Positions 1-64,000 of a DNA stretch of 64,000 nt are shown here, in pieces. Origin of the DNA: Chitinophagales bacterium (GTDB lineage Bacteria; Bacteroidota; Bacteroidia; Chitinophagales; JADJOU01); assembly GCA_030832185.1 (NCBI GenBank), contig JAURJQ010000003.1, positions 124,001 to 188,000 on the forward strand, read 5' to 3'. Positions within the stretch are counted from its first letter, which is position 1, and every line of letters begins with the position of its first letter. Below the pieces are notes generated by a model, which was not told the DNA's origin, did not search any database, and worked only from the letters and a program-made list of their open reading frames with translations. Made by a program: the position numbers and the translations under genes.

Positions 1-357
1 AGGAATGAATCTGCCTACAACAGCAGAATGGTCGAATGCTTTCGCAATTTCCCACGGCAGTCCTTTTTCTTTATGCTTTGTCTGAATATCTCTTGCGGTG
101 AAGTCTATACCTAGACCTAACTCTTCGAAATAATTCTCCGCATCTTCTTTTCGTATATTCTTGCCATTCTTCGCTACTTTCAACACAATTTCACATTCAT
201 AATGAATTTCATTCGAAAAATTCGGTAATTCCCATGGCTTGTCAGCTAAATGAACAGCTGTATTTGGTTTCATAAAAATTACCATATTCTCAGGCAATTG
301 ATTGCCCAATTCATGAATATGTTCTACATAATTTCTGCCAACGCAAAATATTTTCAT
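1..357 (-). CDS. FAH-family hydrolase, partial (C-terminus outside window)
   Basis: The minus-strand frame starts at ATG 357 and runs off the left edge, so only the first 119 residues are visible. They begin MKIFCVGRNY and carry the fumarylacetoacetate hydrolase family signatures: HYECEIV near residues 52-58, whose two Glu residues match the family metal ligands, GIDFTARDIQ, and GLPWEIAKAFDHSAVVG. The family cleaves C-C bonds of acylpyruvates or decarboxylates oxaloacetate using Mg2+ in the cytosol; the exact substrate cannot be read from this fragment. The likely relatives are the short YcgM-type acylpyruvases (about 200 residues), because the domain starts right at the N-terminus. No clear promoter was seen upstream. 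Confidence 0.85.
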   Translation of the reverse strand, partial: MKIFCVGRNYVEHIHELGNQLPENMVIFMKPNTAVHLADKPWELPNFSNEIHYECEIVLKVAKNGKNIRKEDAENYFEELGLGIDFTARDIQTKHKEKGLPWEIAKAFDHSAVVGRFIP

Positions 358-360
358 AAG

Positions 361-566
361 TTTTATTTTTATACCACAAATTAGTTAATTTAATGGTTTA
401 ATATTAGTTGAAAACAACTCTATGTGCATTAAAAGTTTATTAATGTACATAATAGCTAAGATATATCATTTTAAATGAAACATCTTGAAAACTAAACTTA
501 TTTTATGCTATGGCGAATCTTTGTTGTATTGAGATTCAAATAAATAGTTTGGACGCGATGTATAAA
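361..566. other. AT-rich intergenic stretch, nothing recognised
   Basis: This stretch separates the FAH-family gene from the small-RNA locus. I see no convincing reading frame, promoter pair or hairpin other than the small palindrome AGTTGAAAACAACT near 408-421. The short frame crossing 510-710 is treated as a shadow of the RNA gene. Confidence 0.4.
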
Positions 567-768
567 TTAAAAAAGCCATATAGTTGGGCTATGATCAACC
601 CGAGTATACAAGATTTAGGTCGCTTAGTTAGGTACGCTGTATATCTGACTGTAGTCTCTTATGAGAGTTCGGACAAGTCTCGAACCGTCAGCCCGCCATG
701 GCACCTTTAAGCTATTGACCCGTTTTGTGATTAATTTATAGAGATCAAGCGCGAATAATCTATATGGC
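567..768 (-). ncRNA. Candidate structured small RNA, about 200 nt, unknown family
   Basis: A minus-strand transcript from about 768 to 567 has its own promoter and a short T-tailed hairpin. It folds as a nested rod. In plus coordinates the helices are 717-720 with 618-621 (GGTC/GACC), 708-712 with 622-626 (GCTTA/TAAGC), 701-705 with 631-635 (GGTGC/GTACC) and 687-691 with 645-649 (CTGAC/GTCAG). The last helix encloses two hairpins, GTTCG/CGAAC (685-681 with 671-667) and TCTC/GAGA (666-663 with 658-655). One pair is G-U in the minus-strand RNA but A-C in the opposite strand, which supports the minus strand as the RNA. TGATC/GATCA may close the base of the rod. It does not show RNase P, tmRNA, SRP or tRNA signatures; a 6S-like RNA is possible from size and rod shape but unproven. 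Weak frames over it on both strands are not conserved-looking. Confidence 0.55.
569..590 (-). terminator. Candidate intrinsic terminator of the small RNA
   Basis: Read on the minus strand, AGCC (590-587) pairs with GGCT (577-574) around a 9-base loop and is followed directly by a run of T. The stem is only 4 bp, so it is weak alone. It lies at the expected distance from the promoter at 773-803. Confidence 0.4.
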
Positions 769-772
769 CAAT

Positions 773-803
773 GCAAAGATAAGTTAATCCTAGTTAATTT
801 CAA
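773..803 (-). promoter_or_regulatory. Bacteroidota-type promoter for the small RNA
   Basis: On the minus strand TTG (803-801) is followed after 19 bases by TATCTTTGC (781-773), a perfect match to the TAnnTTTGC -7 box with usual spacing. Transcription would start near 768 and run away from the VOC gene. No protein gene lies downstream within 400 bases on that strand, so the product is most likely RNA. Confidence 0.65.
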
Positions 804-813
804 TATTAATTGA

Positions 814-821
814 TAAATTTG
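814..821 (+). promoter_or_regulatory. Possible -7 box ahead of the VOC gene
   Basis: TAAATTTG lies 17 bases ahead of the ATG at 838 and fits TAnnTTTG, but no TTG was seen at the right distance upstream. It would form a divergent pair with the small-RNA promoter. Confidence 0.3.
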
Positions 822-837
822 TGTGTTAATTTTTTCT

Positions 838-1227
838 ATGTCAGGTAAAATAATAGGTTTAGGTGGTGTTTTCATAAAATCAAAAGATAAGGCTAAATTG
901 AATCAATGGTATCAAGACATTTTTGACGTTACAATGGAAGATTGGGGAACTACGTTTCAAATTTCACAAATAAATAATGAAGACGCTCAGGTCTTTGCAG
1001 TCTTCCCTGATAGTTCCAAGTATTTTAACGAAGATCAAAGTTATATGATCAATTGGATGGTAGATGATTTAGAACCTCAGAAGGAAAAGCTGAAATCTAA
1101 AAATATTCAAATATTAGGGTCTCAATCTTCTGAGTTTGGAAAATTTTCATGGATTAATGATCTTGATGGCAATAAACTAGAACTTTGGGAACCTCCTAAA
1201 ATTAAAACTAATAATACTATAATGTGA
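838..1227 (+). CDS. VOC (glyoxalase/bleomycin-resistance fold) family protein
   Basis: This 129-residue cytosolic protein begins MSGKIIGLGGVFIKSKD and ends with the VOC strand pattern FSWINDLDGNKLELWEPP, where the Glu of LELWEP corresponds to a metal ligand of this superfamily. VOC proteins include glyoxalase I, dioxygenases and antibiotic-binding proteins; nothing here fixes the substrate. I chose ATG 838 over an in-frame GTG at 823, because the VOC fold starts just after it. The gene overlaps the following glycosyltransferase gene by 4 bases, suggesting translational coupling at the head of a five-gene run. Confidence 0.8.
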   Translation: MSGKIIGLGGVFIKSKDKAKLNQWYQDIFDVTMEDWGTTFQISQINNEDAQVFAVFPDSSKYFNEDQSYMINWMVDDLEPQKEKLKSKNIQILGSQSSEFGKFSWINDLDGNKLELWEPPKIKTNNTIM

Positions 1228-2240
1228 AGCCATTTGCGATTGTTATACTTAACTGGAATGGCGTTTCATTTTTGAAACAATATTTACCGATCTTGATAAA
1301 TAAGACGCCTGACGAATTGGCTAATATTTACGTTATTGATAATGATTCTTACGATGATTCCGTACATTTTCTTAGGGAACATTATGCCAGTGTTGAACTC
1401 ATTCAAAATAAAAAAAATTTAGGATTTGCAGGTGGTTATAATGAAGGACTGAAAAATATTCAGGAGCCTATTTTATGTTTGATAAACTCAGATATCGAAG
1501 TCACAGATCATTGGTTAGAGCCCATTTTAAGCCACTTTAATAAACATGAAAATGTAGCGGCTATTCAACCTAAGATTTTAGATTTAAAAGATAAGAAAAA
1601 ATTTGAATATGCAGGTGGTAGTGGGGGGTTTTATGACCACTTCGGTTATGCTGTATGTCGAGGAAGGTACTTCGATAGTGTAGAACAAGACAAAGGTCAG
1701 TATGATGATATCGTAGATTTATTTTGGGCTAGCGGTTGTTGTATTTTTGTCAGAAATCAAATTTTTAAAGAGGTAGATGGCTTTGATTCAGATTATTTCG
1801 CGCATCAGGAGGAAATTGACCTCTGCTGGAGAATCAATAATTATGGATATGTTATTCGAGTCATACCAGAGTCTATTGTTTACCACTTTGGTGGCGGTAG
1901 TTTACCCTATGGCAGTTATTTTAAGTCTTACCTCAATTTTAGAAATAGTTTATTCAATCTATTCAAAAATTTGAAGAAGCGACATTTGGTCTATATTTTA
2001 CCAATTCGCATGGCTTTAGATGGGGTCGCAGCTATTCATTCTGTTCTAAAAACGAAAAGTTTACTTACTTTAAAATCGATACTTCATGCACATTTTTCGT
2101 TTTATCTCGCCATACCTCGTCTTATTCAGAAAAGATTGACAATCATGCACAAAGGGTATCCTAAGACGACTTTAAAGAAGTATATTCTTTTGGATTATTA
2201 TATTTATAAATGTAGATTTTTCAGTGAACTACTTCATTAA
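1224..2240 (+). CDS. Family 2 glycosyltransferase
   Basis: This 338-residue protein has a GT-A fold. It opens with KPFAIVILNWNG, the usual nucleotide-sugar-binding strand, then YVIDNDSYDDS, the central LINSDIEV (DxD-like acidic motif, about residue 90), and the ASGCCIFVRNQIF and QEEIDLCWR motifs of the rhamnosyltransferase/WcaE-like branch of GT2. It probably adds a sugar to a cell-surface glycan at the inner face of the cytoplasmic membrane; a weakly hydrophobic C-terminal stretch could bind the membrane. The start is GTG 1224, inside the stop of the VOC gene; no ATG precedes the conserved first strand. Donor and acceptor are unknown. Confidence 0.88.
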   Translation: MKPFAIVILNWNGVSFLKQYLPILINKTPDELANIYVIDNDSYDDSVHFLREHYASVELIQNKKNLGFAGGYNEGLKNIQEPILCLINSDIEVTDHWLEPILSHFNKHENVAAIQPKILDLKDKKKFEYAGGSGGFYDHFGYAVCRGRYFDSVEQDKGQYDDIVDLFWASGCCIFVRNQIFKEVDGFDSDYFAHQEEIDLCWRINNYGYVIRVIPESIVYHFGGGSLPYGSYFKSYLNFRNSLFNLFKNLKKRHLVYILPIRMALDGVAAIHSVLKTKSLLTLKSILHAHFSFYLAIPRLIQKRLTIMHKGYPKTTLKKYILLDYYIYKCRFFSELLH

Positions 2241-2250
2241 TAGTGTGAAT

Positions 2251-2802
2251 ATGGAGTTAAGTGTTAAAAAGACCATGTCAGAGCTTAATAGGATACTTAA
2301 TGAGCAATATGCCGAAGTGCATACGAATGGATTAGTTTTGATTTTAGATAATGTGCGAAGCGCATTTAATGTAGGCTCTATATTTAGAACAGGAGATGGC
2401 TTTGGTGTTTCTCATGTTTACCTCTGCGGTATTACCTGCCAAACTGGTAATAGAGAACTTCAAAAAACAGCATTGGGTGCGGAAATTTCAGTGCCATCTA
2501 CCTATAGCGAATCTACTTTGGAAGTAATTGACCGACTCAAACAAGAATCTTTTATTATACTCGCTCTCGAGCAAACAAAAGATAGTCATTCGCTTGGCAA
2601 CTACACCTTCACTTCACAGGGAAAGTATGCTTTAGTCCTAGGAAATGAAGTCGAGGGTGTATCTGACGAAGTATTGAAAACGTGCGATGATTGTATCGAA
2701 ATACCACAAATAGGATCTAAGCATTCGCTCAATGTAGCTAATGCCGCCTCTATAGTCTTATGGGAGTTTTATAAAAGTAGAGAAAATGCAAATACAATCT
2801 AG
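2251..2802 (+). CDS. TrmH/SpoU-family RNA 2'-O-methyltransferase
   Basis: This is a SPOUT-class methyltransferase using S-adenosylmethionine through a knotted C-terminal site. All three SpoU motifs are visible: NVRSAFNVGSIFRT, LVLGNEVEGVS and IPQIGSKHSLNVANAAS. The protein is short and lacks the L30e-like substrate domain of RlmB, so it resembles the small TrmH-like group that modifies tRNA or rRNA; the target nucleotide cannot be assigned. The frame is open from ATG 2224, which would overlap the glycosyltransferase by 17 bases. I prefer ATG 2251 because the extra nine residues look non-conserved. The stop lies 17 bases inside the next gene. Confidence 0.88.
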   Translation: MELSVKKTMSELNRILNEQYAEVHTNGLVLILDNVRSAFNVGSIFRTGDGFGVSHVYLCGITCQTGNRELQKTALGAEISVPSTYSESTLEVIDRLKQESFIILALEQTKDSHSLGNYTFTSQGKYALVLGNEVEGVSDEVLKTCDDCIEIPQIGSKHSLNVANAASIVLWEFYKSRENANTI

Positions 2803-3787
2803 TTATAAAAAGGTTTTAGCATACACGAACCAGCGTGAAGGGGAAATTAAACTAGGTCAGGTTCTGCCATGTCAAAGAGAAGCAATTTCTTTTTTAGATG
2901 ATTTATCTGGTATTTTGAATAAGCTATCAACCGATTATATAATTCTAGGTATATCAGAAGATATAGGTGTTAGAGCCAATTATGGACTAGCAGGGACTGC
3001 AAAGTCCTACGATACTTTTCTACGTTATTTTGTCAATATCCAAAAGAATAAGTTGATAGAGGAGAATCGAATCTTTCTGCTGGGGGAGATTTATTTAGAT
3101 GATCTACAAAATACTTCTGAGGATATAGATGATGTAGGATCATTGCGTGAACTATGCAATCAGATTGATGCTAGAGTATATCCTATCATTAAAGAAATAG
3201 TTAAACATGGTAAAATACCTATAATTATAGGTGGCGGACATAATAATTCTTATGGAAATATAAAAGGTTGCTCACTGGCACTCAATAGGCCAGTAGAAGT
3301 CCTAAATATAGACCCCCATGCAGATTTTAGAGCAGAGGAGGGAAGACATAGTGGTAATGGATTTCGCTATGCCTATAATCAATCCTACATGAATAAATAT
3401 GGAGTTTGGGGTCTGCATGAAAATTATAATAATCATACAATATTAGATAGTTTCACGAACGATAAAAATCTGTTTTATCAAAGTCTAGATTATATCTTAC
3501 GAACAAAAAATAGAGATTTTAAATCTTTCCTATCGCATTTTTCAGATGAGCTAGGTATAGAGCTAGACCTCGATTGTATTAAAAATATGCCATCTTCGGC
3601 TATGAGTCCAATTGGTTTTACGGAAGAAGAAGTATTAGAATTTCTTCTTCAAGTTTCAAGTAGTAAAAAAGTGCTCTACTACCATCTAGCAGAAGGAAGC
3701 CCTCAATCAGAAAACACCTATAAGGTTGGAAAATTTCTGACCTATGCTGTGACTACTATTCTAAGAAATTCTTTTAATAAAGGTTAG
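2786..3787 (+). CDS. Arginase/agmatinase/formiminoglutamase (ureohydrolase) family protein
   Basis: This 333-residue cytosolic enzyme has the ureohydrolase dinuclear manganese site: IIGGGHNNSYGN (His152), NIDPHADFR (Asp176, His178, Asp180) and ELDLD (Asp261, Asp263). Such enzymes hydrolyse a guanidino or formimino group, releasing urea or formamide. The long N-terminal part and the EGRHSGNGF motif resemble Bacteroidota formimidoylglutamase-like members of histidine degradation rather than true arginase, but no other histidine-utilisation gene is nearby. It overlaps the methyltransferase gene by 17 bases and is followed after 3 bases by a TPR gene, so cotranscription is likely. Confidence 0.87.
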   Translation: MQIQSSYKKVLAYTNQREGEIKLGQVLPCQREAISFLDDLSGILNKLSTDYIILGISEDIGVRANYGLAGTAKSYDTFLRYFVNIQKNKLIEENRIFLLGEIYLDDLQNTSEDIDDVGSLRELCNQIDARVYPIIKEIVKHGKIPIIIGGGHNNSYGNIKGCSLALNRPVEVLNIDPHADFRAEEGRHSGNGFRYAYNQSYMNKYGVWGLHENYNNHTILDSFTNDKNLFYQSLDYILRTKNRDFKSFLSHFSDELGIELDLDCIKNMPSSAMSPIGFTEEEVLEFLLQVSSSKKVLYYHLAEGSPQSENTYKVGKFLTYAVTTILRNSFNKG

Positions 3788-3790
3788 TAA

Positions 3791-4300
3791 ATGTTATATA
3801 CAATAGATATAAGTACACTTAGAGAAAAAATTATAGACAAAACACTCTATCATGATGAGCTCAAATTATATCTCAGAAGTATTAGTATTAAGGATAGTGA
3901 TTATGCTCACTATTGCTCCAGATTAGGCGATCTCTATCGCATAAACGGTGAATTGATTTTAGCTAAATTATATTTAAAAAACGCAGAAGAGGCTCTGAAA
4001 TATCAGCCCAACGAGCCACTTAGTTTTTTGACGGAGTTAAGGTTGGCTATAGTCTACCAATGGGAGCAAGACTATGAAGAATCTGAAAAATTATTCGATA
4101 GCTTGGAAGCTAAGGCAAAAGGAACTTTAGAAGGGCTCGTGTATCAGCATCGAGCTTTAATGGAGTATGAAAGAAACAATCTTTGGTTGGCTTTAAACTA
4201 TTTTGAAAAAGCACGCAGACTCAGACTAGATGATAAAGAACTTTTATCTTATATCGACATGGGTATTCATCGTGTGAAAATGTTATTAAAGTTAAAATAA
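3791..4300 (+). CDS. Small TPR-like protein
   Basis: This 169-residue protein has no signal peptide and is almost entirely helical. It shows tetratricopeptide-like pairs, for example YCSRLGDLYRINGELILAKL (about 38-57), LTELRLAIVYQWEQDYEESE (about 78-97) and LVYQHRALMEYERNNLWLAL. TPR arrays bind partner proteins; the partner is unknown. It is the last gene of the run starting at 838, lying 3 bases after the ureohydrolase gene, so it may help that enzyme or the methyltransferase. Confidence 0.65.
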   Translation: MLYTIDISTLREKIIDKTLYHDELKLYLRSISIKDSDYAHYCSRLGDLYRINGELILAKLYLKNAEEALKYQPNEPLSFLTELRLAIVYQWEQDYEESEKLFDSLEAKAKGTLEGLVYQHRALMEYERNNLWLALNYFEKARRLRLDDKELLSYIDMGIHRVKMLLKLK

Positions 4301-4350
4301 ATCTAACTGCTCTCATTTCGAATTTATATCGTATCTAAAAATAGTAAACT

Positions 4351-5061
4351 ATGTACAAAACTATCTTTTCATTTATTTGCTTGTTTACATCAAATATAAT
4401 TTTTACTCAAGTTTCAACTACTTCATCGCCACAGAGATTTATCGAAATGACTGGACGTTCTGAAATAGAAGTAGTGCCTGATGAAATATATGTTCAAATT
4501 TCTATTCATGAAAAAATTAAAAAATCAGATAATAGTGAAATTGAAGGCAAAGAGTTATTGATGAAACAAGCCTTAGTTTCGAAAGGTATAGATTTGAAAT
4601 ATCTTTCCCTAAAAGATGAGATTTCAGGATACCTAAATTCATGGAAGAAGACTGGTTCGATACTTAAGAAGAAAGATTTTATTCTTAAATTATCGGATGC
4701 AAAACTTATTGGAATTGTATTCCAAGAAATGGATAAACAAGAAATTGAAGATGTCAGTATTTATCAAATTAAATATTCTAAACATGATAGTCTCAAAAAA
4801 GAAATGAGAATGCAAGCCATCAAAGCTGCTAAAGATAAGATTGATTATTTATTACTAGCTATCTCAGAATCTAAAGATAAACTTTTAGAGGTTAAGGAAT
4901 TGACTAATGAAGATGAATCTTTATTGAATATAAATCAAGAAAGAGGTCTAAATAGATTCAATAATACACTAGACTTAGCTGGAGGCTTCGAATTAACAGA
5001 AACTCAATTCAAGAAGATAAAGATTTCGGCAATTATTTATTTGAAATATGGGCTAAAATAA
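4351..5061 (+). CDS. SIMPL (DUF541) domain protein, exported
   Basis: This 236-residue protein has an N-terminal signal peptide (hydrophobic 4-18, likely cleaved around FTQ-VST). It continues into a SIMPL domain: IEMTGRSEIEVVPDEIYVQI is the standard first strand, and a helical AIKAAKDKIDYLL segment follows in the second half. SIMPL proteins are periplasmic or membrane-associated, and their biochemical role is poorly defined; they are often linked to stress tolerance. The stop overlaps the convergent HxlR gene by 9 bases. Confidence 0.8.
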   Translation: MYKTIFSFICLFTSNIIFTQVSTTSSPQRFIEMTGRSEIEVVPDEIYVQISIHEKIKKSDNSEIEGKELLMKQALVSKGIDLKYLSLKDEISGYLNSWKKTGSILKKKDFILKLSDAKLIGIVFQEMDKQEIEDVSIYQIKYSKHDSLKKEMRMQAIKAAKDKIDYLLLAISESKDKLLEVKELTNEDESLLNINQERGLNRFNNTLDLAGGFELTETQFKKIKISAIIYLKYGLK

Positions 5062-5613
5062 CTCCAACTGAACTACTTTCTTTTCCTCAGTACTTTTTAT
5101 CGCCTTTATTTTCTTAACTTTTTCCGCCTTTTCTGAGATAGACTTATAAACAGGGTCATTAATTTTATTTAGAAAAACAGGGGCTGCTTCCACTATTTTC
5201 TTAGTGCTAGATTCTGTTTTTGGAAGTTCAAATTCTATTTTCATATCTTCTGCCATCCAGATATCTTCTACTTCACTTTCAGGTCTTTCTCCTTCATTGA
5301 GGAGATATGCAAAAGTCTCTCCAAAACGCTTGATATTCTCAATCAAAGGAAATAATTTGACACCATCATCTGTCAGGGAATACTCTACACGGGGCGGAAC
5401 CTCTCGATAGACCTCTTTTTCTACGATATTAAATTTCTCTAATATTCTTAATTCCTTGGTCAGCATCCTTGGAGTTATACCGCCAATATTTTGCTGTAAA
5501 TCTTTAAATCTCTGCGTATGCGAGAAGAGCTGATAGAGTATGAGAAGTCTCCATTTTCCGCCGAGAATCTCATTGTATATGCGTATGGGGTCTTTTACTG
5601 AATTATATTTCAC
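5053..5613 (-). CDS. HxlR-family winged-helix transcriptional regulator
   Basis: Residues 1-105 form the HxlR winged helix: ILGGKWRLLILYQLF (recognition of the family), FKDLQQNIGGITPRMLTKEL (helix-turn-helix) and VYREVPPRVEYSLTDDG (wing). HxlR proteins are dimeric DNA-binding regulators, often of detoxification genes. This one lacks the usual N-terminal cysteine redox sensor. It carries a lysine- and glutamate-rich tail of about 75 residues ending KKVVQLELF, which is unusual for a family typically near 110-120 residues. The start is GTG 5613. The target is unknown. Confidence 0.85.
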   Translation of the reverse strand: MKYNSVKDPIRIYNEILGGKWRLLILYQLFSHTQRFKDLQQNIGGITPRMLTKELRILEKFNIVEKEVYREVPPRVEYSLTDDGVKLFPLIENIKRFGETFAYLLNEGERPESEVEDIWMAEDMKIEFELPKTESSTKKIVEAAPVFLNKINDPVYKSISEKAEKVKKIKAIKSTEEKKVVQLELF

Positions 5614-5671
5614 CTGGATTTAAACTTTTACAAAACTTAAATACAAAGGAAACGAATTTTACAGATATTCT

Positions 5672-6535
5672 CTAGATTTCCTCAGCCAGACTAAATATTT
5701 GTTGATAAATTGAGGATAAGTGATTTTGCGTTTTAGTGTCAAAATTGCATTGGCTCAGGTGCTCTATCCAGCTTTCAGCTAATTTATGATTCGAACTCGG
5801 AAGAATAGACCTTAATTCTAAAGTCTCATCCTGCAACATTGCAAGTAGTTTCAAATCATCTAGGGTATAGATAAGGTCTTTTTCTCCTATGACCAGATAA
5901 TAAAGAATATCATCTTCTCTTACTAATTCACTGTGGCTGCAATAGCTTTGAGCATAGCATAGTACGAGCTTATCTGAGTATGGCAGGCCAAAAATGGGTA
6001 GCTCTATTCGCTCGGCTAAGAGGATAATTAATATACTTAGTGTATACTGTGAGATGATATGCTGGTATTTTACCTCTGTAACATCATAGTAACCTAAAAA
6101 TGAATTATCTATTATAAAGTTTTGCGTTATTTTATAATTGATTTCTTTCAATATAGCTTCTGAATTTCCTGCCTCAATTATAGTTTTATCAAGACGTTTC
6201 AATATCTGTGATAAATAAGTATCTAGATGTTGAGCAACATCATAAGGCTCTTTTTGAAATACAAAGGCTATTAAATGACCAAAAATTAACTCTAAACTTA
6301 AGAAATCTTTGCGAATCAGACCTTGAATAAGTGCGGTTTGATTCTCTTTAGTCAACTGATTATATAGCATTATCATTTCCATTTTCGATTTGAGATCTGT
6401 TTCTTTTTTTAGCTCTTGGAGGAACAATTCAAATGATACGGGCATGTCTTCATACAACGAGAATATGGCCATAGATTGCGTGTCTTTCTCTTGAAGTTGA
6501 CGATATATTTTTTTAAAATTTCTTAAATTGAGCAT
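5672..6535 (-). CDS. Divergent SirB1/transglutaminase-like protein
   Basis: This 287-residue protein has no signal peptide. The middle (about 130-200) follows the pattern of the SirB1 N-terminal (transglutaminase core 2) domain of Bacteroidota: an EINYKITQNF-like helix, a YYD element, then ILIILLAERIELPIFGLPYS where relatives have a run ending in a His-Phe motif. The expected His is not seen here (SDKLVLCYA instead), so it may be a catalytically inactive member. The first 110 residues are helical. The assignment rests on pattern similarity only; a hypothetical protein is the fallback. A -7 box lies just upstream. Confidence 0.5.
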   Translation of the reverse strand: MLNLRNFKKIYRQLQEKDTQSMAIFSLYEDMPVSFELFLQELKKETDLKSKMEMIMLYNQLTKENQTALIQGLIRKDFLSLELIFGHLIAFVFQKEPYDVAQHLDTYLSQILKRLDKTIIEAGNSEAILKEINYKITQNFIIDNSFLGYYDVTEVKYQHIISQYTLSILIILLAERIELPIFGLPYSDKLVLCYAQSYCSHSELVREDDILYYLVIGEKDLIYTLDDLKLLAMLQDETLELRSILPSSNHKLAESWIEHLSQCNFDTKTQNHLSSIYQQIFSLAEEI

Positions 6536-6549
6536 AGTTAAAATCTAAT

Positions 6550-6558
6550 GCAAAGCTA
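6550..6558 (-). promoter_or_regulatory. -7 promoter box of the SirB1-like gene
   Basis: On the minus strand this reads TAGCTTTGC, a perfect TAnnTTTGC. The predicted start of transcription would leave a leader of fewer than 10 bases before ATG 6535. No clear TTG was found at 19-21 bases. Confidence 0.45.
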
Positions 6559-6781
6559 GTTTTTATGAAAATAAACCTATACTAGGCTATTTACATTTTT
6601 ATCCACTTGTACCTAAATATATACAGACTATTACATTTTTACAAGTTTAAATTAAATAAAATCAATGTTTTAGCAGATATTATAATGCTTGGTTAATCTA
6701 AATTCGGTATCTTTATATTCGAATATTTAAGTTTAGAAATATTATTTTTGAAAAACTATCACTTAGATAATAAAATTTGTA

Positions 6782-6790
6782 TATCTTTGC
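6782..6790 (+). promoter_or_regulatory. -7 promoter box of the rpmB operon
   Basis: TATCTTTGC, a perfect match to the Bacteroidota -7 consensus, lies 18 bases ahead of the rpmB ATG. A well-spaced TTG was not identified; the nearest TTTG (6747-6750) is about 31 bases away. Confidence 0.55.
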
Positions 6791-6808
6791 ACCTCAATTT
6801 TTTGTTGT

Positions 6809-7051
6809 ATGAGTAGAATTTGTGATTTAACAGGGAAGAAACCATTAAGCGGACACTATGTTTCCCATTCTAATGTGAAAACTAAAAGGAAGTTTTATCC
6901 TAACCTTCATTTGAAGAAATTTTTTGTTCCAGAGCTAGAGCAGTGGATACAGCTAAAAATATGTAATGCAGCCTTAAGAACAATAGACAAAAAAGGAATT
7001 TATCAATACCTGAAGGAACTAGAGACAAAAGGTGATATCAATATAAAATAA
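6809..7051 (+). CDS. rpmB: 50S ribosomal protein L28
   Basis: This 80-residue protein begins MSRICDLTGKKPLSGHYVSHS and continues with NVKTKRKFYPNLH, the L28 signature. It is basic and of normal length for Bacteroidota L28. It belongs to the large ribosomal subunit. It heads a three-gene run with rpmG and a DUF4295 gene, an order typical of the phylum. A leader of about 15 bases from the -7 box suggests a near-leaderless or short-leader mRNA. Confidence 0.97.
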   Translation: MSRICDLTGKKPLSGHYVSHSNVKTKRKFYPNLHLKKFFVPELEQWIQLKICNAALRTIDKKGIYQYLKELETKGDINIK

Positions 7052-7106
7052 ATTACTTTGAAATAGTAAAACTATATTCTAAGTATAAAACTAAATACAA
7101 AAAGAA

Positions 7107-7295
7107 ATGGCAAAAAAGGCGAAAGGTAATAGAATTCAAGTGATACTAGAGTGCACAGAGCACAAAGAATCTGGTCAACCAGGAGTATCCAGATATATCA
7201 CTACAAAAAATAGAAAGAATACTCCAGATAGAATAGAGTTGAAGAAATTCAATTCTATTCTGAAGAAGTACACAGCTCATAAAGAAATTAAATAA
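7107..7295 (+). CDS. rpmG: 50S ribosomal protein L33
   Basis: This 62-residue basic protein begins [20 protein letters not shown] and contains the L33 core [20 protein letters not shown]. The position of paired cysteines found in zinc-binding L33 is mostly lost (a single Cys in LECTEH), so this looks like the zinc-independent form. It lies between rpmB and the DUF4295 gene and is transcribed with them. Confidence 0.97.
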
Positions 7296-7303
7296 GTTAA
7301 AAA

Positions 7304-7477
7304 ATGGCAAAGGTATCAAAGAATGCGAAGACTAATCGTCAAGCACAAGAAGGATCAAAAGATTATGTAAAAGTAATTATGAGCGCTAAGTCTCCAAAGA
7401 CAGGTGCATATCAGTTTAGAGAAAAAATCGTACACAAAGATTTAGTAAAAGATTTCGTAGCTGGAAAAAGCAAGTAA
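7304..7477 (+). CDS. DUF4295 family small basic protein
   Basis: This 57-residue frame starts at ATG 7304, 8 bases after rpmG, and reads MAKVSKNAKTNRQAQEG at the N-terminus and DLVKDFVAGKSK at the C-terminus. It matches the tiny basic DUF4295 family that follows rpmB-rpmG in Bacteroidota genomes. The family is thought to be ribosome-associated from its conserved place, size and charge, but that is inference. A strong terminator follows, closing the ribosomal operon before ftsY. Confidence 0.9.
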   Translation: MAKVSKNAKTNRQAQEGSKDYVKVIMSAKSPKTGAYQFREKIVHKDLVKDFVAGKSK

Positions 7478-7504
7478 ATGCGCAGTCTAATCTATTAATT
7501 AATA

Positions 7505-7532
7505 AGGCTTCACACTATGTGAGGCCTTTTTT
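7505..7532 (+). terminator. Intrinsic terminator after the rpmB operon
   Basis: AGGCTTCAC (7505-7513) pairs with GTGAGGCCT (7519-7527) with one G-U pair and a 5-base loop, followed by a T run to 7532. Confidence 0.85.
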
Positions 7533-7625
7533 ATGCAGACACCGCCCAAATACAATATCTTAGCACTATATTTACATTCAAAATTAGATTTAGATAAAAA
7601 ACTTATAACTTAAAACTACCTATTC

Positions 7626-8579
7626 GTGTCCTTTTTAGACTATTTCAAAAAAGATAAAAAAGAAGATTTAGACCAAGGTCTCGACCAAACGAAAAAGTCT
7701 TTTTTCTCAAAAATAACCAAAGCTATTGCGGGGAAATCATCGATAGACGTCAGTATATTAGATGATATAGAAGAGGCTTTGATCACTAGTGATGTGAGTC
7801 TTCAAACTACAGTGAAAATAATCGATAGATTAGAGACTAGAATTAAAGAAGAAAAGTATTTCGGAGAGGAAGAATTATACAAGGTTCTTGAAGATGAGAT
7901 TGCAAGATTGATGTATGAAAATAGTACAGATGATATTCAAGATTTTGTGCCTTCATCGGTAGAGAAACCTTATGTCATTATGGTCGTAGGGGTCAATGGT
8001 GTGGGAAAGACCACTACTATTGGTAAATTAGCTTATCAGTATAAGCAGGCTGGTAAAAAAGTTTTATTAGGTGCAGGAGATACATTTCGCGCAGCTGCCG
8101 TCAATCAATTAAAAATATGGGCAGAACGAAGCGATTTACCTATCGTAGATAAGGGACAGGATGCTGATCCAAGCTCTGTAGCTTTTGATACCTTGCAGAG
8201 CGCTAAAGCTAAAGGTTCAGACATCGTATTATTTGACACAGCGGGCCGTCTGCATACCAAGGCCGGCTTGATGCAGGAGTTGACAAAGATTAAAACTACT
8301 ATGTCTAAAGTCATACCAAATGCTCCACATGAAATTCTGCTTGTATTGGATGCTAGTACAGGTCAGAATGCCCTCAATCAAGCTAAAGAATTTACAGCTG
8401 CCACCCAGGTTAATGCTATAGCTCTAACTAAAATTGATGGAACGGCCAAAGGTGGGATAGCTATCTCGATTTCAGATCTGCTTAAAGTGCCTATCAAATA
8501 TATTGGTGTTGGCGAGAAAATAGAACAACTCCAATTATTTAATAAGAAGGCTTTTATTCAGTCATTGTTTACGAAGTGA
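7626..8579 (+). CDS. ftsY: Signal recognition particle receptor FtsY
   Basis: This 317-residue SRP GTPase docks SRP-bound ribosomes at the cytoplasmic membrane for co-translational insertion. A short charged N-terminus is followed by the four-helix N domain (to about 110) and the G domain: VGVNGVGKTT (121-130), DTFRAAA, DTAGR (204-208) and TKIDGTAKGG (268-277). The acidic A domain of Proteobacterial FtsY is missing, as is normal in this phylum. The start is GTG 7626, giving MSFLDYFKK; no ATG fits. It follows the DUF4295 gene as in many Bacteroidota, but a terminator intervenes, so it may have its own promoter. Confidence 0.96.
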   Translation: MSFLDYFKKDKKEDLDQGLDQTKKSFFSKITKAIAGKSSIDVSILDDIEEALITSDVSLQTTVKIIDRLETRIKEEKYFGEEELYKVLEDEIARLMYENSTDDIQDFVPSSVEKPYVIMVVGVNGVGKTTTIGKLAYQYKQAGKKVLLGAGDTFRAAAVNQLKIWAERSDLPIVDKGQDADPSSVAFDTLQSAKAKGSDIVLFDTAGRLHTKAGLMQELTKIKTTMSKVIPNAPHEILLVLDASTGQNALNQAKEFTAATQVNAIALTKIDGTAKGGIAISISDLLKVPIKYIGVGEKIEQLQLFNKKAFIQSLFTK

Positions 8580-8663
8580 TCGATACTAGATGCTAGAAGT
8601 GATATTTTAGACGTTTATATTCTTATAACTACGATGTAATGTTATGAATTCAACACATTAATT

Positions 8664-8723
8664 TTTCAAGTTTTCGCATCATCACATCACCCAATTATTA
8701 CATTGTCATATCACCACATCAAC
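8664..8723. repeat. Dispersed TTTTCAAGTTTTC + CATCATCACATCA-type repeat, copy 1
   Basis: The ftsY-kynA gap contains a TTTTCAAGTTTTC segment followed by degenerate CATCATCACATCA units. The same pairing recurs at 10520-10613. No coding potential was seen. Confidence 0.5.
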
Positions 8724-8740
8724 AAATAAAAATATAACTT

Positions 8741-9829
8741 ATGAGTCAAAAGTACGCAGCTATACATTATTCCAAATATCTTGAATTAGATCAAATACTT
8801 GATGCTCAGCATCCAAGATCGATAGAGTTTGGAGAAGAGGCCCACGATGAAATGTTATTTATTATTACTCATCAAGCCTATGAACTTTGGTTCAAGCAGT
8901 TAATTCATGAAGTAAAGCATATCTCTTTTTTCTTCAGAGAAGAAGTCAGCGATGTCAATATAGCTAAGGCAAATCATCTACTCCATAGATGTAATCAGAT
9001 AGTAAAACTGATGGTCAAACAACTAGAAGTGCTGGAAACTATGACGCCGATGGATTTCCTTGAGTTTAGAAACTATCTCTCTCCAGCTTCGGGTTTTCAA
9101 AGCTATCAGTTCAGAATTACGGAAGTCTTGTTGGGTCTTAAAAATGAGAATAGAATTACCTATGGCGGGCATCATTACACGACTTTCTTCAATGAAGAGC
9201 AGAAAGCGGAATTGGAGAAATTGGAAAATTCTGATTCCTTGCTGCAATTAATTGATCAATGGTTATCAAGAACTCCATTTATCAATTTCGGAGACTTTGA
9301 TTTTATATCGAGTTATAAAAAATCACTGGAAGAAATGATTGAGAATGAAAAGAAAAATATACAAGAAACTAGTTTCCTTCGCGATGATCATAAAGATGTT
9401 CGTATGCGCATGCTAGGTGATGCGGATACGTTCTATAAGAATATATTCGATGAGAAAAATTATGAAGAGCGATATAGTAGAGGAGAAGTGAAACTCTCCT
9501 ATAAATCCATGGTTGCAGCTTTATTTATATCTCTTTATCGAGACTATCCTATACTTCAGATGCCTTACCAAATTCTTGAGAAAATATCTGAGTTAGATGA
9601 GTTTTTGACCTTGTGGAGATTTAGACATTCACAGATGGTCAAGCGTGTCATAGGCATGAAAGTAGGAACTGGAGGCAGCGTAGGGGTAAATTATCTCCTC
9701 GAAACGGCGCTTAAGCACTCTATTTTTGGAGATATACAGACGATTACCACTCTCATGGTACCTCAGGCTGATTTACCTGTTTTACCAGCAGCCCTTTTAG
9801 AACAACTTCAGTTTGAGTATAAGAAATGA
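8741..9829 (+). CDS. kynA: Tryptophan 2,3-dioxygenase
   Basis: This 362-residue heme enzyme opens the indole ring of tryptophan to N-formylkynurenine, the first step of the kynurenine pathway. Visible signatures are ITHQAYELWFKQLIHEV in the N-terminal third, FLEFRNYLSPASGFQSYQFR in the substrate-binding region, and WRFRHSQMVKRVIG with His296 as the likely proximal heme ligand, followed by GTGGSVGVNYL. The length suits the family. No other kynurenine gene lies in the window, so the pathway must be completed elsewhere. A divergent-type MarR regulator lies immediately downstream on the opposite strand, but no link is shown. Confidence 0.95.
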   Translation: MSQKYAAIHYSKYLELDQILDAQHPRSIEFGEEAHDEMLFIITHQAYELWFKQLIHEVKHISFFFREEVSDVNIAKANHLLHRCNQIVKLMVKQLEVLETMTPMDFLEFRNYLSPASGFQSYQFRITEVLLGLKNENRITYGGHHYTTFFNEEQKAELEKLENSDSLLQLIDQWLSRTPFINFGDFDFISSYKKSLEEMIENEKKNIQETSFLRDDHKDVRMRMLGDADTFYKNIFDEKNYEERYSRGEVKLSYKSMVAALFISLYRDYPILQMPYQILEKISELDEFLTLWRFRHSQMVKRVIGMKVGTGGSVGVNYLLETALKHSIFGDIQTITTLMVPQADLPVLPAALLEQLQFEYKK

Positions 9830-9862
9830 GTTCTCACATAACTAGTCTGCAATTGCTGTGGA

Positions 9863-10291
9863 CTAGATAATCTTTAAAAAATCTCTAACGGTTTGGAAGG
9901 TGAAATCTCGTTTTCCCGCAGGTACTTTTAATAGTGAGTTGTACGCCAGTTGATCAAATTCATTTTTAATATGTGCAACATGTTCTTGGCCTTGGTCTGA
10001 AATACGCAGGTACATCTTGCGCTTATCGCCAAATTGATAAAACTTATCTATAAACCCATTAATTAAAAGGGGTCTGATCATGCGTGTCGTAGTGCTTTTA
10101 TCTACATTTAGATAGCGATGTATCTGTGATAGTTCCACATAATTTTTATCATATATGTAAAGAATAACCCTACATTGATTTAGTGTGAGGTCGAAGTCTT
10201 TATTGAATTTGCGCTCGAGGTTTCTAAGAGCCTTATCCCATTGGAAAATGATGTCTAAAACTTCTTCTACATGCTGCTTATTATGAGTCAT
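9863..10291 (-). CDS. MarR-family transcriptional regulator
   Basis: This 142-residue winged-helix protein has the MarR layout: an N-terminal dimerisation helix, LNQCRVILYIYDKNYVELSQ leading to the HTH with YLNVDKSTTTRMIRPLLING, a wing with YQFGDKRKMYLRISDQG, and a C-terminal helix. It would act as a dimeric DNA-binding repressor or activator in the cytosol. It has a well-formed promoter. It is convergent with kynA and separated from it by 33 bases, so regulation of kynA is possible but not indicated by position. Confidence 0.87.
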   Translation of the reverse strand: MTHNKQHVEEVLDIIFQWDKALRNLERKFNKDFDLTLNQCRVILYIYDKNYVELSQIHRYLNVDKSTTTRMIRPLLINGFIDKFYQFGDKRKMYLRISDQGQEHVAHIKNEFDQLAYNSLLKVPAGKRDFTFQTVRDFLKII

Positions 10292-10319
10292 ATTCGTGTG
10301 GATTATTTGTGAATAAAAA

Positions 10320-10348
10320 CAAAGATATAGAAATTAACAAATAATCAA
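10320..10348 (-). promoter_or_regulatory. Promoter of the MarR-family gene
   Basis: On the minus strand TTG (10348-10346), an 18-base spacer and TATCTTTG (10327-10320) form a nearly canonical Bacteroidota promoter, about 28 bases ahead of the start codon. Confidence 0.6.
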
Positions 10349-10519
10349 CATTTATTTTTTCATTACAACTGTCATTTAATACAAAGGATAGTTGTAGGTA
10401 TAAATCAGTTGCTAGTAGACAGTGGTTAGTAAGCAGTTGTTGATTCTATTGGTTAGTGAATAATTTACAATGATTAAATAATAGGGTATATCAGTATGAG
10501 ATTAAGTATCCGATTTTCA
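10349..10519. other. AT-rich intergenic stretch with GTTAGT-like motifs
   Basis: Between the MarR promoter and the repeat, the sequence contains short related words such as GTTGCTAGTAGACAGTGG, GGTTAGTAAGCAGTTG and GGTTAGTGAATAA. They look like decayed dispersed repeat. No gene was found. Confidence 0.35.
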
Positions 10520-10613
10520 AAATGAATCATTTTCAAATTTTCAATTGTTTCATTTTCATATCATCACATCATTGCATCGTCACATCAACTTATCACTACA
10601 TCGTCACATTATT
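10520..10613. repeat. Dispersed TTTTCAAATTTTC + CATCATCACATCA-type repeat, copy 2
   Basis: The segment carries TTTTCAAAATG and TTTTCAAATTTTCAATTG, then about three 16-base units containing CACATCA or TACATCG. It runs up to and slightly into the 3' end of the DUF2851 gene. It is related to 8664-8723. Confidence 0.5.
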
Positions 10614-11880
10614 TCAGCGTTTCATAACCTATAGGACAATCTAAGCATTTTTTTGGAGAGCAATAATTTGAAAACCATTCAATCATAGCTTGAGAATCGA
10701 AGGCAGATTTATTTTTAAATGAAAAGCAGTCCAGCATGGCTTTTGTCTTAGCGTTTGTTTCAGCCTTCAATTCTGTATATATATTTAGTGTCATTTCGGT
10801 AGATTTTTCCTCTTGCATTTCTCTGAGAAATCGAAACGGAAGTATAATATTAATGATAAGTTTGTCTACAAATGGCTTGGTTAATTTTCTGGATAGGGGC
10901 TTTTTTTCAGCTTTTCCAAAGTCGTAATTAAACGTCCAGTATTCAGAAGTAGACGTATCAAAATAATTATAAATATCTTTTAGATTTTCAAATTGGATTA
11001 ATTTAAAAAATAGATGAGACTTATTTTGAATAAATCCTACGAACTGAGCTAGTCTTAAAGTAGCAAATGACGCTGGCAGCATCCCTGATCGTTTGACTTT
11101 ATGTAATACGGGAGTCAATTTGTGAACTGATTTCAAATACGCGTATTCAGTTAGCAACTGACTTGAATAATCATCTACTTCTTTAATCAAATTGGCTTGT
11201 CCGAAGAAAATGGCCTCTAATTTGTGTGGCTGATCCATATACCTTGCTAATAAATTTTGCGGTATGGACTGCGCTATGGCTAGAAAAAAATCGCTATTCT
11301 CCTTGATACCAAATCCGTATAGCATAGCTTGATAAAATGAATTCTCATAATGGTATAGGTTTGCCTTAATAATTTCTTGGAGAAAATGGGATTTCCGCAA
11401 GATTCGCTCTATTAAAAGCCTCGATTTAAATTGCTCTATAATGATATTGGGTGGCAACTGAAATATGTCTTTACAGGCGATGTTCTTTTTCGCATGCATT
11501 AAAGATTCTAAGTGCTGAATAGTTTGATAAGAAATATGACTATCCAAACATAAAATAGGAATCGCTTGATTCTTGGAAGTCAGGGTATGCAATTCTGCAG
11601 TTTGATTTAAAACTACATGAAGTATCACATTGTCGTAATAGCTGTCTTGGTGGTGTTTGTGATTATACCATTCTTTATTATCAATATGTATCTCGACATG
11701 GCCATGAAATATTTCTGAACCTATTTTTACAGAAGCATGGGTAAAATCAGGTCCTTGTCCAGTATTTGGTAATCCAGTTTTCAACACAGAAATTGAATCC
11801 CCAAGAGTGGTAGTAAGGTTTTTTGAATCAAATAACTGATACTTCCAGACAAAATGTAAATAGTCTTCTTTCCAGTGCAT
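10609..11880 (-). CDS. DUF2851 family protein
   Basis: This protein of about 423 residues begins MHWKEDYLHFVWKYQLFDS. It carries the DUF2851 landmarks: NTGQGPDFTHASVKIG near residue 40, HGHVEIHIDNKEWYNHKHH near 60, and a cysteine-containing C-terminal end CSPKKCLDCPIGYETLK. The HGHVEIH and HHQD stretch has a nuclease-like flavour but no activity is established for the family, which is nearly restricted to Bacteroidota. It is cytosolic by the absence of a signal sequence. ATG 11880 was chosen over an upstream TTG at 11889. Its stop adjoins a dispersed repeat. Confidence 0.85.
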   Translation of the reverse strand: MHWKEDYLHFVWKYQLFDSKNLTTTLGDSISVLKTGLPNTGQGPDFTHASVKIGSEIFHGHVEIHIDNKEWYNHKHHQDSYYDNVILHVVLNQTAELHTLTSKNQAIPILCLDSHISYQTIQHLESLMHAKKNIACKDIFQLPPNIIIEQFKSRLLIERILRKSHFLQEIIKANLYHYENSFYQAMLYGFGIKENSDFFLAIAQSIPQNLLARYMDQPHKLEAIFFGQANLIKEVDDYSSQLLTEYAYLKSVHKLTPVLHKVKRSGMLPASFATLRLAQFVGFIQNKSHLFFKLIQFENLKDIYNYFDTSTSEYWTFNYDFGKAEKKPLSRKLTKPFVDKLIINIILPFRFLREMQEEKSTEMTLNIYTELKAETNAKTKAMLDCFSFKNKSAFDSQAMIEWFSNYCSPKKCLDCPIGYETLK

Positions 11881-12119
11881 AGACCTCAAAATTAAGCAAT
11901 TGGGAAAGTTGATATGAAAAAAAACTAAAACGGATTAGTTAACTATATCTCATTTAAGGTGTTTCAAATAGATAAATTTTTCTTTGGTACAGATTTAAAT
12001 TGCTTAAAATGAGTAGTTTTTAGTCTTTAACACAGGCCATTCACGAAAAATCTCTAAAAATCTATTTTTTTTACACCTCGTTTTATTAAATTTACACCAT
12101 CTTTATATTAACTTTATAT

Positions 12120-12127
12120 TAACTTTG
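12120..12127 (+). promoter_or_regulatory. Possible -7 box for the giant surface protein gene
   Basis: TAACTTTG fits TAnnTTTG and lies about 50 bases ahead of ATG 12177. A repeated TTTATATTAAC precedes it. The rest of 11881-12176 is AT-rich with no gene. Confidence 0.4.
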
Positions 12128-12176
12128 TATAGTATTTAGATCGTAAATCAAAAAAATAAAATTTAAAAAATTCTTT

Positions 12177-15100
12177 ATGGTTAACAATTTACTCCTTTCT
12201 TCTGCAGATAAGAAAAATAAAAACCACAGCTATTCTAAATTCTTTTTACTAGCTTTTGTGGCTTTAGCCAATATGCAGAATAGTCTGACGGCACAGTATT
12301 CTGGCACGATCAGTATACCAAATGGCACCTTTGCTAATTTAGGTGTATTGATCGATTCTTTGAATCAATATGGTCTCAATGGTGCATTGACGGTGAATTT
12401 CACCGCAACACAAACAGCGCCTACTCTTGGCTATCAGCTAGGAAGTGCTGCGCTCAATGCGTCTATGAGTTCTACCAATACACTGACCTTTAATGGAGGT
12501 ACCATCAATGCCTATACAGGTGGGACACGAACGGGTACAGCCATTACTTTTGGCACATCTACTACCTATGGCTCCAACGATGCCATATTTGTAGTAAGGG
12601 GTACTGACTTTGTTCGCTTTACCAGTATGACATTTAATGAAAATGCTGCCAATACTAACAATGCTTCCGGTATGGAGAATGCGATTGCATTTCATAATCT
12701 GGCTGGGACGACAGGAGCTATGGATGGCTGCCAAAATATACAAATTACAGGATGTACATTTAATATGAATGATTTTGCTTCTTCCAATCAATATGTCATC
12801 TATGCTGTTAACACTCTTTATAGTGCTACTACCAATTTGATTTGGTCAGCTAATGGCGATATACATCGAGACTTTACTATAAATAACTGTACCTTTAATA
12901 ATGGTATGTCTCATATTATGATTAAAGGATCATATGACAATTTAAGTACATTTAGATATAATGGCGAAGGTACTGTCAGAAATGTCGTTGTATCCAATTC
13001 TAATTTCAGAAGAATAGGCGGTACTTCAGTTCAGCATGCTGGGGTTAACCTATTCGGAGTCGATACTCTTGATGTGTTCAATAATATTTTAGATATTGAT
13101 AGTATGCAAAGTACCACTTGTTATGGAGTGTTTAATCAAAATTGTGGCGGATACGGAAGAGTTTATAATAATGAAGTTACTTTTAAAAGAAATGCCAGTG
13201 GTACGAACACCTTAATCGCATTCGCTAATATACTCGATGCATTTGGTGATAACAGACCTTCTACTTCTACTGCCATAACTCGGAAAAATAAATTGTTTAT
13301 CGGATTTCATAATACAACCTTGATTACGCCTACTTCGTCTAATTCTAATACATTTATTTCTGCAGGTGCAAGATCCATTATTGCTTCTGCCAATACAAAT
13401 CTACCTTCATTGAATATTGTGGATAGTAATATGATGATTGGACAAACAATAATTGGAACTGGCCAATTTTTGTATACTCTCACTAATGGATATATCGGAC
13501 AAAAAAATATTATCAAGGATAATGTGTTTAAAAACTTCACAAGAAATGGAGTAAGCGGTACTACTTATGGTATCTTTACCAATGGTAATTATATAAATGA
13601 AATCTATAATAACCTAATTGATAGCATAAGATATACCCCACCTACTACACCCACTACAACCTCATCATCTACAATGTATGGCATTGTAAATCAAAATACA
13701 CAAACAACTTTAGCTGGAGGATATGCTAAGGTGTATAATAATATAATTAGTAATTTGAATTATTCTCAGCCATCTAGTTCTACAGCTAATTTAATAGGTG
13801 GTATTAGTATATTGGGTTTTAATGATAGCGTATATAATAATACGATTCGCAAGATATCTATGACTTTGACGAGTACGGGTGGAGGTAATGTCTATGGATT
13901 GGCTCCGCTAAACCATTCTACTACATATACACCTATGAATATTTATAATAATGTAATAGATAGTCTTAGTTTGGCAAACAATGGCACAGCGCAAGCAACT
14001 GCCTTTGTGCATGGGATTAGACATCAGAGTACAGGAACTATCAATATATTTAATAATTTTATAGGAGAACTATACAATTTGAACTCTAGCAATGTAGAAG
14101 CATTATCAGGAATATCAAATAGTTCTTCAGGGACTCTAAACTTGATCAATAACACTATCCAGTATGGTAGAATCGCTCCAATAAGTTCTTCTGGAACTGC
14201 ATTTGGAGGTTCGGGTGTTTCTTTTAATACAGGTATTACTTCTTTGAAAAATAATATTATCAATATCAAAGGCACTCCTGGCGCTACAGGAGGTAGTTTT
14301 ATAGCTGTTAGAAGAACCACCACAGGTACAGCTGGCACGAGACCAGCTAATTTCTCAGGAAATAATAATACCTATTCTATCAATACAAATAACAACAATT
14401 ATATTTACGCTGAGGGTACGACAGCAGCTTCACTTGTTAATGCACATTATATTAATAGTTCTGCTACCAATCCTGTTGGTAGTTTTGAAACCCAGGCATC
14501 GTTTAACAGTTCATGTAGTGTTTATAAGCAGTTTATGCAGGGAGAAGCGAGTACCTTCAATGAGGATATACTGGCTACTGCCCATGGTAGTGTACCTAAT
14601 GCGTTTACTCCTACAGGGTCCTCATTATCTGAAAGCTCGGGTGAGTTTATAGCCGCTACAGCCATAGATTTAGCAGGTTCATCGCGCGGAGCCAACTATG
14701 ATAGAGGAGCGTTACAGTTTTCTGGTACAGCTATTGATTTATCTGGTCCTACCATCACATTTACGCCGAGAGGTAATGTGAACTGCACCAATACAGCAGT
14801 CACTATCAGTGCTGAAATTGCAGATTTCACTGGTGTGAATACTACCACAGGCACTAGACCTAGGTTATATTATAGAAAAACGACTGATCCAGATACTTTT
14901 GTATCTGCCAATACAAGTGCTGCACCAGGTTGGAAATGGGTGGAGGCAAGTAATACCTCTTCGCCTTTTACCTTTACCTATGACTGGACTAAATTTGCGG
15001 CAGCCCCAGTGGTCAACGATACTATAACTTATTTCTTCGCAGCGCAAGACAATGTAGGTACTCCAAATGTTTCGATCAATGCTGCTACATTAATTCCTTC

Positions 15101-18100
15101 GACATCGTGTCCTGGTTCTGTAAATATTGCAGCTACGGCTGGTTTGACCAATGCCACTTCGCCTTATAGATTTATCATTGATGTAGCGCCTATTATCACT
15201 TTTGATGTCGCTAAAAATCCTATTTGTAGTGGTGATGCGGATACCATAAAAGCAAACCTTATTCTTACAGCTGCAGCGTCAGTTGGAACAGCTACTACCG
15301 CGGGACAAGGAACCGGACAGTCTCCATTTATGGGAGGTTGGGGTGGTACTAAGACTCAATTTATCATACGTGCAAGTGAATTGCAGGCGCAAGGTTTAGC
15401 CGCCGGAAATATTAATTCTATAGAATTATTTCCAACTACCTCTGGAACTACTTATGAAGGTTTTCAAATATGGATGGGAAATACTGCGCAAGCTGATTTA
15501 TCTACTGCATTTGTAGATACTTCTGCTATGACTAAAGTTTACGAAGCTACAGCAGCAGATGCAGCTTACACCCCTACAGCAAGTAGCTGGAATGTTTTCT
15601 CGGTCGGTACTACTCCTACCATACCACTAGGAAGTGCAGTGAGCTCTTCTTTTGTTTGGAATGGTACTTCCAATTTAGTTCTATGTTTTTCTTGGAGTGA
15701 AAATCCATCAGCAGCCACATCGACAGGTTCCAATTGTGAATTTAGCACAACTTCTTTCGTGGCTTCTAGGAAGTCACAAGCAGATAACTTGAGTATGGCA
15801 GCTATGTTAGGACAGACAACCTCAAGTATTGGTACAGCTAGTTCTAGACCTAATTTTAGAATCAATGGCAATAAAGGTCCATCTGTTAATCCTACAACAG
15901 GCTATACATGGTCTCCTTCTGGCCTAGGTACTGCGCAGACGATCTTCCCTTTCCCTTCGACCACACCTATTTCTAAATATAAGGTAACCGTAACGGATGT
16001 AAATGGCTGCCAATTCAATGATTCAGTGAGTATCAATGTTGATACTTTGCCTAAGCGTCTTCGAGTATTCAATTCCTTCCAATGTGGAGCAGGGGTACCT
16101 CCTACTGCCTTTAAGGTGAGAGATTCTAATGGATACACAACACCAAATATTGCGTGGTATGCATCGATGGCAGCTACCACACCGCTTCAGATAGGTCTAG
16201 ATACAATATATACCAGTACTGTTGGTTCTACCACGACCATGTTTGTATCTGTTCAGAGCCCAGCGGGCTGCTGGAGCCCTAGAGTACCGATTACTTTGAC
16301 AGTAAATACATCGGATTCTATCCTAGCGAGAGCTAATGGTGTCAGAGACACGATTAGAGTGTGCTCTGGTTCACCAGTTAATTTAACGGCTGTAAACGTA
16401 CAAATGCCAAGTATCACAAAATCATTTGATACTTTTACTTGGACATCCAATGATCCTAATTCAGGTATAGGTTCGCCTGTTGTAACTACAAACGGAAATC
16501 ATACCTTCACACCTTTGATTGGGGGTAACTATCAGCTTTACGTCAATGCGAAAGATACAGGGTCTGGTTGTAGTGCAGTAGATACGATTAAATTTAGTGT
16601 GCAAGCGAATCCGTTTACGGGCGGAGGATTCATAACGGCAGTTCCTAATCCTGTTTGTATTGGAACTAATGTAACACATTCCGTATTTATACCAAACCCT
16701 GCTGCTACCATTCCTTCACATTGTGCGTCTTCAGCAAGTAATACAGGAGACGAAGATATAGATTCTGTCGTGTTTGTAACAATAAGTAATACTTCTGCAT
16801 GTGCTTCATTAACTGGCTCTCAGGGCACAGCGACAGGGATTGCGGATAGATATTCTAATTTTGTAGGTTCCGCAGTGCCAGTGCCTTCTGTGAATGCAGG
16901 CGCTACCTACCCACTATCCGTAGGGATAGAGCAGTGCGGTGGCGGTGGCGGTTGGACGCATTCTACAACAGCTTTCTTTGACTGGAATAGAGATGGAGAC
17001 TTTTTAGATGCAAGTGAAAAATATGTAGTTGCCGACAATGTTTCAGGTGCAACTATCAGTACAGCTGCTACTATTAATATTACCATTCCTGCAAATGCAT
17101 CTAGTGGTAAGACGAGGATGAGGATTTCATCAAGAGAGTCTGCTGCTAGTGCTATTGATGGTTGCCATGTGGCGGCTGGCAATTGGGGTGAAACAGAAGA
17201 TTATGAAATAAATGTGGTAGGTCTTGCTGATACCAATTTTACTAAATTGTCATGGAAATCCAATCAAACTGGGGTTACTGTACTAGGGACTAATAATCCA
17301 TTAATTCACGCTTTACCGGCAGCATCAACAATATACACCATAAGAATGACTAATGGAGTTTGTATTGATTCTCTTAAAGATACCATTACAAATGCTGTTC
17401 CGCCTCTAGCTACTTCTTCTATCGCTGGACCTTCTAGTGCCTGTTTTGGTGACCAGTTGAGATTATCGACCAATACCACTGGAGCATGTACTCCATATAC
17501 ATATAATTGGTTTGTCGTCGGTGGTACAGGTGGTAATTTTACAGCTGTAGGTTCATTAAATAATGATACTATTTTATTTAATCCTACTGGCGCTACAGGT
17601 GCACGATCTATTCGTGTGGTCGTGACGGATCCTTTCGGTGCAAAAGATTCTACTACCCATACCATAAGCTATAATAATCCAACTCCGACGGCTATTGTAG
17701 ATGATACTGTTTGCGGGGCTCAAGCGGGTATATTGAGAGCTACTGCTACTCCAGCTAGTGATATCTTGAGATGGTATGCTTCACCTACCAGTTTTGAAGT
17801 ATTAGGAGTAGGTTCTAGTTTTACGACGCCTCCAGTGAGCGCTAATACTAAATTTTATGTAAGACAGTTTACATCATTAATTGACAGCGCTAATCCATTC
17901 ACTTCTTCTACATTCGGTAACGCAACATTACAACAAGGAATTAGAATGAATGTGACAAAGAAATTGATTTTGACCCATGCAGATATTTATCCATTTGGAG
18001 CACCAAACTCTTCGGGAACATTATCGGTAGAATTAAGAGATAATTTCGGAACCCCATTAGGAAGTGTAAATAATATTCCATTCAGTTATAATACAGGAGG

Positions 18101-21100
18101 TACAGCAGCTACAACGGCAGCTACATCTACTCCTGTCACTATTCCTTTGGGTATTTTAGTTCAGCCTGGTACAGGCTATGATTTAGTGATAACTGCTATA
18201 TCAGGAGCTAGCTTAGCGCATGGTAACGTAGGAACAGCCTTCCCATATAGTACTGCTACGGGATCACTATCTGTCACTGCAGGTAGAACAGCAACTGGCA
18301 CTACTGGATTTACAAGATACAACTTCTTCAACCTAAAAACAGAGGAAGGATGCTGGGGAGGTCCAGTGACTGATTCTGTTTTATTTATACCCCCACCTGC
18401 CATTACACTTTCTAGAAAAATAGATTCAGTATGCTCTTTAGGATCTACAACTCCTGTCACATTGACAGCCCCTTCTCCACTTTCTACTTATAATACTTAT
18501 GTTTGGACACCGAATACGAATATTACGGGTACCGGTGCGACAGGCTATACGTTTAGTGAGCCGAATCCAGGGACTTATTCTTATATACTGACTGGAACGC
18601 AGACAAGTGGACAACAGTGTGTGAATCGAGATACTTTTACCTTTAAAGTAAAAGCAATACCTCCTGTAATTACTAGAACACCTGCCACACCTAGTGTTGA
18701 TATATGTAATGGGACAATTCAACAACTGGATGCTTTAGGTTTCAGAATGACAGACCATGTGCTAGGTACAGCTACTACAGCTGGTGCAGGCGCTGGTCAG
18801 TCTCCTTTTATGGGAGGTTGGGGCGGTACTAAGTCTCAATTCATTATTAGGGCTTCTGAATTACCTTCGGGAGGTACGCCTAGAACACTTAAAGCTATTT
18901 CTATGACGGCCACCACATCAGGCACTACTTATGAAGGGATGCAGATGTATGTAGGTCATACTACTTTAACTGATTTCACTACAGTTGTAGACATTAATCC
19001 TGCTACCTTGACAAGAGTATATGAAGCGAATGCTGCTCTAGCTGCCTATACGCCAACGGTTGGTGTAAATACATTCACATTTGGTACGAAGCCTGCTACT
19101 CCATTAGGTTCAGCAGTGAGTGATAATTTCCTTTGGGATGGGACATCTAATATAGTTGTATTTACTTCTTGGAGTGAAAATCCAACGGCTGCTACCTCTA
19201 CGGCTAGTAATTTTGAATATAGTGCTACGTCATTTGTCGCTTCTATGCGAAGACAAGCTGATAACTTATCTATGGCAGATATGGCTTCACCAACTGCAGG
19301 TGGTACGTCTTCATCAGCCTCATTTAGACCTAATATGACATTAAGATTTGAAGATGGTGCTCCAATTACTTGGTCACCTACTACTAGTCTATTTACAAAC
19401 ACTATTGCTAGTATACCTTATACTGGTGCTAACAGCGATACTGTTTATGCTAGACCTGTGGATACTATTAAATATTTTGTAACAGCTACTTTTCCGAATG
19501 GATGTACTCGTATAGACAGCCTTACCTTAAACGTCAAGGACACGGTAACTATCACCACCCAGCCAGATGCATTTAAGGCTTTCTGTCAGGGAGACACTTT
19601 GAAATTATGTGTATCGGCTGCGTCTACCTCTCCTATGACTTATCAGTGGAAGAAGAATGGCTTGAATATAAGTACAGGTGGAAATGCATCCGCAGGTACT
19701 CCATGTTTGACAATTGTCAATGCGACTCAAGCAGATTCAGGTGCCTATGAAGTGGAAATATCTACAGGAACTCCTTGTGGTACAAGAACGTCTGCTTCTT
19801 CTATAGTGAAAGTAAGACTTCCTATTGCGATTACTACTCAACCAAAAGATACTACTGTCTGTGTAGGAGCACCATTCTGTCTGAGTGCTGCGGCTATGAA
19901 TGATAGTTCTCGAGTTTGGACACAACTTACAGGTGCGAATACAGGTACAAATAACACGTTATGTATATCAAGTTCTGTTTATGCTGATTCAGGTAGATAC
20001 TTTATCAGCTATATCCCTCAGACGCCATGTCCTGCGAAAAACAGTGATACAGTGAGAGTTCGAGTTTTACCACCAGCCCTTATTGTAGCGGATCCTGCTG
20101 CATTGACGACGCTATGTATCGGAGATTCAGTGACATTGAAAGCGAATCATACAGGAGCATTAAGCTTCCAATGGTTGAAAAACGGTAGTCCAATAAGTGG
20201 AGCTACTACAGATTCATTGAATGTCAAAGCGAATACACAATCAGATTCGGGTGAATACCGATTAGTTGTATACTCACCTGCGGGTTGTACGAATGATACA
20301 ACTACCGTGAATACGGGAGTGATAAAAATCAATTTGCCTGTCAATATAACAGCCCAGCCATTGGCTAAGACCTTTGTCTGTCAGAACTCACCATTTACAG
20401 CGAGTGTAGCAGCGAGCAATACGAGCGGTTATGAGTGGGAGAAAAATACGACGACTATTTCTGCAGCGACCAATGCTACATTTAATACTATTACAAGTGC
20501 GCAGCCAAGCGATGCTGGAGTGTATCGAGTTTTGGTCAAAGGTCTAGCACCTTGTCCTAATGTATACTCTACGAATGATACTCTAGAAGTGACAACACTT
20601 GCAGCGATTGCGACTCCTCCTACAGCCTTCCAGGTTTGTGAAGACCAGTCTATCAGTATCACTGGTGCAGCTAGTAATGTAGCGAGCTATCAGTGGTTGA
20701 GAAATGGAGTCGCTATATCTCCAAACGGAAATGTACAGACCTATACCAAAGGTGGTAGCCCTGCTACTATGTCTGATAGTGGTATGTATAGATTGGTGGC
20801 CTTATCCAATCCTGCAGGAGCGACGACCTGTAAAGCAGATACGTCTGTGGCCGTTCTAGGTGCTGTAGTCAGAAAAATTCAAATTTCGACACAACCATTG
20901 GCCAATACATTTGTATGTCAAAACTCAGCATTCAATACGAGTATAGTAGCCCAGAATGTGACAGGCTACCAGTGGAGAAAAGGAGCGAGCAATGTATCGA
21001 CAGGCACGGGAGGCACCACGGCCAGCTATAGTATAACTAACACTCAGCCTGCGGATGTGGGTGTCTATAGTGTAGTGATAACAGGAAATACGCCATGTCC

Positions 21101-24100
21101 GAGTGTGACGAGTACAAACAACACATTAGCAGTGACTACCTTAGCTGCGATTACGACACCTCCTACAGCCTTCCAAGTTTGTGAAGACCAGTTTATAAAT
21201 ATCACTGGTGCAGCAAGCAATGCTGCGAGCTATCAGTGGTTGCGAAATGGAGTAGCTATATCTCCAAATGGTAACGTGCAGACTTATACGAAAGGCGGTA
21301 GCCCAGCTACCATGTCTGATAGTGGTATGTATAGACTCGTAGCCCTATCGAATAATGCAGGCGCTACGACCTGTAAAGCCGATACGAGTGCTGCGGTTCT
21401 CGGAGCGGTAGTTAGAAAGATTATTGTTACAACCCAGCCACCAGTATTCTCTTACGGCTGTATCAACGCCAACTTCAGTATGAGTATCGTCGCACAGAAT
21501 GTGACGGGCTATAGTTGGAGATTGAATGGTAATCCAATTGGTCAAACGACGGCTGCGATGTCCAGAACACCATTTACAATAGCAGATACAGGAAACTATA
21601 CCGTGGTCATGACTGGAAATGGCCCGTGCCCAAGTGTAACGAGTAATATAGCAGAAGTAGATCCTACGACAGCGGCTATAATTACCACTGAGCCAGTGAG
21701 CGCGGATGTATGTTTAGGGAATAGTCTTACATTGACTGTAGCAGCTAGTGCACAGCAGTCTTATCAGTGGAGAAAGAATGGCGTGAATATCACAGGACAA
21801 AATGGACCTTCATTCACAATAAGTTCTGCAGCTTATGCAGATGCGGCCACTTACGACGTGATTGCTATCGCCTTTAATGGTTGTACGAATGATACGTCTA
21901 TAGGAGCAGTGGTGTCTGTCAAGACCCCATTGGCTATCACTAGTCCATTGGCGACTGCAGATGTTAAATGTGAAGGTCAGGCTATCAGTTATACCACTGG
22001 AGTATCAGGAGACGGACCATTTACCTATGCGTGGATATTGAATGGATCTTCTGTAGGTACCAATAGTGCCACTTATACGAAGACAAGTGCATTGACAGCA
22101 GACTCTGGAAGATATATCGTGACTATTCAAGGTAGCATGGCCTGTCCATCTTTGAGAGATACAATAGACGTCGATGTGAATAAAGCGCCTCAAATCGTGA
22201 TGCAACCGAATGGAGCTTCACCAGTATGTCTTGGTAACAATATAGTATTGACTGCTGCTGCGGTTAATCAAACAGCACTAGAATGGCATAAACAAGGCCT
22301 AGGCAGTCTGAGTCAGTCCGGCACTTCGTATACCTCTTCAGGTTCCACAACGGCAGATGGTGGTAACTACTTCGTGATAGCTAGAGCACAGCCATCGTGT
22401 AGTGATGTCACCTCTAGTTTATTCAATGTGGTAGTCAATATACCAGCAATTATAGCTTCTCAGCCTGTAGGTATGGATTTATTAGAAACTCCTGCAGGAT
22501 CTCATACCATGTCTGTTATAGCCTCAGGCACTGGCCCGTTGAGCTATCAGTGGTATAAGAATGGTGTTATAATACCGACAGCTACAGCCTCTAGCTTCGC
22601 GATTACTAATTATGTAGCGGCGGCTGATTCTGGATTATATTATTGTGAAGTCAAATCACCATCGCCATGCAGCAATACCGTATTATCGAGTATAGCTAAA
22701 ATTGCTACGGTCAAGTGTCCAGTAATTATGTTTGATACTTTACGTACTGTTAATATCTGCGCGGGTCGTCCATTTAGCTTGGATATAAAAGCTACCGGAG
22801 CATTGTCATACCAATGGTTTAGAAATAATGTAGCTATTCCAAATGCAAACTTTGCGAATTATTCCATTCCTGCAGCTAATCCTTCTCATACAGGAGTTTA
22901 TCGATGTAGAGTATTTGCATTTAACGAAGCTATATGCACGCCGACGTATACAGATTCTATTGTGGTGACTGTAAAAGACAAACCTTCAATTACCATGCAG
23001 CCTGAGCCTATTAGACTATGTGCCGCTTCTAGTCATACGATGCGCGTAACTGCTACCTTTGGCGAAACCTACCAATGGTATAGAAATGGTATTGCTATCT
23101 CACCAAATGGAGATAAGGATTCATTTATTTATAATAATGTAAATACCATAGGAGATGTATTTTATGTAGAGGTAGGTAATAATTTATGCCCTAGTACAAA
23201 CTCTAAATCAGTAACGCTTAAATCTGTAATACCAGCTAACCAAGTCTTCTTAGCTAATAATTCGGAGTTTGACTTGATAGAGCGTTGTAGCGATGCCAAT
23301 GGTTGGACCTACTATTCCAATACAACGCAGACAGAGCGATTATTGATGGGTATCAAAAAGAATGGTAATTTCATCACTGCCAAGCCAGATATCGAGCTAA
23401 TGAATGGTATTAGAGAATTGTCATCTATCAATACAGAGAATAGAGGAGCGATCCTAGGTGGTAGAATCTTTAATTTAGATATCACAGGTAAGATTCAGAA
23501 TGCATATGAGTTGAAGTTTTACTATAATAAGTCAGAAGGCGATGCGGTATTAACTCGATTGAACGATATCAAGCTAGCTAATCCAGGTCAGTTTAGCACT
23601 GATCGTATTGACTTGACCTTCTTACTGACAACTCAGCAGCCGTTTACGAGCTCATTATGGAGTAATCTTAGTATTCCATTGAATACTCCGCACACCATAT
23701 CTCAAAAGGATAAGGAATTCGGTGTAGAGAATAATGTAAACTATGTGATTCTTAAAAATCTGGTAAGCACTAAATTAGGAGGTACCCTATTTATGGATTA
23801 TACATTGAAAGCGAGCTCCCGCATTTCTTCTACGAATAGGAACGGCTTTGGTTTCTCATTGTATCCAGTTCCTACGATAGATGGTAAAGTGACCGTAGAT
23901 GTTAGTAGTAAACGCTTAAAGCCAATCTCTTTTACGGTAACAGATATGACAGGCAGAATAGTAGCTATATTTAATGAGAAGCATACCAGCCTAGAGAGTT
24001 CCCATATCTTTGACTTCAGTCAGTTAGCTAATGGAAACTATCAGTTGTTGATGACGAATGACGAAGAATCTGCTATTGGCAGATTTACTATCTCGAAGTA

Positions 24101-24101
24101 A
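12177..24101 (+). CDS. Giant Ig-repeat surface protein with T9SS sorting domain
   Basis: This is a 3,974-residue exported protein. A signal peptide ends near residue 40 (NSLTAQ-YSG). Residues about 45-840 look like a right-handed beta-helix, with many short repeats such as VYNNIISNL and IYNNVIDSL. Two related modules of roughly 190 residues start near 1037 and 2196, both with GQSPFMGGWGGTK. A GEVED-like domain (FFDWNRDGDFLD to ETEDYEINV) lies near 1600-1685. About 14 Ig-like modules of 80-90 residues, each with YQWxxNG and ADSGxY words, fill about 2460-3650. The last 80 residues (FSLYPVPTIDGK... to GRFTISK) form a type A T9SS sorting domain. It would be moved across the outer membrane and anchored or released. 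An adhesive role is inferred from architecture. Confidence 0.92.
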   Translation: MVNNLLLSSADKKNKNHSYSKFFLLAFVALANMQNSLTAQYSGTISIPNGTFANLGVLIDSLNQYGLNGALTVNFTATQTAPTLGYQLGSAALNASMSSTNTLTFNGGTINAYTGGTRTGTAITFGTSTTYGSNDAIFVVRGTDFVRFTSMTFNENAANTNNASGMENAIAFHNLAGTTGAMDGCQNIQITGCTFNMNDFASSNQYVIYAVNTLYSATTNLIWSANGDIHRDFTINNCTFNNGMSHIMIKGSYDNLSTFRYNGEGTVRNVVVSNSNFRRIGGTSVQHAGVNLFGVDTLDVFNNILDIDSMQSTTCYGVFNQNCGGYGRVYNNEVTFKRNASGTNTLIAFANILDAFGDNRPSTSTAITRKNKLFIGFHNTTLITPTSSNSNTFISAGARSIIASANTNLPSLNIVDSNMMIGQTIIGTGQFLYTLTNGYIGQKNIIKDNVFKNFTRNGVSGTTYGIFTNGNYINEIYNNLIDSIRYTPPTTPTTTSSSTMYGIVNQNTQTTLAGGYAKVYNNIISNLNYSQPSSSTANLIGGISILGFNDSVYNNTIRKISMTLTSTGGGNVYGLAPLNHSTTYTPMNIYNNVIDSLSLANNGTAQATAFVHGIRHQSTGTINIFNNFIGELYNLNSSNVEALSGISNSSSGTLNLINNTIQYGRIAPISSSGTAFGGSGVSFNTGITSLKNNIINIKGTPGATGGSFIAVRRTTTGTAGTRPANFSGNNNTYSINTNNNNYIYAEGTTAASLVNAHYINSSATNPVGSFETQASFNSSCSVYKQFMQGEASTFNEDILATAHGSVPNAFTPTGSSLSESSGEFIAATAIDLAGSSRGANYDRGALQFSGTAIDLSGPTITFTPRGNVNCTNTAVTISAEIADFTGVNTTTGTRPRLYYRKTTDPDTFVSANTSAAPGWKWVEASNTSSPFTFTYDWTKFAAAPVVNDTITYFFAAQDNVGTPNVSINAATLIPSTSCPGSVNIAATAGLTNATSPYRFIIDVAPIITFDVAKNPICSGDADTIKANLILTAAASVGTATTAGQGTGQSPFMGGWGGTKTQFIIRASELQAQGLAAGNINSIELFPTTSGTTYEGFQIWMGNTAQADLSTAFVDTSAMTKVYEATAADAAYTPTASSWNVFSVGTTPTIPLGSAVSSSFVWNGTSNLVLCFSWSENPSAATSTGSNCEFSTTSFVASRKSQADNLSMAAMLGQTTSSIGTASSRPNFRINGNKGPSVNPTTGYTWSPSGLGTAQTIFPFPSTTPISKYKVTVTDVNGCQFNDSVSINVDTLPKRLRVFNSFQCGAGVPPTAFKVRDSNGYTTPNIAWYASMAATTPLQIGLDTIYTSTVGSTTTMFVSVQSPAGCWSPRVPITLTVNTSDSILARANGVRDTIRVCSGSPVNLTAVNVQMPSITKSFDTFTWTSNDPNSGIGSPVVTTNGNHTFTPLIGGNYQLYVNAKDTGSGCSAVDTIKFSVQANPFTGGGFITAVPNPVCIGTNVTHSVFIPNPAATIPSHCASSASNTGDEDIDSVVFVTISNTSACASLTGSQGTATGIADRYSNFVGSAVPVPSVNAGATYPLSVGIEQCGGGGGWTHSTTAFFDWNRDGDFLDASEKYVVADNVSGATISTAATINITIPANASSGKTRMRISSRESAASAIDGCHVAAGNWGETEDYEINVVGLADTNFTKLSWKSNQTGVTVLGTNNPLIHALPAASTIYTIRMTNGVCIDSLKDTITNAVPPLATSSIAGPSSACFGDQLRLSTNTTGACTPYTYNWFVVGGTGGNFTAVGSLNNDTILFNPTGATGARSIRVVVTDPFGAKDSTTHTISYNNPTPTAIVDDTVCGAQAGILRATATPASDILRWYASPTSFEVLGVGSSFTTPPVSANTKFYVRQFTSLIDSANPFTSSTFGNATLQQGIRMNVTKKLILTHADIYPFGAPNSSGTLSVELRDNFGTPLGSVNNIPFSYNTGGTAATTAATSTPVTIPLGILVQPGTGYDLVITAISGASLAHGNVGTAFPYSTATGSLSVTAGRTATGTTGFTRYNFFNLKTEEGCWGGPVTDSVLFIPPPAITLSRKIDSVCSLGSTTPVTLTAPSPLSTYNTYVWTPNTNITGTGATGYTFSEPNPGTYSYILTGTQTSGQQCVNRDTFTFKVKAIPPVITRTPATPSVDICNGTIQQLDALGFRMTDHVLGTATTAGAGAGQSPFMGGWGGTKSQFIIRASELPSGGTPRTLKAISMTATTSGTTYEGMQMYVGHTTLTDFTTVVDINPATLTRVYEANAALAAYTPTVGVNTFTFGTKPATPLGSAVSDNFLWDGTSNIVVFTSWSENPTAATSTASNFEYSATSFVASMRRQADNLSMADMASPTAGGTSSSASFRPNMTLRFEDGAPITWSPTTSLFTNTIASIPYTGANSDTVYARPVDTIKYFVTATFPNGCTRIDSLTLNVKDTVTITTQPDAFKAFCQGDTLKLCVSAASTSPMTYQWKKNGLNISTGGNASAGTPCLTIVNATQADSGAYEVEISTGTPCGTRTSASSIVKVRLPIAITTQPKDTTVCVGAPFCLSAAAMNDSSRVWTQLTGANTGTNNTLCISSSVYADSGRYFISYIPQTPCPAKNSDTVRVRVLPPALIVADPAALTTLCIGDSVTLKANHTGALSFQWLKNGSPISGATTDSLNVKANTQSDSGEYRLVVYSPAGCTNDTTTVNTGVIKINLPVNITAQPLAKTFVCQNSPFTASVAASNTSGYEWEKNTTTISAATNATFNTITSAQPSDAGVYRVLVKGLAPCPNVYSTNDTLEVTTLAAIATPPTAFQVCEDQSISITGAASNVASYQWLRNGVAISPNGNVQTYTKGGSPATMSDSGMYRLVALSNPAGATTCKADTSVAVLGAVVRKIQISTQPLANTFVCQNSAFNTSIVAQNVTGYQWRKGASNVSTGTGGTTASYSITNTQPADVGVYSVVITGNTPCPSVTSTNNTLAVTTLAAITTPPTAFQVCEDQFINITGAASNAASYQWLRNGVAISPNGNVQTYTKGGSPATMSDSGMYRLVALSNNAGATTCKADTSAAVLGAVVRKIIVTTQPPVFSYGCINANFSMSIVAQNVTGYSWRLNGNPIGQTTAAMSRTPFTIADTGNYTVVMTGNGPCPSVTSNIAEVDPTTAAIITTEPVSADVCLGNSLTLTVAASAQQSYQWRKNGVNITGQNGPSFTISSAAYADAATYDVIAIAFNGCTNDTSIGAVVSVKTPLAITSPLATADVKCEGQAISYTTGVSGDGPFTYAWILNGSSVGTNSATYTKTSALTADSGRYIVTIQGSMACPSLRDTIDVDVNKAPQIVMQPNGASPVCLGNNIVLTAAAVNQTALEWHKQGLGSLSQSGTSYTSSGSTTADGGNYFVIARAQPSCSDVTSSLFNVVVNIPAIIASQPVGMDLLETPAGSHTMSVIASGTGPLSYQWYKNGVIIPTATASSFAITNYVAAADSGLYYCEVKSPSPCSNTVLSSIAKIATVKCPVIMFDTLRTVNICAGRPFSLDIKATGALSYQWFRNNVAIPNANFANYSIPAANPSHTGVYRCRVFAFNEAICTPTYTDSIVVTVKDKPSITMQPEPIRLCAASSHTMRVTATFGETYQWYRNGIAISPNGDKDSFIYNNVNTIGDVFYVEVGNNLCPSTNSKSVTLKSVIPANQVFLANNSEFDLIERCSDANGWTYYSNTTQTERLLMGIKKNGNFITAKPDIELMNGIRELSSINTENRGAILGGRIFNLDITGKIQNAYELKFYYNKSEGDAVLTRLNDIKLANPGQFSTDRIDLTFLLTTQQPFTSSLWSNLSIPLNTPHTISQKDKEFGVENNVNYVILKNLVSTKLGGTLFMDYTLKASSRISSTNRNGFGFSLYPVPTIDGKVTVDVSSKRLKPISFTVTDMTGRIVAIFNEKHTSLESSHIFDFSQLANGNYQLLMTNDEESAIGRFTISK
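20338..21421 (+). repeat. Tandem two-module repeat inside the giant gene
   Basis: Ig modules alternate A-B-A-B with a period of 543 bases. The B copies (about 20606-20878 and 21151-21421) encode nearly identical protein, sharing ASYQWLRNGVAISPNGNVQ and MSDSGMYRLVALSN, and the A copies share AKTFVCQNS/ANTFVCQNS. Many differences are synonymous, so the duplication is recent but not brand new. Confidence 0.8.
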
Positions 24102-24125
24102 GAGAATTTCTTTTTACTAGTTAAG

Positions 24126-24159
24126 ATTAGGTCACTTTCAAGAAGTGACCTAATTTTTT
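24126..24159 (+). terminator. Strong intrinsic terminator after the giant gene
   Basis: ATTAGGTCACTT (24126-24137) pairs perfectly with AAGTGACCTAAT (24143-24154) around a 5-base loop, followed by a T run. Confidence 0.93.
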
Positions 24160-24283
24160 ATAGCTAGAAACAATTTATTTTTCAAATATTTGGTAATCGG
24201 TATAAAATTTAAGGACCTATGGTATATGATTTATATTTGTATGAGAAAATGGAGTTACGTACATAAATAGATATCAATTGCAT

Positions 24284-25861
24284 ATGAGGTTAATTTCTCT
24301 TTTAGTATTATTCTTAATTCCTTTCCTAGCAGATGCCCAGTCTTGCTATTTGGTCTATTTAAAACCCAAAGTTATAAGTAATTCTAAATTGTCCATTTCT
24401 CGTGAATCCATGGAAAGAAAGCGACGCTTTCAAATAGAAATAGATGAAAAAGATTATGCTATCGAAGAGACACGAGTAGTTAAAATTGAATCTATTTCTC
24501 CTGTACTAAATAGTTCTAGGTGGTTAAATGCTGTTTCAGTGCTATGCACTACAAAAGATATAGATAGAGTTAAGGATTTGAGCTTTGTAGACCATATAGA
24601 GCTGCTACATTCTCCTATTAGTATAAAAAAAACGACTTCTCAGAAACTAGAATCAAACTATACTAAAGAACAATATGGACAGACGTTCAATCAAATAAAG
24701 CTTCATAATGGACAAATATTGCATGATGCTGGTTATGAAGGTCAGGGTATGAAAATAGCCGTGTTTGATGCAGGCTTTGATCGAGTCGATAAAATAGCAT
24801 CCTTTAAACATTTATTTTTAGATAATAGAATTTTCCCGATCAAGAATATTGTAGAAAACTCCAGTAATTTATATACTCTGGATGGGCATGGAACAGCCGT
24901 ATTAGGATGCATGGCATCCTACTTCCCAGATAGCATCGTGGCCTCCGCACCTAAAGCATTTTATTATCTATTCATTACGGAGGATCCGCGCAGTGAGACT
25001 CGAATAGAAGAGTTCAACTGGGCAGTGGCAGCTGAAATGGCTGATAGTATGGGTATCGATATAATTAATTCTTCTCTGGGGTATCATCAGTTTGATGATC
25101 CAAGCCAGAATTATTCTCGAGAGGATATGAATGGAAAAACAACTATTGTTTCTAAGGCGGCCTCTATAGCTATTTCCAAGGGCATTGTTGTCGTCAATTC
25201 TGCGGGGAATCATGGAAATAAAGATTGGCAGATTATAACTGCACCAGCGGATGTAGCGGATGTGATTTCAGTAGGTGCCTTAGACAATGAAGCTAATCTA
25301 GCTGATTTCAGTTCTAGAGGTTATTATAAATTAAATCAAATTAAACCTAATATAGTAGGTGTAGGCAAAGGCACGACCCTCTACTATGATCTAGGTAGTT
25401 ACTTTTATGGTAGCGGTACCTCGTTTTCGAGCCCCTTGCTAGCAGGTCTCATAGCTTGTTTTTGGCAAAAAAATAAGGAGTTATCGCCATCTGAACTTCG
25501 CACTGTATTGTATTCTTTGAGCTCTAATTATCTATCACCTAATTATGAAATAGGTTTTGGTATTCCTAAGTTTGAATTACCTATAAACAAAAGAGTTATA
25601 GAAATGAAGGATCGCATTCTTTCGGTTTACCCAAACCCATCTTCTGGAAACACTATTTTGGAGATCAGTGCTACCGAAGCTTTTGAAAATGCTGAGATAG
25701 AGATTTATTTTTCCCATAAAGCAATTATGAAGAATAAGGTAAAACTCCAAAAAGGGGTTAACCATATTTTTTTAAATACAGATAACTATGCCAAAGGCAT
25801 CTACTTTTTTAAAGTAAAAATGGGAAATTATATTTTAGAAGAAAGGTATCTAAAATATTAG
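24284..25861 (+). CDS. S8 subtilisin-like protease with T9SS sorting domain
   Basis: This secreted serine protease has about 525 residues. A signal peptide (to LADA-QSC) is followed by a region of about 120 residues that may be a propeptide. The catalytic triad is visible as AVFDAGF (Asp162), GHGTAV (His202) and GTSFSSP (Ser380), with the oxyanion Asn in VNSAGNHGN. The C-terminal 80 residues (SVYPNPSSGNT to EERYLKY) are a T9SS type A sorting domain. ATG 24284 was preferred to a TTG two codons upstream. It sits between the giant cargo gene and the porV-porU locus. Substrates are unknown; processing of surface proteins is one possibility. Confidence 0.92.
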   Translation: MRLISLLVLFLIPFLADAQSCYLVYLKPKVISNSKLSISRESMERKRRFQIEIDEKDYAIEETRVVKIESISPVLNSSRWLNAVSVLCTTKDIDRVKDLSFVDHIELLHSPISIKKTTSQKLESNYTKEQYGQTFNQIKLHNGQILHDAGYEGQGMKIAVFDAGFDRVDKIASFKHLFLDNRIFPIKNIVENSSNLYTLDGHGTAVLGCMASYFPDSIVASAPKAFYYLFITEDPRSETRIEEFNWAVAAEMADSMGIDIINSSLGYHQFDDPSQNYSREDMNGKTTIVSKAASIAISKGIVVVNSAGNHGNKDWQIITAPADVADVISVGALDNEANLADFSSRGYYKLNQIKPNIVGVGKGTTLYYDLGSYFYGSGTSFSSPLLAGLIACFWQKNKELSPSELRTVLYSLSSNYLSPNYEIGFGIPKFELPINKRVIEMKDRILSVYPNPSSGNTILEISATEAFENAEIEIYFSHKAIMKNKVKLQKGVNHIFLNTDNYAKGIYFFKVKMGNYILEERYLKY

Positions 25862-25899
25862 AGTATTCAAATCTTGCCAGAGATTAATTGAGATCTTTT

Positions 25900-27114
25900 T
25901 TACCAGTAACTATCTTTCTTGTTTTCACCGATGTTAAATCCTATAGATACTCTCATTTGATTATCTAGCGGCGAGCGCTGCTGAGTAATCGGAAGTAGGT
26001 AAGAAAAATCTAATTGCATAGCGGCGTATTTAAGCCCCAAGCCAGCCGTGATGAATTGTCTACCGCCAGCGCCTTCAGGTTCGTAAAAGAATCCAGCGCG
26101 CACGAAATATGTTTTTTGATAGGCATACTCTCCACCTATATGGGTTATAATTTCGCCTAATTCTCCACCTATCCCATTTGCATGATCTCCAAATGATGTT
26201 AGCATACCAGCGATAGATCCCAATTCTTTAAAATCAGGAATAGTATTTCTATTGGCATCCACAAAGGAAATTTTACCTTGATTATCTTTTGAGTAGGTAG
26301 GAGTCGGAACTAGCAGTTTATCAAATTGGAGACTAGCGCTAAATGAGTTGTGTTCATCTATTTGCCCTTCAAAACAAGCACCTAGGGCCATATTGGTAGG
26401 AATAAAATCGGGCTGCCCATTCGCACTATATTGAATTTTTGATCCAATGTTAGAAATATTTACCCCTACATTAAGTTTCGACTCTTGTAAACGTCCAATC
26501 TCTAATTTTTTCGAATAGAATGCTGCAAAATCGACAGAAAATGCAGAGCCAGAAGGTATCTGGTTGGTTGCTGTCGTAGCTCCATTGGATAAATCGGATA
26601 AAATATATCTTCCAGAAGCGCCAATGCCTAAGCTTTCTGAGAGTCTAAACGAATAATGACCTTCCAATGCAAATTCGTAGGGTTTGGAAATACCTAAATC
26701 ATTCCCTGAGGCATCTTTGTAATTTATTTGACCCAAGGTAAAATAACGTACACTGAGTCCTGCTGCATGGTTCGGAGAGATCTTCGTATAACCATTTGCA
26801 TTGATGAGATAGATGTCATTCGTAATCTGTCTGAGCCAAGGGGCAAAATTGATAGAAGCTCCTTTGTCCTTATCAATAAAGGCTAATTTAGCAGGATTAT
26901 GAAATCCACTAGAATTATCAGCTGAGGTAGCTACACCAATTTCGGCCATGCCTGCAGATCTAGCATCGGTGGCTATGCGCATGAACGGAACACCAGTGGT
27001 TATAACGTATTCAAGTCCATTATGATCTAAGGTACCTTGCGAAATTCCCTGAATTGAAACTAAGATGAATGAAATAATGGAAATATTTTTCCCTACGGCT
27101 CTATTAAATATCAC
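25900..27114 (-). CDS. porV: T9SS outer-membrane protein PorV
   Basis: This 404-residue FadL-like beta-barrel has a signal peptide (cleavage near ISQG). It carries the PorV hallmark VPFMRIATDARSAGMAEIGV, then SGFHNPAKLAF and a long run of alternating beta strands ending GFNIGENKKDSYW. PorV is the outer-membrane shuttle that receives T9SS cargo from the SprA translocon and passes it to PorU in the attachment complex. It lies 46 bases downstream of porU on the same strand, the standard order, so the two are probably cotranscribed. The start is GTG 27114. Confidence 0.93.
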   Translation of the reverse strand: MIFNRAVGKNISIISFILVSIQGISQGTLDHNGLEYVITTGVPFMRIATDARSAGMAEIGVATSADNSSGFHNPAKLAFIDKDKGASINFAPWLRQITNDIYLINANGYTKISPNHAAGLSVRYFTLGQINYKDASGNDLGISKPYEFALEGHYSFRLSESLGIGASGRYILSDLSNGATTATNQIPSGSAFSVDFAAFYSKKLEIGRLQESKLNVGVNISNIGSKIQYSANGQPDFIPTNMALGACFEGQIDEHNSFSASLQFDKLLVPTPTYSKDNQGKISFVDANRNTIPDFKELGSIAGMLTSFGDHANGIGGELGEIITHIGGEYAYQKTYFVRAGFFYEPEGAGGRQFITAGLGLKYAAMQLDFSYLLPITQQRSPLDNQMRVSIGFNIGENKKDSYW

Positions 27115-27160
27115 TGTTTTATCTATATATTATTTAAAACTCAACGCAAAGAAACAAATT

Positions 27161-30100
27161 TTATTGTAATAAAACTAGTTTTTCGTATTTACTGGCAGTT
27201 TCTCCTTTTGTATCACGTATGGTTAAGGTATATACATACACCCCTTTACCTAATTTATCGCCAAAATCATCCAATCCATTCCACTGAATTTGGTCTTTTA
27301 CTCTAAATCCTTCGGTACTTAATTTTTGATGAATACGCTTAACTACTCTACCTGTAATTGTCATGATATTAATAGATATATCCAGAATCTCATTAGGTCT
27401 ATTATGCTCAAATTCAAACCGCGTATTGGTGGTGAATGGATTCGGATAATTCAGTAAATGAAAAAGCGCTATTTTTTCTGATGAGGCTACTATAAATTCA
27501 GTGTATCCTTCGCCAGGATTATTATAAACATCCCATGCTTTGACCTTTAGGGTATGTCGTCCATCTTTTAGCTTATAGTAAGGATAATTTATTTGCCCAT
27601 TCATAAAATCTCCTTGATTCGTTCTGTAATAGCTATTTAAGTTTATTGGTAATCTTAGGTTATCGTCCAATATGGCTGTAATATCATGACCAATGCCTGC
27701 TCCAGTCGTATTAATCCCACTTGAGTCAAATAGTTTGACCAAAAGAATAGGATCTGAATTGGTTAATCCCCCAAATGCAAATTTCTCATCATTCATAAAT
27801 AGTTGAACTTTGGGTGGTTGATTATCTGCCGCTGCATTTAGATTAGCGCCTCCTATCCATACGTTGGTATCCATACCAGCGGCATCTCTATAGGGCTTTT
27901 GATTTACATCTGCTGCATAGTATGAGATTTTTCCACGCCCCATGGCATAGTTTATATCCTTAGGTACGATAAATTCGATAGTGAATTTCCCATCTTTAAC
28001 CAAAGTACTTCCGCGAAACAATCTACTTTGCTGAGTTTTAAAGGTGTCACCGGGTATTTTTGGTTCTTTTGTGTCGTTATAGTTCAATTTATTTTGACTA
28101 GGTTTATCTAACACCGTGATTTGACAAAAACCATTGAAATCAGCCATTAGATTATTAGTTAAATCTCTTACCTCTCCTTTAATTGTGACTTTGCTCAGAG
28201 ATTTTAGGGTGTCGTCTGTTCCATTAGAAATAGAGGTGGTTATAACATTGTACTTTGGTAGATTTATTTCTAAGGCAGGATCACCTATTAAAACTACTTT
28301 CTGAGAGTTGCTATTGATGACACTTTTGGTAGCTCTGGCTATTTGCCCTAGAGTCGTATTGGTTCTATTGAAAAAGCTGGCAAAAAAATCATTCATAAAT
28401 GGGCCTTGATCTGAGATATAAACCTCTCTACAGGTAGTGAGTAGACCAATAGCTCCTCCATCTTTTTGCAGAAAATATCTTTCTCCCGCTGATTTATTGC
28501 TGGCATTAGGTTTGTCATAGGGAGCAAAACCGCAGGTAGCCGTAGTCACAAAAGGTAATGAGTAAATGTTTTTATAGATAGGTAAATCATTGGAAGATAG
28601 GATGCGTTCTTGAGACCAGTTGGACTCCCCTCCATGTCCTACATAGGTCATAAGAATATTACCAAAGGTAAAATTATCTTTTACTAATTTCTCTACGTCT
28701 TCATAACGCTGACCTCCGGAGAATTGTTGCTGAAAAAAGGCGTCGAGATAGACCTTGTTTTGGAGGGTTTTTACATTATCTGCAATAAGTTTTTTACTCA
28801 CCGTTTCATTTTGGCTATAAAAGTCTGCATCAGACTGTGTATCATAATCATCTGCCACCAGTGTAGTCTGATTTCGCCAATCGCCATAGGATTCTTTCGC
28901 TTTATATTTCTTTATTTTATTTACTACATCTCTAGCTTCTTCTATACTAGACACGGGTAGTCTACCTATGCCATAAGCCATGGTCTTTATCGCATCGTTT
29001 AGATTAGTATCGGCTAGAATATCGAGTCCATAAATATCATCTGTAGGAAATGATTGAGAGAAATCACTCGAAAATAAGGTTTCATAAGTAGGAACGTAAT
29101 CTTCACAGGTGTTCGAAGTTTTATTGACCCTTTTATAGTCTACGCAGGGCTTTCCAAATAGAGTCACTGTAGAAAGTTTTTCCGGGGCAGAGAGACCTTT
29201 TACAGCTATTTCATTTATAAATCGGCGGATAGCAGTCACGTCTTTATTTCCCGAGCTATACTCATTATATATAGTCTCTACATCTACTACATGTGTCACT
29301 ATGCCTCTCTCTTCTTTATGAAATTCACCAAGCTCCTTAGCCTGATTTAACCAGTTTTTATGCGAAATAATTACATTATGGGCAGCACTTAGATTTTTCA
29401 AGTCTTGATTGTCTATTTTTCCTACAGCGATAGGTGTAAAAGCTTTAATATCCTCAAAGACGACAAACTCGCTGGTAGCAGAGGCATTGCTGAAAACGTG
29501 ATTTTTATTTGAGAGGGATTTATAGGCACCAATAGTGGTCACATCCCATAGTTTAGCATTTTGTGCTCCACTGAGATTGAATTGAATATTATTGCCACTT
29601 CCAGCCTCATCTTTAAATCTAAATGTATACTGATCCCCACTGTAAGTCAAAGGCGCTTTGGCATTGACGGTGATATAATCTAGATAGAAATTCTCATTGA
29701 TAGCCCCATTAATACTAAAGCTAATTTTTGCATTTGCCCCAGGGCAGAGCATCTGAAAGGTATCTATTTGTATCTTATCCGAAGCGCTCAGTAGCAGGGA
29801 TTTTACAAAATTACCATTGACATTTATGGAAAGGTTTACTCCTACTAATCTGGTAAGATAGCTATAGGTGATTGTCATTTTTTCTCCATTCGTACAGCTA
29901 CTAATTGGTAGATCTGTATTGATAGTTTTTACTGTGTTATTAATGGTATATGCATACCATATTCTTCCAGAAAGATTGGGATTGAAGGAATCTATATCTT
30001 GAATGCCAAGGTAGTCATAGCTTGAATAAGTGCGCACGGGCGAACCACTGGGGCCTGCTGCTATCATTTTTTTATTGCTGCCTTCTGTAGTGGTTAGAAA

Positions 30101-30542
30101 AAAATGCTGCACAGAAGTATAATAGGCGGACGTATGTTTGAACCAACCATCTTGTTTGTCGAGAAATTTACCGAAAGGACCATCTGCATAGAATAAAATA
30201 TAATCTTCTTTATCTATCTGATTATTTCCATTGACATCGACTATTTCGATGTTATTTTCTTTTACTTGATTCACATTCGCTACATAATATTCTGGCAGTG
30301 GGCCACCACCATAACCGAATATTCCTAGATTAGATGTTTTTAAGTCATCTGTCTTAATCTTGAGCTCATTGACCATGAAATTATAATCTAATTTGTATAC
30401 CCCAGGTCTATTTATACTAAATTTGTACCAATTGCCTTGTTTAAAAATAGAATTGGCCTTCAGTTGAAAATTGAATATAAAAATAAAACTGAATACTAAA
30501 AGCACCAGTCTATGCGTTAGTAAGACATGATTATATTTCATA
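27161..30542 (-). CDS. porU: T9SS sortase-like peptidase PorU
   Basis: PorU is a gingipain-family (C25) cysteine peptidase of about 1,126 residues. It removes the C-terminal sorting domain of T9SS cargo at the cell surface and links the cargo to a glycolipid anchor. A signal peptide occupies the first 30 residues. The catalytic His is in YVGHGGESNW (about 633) and the Cys in VTTATCGFAPYD (about 669), the usual spacing. The C-terminal NYPNPFTTNTRFEFEH to GVYVYTLTIRD stretch is an uncleaved sorting-type domain, as in known PorU. I prefer ATG 30542 to an upstream in-frame TTG. It is divergent from the PorP-like gene. Confidence 0.94.
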
Positions 30543-30640
30543 TTGGATTTCAAATATAGGTAGAATAACTTATATTATTAATTTTGTATTTTTAAATTTG
30601 ATCAGGGTAGTAAATCTTAAGTAATAACAACGATAAAGGA

Positions 30641-31642
30641 TTGAAAAAATTTCATATAATGTTTATTGTTTTAATGCAGCTTGCGAATAGTTGGGCTCAG
30701 GATATTCATTTCTCCCAGTTAGCTCAAACTCAGTTCTTTTCAAACCCAGCGTTTGCTGGGATACAGTTTGGTCCGCGTGTTTTAGCTCATTATAGAAACG
30801 AATACCCCAATATAGGGAGTCAAATCAATTCTGGATTCAATACTTATTTTATATCCTATGATCAATTCTTGAAAAATTATAATAGTGGTCTAGGTGCGCA
30901 GGTCATAGCGGATAAATTCGGAGATAATCTGTATTCAAGATACTACATCAATATTAACTATGCTTATCAAGCTAAATTTAATGAATACAATGCATTGCGT
31001 TTTGGGTTATCTGCAAATATGATTCACCAGCAATTAGACAAATCTAAATTGGTATTTTTTGATCAGATTGATCCTATTAACGGATTCAATCAGCTAGCCG
31101 CCAGTGAAGAGGATATTTCCAATAGTTTTTCTCAAACGAATTTCAATCTAAATGCCGGTATAGTTTATTTTACGAATTACTTCTATGCGGGTTTGAGTGC
31201 CCGTAATCTGCTGCCGAGAAACAACTTTCAAGGAATAGCATCCAAGCAATTTGAAGATATGACCATTTCAGCCCAGGTTGGAGGTGTGTATTGGTTGAAT
31301 CAAGATAAAAGAATTGCTTTATTTCCCTATTTTTTATTTGACAGGCAATATGATTATCAAAAATATGTAGGTAATATACTTTATCAATATGAAACATTAA
31401 ATCTGGGATTAGGTTTTCGTCATAATGCTCGAGATTTAGAGTCTATAATTTTCTTGGTGGGATTTAATTTTAATAAACTTAGAATAAGCTATTCTTATGA
31501 CTTAAATACAAGCGGAATTAAATCATATACAGGTGGTTCTCATGAGGTTGGTGTGCGAATTTTATTTAAGGGGGAGGATAATTCTCTCTATCCAAATGAG
31601 TACAAAAACATACTTTTTTGTCCAGATTTTATGAAAAACTAA
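30641..31642 (+). CDS. PorP/SprF-family T9SS outer-membrane protein
   Basis: This 333-residue protein starts with a signal peptide ending NSWA-QD, then DIHFSQLAQTQFFSNPAFAG, the PorP/SprF opening motif, and a barrel-like run of strands ending HEVGVRILFKG. PorP-type proteins form outer-membrane barrels. Some bind the PorE/PG1035-type peptidoglycan anchor, and SprF-type members help secrete specific partners such as SprB. Here no large adhesin is directly paired on the same strand, but gldJ follows after 145 bases. The start is TTG 30641, giving MKKFHIMFIV; the first ATG (30659) would strip the basic residues off the signal peptide. Confidence 0.9.
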   Translation: MKKFHIMFIVLMQLANSWAQDIHFSQLAQTQFFSNPAFAGIQFGPRVLAHYRNEYPNIGSQINSGFNTYFISYDQFLKNYNSGLGAQVIADKFGDNLYSRYYININYAYQAKFNEYNALRFGLSANMIHQQLDKSKLVFFDQIDPINGFNQLAASEEDISNSFSQTNFNLNAGIVYFTNYFYAGLSARNLLPRNNFQGIASKQFEDMTISAQVGGVYWLNQDKRIALFPYFLFDRQYDYQKYVGNILYQYETLNLGLGFRHNARDLESIIFLVGFNFNKLRISYSYDLNTSGIKSYTGGSHEVGVRILFKGEDNSLYPNEYKNILFCPDFMKN

Positions 31643-31673
31643 AAAAATGTACAATAAATATTAAAAAATGCGT

Positions 31674-31750
31674 TATCTTAGCAAACTGAATTGGATAATT
31701 TAAAATTAAAAGTTCAAGCTTTGTGAGAATTTATTCCTCAAACCTTGAAA
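31674..31750 (+). promoter_or_regulatory. gldJ leader: -7-like box and imperfect hairpin
   Basis: TATCTTAGC (31674-31682) is one base from the -7 consensus. Downstream, TTCAAGCTTTG (31713-31723) pairs imperfectly with CAAACCTTGAA (31739-31749) in the transcribed leader about 40 bases before the gldJ ATG. There is no T run after the hairpin, so it is not an obvious terminator. Confidence 0.35.
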
Positions 31751-31787
31751 TTAAAAGTATAATAAAATCAAAATAAATAACAAACAC

Positions 31788-33284
31788 ATGAAAAAACTTT
31801 TTGTTTATTTAGTAGTTGGTACCTTTTTCTTTGGAGTATTTACTTCATGCAGCAACAAAGGTAGTTCAAAGGCAGGAAAATCTGAAACTACTGGTTGGAA
31901 CTACAATGATACTAAAAACGGCGGATTTGAAAAAACACAGTACGCAGGTCAAGCAACTTCTCCGGGACTAGTTCTTGTGCCAGGGGGTACTTATCTTATG
32001 GGTCAGAAAGATGAGGATGTCATGCGTGATTGGAATAACGTAGCTAGAAGAATTACGGTGCCTTCTTTCTACATGGATCAGACTGAAGTTTCTAATATGC
32101 AATACCGTGAGTATGTTTGGTGGTTAAGCAGAGTTTTTGGAGAAGGCTTTCCTCAAGTAGTTCAAAGAGCGCTGCCAGATACTCTAGTTTGGAGAGACGA
32201 GTTGGCCTATAATGAGCCCTATGTCGAGTATTATTACAGACATCCATCATTTGATAATTATCCAGTCGTTGGGGTTTCTTGGCTGCAAGCAAATGACTTC
32301 GCTAAGTGGAGAAGTGACAGAGTTAATGAGCAGATATTGGTAACAAAAGGAATTATAAAGTTTGACCCGTCTTCTGATGTGGACGATAACAATTTTAATA
32401 CTCAAGCTTATTTAGTAGGTCAGTATGAGCCTACTGCTGGTGATCAGAAAAAACAAATGAAGGATATTCAAGCAGGAGGAAAATCTACAAGACCTGTGAA
32501 ATTTGAGGATGGTATCTTGCAACCTGACTATAGACTGCCTACTGAGGCCGAATGGGAATATGCTGCGTATTCATTGGTGGGCAATCAGCCATATAAGGAT
32601 GAGGAGCGTATCACCGAGCAAAAAATCTATCCTTGGAATGGACATAGTCTTCGTTATCCAAAAACAGGTAAATTGCAGGGTAAATTCTTAGCTAACTTCA
32701 AAAGAGGTAGAGGAGATAATATGGGTTTAGCTCCTAATCTTAATGATAATGGTGCTATTACTTCAGAGGTAAAGTCTAATTATCCAAATGATTTCGGATT
32801 ATTCAATATGGCTGGGAACGTGAATGAGTGGTGTATGGACGTATATAGACCTATGACTATGACGGATGCTGTAGACTTCAATTCTTTCCGTGGTAATATT
32901 TATAAAACTAAATTAAGAGGCGAAGATGGAGAATTAGCAGAAAAAGATTCATTGGGAAGACTTAATTATAGAGATATAAAGGAAGAGGAAGCGGCTTCTA
33001 GAAGAAATTATAGAAAAGCTGATGTCAGAAACTTTGGAGATCAAGACAAGGAGTCGAATGTAGTCTATGGTTATGGTAAATCATCTCTGGTAAATGACCA
33101 ATCAAGAGTATTTAAGGGAGGTTCTTGGAAAGACCGTGTATATTGGTTATCTCCAGGCACTCGTAGATTCTTCCAAGAATATGAAGCTGCTGATGATATA
33201 GGATTCAGATGTGCTATGAATAGAATGGGTGCTCCGTTAGGAAATAAGTTTCCTTCTGGAAATATTTTCAAAAAGAAAAAATAA
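31788..33284 (+). CDS. gldJ: Gliding motility/T9SS lipoprotein GldJ
   Basis: This 498-residue protein has a lipoprotein signal (hydrophobic 4-17, then FTSCSNKG with the acylated Cys) and a formylglycine-generating-enzyme-like (FGE-sulfatase) domain: LVPGGTYLMGQKDED, MDQTEVSNMQYREYV, DYRLPTEAEWEYAAYS, GNVNEWCMDVYRP and VFKGGSWKDRVYW. GldJ is required for gliding and stabilises GldK and the T9SS in Flavobacterium; it is anchored in the periplasm, probably to the outer membrane. In other genomes it is found close to porU and porV, which matches this neighbourhood. A terminator follows. Confidence 0.9.
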   Translation: MKKLFVYLVVGTFFFGVFTSCSNKGSSKAGKSETTGWNYNDTKNGGFEKTQYAGQATSPGLVLVPGGTYLMGQKDEDVMRDWNNVARRITVPSFYMDQTEVSNMQYREYVWWLSRVFGEGFPQVVQRALPDTLVWRDELAYNEPYVEYYYRHPSFDNYPVVGVSWLQANDFAKWRSDRVNEQILVTKGIIKFDPSSDVDDNNFNTQAYLVGQYEPTAGDQKKQMKDIQAGGKSTRPVKFEDGILQPDYRLPTEAEWEYAAYSLVGNQPYKDEERITEQKIYPWNGHSLRYPKTGKLQGKFLANFKRGRGDNMGLAPNLNDNGAITSEVKSNYPNDFGLFNMAGNVNEWCMDVYRPMTMTDAVDFNSFRGNIYKTKLRGEDGELAEKDSLGRLNYRDIKEEEAASRRNYRKADVRNFGDQDKESNVVYGYGKSSLVNDQSRVFKGGSWKDRVYWLSPGTRRFFQEYEAADDIGFRCAMNRMGAPLGNKFPSGNIFKKKK

Positions 33285-33305
33285 ATTGTCTAAAATCAAT
33301 ATAAA

Positions 33306-33334
33306 AGCTCTCGCTCACAGCGAGGGCTTTTTTT
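33306..33334 (+). terminator. Intrinsic terminator after gldJ
   Basis: AGCTCTCGCT (33306-33315) and AGCGAGGGCT (33319-33328) form a 10-bp stem with one G-U pair and a 3-base loop, followed by seven T. Confidence 0.92.
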
Positions 33335-33347
33335 GTAATATGAAATC

Positions 33348-34637
33348 ATGACTATAGAGAAGCTCTACATTATTTTTTTAGCCCAAGGGCAGAAAATAAC
33401 AACAGATACGCGTAGAATAGAGTCAGGTCAGATTTATTTTGCTCTTAAAGGAGCTAATTTTGATGGAAATAAATTCGCTCAAGAAGCCTTAAATCAAGGC
33501 GCCAAGTATGCAGTGGTAGACGATGAGGCTCTTGCTGGGAATCAAGGCATGATCTCCGTAGAAGATGTTCTGAGTACATTGCAGCAGTTGGCTTTATATC
33601 ACAGACGTAAACTCAATTTACCTGTTATTGCTATTACGGGTAGTAATGGTAAGACGACTTCTAAAGAACTCATTCGAGAGGTACTCTCTACCAAATTTAA
33701 AGTTGCCTGTACAAAAGGTAATTTAAATAATCATATAGGCATTCCATTGACACTTTTGGATATAAAAGCATATGAAGACATCTCTATCGTAGAAATGGGA
33801 GCAAATCATCAAGGAGAAATTGCAGCTTATTGTAAGTATACTGAACCCAATTATGGAGTGATCACCAATATAGGTAAGGCTCACCTTGAAGGGTTTGGTG
33901 GAATAGAGGGCGTTATTAAAGGAAAAACAGAATTATATAGCTATTTAGCTAATAACTTCAATAACAAAATTTTTATAAATGCAGATGATCATATATTGAA
34001 TAAATATACTTCCCATCTAGTACAAATTCTCTACGGCACGAATCCGGTTCTGCCCATTCATGGCAAAATTCTAGATAATAATTCTAATAATCTAACTATA
34101 TCCGTACATGAGGCGGATACTGACTACTTAATTCGCACTCAATTGGCGGGAGATTATAATTTATATAATGTTTTATTAGCGTTCTCTATAGGTCGGTATT
34201 TCGAAATAGATGCCGTGAGGATAGTTCAAGCACTAGAATCCTATCAACCATCAAACAGTCGTTCTCAAATCATCAAGTCTGGAGATACGACTATTATCTT
34301 AGATGCCTATAATGCTAATCCATCAAGTATGGAGGTAGCTTTATTCAATTTAGCGAAATTTGAAGGTAAACGGATAGCTATATTAGGTGCTATGAAGGAA
34401 ATGGGCAATCATAGTGAAGAAGAACATAAAAAGATTTTAGAATTAGCTTTAAATCTGAACATAAATATTATAGTAGCCATAGGTATAGAGTTTTCCGAAG
34501 TAATATCTTCAAAGACTATCCAATATTTTGAAACGACGGAGGAAGCAAAAAATTGGTACAAGCAGCAAAAATTCGGAAGAGATACTATATTAATCAAAGG
34601 TTCGAGAGGTATGGCTTTAGAAAAAATTTTAGAATGA
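33348..34637 (+). CDS. murF: UDP-N-acetylmuramoyl-tripeptide--D-alanyl-D-alanine ligase
   Basis: MurF is a 429-residue cytosolic ATP-dependent ligase that adds D-Ala-D-Ala to the UDP-MurNAc tripeptide in peptidoglycan synthesis. The N-terminal substrate domain includes TDTRRIESGQIYFALKG. The ATP loop is ITGSNGKTT (97-104), followed by TKGNLNNHIGIPLTLL and EMGANHQGEIA. The C-terminal domain has LDAYNANPSSME. The length is a little short but complete. The stop codon overlaps the start of the ECF sigma gene in an ATGA, so the two are translationally coupled. Confidence 0.95.
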   Translation: MTIEKLYIIFLAQGQKITTDTRRIESGQIYFALKGANFDGNKFAQEALNQGAKYAVVDDEALAGNQGMISVEDVLSTLQQLALYHRRKLNLPVIAITGSNGKTTSKELIREVLSTKFKVACTKGNLNNHIGIPLTLLDIKAYEDISIVEMGANHQGEIAAYCKYTEPNYGVITNIGKAHLEGFGGIEGVIKGKTELYSYLANNFNNKIFINADDHILNKYTSHLVQILYGTNPVLPIHGKILDNNSNNLTISVHEADTDYLIRTQLAGDYNLYNVLLAFSIGRYFEIDAVRIVQALESYQPSNSRSQIIKSGDTTIILDAYNANPSSMEVALFNLAKFEGKRIAILGAMKEMGNHSEEEHKKILELALNLNINIIVAIGIEFSEVISSKTIQYFETTEEAKNWYKQQKFGRDTILIKGSRGMALEKILE

Positions 34638-35218
34638 GTCGAATTTGGACAGATAAGGAACTCATTGAGGCTTGTCTCATTGGCAATCCTATAGCACAGA
34701 AAGTACTCTATGATACTTATTCTTCTGTTTTATTTGGTATTTGTATTCGATATAGTAAGAAGGAAGAAGAAGCGCAAGATATACTTCAAGATAGTTTTAT
34801 AAAAATTTTCACTAAGTTAGATACATACCAATATACTGGTTCGTTTGAAGGTTGGCTGAAAAGAATAGTGACCAATACTTCTATAGAATATTATCGAAAA
34901 AAAATCAATACGGAACAGGTAGAAGAAATTGGATTTAATCCATATTTAGCCGTTGACTCTGATAAAGTATTAGAAGTAGAAGAACTGTTAAAAATGATTC
35001 AAGAACTCCCTGAGGGATATCGAATCGTATTTAATATGTACGCAATAGATGGCTATACCCATGGTGAAATTGCTACTAAACTAAATATTTCTGAAGGAAC
35101 TTCTAAATCTCAGCTTTCTAGGGCTAGAGCCTATTTACAGCGTAAATTAAAAGAAAAATTTGAATTGCCTAGAAAATCCGTACAACCATTAGAGCATTTT
35201 TTACGTCTCCTTAGATAG
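34634..35218 (+). CDS. ECF RNA polymerase sigma factor
   Basis: This 194-residue sigma-70 factor has regions 2 and 4 only. Region 2 includes LYDTYSSVLFGICIRY and EEAQDILQDSFIKIFTKL, and region 4 includes LPEGYRIVFNMYAIDGYTHG and ISEGTSKSQLSRAR. It would direct transcription of an envelope-related regulon. The start is ATG 34634 within the murF stop; the frame stays open upstream inside murF, but the sigma fold begins at SRIWTDKELI. The next gene, 5 bases on, encodes a membrane protein that is a good candidate for its regulator. Confidence 0.92.
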   Translation: MSRIWTDKELIEACLIGNPIAQKVLYDTYSSVLFGICIRYSKKEEEAQDILQDSFIKIFTKLDTYQYTGSFEGWLKRIVTNTSIEYYRKKINTEQVEEIGFNPYLAVDSDKVLEVEELLKMIQELPEGYRIVFNMYAIDGYTHGEIATKLNISEGTSKSQLSRARAYLQRKLKEKFELPRKSVQPLEHFLRLLR

Positions 35219-35223
35219 TTACT

Positions 35224-36543
35224 ATGTGGAAAGATAGCGATTTTAGAGAATTATTTCAAAATTATAATCCTGAGCCACCGCAAAAGGTTTGGGAGCAGAT
35301 ATCTTATGCCCTATATAATGAGCGAGCGTCAAAGACTATTTCGCCATTCTTTACCACGACACAGAAAATGACCCTAGCAGCGGCTTCTGTAGCCTCTATA
35401 TTTCTTTCCGCATTTATGTATAGATACATAGATAGAAACATAGAAGTTAAGACTCCTTATGCAGAAGTTAGTTCTAATATAACTAGTCAAGAGGCGCCCC
35501 TTTCCTACAAGACAGAATTAGTAGTTCTTGAGAATAAACTGCAGACCTCGATAAAAACGGCTTCATTTTCTTCTATTACTAAGAAAAAAGTTGCTCCTCA
35601 AATTCAAATTCCAGAAGAGTTCGGTGAATTTAAAAAAGAATTACAAGAATTAGCTGAGCTTGACAGACAAATAGCCATTCTAGATGAGGAAATAACAGCG
35701 GTTAAATCTCGACAAACAGTCAATAATACATGGGAAAGACCTCAATTAGTCCCTATAGAATCAGGTACTGAGAGAAAGACCGCTGCAAACTGGACTAGAT
35801 ATACAGAATTAGAAAAAGAAGCTAAGACAGAAATACCAACCTTAGCATTAAAGCCAGAGGGTGAAACTAAAAAAGAGGAACCCAAATTGTCATTTCTTTA
35901 TAAATTTTACCTTACGCCGTATTTGGGCACAAATTATACACAGGTGACCTATCGAGATAGGCCTACAAATGATTATTTCTCAGAAAAAGCCAATTTCTCT
36001 GGTCGGTTAGGCTATAATGTAGGTATCCAATTAGGATATCAACTAAATAAACGATGGAGTATAGAATCTGGAATAGGTCTTGGGCAGTATATTCTTGGGT
36101 TTAGAGAAGATCATTCTACTTATGAAAGAAATGGTGATATGTATATTGATCAGCTAGATATTCCTTTAATGGCTCGGTACTCTATTCCCTTTGGCTCCAA
36201 GGATCTACCACTAGCTATATCTGTTAAGGGGGGGGTGCTGTATAGCAATGTTATTTTTTATCAGGTAAATTACATAGATAGGCAAAATAGACCTCTTCCT
36301 ATCGGCCCGAAGGAGCAATATTTCAGTGCAGACGTGGATAAGAGGCAATACAATAGTATGCAATTAGGATATACTGCAGGGTTTGATTTTGATGCTTATT
36401 TCTCGAAGAAAATAGCACTTAATCTTTCGGTGCTCAATGCCTTGGTCTCACAGTCTAGCAATTTTCCTCTGTTTAATGCTGAAAAGCAACGACCAATTCA
36501 ATTCTCAACTAGCTTTTCTATAGGTACTAAGATTCGATTTTAG
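35224..36543 (+). CDS. Probable anti-sigma-like protein fused to an outer-membrane barrel
   Basis: This 439-residue protein follows the ECF sigma gene by 5 bases. Residues 1-45 are cytoplasmic-like and contain YNPEPPQKVWEQI, a PPxxVW pattern I associate with Bacteroidota sigma-linked membrane proteins. One hydrophobic helix (about 49-66) follows, with no cleavable signal. A charged linker includes the coiled-coil-like FKKELQELAELDRQIAILDE (about 139-158). From about 220 the sequence is an OmpW/PorT-like beta-barrel (YLTPYLGTNYTQVTY to FSIGTKIRF, ending in Phe). The layout suggests one polypeptide linking the sigma factor in the cytosol to the outer membrane. The regulatory role is inferred, not shown. 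Confidence 0.65.
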   Translation: MWKDSDFRELFQNYNPEPPQKVWEQISYALYNERASKTISPFFTTTQKMTLAAASVASIFLSAFMYRYIDRNIEVKTPYAEVSSNITSQEAPLSYKTELVVLENKLQTSIKTASFSSITKKKVAPQIQIPEEFGEFKKELQELAELDRQIAILDEEITAVKSRQTVNNTWERPQLVPIESGTERKTAANWTRYTELEKEAKTEIPTLALKPEGETKKEEPKLSFLYKFYLTPYLGTNYTQVTYRDRPTNDYFSEKANFSGRLGYNVGIQLGYQLNKRWSIESGIGLGQYILGFREDHSTYERNGDMYIDQLDIPLMARYSIPFGSKDLPLAISVKGGVLYSNVIFYQVNYIDRQNRPLPIGPKEQYFSADVDKRQYNSMQLGYTAGFDFDAYFSKKIALNLSVLNALVSQSSNFPLFNAEKQRPIQFSTSFSIGTKIRF

Positions 36544-36610
36544 AAAGCGAATAAATTAGCACTACTTATTTTCTCTAGATTAGATTTGTAATTTAATTGA
36601 ACTTTAAGTT

Positions 36611-37282
36611 TTGCTTACATCGGTTTTTGCTTTATTAAAATATGATTTTCAGCGTGAGTTTCGTCAGCGGCTGTCTTTTCTAAGTATATTACTCTATGTT
36701 TTTTCTATTACTTATTTAATGTATTTTCTGCTGAATACTCAAGGTGCCCTCGTGAAAATGGAGGTGAAATACTGGAATGTCATCTTCTGGATTATAATTT
36801 TGTTTACAACTATCAATGAACTTATTTCACAGTTTAGTAAAGAATCAGATGGTCTATATCTCTATTATTATACCGTGATTCATCCTACTCATTTTATCAT
36901 TTCTAGATTGATTTTTCATGCTGTCTATGCTGCACTCACATCACTTTTGACTTATTTCATTTTTTCACTTTGGTTCGGTAGCCCTGTAGAAAATTTTAGT
37001 TTGATTTTACTCTCCATCATACTTGGGAGCAGTTCATTTGCTATTTTATTTACTTTGACTACAGCTATTTCTAAAGGATTAAAAAATAATGCGGTATTGA
37101 CTTCTATTTTAGGTTTTCCGCTGAGTATTCCTCTGATAACTCTGGTTTCTAGGTTATCTAAGGAAGCTTTTTTTATTGCCACTAGTGATAACTTTTGGAT
37201 AAACCTCTCTGTATTGATAGGTTTTAATCTCATTATGGTTGTATTGTCAGTAATTTTGTATCCTTATATTTGGCGCGAATGA
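36611..37282 (+). CDS. ccmB: Heme exporter protein CcmB
   Basis: This 223-residue protein has six predicted membrane helices and the CcmB pattern: an N-terminal KYDFQREFRQR, then ELISQFSKESDGLYLYYYTV and AILGF-like hydrophobic helices. CcmB is the membrane part of the CcmAB ABC transporter of cytochrome c maturation in the cytoplasmic membrane. The start is TTG 36611; the next in-frame ATG is inside the first helix. It overlaps ccmC by 4 bases. The ATPase ccmA is not in the window. Confidence 0.88.
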   Translation: MLTSVFALLKYDFQREFRQRLSFLSILLYVFSITYLMYFLLNTQGALVKMEVKYWNVIFWIIILFTTINELISQFSKESDGLYLYYYTVIHPTHFIISRLIFHAVYAALTSLLTYFIFSLWFGSPVENFSLILLSIILGSSSFAILFTLTTAISKGLKNNAVLTSILGFPLSIPLITLVSRLSKEAFFIATSDNFWINLSVLIGFNLIMVVLSVILYPYIWRE

Positions 37283-38304
37283 ATTTTTTAAATCAACGTT
37301 TTCTGCAGCTAGTCTGTATTTTTTTAATTGGCTATAGCTTTTTAGGAGGCATCTTACTTCCTCTGTCACCCAATATTGAAAAATTGAATTATAAAACGGA
37401 GGATACATCTTTGATAATAAATATAGCCATACCCAAACTCAAAGAAGGTGTGACAGAATTCTATCTAAAGAAATCTTCTCTAGGCGATTCTAGTCAGCTT
37501 ATACTGCGTTCATCAACATGTTCTAAAATAGAAAATGGATTTCAATTAGTTTTTCCTCATCCTGCACGATTTCAAGATTTCAAAACAGGTGATATATTAG
37601 ATCTTGTTTGTCATACAGAGACTTGGGGTGGATTAAGGTATTTTTCCGCTTATTTTATTGATACAGTTATTGGTGATAAGCACCTACCTGTTATTGATAA
37701 AATGATTATTCCAGAAAAGCAATTTCACCTAAGTTTTCCCAATAGAAATATTTTGAGTGAGTCTATCCGAAATTTGTTTTATCACGTTCCTATGTGGTTT
37801 ACAATGATGGCTTTATTGATTTACAGTTTGGTACACTCAATTTTATTTCTTTCTTCAGGTAAGTTAAATCATGATACTAAAGCCTCTATTAGCGCAGCCG
37901 TAGCTAGTATGTTTGGTGTGATAGGAATATTGACAGGAATGATTTGGGCTAAATATACTTGGGGCGCTTTCTGGACCAACGATCCTAAGCTAAATGGGGC
38001 GGCTATAGGTATGCTCGCTTATTTAGCCTACTTCATACTCAGAGGTAGTCTGGACGATACGATAAAAAAGGCCAAATTAGCTGCCGTTTACAATATTTTC
38101 TCATTCACCATTTATATGGTATTTATATGGATTTTGCCGCGTATAAATGACTCGCTCCATCCTGGTAATGGTGGTAATCCTGGCTTTAACGTCTATGAAC
38201 AAGACAATGTCATGCGATTGTTTTTTTATCCTGCTGTGATTGGCTGGATATTTCTAGGATTTTGGTTGACAGAGATTTATGTGAAAATGAAGGAAAGGAA
38301 TTAA
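37279..38304 (+). CDS. ccmC: CcmC/CcsA-type cytochrome c assembly protein, enlarged
   Basis: This membrane protein of about 341 residues handles heme for cytochrome c maturation. The family core is clear: SIRNLFYHVPMWFTMMALL with a conserved His, WAKYTWGAFWTNDPK (the tryptophan-rich heme motif), LNGAAIGMLAYLAYFILRGS and SLHPGNGGNPGF. It has an insert of roughly 120 residues (about 35-155), soluble-looking and rich in strands, between the first helix and the core, where I would expect helix 2 almost directly. Usual relatives are about 220-240 residues. ATG 37279 overlaps the ccmB stop. No ccmE follows. Confidence 0.85.
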   Translation: MNFLNQRFLQLVCIFLIGYSFLGGILLPLSPNIEKLNYKTEDTSLIINIAIPKLKEGVTEFYLKKSSLGDSSQLILRSSTCSKIENGFQLVFPHPARFQDFKTGDILDLVCHTETWGGLRYFSAYFIDTVIGDKHLPVIDKMIIPEKQFHLSFPNRNILSESIRNLFYHVPMWFTMMALLIYSLVHSILFLSSGKLNHDTKASISAAVASMFGVIGILTGMIWAKYTWGAFWTNDPKLNGAAIGMLAYLAYFILRGSLDDTIKKAKLAAVYNIFSFTIYMVFIWILPRINDSLHPGNGGNPGFNVYEQDNVMRLFFYPAVIGWIFLGFWLTEIYVKMKERN

Positions 38305-38435
38305 ACCAATTCCAATCTTTTGTCTGTTTTCTCGTTCAATACTAGATTTTTTCTCAATTTTGTAGAAATTAGGGTAATTGATACTACCGTAATATTTTAT
38401 TGATTTAATACTAAACAAGGAACTAGACATTTTTA

Positions 38436-41400
38436 GTGAGATTAATTGGATTAATAGTTTTGAGTGTATTACTCATCAAGTCTAGTCTAGCTCAGAGTCT
38501 AGCGGATTTAAGCACCCTTCGCCAGAAGTTGGTGTGGCCTGGTGATACGATAGTGCTTGATGCACAGCCAATTATTCCTGGTAGTCTTTATATCTCTATT
38601 AATGGTCAGTATATAGATGCGTCTTTATTCCATCTCAATACCAGAACTAATGTATTCACTTCAACCAAATCCTTTAAGGATTCACTTTTAGTTACTTATC
38701 GAGTTTTTCCTATTCGGCTGACGAGCCTTAGGAGTAGTAAGAAAAAAAATGGTGCGTATTCCTTGAGCTCTTCTTACACTGGGGGAGGTATAACCTACGC
38801 AGGAGAGACAGCTTCTTCGAATGAAATAGAATATAGTGGTTCTTTTGTACGAGGTATTACGGTCGGTAGTCGACAGGATGCAGCTATCAATTCAGGATTT
38901 AATCTAAATATAAATGGCAAGCTAGCCAATGGACTAGAAATAAACGCCACGATGACGGACGCCAATATCCCGATTCAGCCCGAGGGGAACTCAGCCTCTA
39001 TTCAGGAATTTGATCGCATTTTTATCCAATTGAAAAAAGATAGCCATAAAATCATATTAGGAGATTTTGATATGAGCGAAGATCCCTACTATAGGATGAT
39101 GAAATTTGATCGTAAACTCCAAGGTATTCGCTATCAGAGTGCAGTGCCAATCGGTGAGAAGTCTACCTTGCGTTTCGGAGCAGGAGCTGCCCTCACAAGA
39201 GGGACGTTTAGTAGAAACATTTTCGAGGCAGAGGAAAATAATCAAGGCCCTTATAAATTAACAGGAAATAATGGCGAAACGTTTATTATCATAATAGCGG
39301 GGACGGAAAAAGTATTTATCAATGGTATCCCTATGAAACGAGGGATAGAGAATGACTATACGATCAATTATAATGTGGGGGAAGTTGTTTTTACCCCCAA
39401 TCGCTTGATAACAAAAGATCTGAGAATCGTTATAGAGTTTCAGTATTCTGATCGAAGTTATTTTCGATATTCCTTAGAGGCCAATGCGCATTTATCCCAT
39501 CCTAAATACGAACTTTTTTCACAAGTATTTACGGAGAATGATGATAAAAATAACCAAGTTAATCTAGAATTGAAACCAGCTCAGGTACAAAGGCTCAGCC
39601 AAATCGGAAATCAACTAGACTCTGCTATTATATCTGCGGAAACTATTGTGGAAAGTTGGGAAGCTAGTCGTATCACATACACAAAACAAGATACCCTCGT
39701 CCAAGGTCTGACTTATACTATTTATAAATGGGCAGAAACGAATCAACCCAATGTTTACCAAGTTTTATATACTCAAGTGGGCGTGAATAAAGGGAATTAT
39801 GTGCTGAAATCTACAGCAGCCAATGGTTCTGTATATCAATGGGTGGCACCTAAAGATGGAGTATTGCAGGGCAATTATGAACCTACCATAAAAATAACCA
39901 CGCCCAAAACTCATCTGCAATGGACTACTGGAGGATTATACAAATGGAATGACAAACAAATTACTAAAGCTGAAATTTCTTATACCAGTCACGATTTGAA
40001 TACATTTAGTGAACTTCAAAATGGAGAGAATAAAGGCATAGGAATTTTAGTCAATCACAAAGCTATTCATAGACTAGATAGCCTTAAAAGCTTGAGTCTA
40101 GAGATCGAACAGGAATATACAACTTCGCATTTTAGTCCTTTGACTCGCTATAGAAATAATGAATTTCAGCGTGATTGGAATCTAGATTTACCTATCAGAA
40201 ATCAGAGTGAACAATCACTTACAAGTCTAACTCTCGGTTATTCAAGTCGTGATGTTAAATCTAAAATAGGGGGCAATTTTTTTTATTTACCAAATACGTT
40301 TAGTGGCCTGCAATCATATTTTGATGTCAGTTGGAATCCTGGCAGATGGTACTTCTATACCCAGCAGCATTTGATGACCTCTGCCAGATCAGATACGCTC
40401 TCGTTATTTTATAGACCCAAAGCAGGAATACGTTATGATTTGAAGCCAAAGAAATCTCAGTTAGAAGTCGGTATTTTTCATGAGATTAATCGCACCAAAA
40501 AGGAGAATTCCTATCTTCTGAAAAATGGTTTTTTATGGCAAAATTATTTTCTGAATTGGACCAATAAATTTTATGAGATGCATACGCTTAATTTTCAATA
40601 TATCTATCGTACAGAGCAAATCAATGATAGCATTGAGTTCCTTTCCCCAAATGTAAAAGCACATACCTTTTCACTCGATGGTCATAGTGAATTTTCTAAA
40701 TCTCAATCACTAAAATACACCTTAAAATACAGAAATTTTTCGAGTATAAATTTATCTCAAGAAATTCAACATAACTACCTAGGAAGGGTAGATTATAATA
40801 GTCATTATGCCAATGGTTTTATTCGGTTAAATAGTCTATATGAAATAAAAGCGGGCAGAGAGCAGCGCATTCAGCTTACGTATGTAAAAGCCCCTAATGG
40901 TTTTGGAAACTATGCCTGGAGAGATCTGAATAATAATGGTACTTTCGAATTAAACGAAGCCTATGTATCCCCTATTTTGACAGAGAATAATTATATGCGC
41001 TTTTTTATTGCGTTACCTGATTTTATTCCGGCCAATGAAGTAAATTTTTCTCAACAGCTATCCATTCAACCAAAGGCCAAATGGCACGATGCAAAAGATT
41101 GGAAAAAATGGGCAGCCAAGTTTTCCTATCAGCTTCGATTAGATATTAATAAAAAAGTGAGGTCGTCAACTGAAAATCAACTTTTAGATTATGCTAATCC
41201 TCTGGTCGGATTCAAAGATTCGCTCATGATATTCTCACGTAGTTATATTTTCCAACAATTCTCCTATCAAAAAAATGAAGGAAAAATTGGGCTGGATTTA
41301 GAATGGTTGTATAATAATAATAGTAATCTATTGAGCAATGGCATTGAAGGTTATTCACTTCAAAACTATGCTGTCCGTTCTCGTGTGGAGTTATTGTATT

Positions 41401-41876
41401 TTCTTACTTACTACGGAAAAGTCTCCAATGGTATTCGACGAAATACCTCTGAATTTTTTCAGGAAAGAAATTTTGCAATAGTTGAGAATGGAATAGAAAA
41501 TACATTTTCGGTTTATCTGCATAAGAATGCGAAACTAAATTTCAATGGAAACTATGGTTTCAAAAGTACAGGCGATCAATTTAGTGTCTCTCAGCAGGGG
41601 GATATCGAGCTTAAATTTTCGAGAAAGAATGATGGTATCATTGAATCTAGATTTACTCTCTTGCAGCAGACCTACGAAGCAAATATTGCCAATCCACAGA
41701 TAGAACTCGCTATGCTCAATGGCATTCCGCGCGGACTCAACTATATATGGAACTTGACCATAGGCCAGAAACTCACCAAATACCTTCAGCTCAATCTCAT
41801 CTACAACGGACGTAAAAATGAAAATTCCCCCCAGCTGATTCATAGCGGGAATGTGGAGGCAAGAGCGATATTTTAA
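38436..41876 (+). CDS. Large outer-membrane beta-barrel protein, unknown function
   Basis: This 1,146-residue exported protein has a signal peptide ending SSLAQ. Early on it has SFVRGITVGSRQDAAINSGF and TMTDANIPIQPEGNSASIQE followed by FDRIFIQLKKD and ILGDFDMSE. This short motif block resembles one I know from the T9SS protein SprA, but the protein is half its size and I would not call it SprA. The rest is alternating strands with many aromatic residues, ending VEARAIF, a C-terminal Phe typical of outer-membrane barrels. The start is GTG 38436. It lies 131 bases after ccmC. Confidence 0.75.
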   Translation: MRLIGLIVLSVLLIKSSLAQSLADLSTLRQKLVWPGDTIVLDAQPIIPGSLYISINGQYIDASLFHLNTRTNVFTSTKSFKDSLLVTYRVFPIRLTSLRSSKKKNGAYSLSSSYTGGGITYAGETASSNEIEYSGSFVRGITVGSRQDAAINSGFNLNINGKLANGLEINATMTDANIPIQPEGNSASIQEFDRIFIQLKKDSHKIILGDFDMSEDPYYRMMKFDRKLQGIRYQSAVPIGEKSTLRFGAGAALTRGTFSRNIFEAEENNQGPYKLTGNNGETFIIIIAGTEKVFINGIPMKRGIENDYTINYNVGEVVFTPNRLITKDLRIVIEFQYSDRSYFRYSLEANAHLSHPKYELFSQVFTENDDKNNQVNLELKPAQVQRLSQIGNQLDSAIISAETIVESWEASRITYTKQDTLVQGLTYTIYKWAETNQPNVYQVLYTQVGVNKGNYVLKSTAANGSVYQWVAPKDGVLQGNYEPTIKITTPKTHLQWTTGGLYKWNDKQITKAEISYTSHDLNTFSELQNGENKGIGILVNHKAIHRLDSLKSLSLEIEQEYTTSHFSPLTRYRNNEFQRDWNLDLPIRNQSEQSLTSLTLGYSSRDVKSKIGGNFFYLPNTFSGLQSYFDVSWNPGRWYFYTQQHLMTSARSDTLSLFYRPKAGIRYDLKPKKSQLEVGIFHEINRTKKENSYLLKNGFLWQNYFLNWTNKFYEMHTLNFQYIYRTEQINDSIEFLSPNVKAHTFSLDGHSEFSKSQSLKYTLKYRNFSSINLSQEIQHNYLGRVDYNSHYANGFIRLNSLYEIKAGREQRIQLTYVKAPNGFGNYAWRDLNNNGTFELNEAYVSPILTENNYMRFFIALPDFIPANEVNFSQQLSIQPKAKWHDAKDWKKWAAKFSYQLRLDINKKVRSSTENQLLDYANPLVGFKDSLMIFSRSYIFQQFSYQKNEGKIGLDLEWLYNNNSNLLSNGIEGYSLQNYAVRSRVELLYFLTYYGKVSNGIRRNTSEFFQERNFAIVENGIENTFSVYLHKNAKLNFNGNYGFKSTGDQFSVSQQGDIELKFSRKNDGIIESRFTLLQQTYEANIANPQIELAMLNGIPRGLNYIWNLTIGQKLTKYLQLNLIYNGRKNENSPQLIHSGNVEARAIF

Positions 41877-41880
41877 AAAA

Positions 41881-41994
41881 CTAGTGTAGTTTAATAGCAA
41901 AGTAAAATTCTCCTCCCTCTTTGTCTGCTGTAAGGTAATCGGAGAATGAATTATAGGCTTCTAAGAGGGTCCTGCTAGAAGAAAAAAAATACGA
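41881..41994 (-). pseudogene. Possible C-terminal remnant of a lost gene
   Basis: A minus-strand frame of 37 codons with no start codon reads LLEAYNSFSDYLTADKEGG and ends FYFAIKLH before a stop at 41883-41881. The composition looks coding rather than random, but the frame is closed upstream by TAA. It could be the tail of a decayed gene next to the interrupted membrane protein. It may also be chance. Confidence 0.25.
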
Positions 41995-42021
41995 GTTTTA
42001 TTTTTAACCCTTTCATAGTAG

Positions 42022-42345
42022 TTATCTTCCAGTGCGAATAGTTGCTACTATGCAATAAATGAACCATGCAACAAAAGCCATAATTCCCAAAGGTATTGTG
42101 ATTAATAAAAGCCAACCCATTACACCAAGAGGATTTAGTATTATCCCAAATGGAATTCCAAGTCGTATGCAATCATCTGTTCCACCTTCGTTTATATTAC
42201 AACCTAAACATTGGCCTATCAATCCAGCAAGAAGAGCGACAAGATATGGACTCAGACTGAATATTCAAATCAATAAAAACCCAAAAGGCATGTAATAAAT
42301 CTTTTTGCTTTTAATTAAAGCTATAATTTTTGAAATCTTAGTCAT
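42022..42345 (-). pseudogene. Small membrane protein gene interrupted by one in-frame TGA
   Basis: From ATG 42345 the frame reads MTKISKIIALIKSKKIYYMP, meets TGA at 42267-42265 (codon 27), and then continues open for 80 codons: IFSLSPYLVALLAGLIGQ, the polar CNINEGGTDDCIRLG segment with two cysteines, then LGVMGWLLLITIPLGIMAF. The whole would be a protein of about 107 residues with two or three membrane helices, resembling small uncharacterised Bacteroidota membrane proteins. Only the part after the stop has an in-frame ATG/ATA-type alternative. The reading frame is otherwise intact, so this is a nonsense mutation, a sequencing error or a re-start at GLIGQ. Confidence 0.6.
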
Positions 42346-42348
42346 ATT

Positions 42349-43392
42349 TTACTTGTACAAAAACTTACTATCAAACTTTTTATTATCATAAACTTCAGAC
42401 TTGACTGCAAAGTCAAATCCTTTCTGTAGTGCATAAGAACCAAACTCTCCATGTTTATTGAGCGCGATGAAACCGATTTGTAAATCTTCTAATTTTCTAG
42501 GTGTTCGTTTCAAAATGCGCTCTACTGCTTTTTTACAAGCGAGTTCTGGACTTAGACCTTGACGCATAAACTCCACTACTAGGTGACTTCCACAGATACG
42601 AATGACTTCTTCTCCATGCCCTGTGGCTGTGGCAGCGCCTACTTGATTGTCTACATAGAGCCCTGCGCCTATGATGGGCGAATCCCCTAATCGTCCTCTC
42701 ATTTTGAAGCCTAATCCACTTGTGGTGCAAGCACCGCTCAGATTGCCAAAGCTGTCCAAGGCTATCATTCCTATGGTGTCGTGGTTAAACTCATCTACCT
42801 TCATGGATTTATTTTTCTCCTGCTCCTTATCTGGTTTGGTGATAAATTCCACTTTTTTCTTTTCTATATTCTTATGGTCAAATTCATTTCGTTTTTTCCA
42901 ATCCTCAAAAGCCTTGGTTGCATGGTCACCTAGCTTTCCATCTTCTAGGGCAAAGCCTTGAGTCAAAGCAAATTCTTGTGCTCCAGCACCGACTAGCATA
43001 ACGTGTGGAGATTTTTCCATAACGGCACGTGCTACTTGGATAGGATGTTTGATTCTCTCTATAGCCCCTACGGCTCCTATTTCGTATTGATCATTCATGA
43101 TACAGGCATCCAACGTCACTATGCCTGTTCTATCAGGATTACCGGCCAAGCCTACACAGCAGTTCGTGATATCATTTTCGGCATTCATGACTCCCTTTTC
43201 GACCGCATCGATAGCTTTCCCTTTCTGAGAGAGGATAGACCATGCGTCTGTATTGGCTTCACGCTGATTGTACCATGTGCTGAGCACTATTGGTTTTCTT
43301 GTCGAGGCGAGATTTCCTGCCCAGCTGGTTTTAAAAAAAGAAAGTGTCATGCCTGATAGAGATAATGTTTTTAGAACTTGGCGTCGATTCAT
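42349..43392 (-). CDS. Glycosylasparaginase-type N-terminal nucleophile hydrolase
   Basis: This 347-residue enzyme belongs to the asparaginase 2/aspartylglucosaminidase family. It autocleaves before Thr206 in EFNHDTIGMIALD; the Thr then attacks the amide of GlcNAc-Asn or a related substrate. Other family motifs are GNPDRTGIVTLDACIM, GRLGDSPIIGAGLYVDN and ATATGHGEEVIR. The N-terminus MNRRQVLKTLSLSG has a twin-arginine, so export of the folded enzyme by Tat is likely. The linker before Thr206 is Lys-rich, as expected for a processed loop. It may help degrade glycoproteins in the periplasm. Confidence 0.9.
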   Translation of the reverse strand: MNRRQVLKTLSLSGMTLSFFKTSWAGNLASTRKPIVLSTWYNQREANTDAWSILSQKGKAIDAVEKGVMNAENDITNCCVGLAGNPDRTGIVTLDACIMNDQYEIGAVGAIERIKHPIQVARAVMEKSPHVMLVGAGAQEFALTQGFALEDGKLGDHATKAFEDWKKRNEFDHKNIEKKKVEFITKPDKEQEKNKSMKVDEFNHDTIGMIALDSFGNLSGACTTSGLGFKMRGRLGDSPIIGAGLYVDNQVGAATATGHGEEVIRICGSHLVVEFMRQGLSPELACKKAVERILKRTPRKLEDLQIGFIALNKHGEFGSYALQKGFDFAVKSEVYDNKKFDSKFLYK

Positions 43393-43495
43393 ATTTTAGA
43401 TTTCTAATTCAAATTTAGTGCATCTGATATAGTCTTTATTGAATTATTATTGATTAGTTCCAAATCATTACTTTTATACCTTAATTTTCTATTAT

Positions 43496-45244
43496 ATGCG
43501 TAAATTATTTTTGATACTTATTCTGATTATATTTCAGTTGACTTCTTGTCAGAAGACTAAAAAAGGAAATGCTGATTTTGAAAAATTCAAACTTCGTCTC
43601 GTAGAGGATATGTGGAAGCAATATCCTAACTGGGCTACTGGTGTGGGTTATCACAAATATGATAGTGTTTTACCGATTCCTGATGAAGCCAGAAGAACTT
43701 CTGATCTAGTTTTCGCTAATCGGTATTTAGATTCTTTAAATCAGTATAATGTGGATTCCCTGTCTCCAATGAATAAAACAGATTATCTATTGATAAAAAA
43801 TATGCTGGAGGGCACTGATTTTTCGGTGAATGAGTATAAATCTTATGAATGGGATGCATCTAGTTACAATTTTGGAGGCACACTCTTTGAAATTACACAG
43901 AATAAGGAGGCAAAGCCTTTAGACATCATTGTGAATCTAAATAAATTTCTTGCTAAAACTCCAGTCTATTTTGAAGCGGCTAAGAAGAATTTAACCAACC
44001 CTACTTTAGAGCATACTGACTTAGCTATCCAGCAGTTGACTGGCACGGCTGATATGCTACAATACGGTGAAATTCGCGAATTTTATTTAAGGGAAAAAGC
44101 GGATACTGCAGCATTGGGAACTAGTATTAAAGCCATTCAGAGTTTTATAGCCCACCTAGAAGGCTTGAAAAAAGAAATGGAATCGGGTAAGCGCAAGGCT
44201 AAAGATTTCAGATTGGGGAAAGTTTTATTTCATAAAAAATTCAACCTCGATATTGCTTCGTCATATACTGCAGAGGAGATGTATGACCATGCTATGGATA
44301 GAAAATCTAGCCTGCAAAAGGAAATGCATGTCATAGCCACCAGGCTTTGGGATAAATACCTGCCAAATACACCATTAGAAAAAGACTCGCTACTGCGCAT
44401 TAAACTGGTTATAGATAAAGTAGCTCTTAGTCATGCAAAACGAGAAGAATTTCAAGCAGAAATTGAACGACAAATTCCGATACTATCTAAGTTTATTATA
44501 GACAAAGATTTAGTGACCATGGATCCGACTAAGCCTTTAGTAGTGAGAAAAGAACCTGCATGGATGGCGGGTGTAGCCGGTGCCAGTATTTCGAGTCCTG
44601 GGCCTTATGCTAAAAATGCGAATACCTATTATAATGTAGGAAGTCTTGCGTTTTATGCACCAGAGGCTGCAGAGAGTTTTTTACGTGAGTACAATCAGTT
44701 TACCCTTCAGATATTAAATATTCACGAAGCTGTTCCAGGCCACTACGTGCAGCTCATTCATGCGAATAAATCTCCATCATTGATTCAGAATCTTCTACAG
44801 AATGGAGCTTTTATAGAAGGCTGGGCGCTCTACGCTGAACGCATGATGATGGAAGAAGGCTGGGATAAGAATACGAGTATTAATAAAACAGAGATGTCAG
44901 ATGAAATGTGGTTGATGTATTATAAATTTCATTTGAGAGGCGTATGCAACACTATTCTAGACTATAGCATTCATTGTCGAAATGTGAGTGAAAAAGATGC
45001 GATGCATCTCATGCAAGTAGAGGCATTTCAGGAAAAGTCTGAGGCTGAGGGGAAGTGGCGAAGAGCTAAATTGACGCAGGTACAGCTATGTTCTTACTTT
45101 ACTGGATTCTTTGAAATATATAATTTCAGAGAGGAAATAAAGAAAAAACAAGGAACACAATTTAATCTCAAAAGATTCAACGATCAATTGCTCAGTTTTG
45201 GAGCACCTCCAGTGAAGTACATTCGGGAAATGTTTGGTAGATAA
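43496..45244 (+). CDS. DUF885 family lipoprotein, putative metallopeptidase
   Basis: This 582-residue protein has a lipoprotein signal (hydrophobic 4-16, FQLTSCQK with the acylated Cys). It carries the DUF885 core: ATGVGYHKYD near the N-terminus, YNVGSLAFYAPEAAESF, and HEAVPGHYVQL (His410, Glu411, His416), a zinc-binding pattern, followed by FIEGWALYAERMM. DUF885 proteins are thought to be zinc peptidases because of this motif; activity is seldom tested. It would sit in the periplasm or on the outer membrane. It is divergent from the glycosylasparaginase gene. Confidence 0.88.
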   Translation: MRKLFLILILIIFQLTSCQKTKKGNADFEKFKLRLVEDMWKQYPNWATGVGYHKYDSVLPIPDEARRTSDLVFANRYLDSLNQYNVDSLSPMNKTDYLLIKNMLEGTDFSVNEYKSYEWDASSYNFGGTLFEITQNKEAKPLDIIVNLNKFLAKTPVYFEAAKKNLTNPTLEHTDLAIQQLTGTADMLQYGEIREFYLREKADTAALGTSIKAIQSFIAHLEGLKKEMESGKRKAKDFRLGKVLFHKKFNLDIASSYTAEEMYDHAMDRKSSLQKEMHVIATRLWDKYLPNTPLEKDSLLRIKLVIDKVALSHAKREEFQAEIERQIPILSKFIIDKDLVTMDPTKPLVVRKEPAWMAGVAGASISSPGPYAKNANTYYNVGSLAFYAPEAAESFLREYNQFTLQILNIHEAVPGHYVQLIHANKSPSLIQNLLQNGAFIEGWALYAERMMMEEGWDKNTSINKTEMSDEMWLMYYKFHLRGVCNTILDYSIHCRNVSEKDAMHLMQVEAFQEKSEAEGKWRRAKLTQVQLCSYFTGFFEIYNFREEIKKKQGTQFNLKRFNDQLLSFGAPPVKYIREMFGR

Positions 45245-45286
45245 TTTTTTCTAACTATGCAATATCCATGATTAGTTGAGAAGAAA

Positions 45287-46855
45287 TTACTTCATTAAAT
45301 CAATATCAGTTTGCATGATATTTTTGAGCCAGATTTCTATCTGAGTTCTTCGCCATACCGCAGCAGCGTCAGCGTACATCTTCTCTAGAGCAGGCTTTTC
45401 GTCGGTTAGTATTTCCGCATCTTGTATACTAAGTTGAGTCTTGTCTAGGATAAATTGTTGAATATTTGAAGATGTTATTTGAAAGCGAGAAGGCTCCGTG
45501 TAGCTAATTTTAGACCAATCTGGCTTTTCGAGACTAGCGCAGATAATGAGGTTTCTGCCTTCTTCAGGTTCTGGAGTGGGTAAGAGTGTTGTTTGAAACC
45601 CCACTGCTTCAAAGGTTTTGATCACAGAGCGCGCTGCGCGGCCTTTTTCACCATTGGTGAAGCCGTAGAAGTTCATGAGTACCATACCATTTTTATTAAG
45701 CATGGATTTTAGTTTGGTAAAAGATTCTATGGTTGGAACTTGTGAGGGAGGCGTTTCATTAAAAAATAAATCGAGGACAATGACATCGTATTTCTTCTTG
45801 GAAGTATTAATTACATGACGAGCATCATCGACTACGATAGATGCATTCGCTGGTATAGAAAAATGATGGATGGCAGCATCTTTAATTCGTTCGTCTAGCT
45901 CCACGACATCGATGTTGAATCCTAATCGATGAAATTGGTGATAGAGCATTCCGCCACCCAGTCCCATGAGTAACATAGAGCTACCTTTAGGATAAATACT
46001 TGCCGCACTGGGAAATAAGATAGACCAATCCCAAAGATTATAATCTAGGCTGTCTCTATCTAGAATAGATTGTAAGGTGTTATTGACCACCAGACCCCGT
46101 GCCATTTTCTCTCCTTTCTGCTCCGTGTAGAATGGAAAATCATATACTCTCACCTGACCGTATATTCCTTCTGATTCTGCCAAGAGACTCACATTAGCAT
46201 TATTATGTATTGGCTTAACTAGATTACCTTTAAGAGCAAAAAAAAAGGGAAGCAAAAGAAGAAGGGCTTTATTTGATTTTAATTTAACTAAAGCTACCAG
46301 TGGGAGGATAGCAAGTAAAAATCCGAACATAAAACAAGGCCATTTAATCCCGAATTCAGGCAGTAGGTAGAACCCAACCAAGAACGTAGATACAATACCG
46401 CCTAAGGTAGAAATTGCATAGACGGATCCTGCACTCTTGCCCGTTTCATCTACTTTCGTATTGATCATATTGATAATGACAGGGGAGGTCATCCCCATAA
46501 AAATGAGCGGAGGGAACATAAATATGAGTAGGGAAAGGGTAGAGCCCCATCGTATATCCATATCAATATTTTTGGACATAATCCACTGGCTGGTATAGGG
46601 CATAATAGCGAGGAATGCCCCTGCAAGGATTAAAATCCAATATACTAAATCTTCTCGTTTATATTTTTCAGAAATATATCCACCTATATAGTAGCCGCAC
46701 ATAAGACCGAATAAGGTGATGCCAAGCACTGCTGCCCATACATAGAGCGAACTACCAAAATAGGGTGATATCATCTTCGCGCCCAATAATTCGCAAGCCA
46801 TGACACTCGCTCCTTCTATAAAGGCTAATAAAAACAAAAAACGCAGTTTGGTCAT
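45287..46855 (-). CDS. Membrane-fused spermidine synthase-like protein (second copy)
   Basis: This 522-residue protein has 6-7 membrane helices (about 1-215), beginning FLFLLAFIEGASVMACELLG, followed by a soluble aminopropyltransferase-like domain: MLLMGLGGGMLYHQFHRLG (SAM-type site), VVELDERI, VVDDARHV and VLDLFFNETPPSQVPT. Fused-MFS spermidine synthase proteins are widespread but their reaction in membranes is uncertain. Key acidic residues for the aminopropyl reaction are only partly kept. It is nearly collinear with the gene just upstream at 46861-48432, with 5 bases between them, so this is a tandem duplication in one operon. Confidence 0.82.
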   Translation of the reverse strand: MTKLRFLFLLAFIEGASVMACELLGAKMISPYFGSSLYVWAAVLGITLFGLMCGYYIGGYISEKYKREDLVYWILILAGAFLAIMPYTSQWIMSKNIDMDIRWGSTLSLLIFMFPPLIFMGMTSPVIINMINTKVDETGKSAGSVYAISTLGGIVSTFLVGFYLLPEFGIKWPCFMFGFLLAILPLVALVKLKSNKALLLLLPFFFALKGNLVKPIHNNANVSLLAESEGIYGQVRVYDFPFYTEQKGEKMARGLVVNNTLQSILDRDSLDYNLWDWSILFPSAASIYPKGSSMLLMGLGGGMLYHQFHRLGFNIDVVELDERIKDAAIHHFSIPANASIVVDDARHVINTSKKKYDVIVLDLFFNETPPSQVPTIESFTKLKSMLNKNGMVLMNFYGFTNGEKGRAARSVIKTFEAVGFQTTLLPTPEPEEGRNLIICASLEKPDWSKISYTEPSRFQITSSNIQQFILDKTQLSIQDAEILTDEKPALEKMYADAAAVWRRTQIEIWLKNIMQTDIDLMK

Positions 46856-46860
46856 AAATT

Positions 46861-48432
46861 CTATTTAATTAAATTTATTTTAGATTCTAAGATAGGTTTT
46901 ATTTGGTATTCGATGGTTCTTTTTCTCCAATCGAGTGATGGTTCAATATACAAATGATCGAATTGCGGCCGCTCATCTGTCAGTATTTCTGCATCATTTG
47001 TGTCTATATACTCTATTGGTAGAAAATATTTGGTTATATCCGTAATTTTTGGCAGATCTTTTTCTTCATAGTTGATTTTAGAAAAATCAATCGGCCGATG
47101 GGAAGCTAAAAAAATCACATTTCTGCTAGATTCATCCTCACTTGGCGTCACCAAAATCTCTACATGAAATCCAGCATTTTGTAGTGTCTTCAATATAGAT
47201 CTTGCAGACTTTCCTTTCGTCCCCTCGGTATATCCAAAATAATTTATCATCCATAGTCCCTGAGGTCTGAGCATTTTTTTTACTTTGAGAAAGGTCTCTA
47301 TGCTTAGAACTTGAGCAGGAGGAGTCTCATTGAGAAACATATCAAAGGTGATAAGGTCATAGGTTTTACGGCAAGTATTGATAAAATGTCTGGCATCATC
47401 TACTATTATATTGGCAGAATTAGATACCCCAAAATATTGAATTGCCGTGTTCTTAATTCGCTCATCTAGCTCCACAACCTCCGTATTGAGCCCTAATCTA
47501 TTATATTGATGCCATATAGTGCCACCGCCAAGTCCCATAAGAAGTGCATCGCCGCCTTTGGCGGTAACACTGGCTACTGTAGGAAAAAAATAAGACCAAT
47601 CCCAGCTATCATATTCTAAACGATCTCTAAATGCTGTAGATTGCCCTACATTATTTACATATAATGTGCGTCCTATATGTCTACCGCGAAGATAGGTTTC
47701 TACGGGTGCATCGATTACGCGTATCTGCCCAAATATTCCCTCAGATTCATAGACTATCTCTGTATCCCCGCTCACTAAATTTTTGTCATAATAGATGTTA
47801 TAAAATAGAAAAAAAGGTAGAAGACTTAAAAATAACATATAACGTCTCGACCATATAATTGAAATACAGCAGGCTAAAACGACTATCAATCCTAAATAAA
47901 AAGAAGGCCAGGTAATACCGAAATTTCCCATTAGATAGAAGCCGAAACTGAAGGTGGAAATAATACCTCCTAAGGTAGAAATAGCATAAACGAATCCTGA
48001 AGTCTTACCAGAGGTACCCGCCTCTTGATTTAAAATACTAATAAATAATGGTGACGATAGACCAAAAAGAAACAAGGTAGGAAATAGAAAAACTAAGAGT
48101 GAAACAACCGCTCCAAAAACGATATCTCCTTCGACTAATTGTGTCATGATGCTCAAGCTTAGCCAGGGCATGACACTGAGCATTAACCCGCCTCCTATGA
48201 GCGCCAAAATACCTAGTGATAGTATTAGATTCTGGAAACGAGCAGAAAGCCAACCACCTATATAATAGCCTAAAGTCAGGGAGAATAAAGTTATACCTAG
48301 CACAGCAGCCCATATATAGAGGGAATTTCCATAAAGTGGGCCAATAAGCTTAGCTCCTGTTAGTTCAGCAGCCATTACTGCAGCTCCTTCTATAAAAACC
48401 AGACAGAGTATATAGGAACGAGACAGAAGCAT
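46861..48432 (-). CDS. Membrane-fused spermidine synthase-like protein (first copy)
   Basis: This 523-residue paralog of the adjacent gene has the same layout. The membrane half opens ILCLVFIEGAAVMAAELTGA and has VYAISTLGGIISTFSFG shared with the neighbour. The soluble half has LLMGLGGGTIWHQYNRLG, VVELDERI, VDDARHFI and FDMFLNETPPAQVLS. The two proteins share motif order throughout but differ at many positions, so the duplication is old enough for separate roles or a heteromeric complex. CorA lies 23 bases downstream in genome order, on the same strand and upstream in transcription. Confidence 0.82.
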   Translation of the reverse strand: MLLSRSYILCLVFIEGAAVMAAELTGAKLIGPLYGNSLYIWAAVLGITLFSLTLGYYIGGWLSARFQNLILSLGILALIGGGLMLSVMPWLSLSIMTQLVEGDIVFGAVVSLLVFLFPTLFLFGLSSPLFISILNQEAGTSGKTSGFVYAISTLGGIISTFSFGFYLMGNFGITWPSFYLGLIVVLACCISIIWSRRYMLFLSLLPFFLFYNIYYDKNLVSGDTEIVYESEGIFGQIRVIDAPVETYLRGRHIGRTLYVNNVGQSTAFRDRLEYDSWDWSYFFPTVASVTAKGGDALLMGLGGGTIWHQYNRLGLNTEVVELDERIKNTAIQYFGVSNSANIIVDDARHFINTCRKTYDLITFDMFLNETPPAQVLSIETFLKVKKMLRPQGLWMINYFGYTEGTKGKSARSILKTLQNAGFHVEILVTPSEDESSRNVIFLASHRPIDFSKINYEEKDLPKITDITKYFLPIEYIDTNDAEILTDERPQFDHLYIEPSLDWRKRTIEYQIKPILESKINLIK

Positions 48433-48455
48433 AGTGAAAAACGATTATAGTTTTA

Positions 48456-49406
48456 CTAGATCCACTTCTTTTTAAAGAAAAGATAAACTGTGCCAATAAT
48501 CAAGATAGCTGTAAGGGCTGATACAAAGGCAAAACCAAATGGGTGATTTCCAAATGGCACAGGCACATTCATTCCCCATAGACCGGAGATAATACTAGGC
48601 AGCATCAGTATTATAGTAGCTCCCGTCAATCGCTTGACTATGGTATTCACATTATTAGATATAATGGTAGATATAGTATGCATAGAGCTATCTAGAATAC
48701 GTGAATATACCTCAGTCATTTCTATTGCCTGCTGATTTTCAATAATCACTTCGTCAAAAAAATCATCATACTCTTCATTGTCTTTTGTTTCTAGGAAATT
48801 GGTGCGCTTCATTTTGACCATCATTAGATTATTAGAGCGCAGGTTGGTCTCAAAATAAATAAGCGATTTTTGAAGCTGTAAAATGGATACAAAATCCTGA
48901 TTAGTTGCTTGAGTATCTAATATTTTCTCGATATCATTGAAGCGGATATTAATTTGTTTTAAGTAATAATGGAAAAAGTCGGTGTTTCTATCTAAGATAT
49001 TTAAGACTAAATTCGGAATATCTTGAAATAGGTTTTTTCGACTAGATTTTGTAATGATACTATCAATAATTGGATTTTTATACAAAGAAGTGGTGATGAC
49101 AATATTGTCTTTAAATATAATTGAAATTGGAATGGTAATGAAACTAGCCCTCTTGTTGCTAATCAGTTGTTCATTTCGAATTGGGATATTTAAAAGAATA
49201 AATTTAGTATCGTCATCCTCTTCATATCTAGATTGCTCATCGATATCAAGCGCATCGGTGAAGTATTCTATGTATACTCCTAGCTTTTCAGAAATTTGAT
49301 TGATGGCATTATAGTCAAATGGCGGGTAAATATTTACCCAGCAACCACTGCTCATTTCCTCTACCTCGGTGAGTTTGTTGTCTATTGTTTGATAAATAGT
49401 TATCAC
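48456..49406 (-). CDS. corA: CorA-type magnesium/cobalt transporter
   Basis: This 316-residue protein has a large N-terminal cytoplasmic funnel and two C-terminal helices. The diagnostic GMN pore motif is at 278-280 in SGLWGMNVPVPFG, followed by the second helix and KKKWI. CorA forms pentameric Mg2+ channels in the cytoplasmic membrane. The start is GTG 49406. A perfect -7 box lies about 40 bases upstream. The gene precedes the two spermidine-synthase-like genes on the same strand with only 23 bases between, so they may be one transcript. Confidence 0.93.
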   Translation of the reverse strand: MITIYQTIDNKLTEVEEMSSGCWVNIYPPFDYNAINQISEKLGVYIEYFTDALDIDEQSRYEEDDDTKFILLNIPIRNEQLISNKRASFITIPISIIFKDNIVITTSLYKNPIIDSIITKSSRKNLFQDIPNLVLNILDRNTDFFHYYLKQINIRFNDIEKILDTQATNQDFVSILQLQKSLIYFETNLRSNNLMMVKMKRTNFLETKDNEEYDDFFDEVIIENQQAIEMTEVYSRILDSSMHTISTIISNNVNTIVKRLTGATIILMLPSIISGLWGMNVPVPFGNHPFGFAFVSALTAILIIGTVYLFFKKKWI

Positions 49407-49442
49407 TGTCTGTCGCCATTTATATATGAATAATCATGCAAG

Positions 49443-49451
49443 GCAAATATA
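49443..49451 (-). promoter_or_regulatory. -7 promoter box of corA
   Basis: The minus strand reads TATATTTGC, matching TAnnTTTGC. It gives a leader of about 30 bases. A TAAATTTGC on the plus strand at 49464-49472 makes the site partly symmetric. Confidence 0.45.
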
Positions 49452-49506
49452 GTAGTATTTAATTTAAATTTGCATGAATTAGGACTATATCATTTTACTA
49501 AACAAT

Positions 49507-50289
49507 CTATAGGTCAATACTCCCTTCAAACACCTTGACGGCTGGTCCAATCAACTTTACCTCAGAATACTTTCCAGAGATTTCTTTAAATTCGACTTGA
49601 AAATTACCGCCTTTAGTCTCTACATTTATCTGGTTTCTTTGGGTTAAATTCGAAAAGTGAAAAGCGATGGCTGCAGCGGTGACACCAGTTCCACAACTAT
49701 AGGTTTCATCTTCTACTCCTCTTTCATAGGTTCTCATTTTGATCGTATTTTCATTTATGACTTCCACTATATTGACGTTTATTCCTTCAGGAAAATCTGC
49801 CGAATATCTAATTTCACGCGCAAAATGGATTAAATCCATAGAATCAATATCTGACCTAAATCGGATATAATGTGGACTGCCTGTATCAAAAAATAAATCG
49901 TTTCCTTTAGTGTTAAATTCTTCTATATCTTGCATTTGAAGGGAAATAGTTCCATTGGATAAAAAAACAGCGGAATAAGGTAAATCTTTAAAAAGGAAAT
50001 TAGTTGAATCTCCTAATACAATTCCTAAATCTTTAGCAAACTGCGCTATACAACGGCCTCCATTACCACAAAAACTGCTTTCATTACCATCACTATTATA
50101 GTAGCGCATAGTAAAATCATGTAAATTTGAATTCATTAATTCCATAAGACCATCTGCCCCAATACCGAACCTTCTATCGCATAAAGCAATTATTTGATTA
50201 GATTGTATTGGAAAATCCTCATTCCTTCGGTCTAACAAGATAAAATCATTACCACACCCTTGATATTTATAAAAGTTTAAAACTGCCAT
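49507..50289 (-). CDS. dapF: Diaminopimelate epimerase
   Basis: This 260-residue PLP-independent racemase converts LL- to meso-diaminopimelate for lysine and peptidoglycan. Its two catalytic cysteines are visible as SSFCGNGGRC (Cys74) and ETYSCGTGV (Cys199). The N-terminus FYKYQGCGNDFILLD and the central INVNIVEV stretch are typical. Length and motif spacing are normal. A TACCTTTG box on the minus strand at 50330-50323 could serve as its promoter. Confidence 0.95.
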   Translation of the reverse strand: MAVLNFYKYQGCGNDFILLDRRNEDFPIQSNQIIALCDRRFGIGADGLMELMNSNLHDFTMRYYNSDGNESSFCGNGGRCIAQFAKDLGIVLGDSTNFLFKDLPYSAVFLSNGTISLQMQDIEEFNTKGNDLFFDTGSPHYIRFRSDIDSMDLIHFAREIRYSADFPEGINVNIVEVINENTIKMRTYERGVEDETYSCGTGVTAAAIAFHFSNLTQRNQINVETKGGNFQVEFKEISGKYSEVKLIGPAVKVFEGSIDL

Positions 50290-50451
50290 TATTGAATCAA
50301 AATTTTAAATGATTATTCCCCTCAAAGGTAAGGTAGAATAGATAAATGAATAAATTATTGAAAAAATGAAGAAAATAATAAAAACTGTCTATTAATAAGT
50401 ATATTTGTTGATTAGGTAAATCAATACAACAATAAGATAAAAGAATATTCA

Positions 50452-50459
50452 TAAATTTG
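50452..50459 (+). promoter_or_regulatory. Possible -7 box of the lytic transglycosylase gene
   Basis: TAAATTTG lies 41 bases ahead of ATG 50500. No matching TTG at 18-21 bases upstream was seen. Confidence 0.35.
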
Positions 50460-50499
50460 TAAGTCGTGTATTGTTGATAATGTCTAAAAATAGAAAAAA

Positions 50500-52392
50500 A
50501 TGAACAAAAAAATCATAGCTCTAGTATCAGGAATATTTTATGTATTATATGCTAACGCTCAGTATGATAGTCGACATTTCACCTATGATGAAAATACAAA
50601 AAATTATATTAACTATGAACAATTGGAAGAATTAACTAGTAAATTCCTTTTGAAAGATAAATCCATAGTAGACGAAGAAGCCATTAGACAGCAGATATAT
50701 ATAGACAAAACTAAGCTTCCTTATTATACAGATGAGGAAATGCATAAGAAAATATTAGCTATACCTGCCACTATTCCTATGAAGTATAATGCTGAAGTAG
50801 GAAGAATAGCAAGATATTTCTTGTATGATAAACGTGATTATATGACTCGAATGCTAACAGCTTCTAAGGCTTATTTCCCTGTTTTTGAAGAAGTTCTAGA
50901 TCAGCATAACCTTCCTATAGAATTAAAGTACCTAGCTATAGTAGAGAGCGCTTTAAATCCGCAGGCTAGATCCAGAGTAGGTGCAACGGGTTTATGGCAA
51001 TTTATGCATGGTACTGCCAAGCACGAAGGTATGGAAATTAATTCCTTAGTCGATGAGAGAAGTGATATTTATAAATCTACAGAGCATGCTGCTATATTTC
51101 TAAAAAAATTGTATAATATCTATGGAGACTGGCTTCTAGCGCTGGCTGCATATAATTCTGGCCCCGGCAATGTAAATAAAGCCATCCGAAACTCAGGTGG
51201 ATATGACTTCTGGACTATCAAGCATAGATTGCCCAAGGAAACGCAAAATTATGTTCCGTCATTTATAGCTATAGTTTACGCTATGCATTATGCCAAAGAA
51301 TATCAGCTTCAGCCTGGTAAACCTGCTCTTAATTTCCAGGCATGCAAGACGTTGAAAATTTATGATAAGCAGTCAATGAAGTATATTTCTGAGCTAGTAG
51401 GCTGCACAGAAGAGCATTTATGCAAATATAACCCGTCTCTAAAGAAAGGTATTGTGCCCAAGGTCGATATAGGTTATAGTTTATTAGTACCGAAAGAGTA
51501 TGCCTTAAAGTTTGAAGAAAAAAGACATTTATTAAGCCAAGACCCTTATATCTATAATCCATCTTTTACTCCGCCAGCAGTTTCGGCAGAATCTAATTTG
51601 GCGGATAATGGCTCAAGCGAAGCAACAGTGCTTTCAGGGTCTAATAATGTGATTTCCAATAAACCCGTTGAAGAAAAAAAACTTACCCTTTCTGAGATAG
51701 CTACATCTATAGCTAAGAGAGATCCTAAGTTATTTGCTAGCACTCCCGCACAAGAAATGAATAGTGATTTAGTTTCTGACGTCAGAAAAACCTCCTCCAC
51801 AGCAGCAGTTACCTATAAAATAATCAAGGTGACAGATGTGCAGAAAAAAACCATTTACCACAGTGTTCGTAAAGGGGAAAATCTAACAACTATAGCTGAC
51901 AAATACGATATAAGTATAAAAGAACTTAGAGACTGGAATAATTTAAACAGTAATTCCAATCTTTTTGTTGGTAAAAAATTGAAAATAGAACAATTGGAAA
52001 CTATTGTCAGGCCACAATATGCAATTGATAATAAAGCTATAGTCGAAGATAATACTATAAGTTCGGTCACTGATAATGTCATAGTGCACAAAATCAGAAA
52101 AGGAGAAAATCTTATGCAATTGACGAGACTATATAACTGTTCGCTCACTGATCTTAAAGAATGGAATAAATTGAAATCTCCTGAGGTAAAAGTAGATCAG
52201 GAAATTTATGTATACATAGAGTCAAATCCAAATTTCAAGAGCTACTCATATTATGAAGCTAAAACTGGAGATACGCTAGTTACTGCCAGTATTCAATTCA
52301 ATATTCCTTTAGATGTGCTTAAATCCTTGAATAATAAAGAGGAAAATGAGCCTTTGAAAAAAGGAGAAAAAATCAAAATCCCAACTTTGTAA
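50500..52392 (+). CDS. MltD-like lytic transglycosylase with LysM repeats
   Basis: This 630-residue exported protein has a signal peptide ending YANA-QYD. A family 1 transglycosylase SLT domain (about 130-260) has the catalytic Glu149 in IVESALNPQARS, followed by GATGLWQFM and ALAAYNSGPGNVNKAI. Three clear LysM domains start near 451, 528 and 584 (for example VRKGENLTTIADKYD and IRKGENLMQLTRLYN), and a diverged one may sit near 285-333. It cleaves peptidoglycan, leaving 1,6-anhydromuramic acid, during wall growth. It is 1 base from the next gene. Confidence 0.93.
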   Translation: MNKKIIALVSGIFYVLYANAQYDSRHFTYDENTKNYINYEQLEELTSKFLLKDKSIVDEEAIRQQIYIDKTKLPYYTDEEMHKKILAIPATIPMKYNAEVGRIARYFLYDKRDYMTRMLTASKAYFPVFEEVLDQHNLPIELKYLAIVESALNPQARSRVGATGLWQFMHGTAKHEGMEINSLVDERSDIYKSTEHAAIFLKKLYNIYGDWLLALAAYNSGPGNVNKAIRNSGGYDFWTIKHRLPKETQNYVPSFIAIVYAMHYAKEYQLQPGKPALNFQACKTLKIYDKQSMKYISELVGCTEEHLCKYNPSLKKGIVPKVDIGYSLLVPKEYALKFEEKRHLLSQDPYIYNPSFTPPAVSAESNLADNGSSEATVLSGSNNVISNKPVEEKKLTLSEIATSIAKRDPKLFASTPAQEMNSDLVSDVRKTSSTAAVTYKIIKVTDVQKKTIYHSVRKGENLTTIADKYDISIKELRDWNNLNSNSNLFVGKKLKIEQLETIVRPQYAIDNKAIVEDNTISSVTDNVIVHKIRKGENLMQLTRLYNCSLTDLKEWNKLKSPEVKVDQEIYVYIESNPNFKSYSYYEAKTGDTLVTASIQFNIPLDVLKSLNNKEENEPLKKGEKIKIPTL

Positions 52393-52393
52393 A

Positions 52394-53110
52394 TTGGAAA
52401 TTTTTCAATTTAAGAAGTTTATAGTCAAACAAAATTCTGCCTCCGTATTCAAAGTTAATACGGAGGCAGTTTTGCTTTCAGCATGGGTAACCGTGAGAGA
52501 AAAAAATAATATTTTAGAAATTGGCTCTGGTACAGGGGTAATTTCGTTAGGACTTTTACAAAGATTGAAGGAGACTAGCCATATAACTACTATTGATATT
52601 GATGAGAACGCCTTTCATCTGACCTTAGAAAATATACTGCTAAATAATGCTACAAATGTGGAAGTAAAGCATGCTAGTTTAGAGGAATTTTCAAAAACCA
52701 GCATCCAATGTAAATTCGATTTAATTCTATCTAACCCTCCTTTTTTTGAAACTACATACAAATCGACTAAACCGAGAAATATTTATGCAAAGTACACAAA
52801 TAGCTTGAGCTATGAAGACCTAGTAGAAACTGCTGTGAAACATTTGAAGGATAATGGCATACTTGCACTTGTCCTACCATTTGAAGTTTTAGATAAAATA
52901 GTAGCTATAGCAGCTAAAAATAAACTTTATATACATAGACAATTGACTTTGTATTCTAGACCTCATAAAAGACCCTTGCGTATCTTAATAGAATTTGCAA
53001 ACAAAGATATAGTCCAACCAGAGAGCACCAGCTTATGCATAAAAGATTCAAAAAATGAATATACGGAGTCTTATAAGGGCTATCTAAACCAATATTATAC
53101 TATATTTTAG
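52394..53110 (+). CDS. TrmN6-like tRNA1(Val) adenine-37 N6-methyltransferase
   Basis: This 238-residue SAM-dependent methyltransferase begins with the family opening IFQFKKFIVKQNSASVFKVN and then ILEIGSGTGVISLGL (SAM-binding motif I) and LILSNPPFF (catalytic NPPF, near 112-116). The family, typified by E. coli YfiC, methylates adenine 37 of tRNA1(Val). The start is TTG 52394, one base after the upstream stop; no ATG lies ahead of the conserved N-terminus. It would be cotranscribed with the transglycosylase gene. It overlaps the next, convergent gene by 4 bases. Confidence 0.85.
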   Translation: MEIFQFKKFIVKQNSASVFKVNTEAVLLSAWVTVREKNNILEIGSGTGVISLGLLQRLKETSHITTIDIDENAFHLTLENILLNNATNVEVKHASLEEFSKTSIQCKFDLILSNPPFFETTYKSTKPRNIYAKYTNSLSYEDLVETAVKHLKDNGILALVLPFEVLDKIVAIAAKNKLYIHRQLTLYSRPHKRPLRILIEFANKDIVQPESTSLCIKDSKNEYTESYKGYLNQYYTIF

Positions 53111-53763
53111 TACTTATCTGTATCGGTTGATTTTTTCTTTTTCTTATTCTGTCCTACATAGTCCATAAACTGCATCCATGCAAATGGGTTGAGAATATTA
53201 TTCTGTGGCAACAGGCCTGTGCTTAGCATTAAATTATTACTATTATGTCGTGCTAAATATCCAGCCCTATTTTCCTCTAAACTTGGCATCATACCCTCTC
53301 GTATCTGCACCCAGCGCTCATATTGAAGATTTTGGTAGGCTATGACTAGATCAGATTCTGAAATATCCATATCGAGCACTGCTCTCTTTAATTCTTCTAC
53401 ATTTTTCCATGGTACAATCACTACAGCGGCTAATCTATTAGTGTCTCTTATCATAGCTTGCGTCGCAAAAAATCGATCGCGCTTGATATTGTCAGGTATA
53501 ATTAATGTGCTACGTTTAAAACCTACTGCGGAAAATTCAACCGTATCACCTCCTTTAACTACTAAAGTGAAAAAACCATCAGGTCCAGAATAAGCACTAG
53601 ACCGTCTAGATTTATTTTTTATAGTTACAAATGCAACAGGCTCCACCGAATCATTGAAAGATATTAAAGTATTACCCGAAAATTGAATGAGTTCTATATT
53701 CTTTTCTTGACTCCATAGTTGAGCAGAGAATAGCATGAAGAATAAATAGGTTATCTTTTGCAT
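53107..53763 (-). CDS. CarboxypepD-reg-like domain protein, exported
   Basis: This protein of about 218 residues has a signal peptide ending SAQLWS-QEK. A carboxypeptidase-regulatory-like (beta-sandwich) domain at about 30-100 includes PVAFVTIKNKSRRSSAYSGP and GFFTLVVKGGDTVEFSAVGF. The C-terminal half is helical and ends in a lysine-rich tail. Such domains are common on TonB-dependent receptors and surface proteins of this phylum, but here no barrel follows. The function is unknown. The start is ATG 53763, rather than an upstream TTG 53784. Confidence 0.72.
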   Translation of the reverse strand: MQKITYLFFMLFSAQLWSQEKNIELIQFSGNTLISFNDSVEPVAFVTIKNKSRRSSAYSGPDGFFTLVVKGGDTVEFSAVGFKRSTLIIPDNIKRDRFFATQAMIRDTNRLAAVVIVPWKNVEELKRAVLDMDISESDLVIAYQNLQYERWVQIREGMMPSLEENRAGYLARHNSNNLMLSTGLLPQNNILNPFAWMQFMDYVGQNKKKKKSTDTDKY

Positions 53764-53815
53764 ACAAATATTTACTATAAACAAAACTAAAGTGATTAAG
53801 ATTCACATCAGGGTT

Positions 53816-53852
53816 AAAAAAACAAAAGGCAACCCGCTTAGGATTGCCTTTT
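53816..53852 (-). terminator. Intrinsic terminator of the BNR-repeat T9SS cargo gene
   Basis: On the minus strand AAAAGGCAA (53852-53844) pairs with TTGCCTTTT (53832-53824) around an 11-base loop, followed by a T-rich run to 53816. Confidence 0.8.
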
Positions 53853-53875
53853 GAAGATAATTGTATTTTTTTTGA

Positions 53876-56629
53876 TTAATTTTTGACTAAAATTCTTCCT
53901 CCTACGATATTATTGCCGTCTTCTAATCTCACAATATACTGTCCACTCTGAAGACTAGTTAAATCAGTACTTATAATATTATCTCCAGAGATTGCTCTAT
54001 AAGCCATTTTCTTTACAATTCTTCCAGCCATATCATACACTGCTAGTGTATAATTAGCATTCACTTTAGAATCAAAGCTAACATTTACATTATCAGAAGT
54101 CGGATTAGGGTAGATCTCAAACTGAATTTTTATATTATTGATGTAATCTAGTCCACTTCTCACCTTTCTCTTATAGTCACAGATAGTTGGGTCTTTCTTC
54201 GGAAAAGCGGCTCTCCAAAATCCTCTACCATGTGTACCCGCATAGAGCATAGTACATTCATCTTTGTTTAAAGAATTCACTCTCAACTTAAATACTGGTA
54301 CTCTTCCTATTTCTTTATTTGCTTCTTTCCAATCTGGTGCAGCAACGCTAATATCAAATGTTTCCCATATTCCGAATTCAGTACCAATAACTACATGTTT
54401 TTCATCATCTGGATCTATAGCACAAGTATAAACAGGCATGATAGGAAGGTTTCCTTGCTTAGCGGTAAAACTACTACCATTGGTAGATAAAAATACCTTG
54501 GCAGTGCCCCCAAAACCTATTTGAGTCGCTACCACATAGTCTCCATTGGTCTGATGCACATAAACGCCGCCTATAGGACCAGGAGCACCAGTCATCGTTG
54601 TCCACGACAAATTAGGTCTGCGCAGACAAGGTTGGTTATTTGTGGCTAAATCCACTGGAAATGAATCAATATTTTTCAAAGTCGTATTTTTTCGAATACC
54701 TCCACTACCGCACATATATATGGTGCCAATATCCTTAGTTGCGTGAATACCCAGTATCGTTCCTAATCCTGGATTCTCCCAGTTGGTGAATGCTGTCGGT
54801 TTCGAAGGAATGTGCGCATTGGCTGAAATAGAATATCCACTACCCCCAAAAACAAACAAGAATGATTTTTCAACCTCATCAAACACACCTGGTGCAGTAA
54901 TGACTTTTTCTACTAGACCTATTCGAGTATGAAATCCAACATTCGCAAAATTCCCTCTTTCTTCAATACAGCCAGCGGCTAATGCTTTTCTGGCACTAGT
55001 CAAATCGGTAGTTCTGGATAATGAGCCGTTATATACTGTTGTATAGGCTACTTGATAATTATTCGCTGCGGAAATGGCACAATCGAATCCATCACCACCA
55101 CTAATTTCTAAAGCTATATTGTTATTTCCTCCAGTCAAGGTAATAAACTGTGTACCGTTGTCTTGAGTCCCTCCAACGAGTTCGCCATATTTATTGACAG
55201 CCATATCGTAAAACTGAGTAATATTCAAACCTGTAAATATTGGTTTCCAAGTCGAATTGGGAAAAGAGGATAATGAATTGTATGTAATATAAGGCCCTCC
55301 ATCAGTACATATGACCATAGTATCAGGATGAGTCGGATGAAAGGCGAATTCATGCTTATCTGCATGCACTAGATTTAAACCTAAGGTGGCAGGACTATTC
55401 CAGTTAGAAGCTTGCACCCATCCTAGACTTCTAGACCAACTGTATGCTTTAATAGAACCTCCTAAGAAAATTTTGTCATCATCTCTTGGATGAACAGTTA
55501 GGCACAAATCATAAAATCCTTGACAACCTAATGTGGAGCAAAGCGGACTAAAGCTAGCATCAGATCTACCAATCAACTCCCAAGTAGCTCCACCATCAAT
55601 GGAGCGTATGACATATTTTAAATCGCCACCGTTGCTACCCGTGATGCCGCAAGCATATAGTTTTAATGGATCGGTAGTCGAAACAGCAATTCGGACATGT
55701 TGGTTGCCATTGGCCGTCCATTCTGGTCTATTTCCTATCAAGTCAGTGAAAGATGTTCCACCATTGTTAGACTTGAATACCTTTCCACTCCATGCAGCAT
55801 ATATGGTCCCATCTGATGCAAACTTAATTTGTGCTATAGGCACACTAGGCACAGAAGAGGACTTTACCCATGTACTCCCACCATCTTTTGATACCTGCAT
55901 ACCATTAGATGTAGCGGCAAATATAATGTCATTATCGAGTGGGTCGCCAGCTATATCTATTATTTGTCGGAAATCTAGATTCTGATTAACAGAAGTAGTT
56001 GAGATACCTTTAATTGTTGAAGTTAAATGCACCCAATCATCTTCGTTTGCCTTTTTCTTATATATACCATTGCCGTAAAATTGAGATCCATAACTGCCAC
56101 CTGGAGCGTTTCCCCAATATTCACCTGTTCCAACATATATATCGCCATCTTTGGTCTGAGTCATACAGCCTATTGGCATTATTTTGAATACATCGGCCAT
56201 GTCTTTTACTGGTTTCCAGTTGTGGCCTAAATCATCAGAGACAAACATTCCTCCTGAGACTCCTCCACAATAGACTCTGCTTTCCTTGGTTTTATCAAAA
56301 ATAAATCCACGTGTTCTACCTCCAACTTGATTAGGACCTTGAGATTCCCATTTTAATTCTTCTCCACGTGAAGATAATCTAGAACTAGATAAGGTCTCTA
56401 TTTCAGCTATGGCTTTATAGTAATCATTTTCATCTACCTTACCAGTGATCACATTGCGGAGTTGATTTGCACGCTCTTCGGCACGACCTTGAATTTTAGA
56501 TTCTAAAGGCATTTTCTTGGACTTTTTATATGAAGCCATGTATTCAAAGCTCATCATGGGTTCTTTGGCTACGAACCCGACCAAAAGAAGGAATAAAAAT
56601 GAAAATAATACTAGGTTAAAATTTTTCAT
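53876..56629 (-). CDS. Sialidase/BNR-like repeat protein with T9SS sorting domain
   Basis: This secreted protein has about 917 residues. The first 24 residues are a signal peptide or short anchor. Residues about 95-800 carry many Asp-box-like repeats of a beta-propeller, such as MFVSDDLGHNWKPV, QVSKDGGSTWVKS, FKSNNGGTSFTDL and IRSIDGGATWELIG. The C-terminal 80 residues (FEIYPNPTSDNVNVSFDSK to GGRILVKN) are a T9SS type A sorting domain. These resemble VPS10/sortilin-type propellers, which bind proteins or glycans; no catalytic sialidase residues were recognised. ATG 56629 was chosen over a GTG two codons upstream. Confidence 0.88.
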   Translation of the reverse strand: MKNFNLVLFSFLFLLLVGFVAKEPMMSFEYMASYKKSKKMPLESKIQGRAEERANQLRNVITGKVDENDYYKAIAEIETLSSSRLSSRGEELKWESQGPNQVGGRTRGFIFDKTKESRVYCGGVSGGMFVSDDLGHNWKPVKDMADVFKIMPIGCMTQTKDGDIYVGTGEYWGNAPGGSYGSQFYGNGIYKKKANEDDWVHLTSTIKGISTTSVNQNLDFRQIIDIAGDPLDNDIIFAATSNGMQVSKDGGSTWVKSSSVPSVPIAQIKFASDGTIYAAWSGKVFKSNNGGTSFTDLIGNRPEWTANGNQHVRIAVSTTDPLKLYACGITGSNGGDLKYVIRSIDGGATWELIGRSDASFSPLCSTLGCQGFYDLCLTVHPRDDDKIFLGGSIKAYSWSRSLGWVQASNWNSPATLGLNLVHADKHEFAFHPTHPDTMVICTDGGPYITYNSLSSFPNSTWKPIFTGLNITQFYDMAVNKYGELVGGTQDNGTQFITLTGGNNNIALEISGGDGFDCAISAANNYQVAYTTVYNGSLSRTTDLTSARKALAAGCIEERGNFANVGFHTRIGLVEKVITAPGVFDEVEKSFLFVFGGSGYSISANAHIPSKPTAFTNWENPGLGTILGIHATKDIGTIYMCGSGGIRKNTTLKNIDSFPVDLATNNQPCLRRPNLSWTTMTGAPGPIGGVYVHQTNGDYVVATQIGFGGTAKVFLSTNGSSFTAKQGNLPIMPVYTCAIDPDDEKHVVIGTEFGIWETFDISVAAPDWKEANKEIGRVPVFKLRVNSLNKDECTMLYAGTHGRGFWRAAFPKKDPTICDYKRKVRSGLDYINNIKIQFEIYPNPTSDNVNVSFDSKVNANYTLAVYDMAGRIVKKMAYRAISGDNIISTDLTSLQSGQYIVRLEDGNNIVGGRILVKN

Positions 56630-56761
56630 AAACACATTAATTTTTTTCTAATACAAAGCTAATTTTAAAAGTATCAAAGATAAAACTTTTTTTTCAACAT
56701 TAATTTTTTTCTAAAGGATTTGCTACTTTTTTTAAAGTATTTTGTACCTTAACAAAAAAGT

Positions 56762-57313
56762 CTATTGAGAAGGAGTTTTTACAAGCTGAATGATGCAGAA
56801 AATGGAATAATTCAGAATATCTTGATAATTTGAATAGGCGCCTTCGGATATGATGGTAGATCCTTGATTGTCTTCTATTTGTTTTATTCTTAATAGCTTA
56901 GCTAAAATAATATCTGTCATGGATGAAACTCTCATATCGCGCCATACCTCTCCATAATCTGTATTTTTTCTGGTAAGTAAATCAAGGGTATCCTTCACGA
57001 TCATATCATAGTTAGATTTTAATTGATCAAACTGCATAGACTCTAATTTATCTTCCTTATTAGTGGCTATGATCATAGCCATGATACAATAATTAATAAT
57101 ACTATGAAACTCATCTTCTTGGCTATCACCAATGATATTCTGCTGAGATTCTTGGATATTACGGATACGTTTAGCTTTGATAAAAATCTGATCTGTCAGC
57201 GAACTCAATCGCATGATGGTCCATGACATACCATAGTCTTTATTTTTCTTTAGAAAAACTTCTTGACAGTTGGCTATAATATTTTTAAAAGAGCTAATAG
57301 TAGAACTTTCCAT
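56762..57313 (-). CDS. DUF1599 protein with duplicated domain
   Basis: This protein of about 183 residues has two copies of the same unit, near residues 20-85 and 100-175. Both have K-N-x-D-Y-G-x-x-W and MRLSSLTDQIFIKAKRIRNI or MRVSSMTDIILAKLLRIKQI, then an INY or LNY helix. DUF1599 (nucleotide modification-associated domain 1) has no proven activity. The acidic and basic conserved residues suggest a nucleotide or nucleic acid target. It is divergent from folP. ATG 57313 was preferred to TTG 57331. Confidence 0.85.
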   Translation of the reverse strand: MESSTISSFKNIIANCQEVFLKKNKDYGMSWTIMRLSSLTDQIFIKAKRIRNIQESQQNIIGDSQEDEFHSIINYCIMAMIIATNKEDKLESMQFDQLKSNYDMIVKDTLDLLTRKNTDYGEVWRDMRVSSMTDIILAKLLRIKQIEDNQGSTIISEGAYSNYQDILNYSIFCIIQLVKTPSQ

Positions 57314-57327
57314 ACTAATTTTAGACT

Positions 57328-57363
57328 GCAAATGTACATAAAATTATCTTCGTCTTATCCAAA
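57328..57363 (-). promoter_or_regulatory. Promoter of the DUF1599 gene
   Basis: The minus strand has TTTG (57363-57360), a 23-base spacer and TACATTTGC (57336-57328), a perfect -7 box. The leader to ATG 57313 would be only about 8 bases. Confidence 0.5.
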
Positions 57364-57412
57364 ACAGCTAAATAAAAGTAATGAGGAGAAATATAAATGA
57401 AAAATTAATCCT

Positions 57413-57420
57413 TACATTTG
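57413..57420 (+). promoter_or_regulatory. -7 box of folP
   Basis: TACATTTG, the same octamer as in the divergent DUF1599 promoter, lies 34 bases ahead of ATG 57455. No matching TTG was found. Confidence 0.4.
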
Positions 57421-57454
57421 TGCAGCAGCTTATTCACTCTCATATCATGAATCA

Positions 57455-58303
57455 ATGAACCTAAATAAAAAAGTCCATTCGCTCAATATTAAAGGTAAAT
57501 TATGGTCAATAGATCAACCTAAGGTTATGGGGATCTTGAACTTGACGCCAGATTCATTTTATGATGGTGGACAGCTGCTAAGTCAAAAAGCGATTTTGAA
57601 ACATATAGAAAATATGTTATTGGATAATGCTGATATTATAGATATTGGTGCTATGAGTTCTAGGCCTTTTAGTCAGGAATTGAGCGAAAAAGAAGAATTG
57701 TTTAGACTTCGCGGCGCATTATCGGACATTATTAAGGAATTTCCTCAAACAATATTTAGCATAGACACCTACAGAAGTACAGTAGCTAATTATGCACTCG
57801 ATCAAGGGGTATCAATTATTAACGATATTACGGCAGGTACTAAAGATGAGCATATTTTAGACGTAGCTAAAAAATTCAATGCAACTTATATAGCTATGCA
57901 TATGAAGGGTAGCCCCGTCAATATGCAGGATAACCCGAATTATGAGAATATCATAACAGAGATTCTTTATTTCTTTAGTCAACAATTACACATAATACAA
58001 AAAATAGGAATATCGGACATTATCCTAGATGTGGGATTTGGATTTGGTAAAACAATGTCCGATAATTACAAGCTACTTAAACATTTAGCTATTTTTCAGG
58101 AGTTTGATTGTCCTATTTTAGTGGGCTTATCTAGAAAAAGTATGATATATAAATGTCTAGATAGTACTCCACAAGAAGCATTGAATGGAACCAGTGCCTT
58201 GCATTTTGAAGCATTGAGAAATGGAGCAAAAATACTGAGAGTGCATGATGTGAAAGAGGCAGTAGAAGTCGTGAAACTATATCGGGAATATGAAAAAGCA
58301 TAG
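57455..58303 (+). CDS. folP: Dihydropteroate synthase
   Basis: This 282-residue TIM-barrel enzyme of folate synthesis joins 6-hydroxymethyl-dihydropterin pyrophosphate and p-aminobenzoate. Signatures are GILNLTPDSFYDGG (26-39), DIIDIGAMSSRP (normally GGxSTRP), SIDTYRSTVA, IINDITAG and ILDVGFGFGKT, and VGLSRKS near the end. The length is normal. The divergent DUF1599 gene next to it is an arrangement I recall in other Bacteroidota genomes. Confidence 0.94.
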   Translation: MNLNKKVHSLNIKGKLWSIDQPKVMGILNLTPDSFYDGGQLLSQKAILKHIENMLLDNADIIDIGAMSSRPFSQELSEKEELFRLRGALSDIIKEFPQTIFSIDTYRSTVANYALDQGVSIINDITAGTKDEHILDVAKKFNATYIAMHMKGSPVNMQDNPNYENIITEILYFFSQQLHIIQKIGISDIILDVGFGFGKTMSDNYKLLKHLAIFQEFDCPILVGLSRKSMIYKCLDSTPQEALNGTSALHFEALRNGAKILRVHDVKEAVEVVKLYREYEKA

Positions 58304-58398
58304 TTCGCTTGGGATATTCTTCCACACTGGGTTAATACTAGAATATTGGCCTTGAGGTCCAGGCAGAGCAACAAAATTTATAAATAAAATTTTTCCCT

Positions 58399-58406
58399 TA
58401 CCTTTG
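58399..58406 (+). promoter_or_regulatory. -7 promoter box of ychF
   Basis: TACCTTTG matches TAnnTTTG, 33 bases ahead of ATG 58439. The gap between folP and ychF holds no gene. Confidence 0.45.
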
Positions 58407-58438
58407 TAGCCTTAGCTAACAAAATATACAACGATAAG

Positions 58439-59539
58439 ATGGGATTAAAATGTGGTATCGTAGGATTACCTAATGTAGGAAAATCAACTATTTTCAACGC
58501 TTTAACAAATGCCAAGGCACAAGCTGCTAACTTTCCATTCTGTACCATAGAGCCGAATGTAGGAGTTATTACAGTTCCAGATCAGCGATTGACCAAGATT
58601 TCAGAAATAGTCATTCCAGAAAAATTAGTACCGACTACAGTAGAAATAGTAGATATTGCAGGGCTTGTAAAAGGCGCTAGTAAAGGAGAAGGTCTTGGGA
58701 ATCAATTTCTAGGTAATATAAAGGAAACAGATGCTATTTTGCATGTGGTCAGATGCTTTGAAGATGGCAATGTGATCCATGTAGACGGAAGTGTCAATCC
58801 AGTTCGAGACAAAGAAGTTATAGATATTGAACTGCAGCTAAAAGATTTAGAAACGGTCACTAAAACTATGCAGAAATATGAAAAGCAAGCGAAAGTAGGT
58901 AGCGACAAACAAGCCATTCAGGCTATGGAACTTCTTCATTTATATAAAAAATGCCTCGAGGATGGTCGATCTGCTAGAACTATATCAGTGCGAGAGGATC
59001 AAGAATGGGTTGTTAAATCACTTAATTTATTGACTAACAAGCCTATCCTCTACGTTTGTAATGTAGAGGAAGCATCGGCTAAGACAGGAAATGCTCATGT
59101 AGATGCGCTTAAGAATGCAGTTAAGGATGAAAATGCGGAAGTACTCATCATCAGTGCGGCAATAGAGGCGGATATAGCACAATTAGAGAGCTTCGACGAC
59201 AGAAAATCATTCCTTTCTGATTTAGGGCTTGAGCAATCTGGGGTGGAGCAACTTATTCAGAAATCGTATTCACTCCTCCATTTAATAACCTATTTCACTG
59301 CAGGTGTAAAAGAAGTTAGAGCGTGGACAATTCATACGGGTGATACTGCGCCTCAAGCTGCTGGGGTCATACATTCCGACTTTGAAAAAGGCTTTATACG
59401 CGCAGAGGTCATAGCCTATAATGATTTTATAACACTAGGGGGAGAATCTAAAGTGAAGGAAGCAGGGAAATTAAGAGTAGAAGGTAAAGAATATATCGTC
59501 AAAGATGGAGATATCATGCACTTTAGATTTAATGTATAG
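58439..59539 (+). CDS. ychF: Ribosome-binding Obg-family ATPase YchF
   Basis: This 366-residue protein has the P-loop GLPNVGKST (9-17), NFPFCTIEPNVG, DIAGLVKGASKGEGLGNQFL and a C-terminal TGS domain ending KDGDIMHFRFNV. YchF/OLA1 proteins prefer ATP over GTP; the N-x-x-E motif (VCNVEE) in place of NKxD is visible. They bind the ribosome and influence stress responses. It is a conserved cytosolic housekeeping protein of typical length. Confidence 0.97.
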   Translation: MGLKCGIVGLPNVGKSTIFNALTNAKAQAANFPFCTIEPNVGVITVPDQRLTKISEIVIPEKLVPTTVEIVDIAGLVKGASKGEGLGNQFLGNIKETDAILHVVRCFEDGNVIHVDGSVNPVRDKEVIDIELQLKDLETVTKTMQKYEKQAKVGSDKQAIQAMELLHLYKKCLEDGRSARTISVREDQEWVVKSLNLLTNKPILYVCNVEEASAKTGNAHVDALKNAVKDENAEVLIISAAIEADIAQLESFDDRKSFLSDLGLEQSGVEQLIQKSYSLLHLITYFTAGVKEVRAWTIHTGDTAPQAAGVIHSDFEKGFIRAEVIAYNDFITLGGESKVKEAGKLRVEGKEYIVKDGDIMHFRFNV

Positions 59540-59563
59540 TATGCTAGCATTGACTTTCAGACG

Positions 59564-60595
59564 TTGAATACAATCAGAAATTTTTGGAACAAACATAAAA
59601 AGATAAACCTATTTATCCTAAAGCTGCTATTAGCTTTCATTCTATTTTATAATTTATACTCAAAGTTTTCAGAGGAAGGTTTTTATGATACCTATCTATT
59701 GTTTAAACAGGAATTTTCTCCAAATAAACTTTATTTCCTTGGCTTCGCAATTATCTTGACCTTTTTTAACTGGGGTTTTGAAACATTGAAATATTACCTT
59801 TGTGTGCAGCGAGTGGAGAAAATTAGCTACTGGAAAGCCTATAGAGGTATTTTATATGGCAATGCTCTTAATCTTATATTTCCAGCTAGTATAGGTGAAC
59901 TTACAGGGAGGCCCTTAGTCTTAAAAGAAGAAAATCGAGTCAACGGTTCAGGAGTAGCATACTATGTATCTATTGTACAGAAGGTAGCCTCCCCTTTGGT
60001 TGGCTTATTATTTCTATTATATGCACATTATCATGGTTTTTTATCTACTGAAAAGCTCAGTTTCATGCATCTAGGTTTATCTATAGCAGGCATTATTAGC
60101 ATGATTTCTGTTATAGATGTTATCTTTTGGCTATTTATGTATTTGAAGCCCGAAATCATGATTGTATGGCTAGCTAAGGTCAAATCTTTACGAAAAATAT
60201 TCGAGTCAATAGGTGAATTTCTCCACTATAATCTTCTTACGAAACTAAGCTTATTAGGCATTGGGGCCTTCCGTTTTCTGATATTTGTTACTCAGTATTG
60301 GCTTCTTATGTTTATCTTTTTCAGTGAGTTTCCTTATTTTGAATTTTATATTCTCTGTGGAGTATATTTTTTAGCACAATTTGTAATACCTTCTATGGGA
60401 GCCCTAGATGTGGGTATTAGAGCTAATTTGGTACTTTTCGTTTTTAGTCTATATACCAAAAACTTTGTTCAGCTAATGGCTGTGAATTATTTAATATGGA
60501 TTATAAACCTTCTTATTCCCTCACTTTTTGGTTTTTATCTGATGCGTAAAACCATCAATCCATTTTTTGCAAAGAAAGATATACAGGAAAATTAA
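59564..60595 (+). CDS. Lysylphosphatidylglycerol synthase TM/flippase-like family protein
   Basis: This 343-residue protein has about eight membrane helices and the UPF0104/AglD pattern: an N-terminal KINLFILKLLLAFILFYNLY helix, WKAYRGILYGNALNLIFPAS, and IGELTGRPLV, which corresponds to the conserved GE-x-x-R segment near the second helix. Relatives include the flippase half of MprF and glycan-linked membrane proteins. Here there is no aminoacyl-transfer domain. The start is TTG 59564, as no in-frame ATG precedes it. It ends 4 bases into a convergent gene. Confidence 0.8.
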   Translation: MNTIRNFWNKHKKINLFILKLLLAFILFYNLYSKFSEEGFYDTYLLFKQEFSPNKLYFLGFAIILTFFNWGFETLKYYLCVQRVEKISYWKAYRGILYGNALNLIFPASIGELTGRPLVLKEENRVNGSGVAYYVSIVQKVASPLVGLLFLLYAHYHGFLSTEKLSFMHLGLSIAGIISMISVIDVIFWLFMYLKPEIMIVWLAKVKSLRKIFESIGEFLHYNLLTKLSLLGIGAFRFLIFVTQYWLLMFIFFSEFPYFEFYILCGVYFLAQFVIPSMGALDVGIRANLVLFVFSLYTKNFVQLMAVNYLIWIINLLIPSLFGFYLMRKTINPFFAKKDIQEN

Positions 60596-62196
60596 TTCTT
60601 TTGCACTCGTTCTGCGATAAAATAAGTGTCAACAACACCTCTATCGCTTATCCAGCCGTATATTGGGCTTAATTTAAAAGAATCGCTTATAACAGTTAAG
60701 GAGTGAAAATTTCTACGTTGAATCATAAATAGTTCATGAGAAGAATATTGCAGTGAATCTTGGGTACATTGATCATAATTTTCTCTATCGGCTGTCTGGA
60801 ATTTGAAACCAGACCAAGCTAGATAGACAGGTAAGCTAGACATAGAATAGTCACTAGAAAAGAATACATGTTTAGATGCACTATTAAGCTTAACTAATCT
60901 TTCTGCAATAAGCTTTGGAAATCGTCGAGTAGGTTCGAAGGCCGGTATAGCTATGCCCCAAGCTATGAAATTAAGGCCAAGAGCAAAGCCTAATGCTAAT
61001 TCTGGAAGGCGATTTTTTAAAAACTTGAGCCTAGATGAAAGCCAATAGAGGAGACCAAAAAGAAAGAAAAAACAAGCTAAGACGAAAGCTATAAACTGCA
61101 TATTGTCATATGGAATCCTGTCTCTATAGATCAAAATGCCAAATGCCAGTAGTATCCATAAACTGGCCCAAGAATCTCTAGAAAGTTTAGAAATTGTGAT
61201 TTTCTCTTCTTTAAATGCTAATACAGTTTTGGCTATGTAAGTACACCATATAGGAATAACAGCAAAAGCATAAGAAGGTAATTTACTGCGAATTATCTCA
61301 TAAAAAATCCAGCCAAAAAGCAGCCAACCAAACTGAAATAAGAGTGTATCAGAATTGTGTTTTCGAATGGTGTCTTTAACTAAATTTTTTAACGAAAGAG
61401 GGATAAAAAGAAACCAAGGTAGAAAACATAAAATAAATACAAGCAGATAATATCCTATAAAACCTGTCTGTCCATAGATAGTTTCTGAAGTTCTTTTTAA
61501 AATATACCAGTCCATCCACCAATTAAAAAATTTACCACCATCTAACAGCCAGGTGCCATAAGCCCATACAGAAAATGGTATTATTCCAATAATACTTATT
61601 AGGAAGAGTTTTAAAAATAGCTTTTTTCGCTGACCGAAAATAAACGACATTAATATTGCTCCACATACCGGAATAAAAATTGGCGGACCTTTGAGCAGCG
61701 CTCCAGATGCAATAAAGATTAACAGACTTACTAACCATTTAGGATGGTCTTCTTTAAGATAGGAATGTATACTAAAATAGCTGCCCATAAAACAGAGGAG
61801 CAGACTAGCATCCGTTAAGCTAATCTTTCCATATAGCGGCATAAGTAAACTGCCCATAAATACGTAACTAGCCCATAGAGCCATATTTTTTGAATATAAA
61901 CGTAATGTAAAAAAATAAATAAGAAACACACATAATAAAATAGCGATAGCAGATGGTAATCGTGTGGCGAATTCATTATATCCGAATACCTTGTATGAAC
62001 CGGCTATCAACCAAAAATGTAATGGAGGCTTTCTGTGTGGCCAGCTCCATTCAAAATCAGGTATCAAATACTGTTCCTTCTCCACCATATTATAGGCAAA
62101 TCCAGCATAGGCTGCCTCATCCTGCTCCCATAGTGCCAGACTATCATTATTAATAAATAACAGTAAGGAAAATAAAACTAGGATTAAATACTTCAC
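60592..62196 (-). CDS. GT39/ArnT-like membrane glycosyltransferase
   Basis: This 534-residue protein has about 10-12 membrane helices. The first periplasmic loop has the acidic motif LWEQDEAAYAGFAYNM (WExDE) and is followed by WPHRKPPLHFWLIAG, a pattern of the PMT/ArnT family. Such enzymes transfer a sugar from a polyprenyl-phosphate donor to lipid A or a protein at the periplasmic face. The C-terminal 130 residues form a soluble tail. The start is GTG 62196. It lies 10 bases after the permease gene and is likely cotranscribed. Substrate unknown. Confidence 0.85.
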   Translation of the reverse strand: MKYLILVLFSLLLFINNDSLALWEQDEAAYAGFAYNMVEKEQYLIPDFEWSWPHRKPPLHFWLIAGSYKVFGYNEFATRLPSAIAILLCVFLIYFFTLRLYSKNMALWASYVFMGSLLMPLYGKISLTDASLLLCFMGSYFSIHSYLKEDHPKWLVSLLIFIASGALLKGPPIFIPVCGAILMSFIFGQRKKLFLKLFLISIIGIIPFSVWAYGTWLLDGGKFFNWWMDWYILKRTSETIYGQTGFIGYYLLVFILCFLPWFLFIPLSLKNLVKDTIRKHNSDTLLFQFGWLLFGWIFYEIIRSKLPSYAFAVIPIWCTYIAKTVLAFKEEKITISKLSRDSWASLWILLAFGILIYRDRIPYDNMQFIAFVLACFFFLFGLLYWLSSRLKFLKNRLPELALGFALGLNFIAWGIAIPAFEPTRRFPKLIAERLVKLNSASKHVFFSSDYSMSSLPVYLAWSGFKFQTADRENYDQCTQDSLQYSSHELFMIQRRNFHSLTVISDSFKLSPIYGWISDRGVVDTYFIAERVQKN

Positions 62197-62206
62197 AAGA
62201 ATATTT

Positions 62207-63916
62207 CTAAAACAACTTAACGTGAAGTTTACTATTCTTATGACTATATAAGAAATAGACTACAAGTCCTATTATCATCCAGATTAGGAAATAAATCCAA
62301 TTAATTAGATTCATACTAGTGAGTAGGTAAGCGCAACTGAGTAGACCTAAAACAGGAATCAGTGTAAAATTTTTCTTTATAGTTAATCCTGTAAAAATCA
62401 ATAAAATGAGATAAAAAATAATCAATGAAATGTTTCTCACATTAGTATCGGCATAATTAAAAAAATGAAATCCAAATAGTGAAAACGACTTATCCAAGGG
62501 TACAAACTGAAATAATTCAGAGAAGTATTTAGCGCCATCATTCGTCCATGAGCCCCATAGAGCTATGCCGATAACAAATGCAGGAAGAATATATCTCGAA
62601 CTAATTTTTGGTAGACTAAATTTGGTTTTATCTTTAACCTCTTCTGGCAGCAGCAATACACCACCGCATACTAGCACAAAGGCAAATAAAGTAGAGATAC
62701 TAGTGAAATCAATTACTAAATCATAGTCAACAAATAATATAGGAATACCGACTACTAAACCAGTAACAATTGTAGCATAACTAGGGGTTTTATACTTAGG
62801 ATGAATTTTTGAAAACTTTTTCGGCATCAGCCCATCTCTACTCATTGACATCCATATACGTGGTTGACCCATTTGAAATACGAGGAGTACACTAGTCATA
62901 GCAACAATAGCACTCACACTGATGACACCGCCTATCCAGTGCATTCCTTTTTGATAAAACACAAAGGCTAGAGGATCTTTTACATCGAGTAAATTATATG
63001 GAACCATCCCTGTCAGAACTAGAGCAAGTAGAATGTATAGAATAGTACAAATCAATAGTGCATAAAACATTCCTTTAGGCAAATCTGAACGTGGATTTTT
63101 ACATTCTTCTGCCGTGGTACTGATCGCATCAAATCCTATGTATGCAAAGAAAACGGATGAAACGCCTGCCATGACGCCTTTAAACCCATTAGGCATAAAA
63201 GGATTCCAATTGGCTCCGTCTATGTAGAAAAAACCAACACCTATAACCATGATAATTACCAGCACTTTCAATAGCACCATAAAGTTGCTGAAATTTTTCG
63301 ACTCCTTTATACCGACGTAAACAACTATTGTAATTAATATGTTAATGAGAAATGCAGGAAGATTAACTATAATCTTTAAACCTAAAATTTCTGGGGCAAG
63401 TGCATAAGCTGAGGCATATTTATTTGATAATCCTGCCATAAAGGCTTTTTTAGCTGTGGGGTAATCTACTCCTAGCCAGTCAGGCAGACTGAACCCAATA
63501 TTTTGTAGCAGGGTTTGAAAATATTCTGACCAAGATATAGCTACAGCTATATTCCCAATACTATACTCCATGACCAGCGCCCAGCCGATGATCCATGCAA
63601 AGACCTCCCCAAACGTAGTGTAAGCATAGGTGTAGGCGCTTCCTGCAGCAGGTATACGCGATGCAAACTCTGCATAACACATAGCTGTAAATCCTGATGC
63701 TACTGCCGCCAAAATAAAAAGATAGATAACCCCGGGACCACCAGAAAAGCATGCCTTGCCTACAGTAGAAAAAATACCTGCTCCTATAACAGCCGCTATA
63801 CCAAAAGATGTTAAATCAATCACAGATAAATTCCGATGGAGCTTATCACCATCTTCCATTAAATTATGACTCTCAATAATTCCTTTGATAGATTTTTTTC
63901 TAAATATTTTACGCAT
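62207..63916 (-). CDS. APC-family amino acid permease
   Basis: This 569-residue protein has 12 or more membrane helices. The N-terminus has SFGIAAVIGAGIFSTVG, the substrate-binding unwound helix 1 of APC transporters, then YAEFASRIPAAGSAYTYAY on helix 3 and FFAYIGFDAISTTAEECKNP on helix 6, typical of the cationic amino acid (CAT) branch. It would import amino acids across the cytoplasmic membrane. It precedes the GT39 gene by 10 bases. The remaining 84 bases of the window hold no recognisable gene. Confidence 0.92.
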   Translation of the reverse strand: MRKIFRKKSIKGIIESHNLMEDGDKLHRNLSVIDLTSFGIAAVIGAGIFSTVGKACFSGGPGVIYLFILAAVASGFTAMCYAEFASRIPAAGSAYTYAYTTFGEVFAWIIGWALVMEYSIGNIAVAISWSEYFQTLLQNIGFSLPDWLGVDYPTAKKAFMAGLSNKYASAYALAPEILGLKIIVNLPAFLINILITIVVYVGIKESKNFSNFMVLLKVLVIIMVIGVGFFYIDGANWNPFMPNGFKGVMAGVSSVFFAYIGFDAISTTAEECKNPRSDLPKGMFYALLICTILYILLALVLTGMVPYNLLDVKDPLAFVFYQKGMHWIGGVISVSAIVAMTSVLLVFQMGQPRIWMSMSRDGLMPKKFSKIHPKYKTPSYATIVTGLVVGIPILFVDYDLVIDFTSISTLFAFVLVCGGVLLLPEEVKDKTKFSLPKISSRYILPAFVIGIALWGSWTNDGAKYFSELFQFVPLDKSFSLFGFHFFNYADTNVRNISLIIFYLILLIFTGLTIKKNFTLIPVLGLLSCAYLLTSMNLINWIYFLIWMIIGLVVYFLYSHKNSKLHVKLF

Positions 63917-64000
63917 AGAATCTTATACCATTTATATAACAAAAATAAACTAATCAATATCGGGTATAATACCGTGGTTGAAGTAGTTTTGGACACTTTT

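Follow-up and report, generated by a model that had tools for sequence, protein, structure and literature searches.

A giant T9SS-tailed protein of a Chitinophagales bacterium with predicted passenger domains inside split Ig-like domains

In the RTX adhesins AhLap and FrhA, and in MpIBP as cited there, split Ig-like domains project ligand-binding domains, according to the available portions of two studies (PMC12077191, PMC10865825), the second of which also describes split domains as hard to detect by sequence methods. The grappling hook protein GhpA is secreted by the type IX secretion system (T9SS), as stated in the accessible part of PMC11205867. For the CBM-like N-terminal domain of FjoAcXE-type acetyl xylan esterases, the corresponding part of PMC9105624 reports that Arg25, Asn26, and Arg139 contact sugar.

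Here, we describe a giant protein encoded in a 64,000-nucleotide stretch of a Chitinophagales contig (JAURJQ010000003.1, hereafter the window; Table 1). We consider it probable that this protein is a T9SS-exported giant adhesin showing exchangeable passengers, which would bind ligands, from split Ig-like domains.

Domain architecture of the giant protein

Table 1. Features of the giant protein and the adjacent genes (slots A to D are the split Ig-like domains).
Feature	Residues	Window positions	Strand	Basis
Giant surface protein, 3974 aa		12177..24101	+	ATG start, no internal stop; Pfam GEVED, Ig families, Por_Secre_tail
Presumed parallel beta-helix, N-terminal	about 61-850	12357..14726	+	N-ladder motifs; homologues 37-90% identity
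Slot A, first half of split Ig-like domain	1002-1030	15180..15266	+	Own Ig profile 9.1 bits, model positions 5-28; AF2 strands E7-12, E25-30
Slot A passenger, unnamed predicted jelly-roll module, copy 1	1036-1230	15282..15866	+	Copy-copy alignment, profile envelope, AF2 pLDDT 93.3
Slot A, second half of split Ig-like domain	1241-1288	15897..16040	+	Own Ig profile 28.8 bits from model position 35; AF2 strands E243-247, E266-274, E280-290
Slot B, first Ig half	1482-1507	16620..16697	+	4.1 bits alone
Slot B passenger, GEVED + N-terminal extension	1508-1689 (Pfam part 1598-1679)	16698..17243	+	PF20009 60.1 bits; hypervariable vs G002
Slot B, second Ig half	1690-1742	17244..17402	+	15.5 bits from model position 37; 20.9 joined
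Slot C, Ig_7 first part through strand F	1833-1900	17673..17876	+	Pfam Ig_7 48.2 bits alone, 53.1 joined
Slot C passenger, module 2 (DUF4082-like)	1901-2055	17877..18341	+	Profile matches, hhalign
Slot C, Ig_7 strand G	2056-2076	18342..18404	+	Joining extends Ig_7 match from profile position 65 to 77
Slot D, first Ig half	2161-2193	18657..18755	+	6.3 bits, model positions 6-29
Slot D passenger, unnamed predicted jelly-roll module, copy 2	2196-2390	18762..19346	+	Copy-copy alignment, profile envelope
Slot D, second Ig half	2395-2454	19359..19538	+	25.8 bits from model position 37; 34.7 joined
Stalk, 14 uninterrupted Ig-like domains	2452-3682	19530..23222	+	Own Ig profile
T9SS C-terminal sorting domain	3895-3970	23859..24086	+	PF18962 31.6 bits, cut-off 27
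Subtilase with T9SS tail		24278-25861
PorV		25900-27114	-
C25 peptidase		27161-30553	-
PorP/SprF		30641-31642
FGE-sulfatase-fold protein		31788-33284

A first-pass annotation, made from the letters of the window, had described an N-terminal beta-helix, two distant copies of a module of about 190 residues, a GEVED-like domain, about 14 Ig modules and a T9SS tail. Pfam confirmed the GEVED domain (cut-off 24.4 bits) and the tail, and placed Ig_3, Ig_2, Ig_7, and I-set above their cut-offs, while the NCBIfam search of the whole protein returned no family at E ≤ 1. Both copies of the module were recovered, with the string GQSPFMGGWGGTK at residues 1047 and 2207. The figure of about 14 Ig modules agrees with the unbroken series at the C-terminus, where our own Ig profile gives 14 matches, and falls short for the protein as a whole, since residues 1000-2460 hold about eight more Ig-like domains, four of them split. 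The scant Pfam coverage of that region may be due to the tendency of split domains to evade sequence methods.

The presumed beta-helix is backed by sequence motifs: it has 17 overlapping N-ladder motifs, with about nine rungs at residues 300-690, compared with three in the other 3074 residues and with a mean of 2.5 and a maximum of 10 in 2000 shuffles. This region had no match in Pfam or PDB. The stretch between it and slot A (GPTITFTPRGNVNC..., residues 860-998, window about 14754-15170) is common to the homologues according to the consensus, and matched no Pfam family.

Directly downstream of the giant ORF lies a T9SS-related cluster (24278-33284), whose C25 peptidase we take to be of the PorU type. 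Farther along the window, a 1146-aa ORF (38436-41876) matched no Pfam family at E ≤ 0.001.

Split Ig-like domains and their passengers

The first-pass annotation had listed these parts without their nested arrangement. Rather than a separate bead in a chain, the module is placed inside a split Ig-like domain by the split-Ig test, the AlphaFold2 (AF2) model and the PKD alignment. Profile matches, and for slot A the model as well, put both window copies of the module between strands B and C of an interrupted Ig/PKD-like domain, in its BC loop; in slot A the chain runs from ..NPICSGDADTIKANLIL through the module to YTWSPSGLG..YKVTVTDVNGC... The profile matches place GEVED at slot B in the same way, between strands B and C, and the unnamed, DUF4082-like module 2 in the FG loop of the slot C Ig_7 domain. 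With our Ig profile, the joined halves score higher than the best single half in every slot (41.4 vs. 28.8 bits in A, 20.9 vs. 15.5 in B, 15.5 vs. 12.7 in C, and 34.7 vs. 25.8 in D); against Pfam Ig_7, the joined halves of slot B give a weak match below the cut-off (E 0.0036). Module 2 has profile matches in 19 sources, the window included, some of them overlapping loci. In hhalign it resembles DUF4082 (PF13313) with probability 61 and E 7.8e-5, the DUF4082 set having seven rows; in Pfam the window segment is unmatched by PF13313, and two homologues match below the cut-off.

Flanks of modules from many genera show the same split-Ig frame. For a quantitative test, the Ig profile was trained on domains away from modules and retrained with the modules and 60 aa on each side masked. 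A copy was counted as BC if the upstream stretch ended at strand B and the downstream one began at strand C, and as FG if the cut fell between strands F and G. Among 188 of the 221 distinct full-length copies (the other 33 have too little flank), 120 were nested, 103 as BC and 17 as FG, compared with 32 of 1050 random cuts (25 and 7) of equal length, placed in those frames and judged by identical criteria. These counts are descriptive, because the final criteria, including the limit of 48 residues on the upstream stretch, were set after results of earlier versions had been seen. A stricter first version, demanding one joined match across the junction, gave 10/188 vs. 2/182; the second gave 46 BC copies of 188 vs. 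10 of 875 random cuts, but used the best upstream match, which was often the preceding whole domain, and hence the upstream stretch was restricted.

The proportion of nested copies depends on the source: 32/39 in relatives, 80/125 in genome_contigs, and 3/18 in the even draw across the phylum. The last figure means that the module does not require a split Ig-like domain, and nesting is therefore a habit of this order and its neighbours, not of every member of the module family. Many copies from that draw are free-standing and un-nested, beside a signal peptide or immediately ahead of the sorting tail.

An AF2 model of residues 1000-1300 was built on 89/91 non-redundant nested rows plus the two window rows (91 rows; pLDDT 88.0, pTM 0.82). 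Foldseek found nothing at E ≤ 0.001 for this model. A solved PKD domain (2y72) aligns with its residues 4-291 (82/85 residues, Z 9.9, rmsd 2.3), thus using both flanks, whereas the acetyl xylan esterase (AcXE) structure 7toj aligns with residues 30-237 only (Z 10.5, rmsd 3.2, 157 aligned). This suggests that the two halves form one complete Ig/PKD fold around the passenger.

A scan for split Ig-like domains with any insert of 70-400 aa yielded 32 cases, 26 with the module, three with GEVED and three with other inserts, in a set biased by the loci having been fetched for the module. The three other inserts may point to more kinds of passenger; by eye, two of them look like choice-of-anchor J/cleaved-adhesin domains, which is our presumption.

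The unnamed module: family, distribution and fold

The two window copies, of about 195 residues each, are 56-59% identical (56% over 194 columns, E 5e-66). The annotation could not assign the module to a named family and suggested that it may be undescribed, proposing HMM search and structure prediction as checks. Searches of Pfam-A and NCBIfam bear this out as far as names go: no family matched either window copy, and among 77 diverse members (75/126 non-redundant members plus the two window copies) no Pfam family matched more than two and no NCBIfam family more than one at E ≤ 0.1, the single-member Pfam matches being MNNL, CbiM, and others. PF13313 left the window copies unmatched and hit one of the 77 members at E 0.04. 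By hhalign, the module matches DUF4082 with a probability of 1.6%, the DUF4082 side being thin (7 rows); that alignment pairs strands that look equivalent.

The module is not rare but spread across the phylum. The genome of the window protein has three further copies: a 4028-aa paralogue on contig C4 contains one, and a 1984-aa frame on C28 contains the other two, which are divergent. The module is present in 47 of 60 relatives and, in the draw across the phylum, in 62 of 392 genomes. A scan of genome_contigs found 150 relatives among 224 pattern stretches, and the 78 loci kept are mostly from Bacteroidota (Flavobacterium, Chryseobacterium, Chitinophagaceae, Bacteroidales, Saprospirales); a few bear titles of other groups. 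Three contigs carrying the module are titled Nitrotoga, Gammaproteobacteria, and Cloacimonetes, of which the first two are MAGs and may be misbinned. Searches of plasmids and of PHROGs with the module returned no matches.

Among 34/46 complete module-bearing ORFs, Pfam found Por_Secre_tail in 24, Ig_7 in 11, fn3 in 10, and GEVED in eight; a few have a peptidase or PNGase F domain. The NCBIfam model TIGR04183 does not match the tail of the window protein and matches 25 of 34 other module-bearing ORFs. In the phylum draw, PorV is present in all 62 module-bearing genomes, and none of the 73 PorV-less genomes carries the module (p 8e-7, with relatedness ignored and the lists compared by eye). The tail family and this link with PorV suggest that the window protein is exported by the T9SS and anchored at the cell surface.

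The AF2 model of the module, built on the 77-row alignment, is a confident beta-sandwich (pLDDT 93.3, pTM 0.90). Foldseek gave a best E of 0.024, with nothing at E ≤ 0.001, and its candidates were re-ranked with VIA-align 2, rows within about one Z unit being treated as tied. The nearest are a phage baseplate protein (Z 10.6, rmsd 3.2, 148 aligned) and the CBM-like AcXE domain (7toj, 7toh; Z 10.3, rmsd 3.2-3.3, 153-155 aligned), followed by PVA esterase (Z 9.6), the Cwp84 lectin-like domain (Z 9.4) and PHR domains (Z 7.9). Because of these ties the predicted fold is described as a CBM- and lectin-type jelly-roll, with no finer assignment. In profile searches of PDB, the module matched no AcXE chain at E ≤ 10 and gave a match to Delta (7alk) at E 0.033. 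Matches to DotG/IcmE were set aside as chance, since they rest on short SELKAAG-like repeats. We consider it unlikely that the module is a remote member of a known family: the fold neighbours AcXE and PHR and the equivalent-looking strands of DUF4082 favour this, but the low hhalign probability, the Pfam results for the 77 members, the PDB profile search for AcXE chains and Foldseek at E ≤ 0.001 speak against it.

In the open-access literature searched, the string WDGTSN is absent, as is T9SS together with "GEVED domain", and no title or abstract on split or inserted domains, T9SS adhesins or T9SS jelly-rolls treats the module. Relative to that literature, the passenger family, its phylum and the slot-wise exchange appear to be new, the display principle being known from another secretion route. 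A Bacteroidota-wide unnamed domain, mostly found in T9SS-tailed proteins, gains a boundary, a fold and a placement rule.

Slot-wise differences, proposed working and known systems

Seven giant homologues, taken from the genome of the window protein and from three further genomes of its genus, served for comparison. The slot A passenger is the module in the window protein, G002, G003b, and G001b, and GEVED in C4, G003a, G001a, and G001c. G002 is the orthologue of the window protein (N-terminus 89% identical); G003b and G001b are more distant. In the tree, the window slot A module clusters with slot D modules (support 100/99), and it is 56-59% identical to its own slot D copy vs. 26-29% to the slot A modules of G003b and G001b. 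The window protein and G002 are 89-94% identical over the N-terminus and stalk vs. 27-77% per 30-residue stretch across slot B, and the slot B GEVED of the window protein is closer to the slot A GEVED of G001c (66%) than to that of G002 (49%). The dips in identity are deepest at one slot per pair: B for window/G002, A for G001b/G003b, and C for C4/G003a.

The frame behaves differently in different slots. The second Ig half of slot D is 57-99% identical among the eight proteins, and the passengers go down to 22-36% in most of the distant pairs, the sharpest case being G001b vs. G001c, with 93% in the second Ig half and 28% in the passenger. In slot A, the Ig halves are as divergent as the passengers (19-34% between the window protein and the GEVED-bearing proteins), so the exchanged unit there may be the whole split domain. 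The identity valley at slot B extends into the second Ig half. Fast divergence of passengers without exchange could also yield such valleys; the only evidence against it comes from the trees and from the switch of passenger kind at slot A, where paralogues are compared.

Taken with the model, the sequences argue for both the nesting and the slot-by-slot difference, and the protein would work as follows. The C-terminal tail, as in its family, would provide passage through the T9SS and a hold at the cell surface, and the rod of 14 Ig-like domains would carry the N-terminal part outward. Between the rod and the N-terminal beta-helix would stand the four split Ig-like domains, two holding the module, one GEVED and one the DUF4082-like module. 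As in RTX adhesins, splitting would bring the two termini of the passenger to the same side and push its far face off the rod. By this analogy, such projection makes the passengers the most likely binding parts, and they would bind ligands. Since the Ig frame stays constant while a slot takes a different or strongly diverged passenger, the target could be changed with the frame left unchanged; different plug-ins at the same spots look like a way to alter the grip of the cell with the arm intact.

The passengers might instead be structural, the jelly-roll and GEVED domains stiffening, bulking or protease-shielding the fibre and changing fast under weak constraint. In favour of such a role, no ligand is known, GEVED is counted as a stalk domain by its authors in the available part of PMC10952558, and the only invariant positions among the 77 module members, W129 and G131, give no pointer to one conserved binding site. 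We nevertheless regard a structural role as unlikely, because drift is exceeded both by the switch from one kind of passenger to another at slot A and by the grouping of a slot A passenger with those of slot D, and the nearest solved folds include a sugar-touching CBM-like domain and a lectin-like domain. Far less probable still is that the nesting is only apparent, with the module between two separate degenerate Ig domains: taken alone, the upstream halves in slots A, B, and D do score weakly (4-9 bits), and Pfam recognises no Ig family in the joined domains of A and D, but the AF2 model rebuilds a single PKD domain from both halves, the cut falls at the same strand boundary in 103 copies, and the first half is without strands C-G and the second without A-B.

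If the exchangeable passengers do bind, the binding parts of many T9SS adhesins could be excised at known borders for assay. More tentatively, and with rather less confidence than in the display of passengers itself, the four split Ig-like domains might be standing sockets, with Bacteroidota shuffling ligand-binding plug-ins among sockets and genes via recombination in the conserved Ig halves. This would amount to a modular recognition repertoire on a grappling-hook-like stalk, one frame switching between targets such as prey, algae or polymers.

The known systems resemble the window protein in different parts. GhpA of Aureispira sp. CCB-QB1 (5898 aa) is the closest solved relative of the stalk (E 1.2e-55, residues 2434-3383), but the module profile does not match it at E ≤ 10, although GhpA was in the searched library. 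The module shares its predicted fold with the CBM-like N-terminal domain of FjoAcXE-type esterases (7toh, 7toj, 7tok), yet has neither sequence match to AcXE nor an adjoining esterase. The slot B passenger, like the slot A passenger of four homologues, belongs to the GEVED family (PF20009) of CshA-type adhesins; here it lies inside an Ig-like domain, whereas in those adhesins it follows the CshA NR2 domain, as described in the accessible part of PMC10952558. Similarity to DUF4082 (PF13313) in hhalign is confined to module 2 and does not extend to the unnamed predicted jelly-roll module (the GQSPF module).

One close parallel is with the RTX adhesins, which, in the available portions of PMC12077191 and PMC10865825, are likewise giant, carry a run of Ig-like extender domains, and have an Ig-like domain interrupted by a second domain that emerges from it, as predicted here. 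The window protein differs in ending in a T9SS tail instead of RTX repeats (no RTX-repeat family is among its 15 Pfam families at E ≤ 1), in belonging to Bacteroidota, in carrying a passenger without a listed family, and in having four mid-protein slots with differing passengers. The main text of PMC12077191 on split-Ig RTX adhesins, as far as available, mentions neither Bacteroidota nor the T9SS. By analogy, we regard the window protein as a probable T9SS equivalent of the RTX adhesins that present ligand-binding domains from split Ig-like domains.

Follow-up and report, generated by a model that had tools for sequence, protein, structure and literature searches.

The locus considered here raises the question of whether one protein chain can connect the outer membrane with a sigma factor. 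In the window, by which we mean the whole stretch of 64,000 nucleotides of a Chitinophagales bacterium that was analysed, an ECF sigma gene is directly followed by the gene of a long protein, called P0001 here. The first-pass annotation had described this protein as having a short cytoplasmic-like N-terminus, one non-cleaved membrane helix, a coiled-coil-like linker and a C-terminal barrel ending in Phe, and had suggested that it could act as a single chain between the outer membrane and the sigma factor, in place of the usual separate receptor and anti-sigma factor. As discussed below, the described features are all confirmed, including the sigma gene and the 5-base gap, and the single-chain suggestion is supported as the best explanation, with the design itself being known already from EcfO-Reo and Das-Dma. 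The features are collected in Table 1.

Table 1. Features of the sigma/anti-sigma locus, in window coordinates
Feature	Position	Strand	Basis
murF, overlaps sigma start	33348..34637	+	TIGR01143, 372 bits
ECF sigma factor (ECF21-like), 194 aa	34634..35218	+	Sigma70_r2, Sigma70_r4_2 (Pfam)
Single-chain protein P0001, 439 aa, putative anti-sigma	35224..36543	+	Pfam, AlphaFold2, profiles
P0001 N-terminal cytoplasmic domain (predicted), residues 1-44, two short helices, PPxxxW motif, Trp23	35224..35355	+	AlphaFold2, alignments
P0001 uncleaved inner-membrane helix (predicted), residues 45-71	35356..35436	+	AlphaFold2, hydropathy
P0001 periplasmic tether (predicted), residues 72-223, mostly disordered	35437..35892	+	pLDDT, genus comparison
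P0001 long helix within tether, residues 131-162 (coiled-coil-like stretch)	35614..35709	+	AlphaFold2
P0001 C-terminal eight-stranded outer-membrane beta-barrel (predicted), residues 224-439, Phe end	35893..36540	+	PF13568/PF13505 over cut-off

The open reading frame of the sigma factor begins with the ATG at 34634, sharing four nucleotides (ATGA) with the stop of murF, and ends with the TAG at 35216-35218, which is followed after a gap of exactly 5 bases by the frame of P0001, running from the ATG at 35224 to the TAG at 36543 and giving a protein with the C-terminal end ...TKIRF, where Phe is the last residue. The sigma protein matches Sigma70_r2 (7e-14) and Sigma70_r4_2 (9e-18) of Pfam, which are the ECF-type regions 2 and 4. 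The label ECF21-like is based on a comparison with the sigma factor adjoining the Reo-like gene of Phocaeicola vulgatus ATCC 8482, to which the window sigma factor is 40% identical in an alignment of 176 aa. The genome of the window encodes four ECF-like sigma factors, with a close profile match seen only in that beside P0001, and the genome-wide search gave only one P0001-type protein and one such pair.

The structure of P0001 was modelled with AlphaFold2 using 65 distant relatives from genome contigs. The model gives helices at residues 4-12, 22-32, 45-71 (the membrane helix) and 131-162 and barrel strands at 224-438, so that helices, tether and eight-stranded barrel appear in the order that had been described for 35224-36543. 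The barrel is modelled with pLDDT of about 90, and the tether has pLDDT below 50 at residues 73-124 and 164-212, with the helix 131-162 lying in between. The assignment of the barrel is also consistent with the Pfam domain OMP_b-brl_2 (PF13568), found at residues 230-406 with a score of 53.9 bits (cut-off 27), and with the fold comparison, in which the top PDB match of the barrel is OprF (4rlc, Z 18.2, rmsd 1.8, 131 aligned residues) and the barrels of NspA, OmpA and OmpW come next, near OprF. The PDB search by sequence gave no match with P0001, and the family profile gave there only weak matches to OmpW. The N-terminal domain is covered by no Pfam model; the NCBIfam 'antisigma' model NF052375 weakly matches 4 of 35 relatives (best 6e-7), with the one inspected match reaching 16 bits (cut-off 100). 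Trp23 of this domain is invariant in the 35-member alignment, and across 156 sigma/anti-sigma pairs its column is 99% Trp. Conservation within the genus is highest in the barrel, with 67-93% identity, and next highest in the N-terminal domain and in the helix of the tether; the tether evolves fastest, with 21-24% identity in two more distant relatives of the same genus, while the helix within it keeps 46-81%, above the flanking tether. The predicted layout is thus a cytoplasmic N-terminus, one inner-membrane helix, a periplasmic tether and an outer-membrane barrel.

It is noted that this layout depends on the hydrophobic segment remaining in the inner membrane. If it were instead the signal peptide, placed unusually late, of an ordinary outer-membrane porin, the sigma gene would merely be a chance neighbour. 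That PF13568 barrels are common, and that the window genome has five more of them, is in keeping with such a porin. By contrast, the most hydrophobic 19-mer in the N-terminal part of P0001 lies at residues 51-69, and since about 46 residues, which are conserved, precede it, the stretch is unlike a signal peptide; among 137 relatives the median start of the membrane helix is residue 50. Moreover, the homologous barrels in which the N-terminal domain is missing have no sigma gene beside them and in most cases start with an ordinary signal peptide, and the five other PF13568 barrels of the window genome show neither a sigma gene nor such an N-terminus. With the link to a sigma gene recurring across the phylum, as shown below, we consider the reading of P0001 as a porin with a chance neighbour to be extremely improbable. 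One membrane helix without any sign of a cleavable signal peptide, as had been described at first, thus agrees with the model of P0001, the topology being a predicted one because it is based on the helix position, the hydropathy and the comparison with the barrels having signal peptides.

To see how far the two genes go together, a profile built from 12 homologs was searched against 392 genomes of the phylum Bacteroidota, giving a match in 114, and the loci were picked by the part of the profile that was matched, irrespective of their neighbours, before the surrounding DNA was inspected. An ECF sigma gene lies directly upstream on the same strand in 62 of the 63 loci having the N-terminal domain and in none of the 18 loci having a homologous barrel without this domain (Fisher p 4e-17). 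The single exception, L012, is a split pair, where the anti-sigma gene is alone on one contig and the likely cognate sigma gene of the same genome, L204, is alone on another beside rdgB, at the site that the intact pair occupies in a relative. The reverse search, starting from 80 sigma loci in genomes of named Bacteroidales and Flavobacteriales, found directly downstream an ORF with the N-terminal domain in 75 and a barrel ORF in 3 more. The co-occurrence of the two genes therefore holds in both directions (62/63 domain loci and 78/80 sigma loci), and the layout of the pair is beyond chance because the same order of parts recurs throughout the phylum beside an ECF sigma gene. The first-pass annotation had regarded a barrel homolog regularly found without a sigma gene as an argument against the pairing. 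Such barrels do exist, as the 0/18 indicates, but they have another architecture, lacking the N-terminal domain and mostly carrying signal peptides; the pairing stands for proteins with the domain and does not extend to the barrel as such. From 62/63 against 0/18 it follows that it is the N-terminal domain, rather than the barrel, that tracks the sigma factor.

It is also noted that 13 of the 63 relatives are short (<330 aa), leaving no room for a barrel, so that the module can do without one. The short relatives (L017, L022, L024, L033, L036, L037, L041, L042, L067, L068, L073, L076 and L077), with lengths of 235-268 aa, share with the longer ones the N-terminal domain, the membrane helix and the sigma gene directly upstream. 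The barrel, or sensor, half of the module seems to be exchangeable.

The founding papers in this field are those of Pardue 2024 and Ndamukong 2013. The design of a single chain of this type has been published for EcfO-Reo of Bacteroides fragilis and P. vulgatus and for Das-Dma of Bacteroides thetaiotaomicron (PMC9308784, PMC13114119, PMC13088901). Reo is the name given to the P. vulgatus anti-sigma factor M0N98_03760, which is described as reaching through all five compartments (PMC13114119), and Dma of B. thetaiotaomicron begins with a domain that binds the sigma factor, followed by a membrane helix, a long tether that is disordered and the barrel at the C-terminus, with the dma genes adjoining genes of ECF21 sigma factors (PMC13088901). 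The likeness of P0001 to the P. vulgatus ATCC 8482 protein (locus L125) is barely detectable pairwise, the best E-value being 0.009, and the link between the two therefore rests on profiles and intermediates. An HMM iterated from the N-terminal domain of the window family matches the P. vulgatus protein with 8e-13, and hhalign, comparing separately built profiles of the window family and of the Bacteroides relatives, aligns columns 5-72 with an E-value of 3.2e-5 and a probability of 73%. The P. vulgatus pair adjoins a divergent nigD gene (NigD_C 1e-31), which is as expected for the published EcfO regulon, where three nigD paralogs are among the targets (PMC13114119); the identification of L125 with the published M0N98_03760 rests on the species, the architecture and this nigD neighbour. 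In the Bacteroidaceae a match to the family profile is present in 59 of 61 genomes, with some of the matches being barrel-only; some Bacteroidaceae proteins are sigma-barrel fusions of the Dma3 kind. The window pair is thus a member of the known Dma/Reo family, found in a new lineage and a new gene context.

On this basis we propose a model of how the pair works. In the model, P0001 would stay anchored in the inner membrane through the helix 45-71, where its 44-residue cytoplasmic end with PPxxxW would keep the adjacent ECF sigma factor off. The tether of about 150 residues would cross the periplasm, and the eight-stranded C-terminal barrel would be placed in the outer membrane as the sensor. 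A trigger at the outer membrane, which may be a ligand, damage or failed assembly of the barrel, would send its signal through this single chain, with proteolysis or a pull on the tether as the probable means, so that the sigma factor is freed. For P0001 we infer the topology in the cell, the direct binding of the sigma factor, the signal and the step of release; that the window pair is a sigma/anti-sigma pair of the Das-Dma or EcfO-Reo kind, with P0001 working as modelled, we regard as very probable.

One could also imagine that the N-terminal end of P0001 is a positive co-factor or a localiser of the sigma factor rather than its inhibitor. The genetics of the relatives makes this very unlikely, the loss of the homologous protein turning the regulon on in P. 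vulgatus and B. thetaiotaomicron. In P. vulgatus, a transposon insertion in the anti-sigma gene has this effect, as does the sigma factor supplied alone (PMC9308784), and in B. thetaiotaomicron the phenotype of the dma2 deletion needs das2 (PMC13088901), the activation of the regulon on insertion in or removal of the anti-sigma factor being dependent on the sigma factor in these relatives (PMC9308784, PMC13088901). The contact between the sigma factor and the N-terminal domain was also considered computationally. In some Bacteroides relatives the stop codon of the sigma gene is in frame with the anti-sigma gene, and the chain obtained by reading through this stop was modelled by AlphaFold2 with nine alignment rows; for the chain of sigma factor plus N-terminal domain of such a relative the model has good sigma domains, no usable interface, a pTM of 0.37 and a pLDDT of about 50 in the N-terminal domain. 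In a mean-field coevolution analysis of 156 pairs, 54% of the top 100 couplings fall in the N-terminal domain against 47% expected from the number of columns. Since the membrane helix is also above the permutations, with the domain barely higher than the helix, shared ancestry dominates this coevolution signal.

Another possibility concerns what the module senses, namely that P0001, instead of being a receptor for a ligand, is a sentinel of outer-membrane protein assembly: the BAM machinery must fold the barrel, and on failure the chain would be cut and the sigma factor released. In accord with such a sentinel, the genes with the strongest induction in P. vulgatus under the toxin BcpT and under bacteroidetocin A, which is a BamA inhibitor, include the homologous pair (PMC13114119, PMC9308784), and within the genus of the window it is the barrel that is conserved most, the tether being free to change. 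On the other hand, Dma2 has been proposed to sense a glycan (PMC13088901), and relatives without any barrel exist. We therefore hold the assembly sentinel to be possible but on the doubtful side, and keep the model above, in which the trigger may be of several kinds.

The surroundings of the pair bear on a more specific proposal. The stretch 27161-34637 of the window contains a cluster for type IX secretion, gliding and the cell wall, with porU (on the minus strand), porP/sprF, gldJ and murF. The order porU / porP-gldJ-murF-sigma-dma is kept in all five pair-carrying genomes (5/5) of the window family, which belong to two genera; in a sixth genome of the genus, which is 62% complete, no match was found. 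Downstream of the pair in genomes of the same genus there are ccmB-like and ccmC-like genes. It could be supposed that the pair is fixed in the T9SS/gliding/cell-wall cluster, with its barrel reporting the assembly of the outer membrane or of the secretion machine and the one chain coupling this to transcription, which we consider improbable. A terminator-like hairpin lies 3' of gldJ at 33303-33331 and none was found between the start of the sigma gene and the end of the pair, so that murF, sigma and dma could form one transcript. A scan for sigma-70 promoters gave a count of sites no higher than in shuffled sequence. Also present in the window, at 38436-41876, is a large secreted-looking protein of 1146 aa without NCBIfam match, which is conserved in the genus downstream of the ccmC-like gene.

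A one-chain signal path between the outer membrane and a sigma factor is a recent and little-studied mode, elucidated in a small number of Bacteroides and Phocaeicola from the gut. What is new here is that the module linked to the sigma factor is separated from the barrel on the scale of the whole phylum. This small module, made up of the membrane helix and of the N-terminal domain, in which one Trp is near-invariant, predicts the partner sigma factor almost perfectly throughout the phylum, and it provides clean material for studying how one chain is inserted into two membranes and how it releases a sigma factor. Earlier work found a class I anti-sigma domain close to only 6% of the ECF sigma factors of Bacteroidetes (PMC7406223), and the N-terminal module may fill part of the gap left by that figure.

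Finally, we compare the window pair with the known systems. In FecA-FecR-FecI cell-surface signalling, an event at the outer membrane is passed to an inner-membrane anti-sigma factor and on to an ECF sigma factor (PMC9249621), which is alike in outline to the model here. The difference is that two proteins, a TonB-dependent transducer and a FecR-like anti-sigma factor, are used there, whereas one chain is present in the window. FecR-type signalling itself was considered and rejected, with P0001 having no Pfam FecR or TonB-receptor match and the neighbours being murF and the ccmB/ccmC-like genes.

With EcfO-Reo the window pair shares the ECF sigma gene with a long anti-sigma gene directly downstream, the order of cytoplasmic end, inner-membrane helix, periplasmic span and C-terminal outer-membrane barrel, and the homology of both the N-terminal domain and the sigma factor. 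The differences are that the window pair has no nigD neighbour and overlaps murF instead, and that its tether holds a conserved long helix. With Dma1/Dma2 and Das1/Das2, compared by their published description, it shares the order of domains and the adjacent sigma gene, ECF21 there and ECF21-like in the window, but the window genome has one such pair, and a role in vesicle production or in the control of PULs is not carried over to it. The same idea is also seen in the Dma3-type fusions, where the sigma factor is fused to the barrel protein. In the Bacteroidaceae we observed seven Dma3-like chains (L115-L119, L121 and L122) of about 565-595 aa, L116 being cut by the contig end, with an N-terminal ECF sigma domain and a C-terminal barrel of PF13568 type. 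At nine Bacteroides-type loci (L127, L136, L137, L141, L142, L144, L147, L149 and L150) the anti-sigma ORF is in frame with the sigma stop and is thus one stop codon away from a Dma3-type fusion. In the window, by contrast, the sigma factor is a separate protein.
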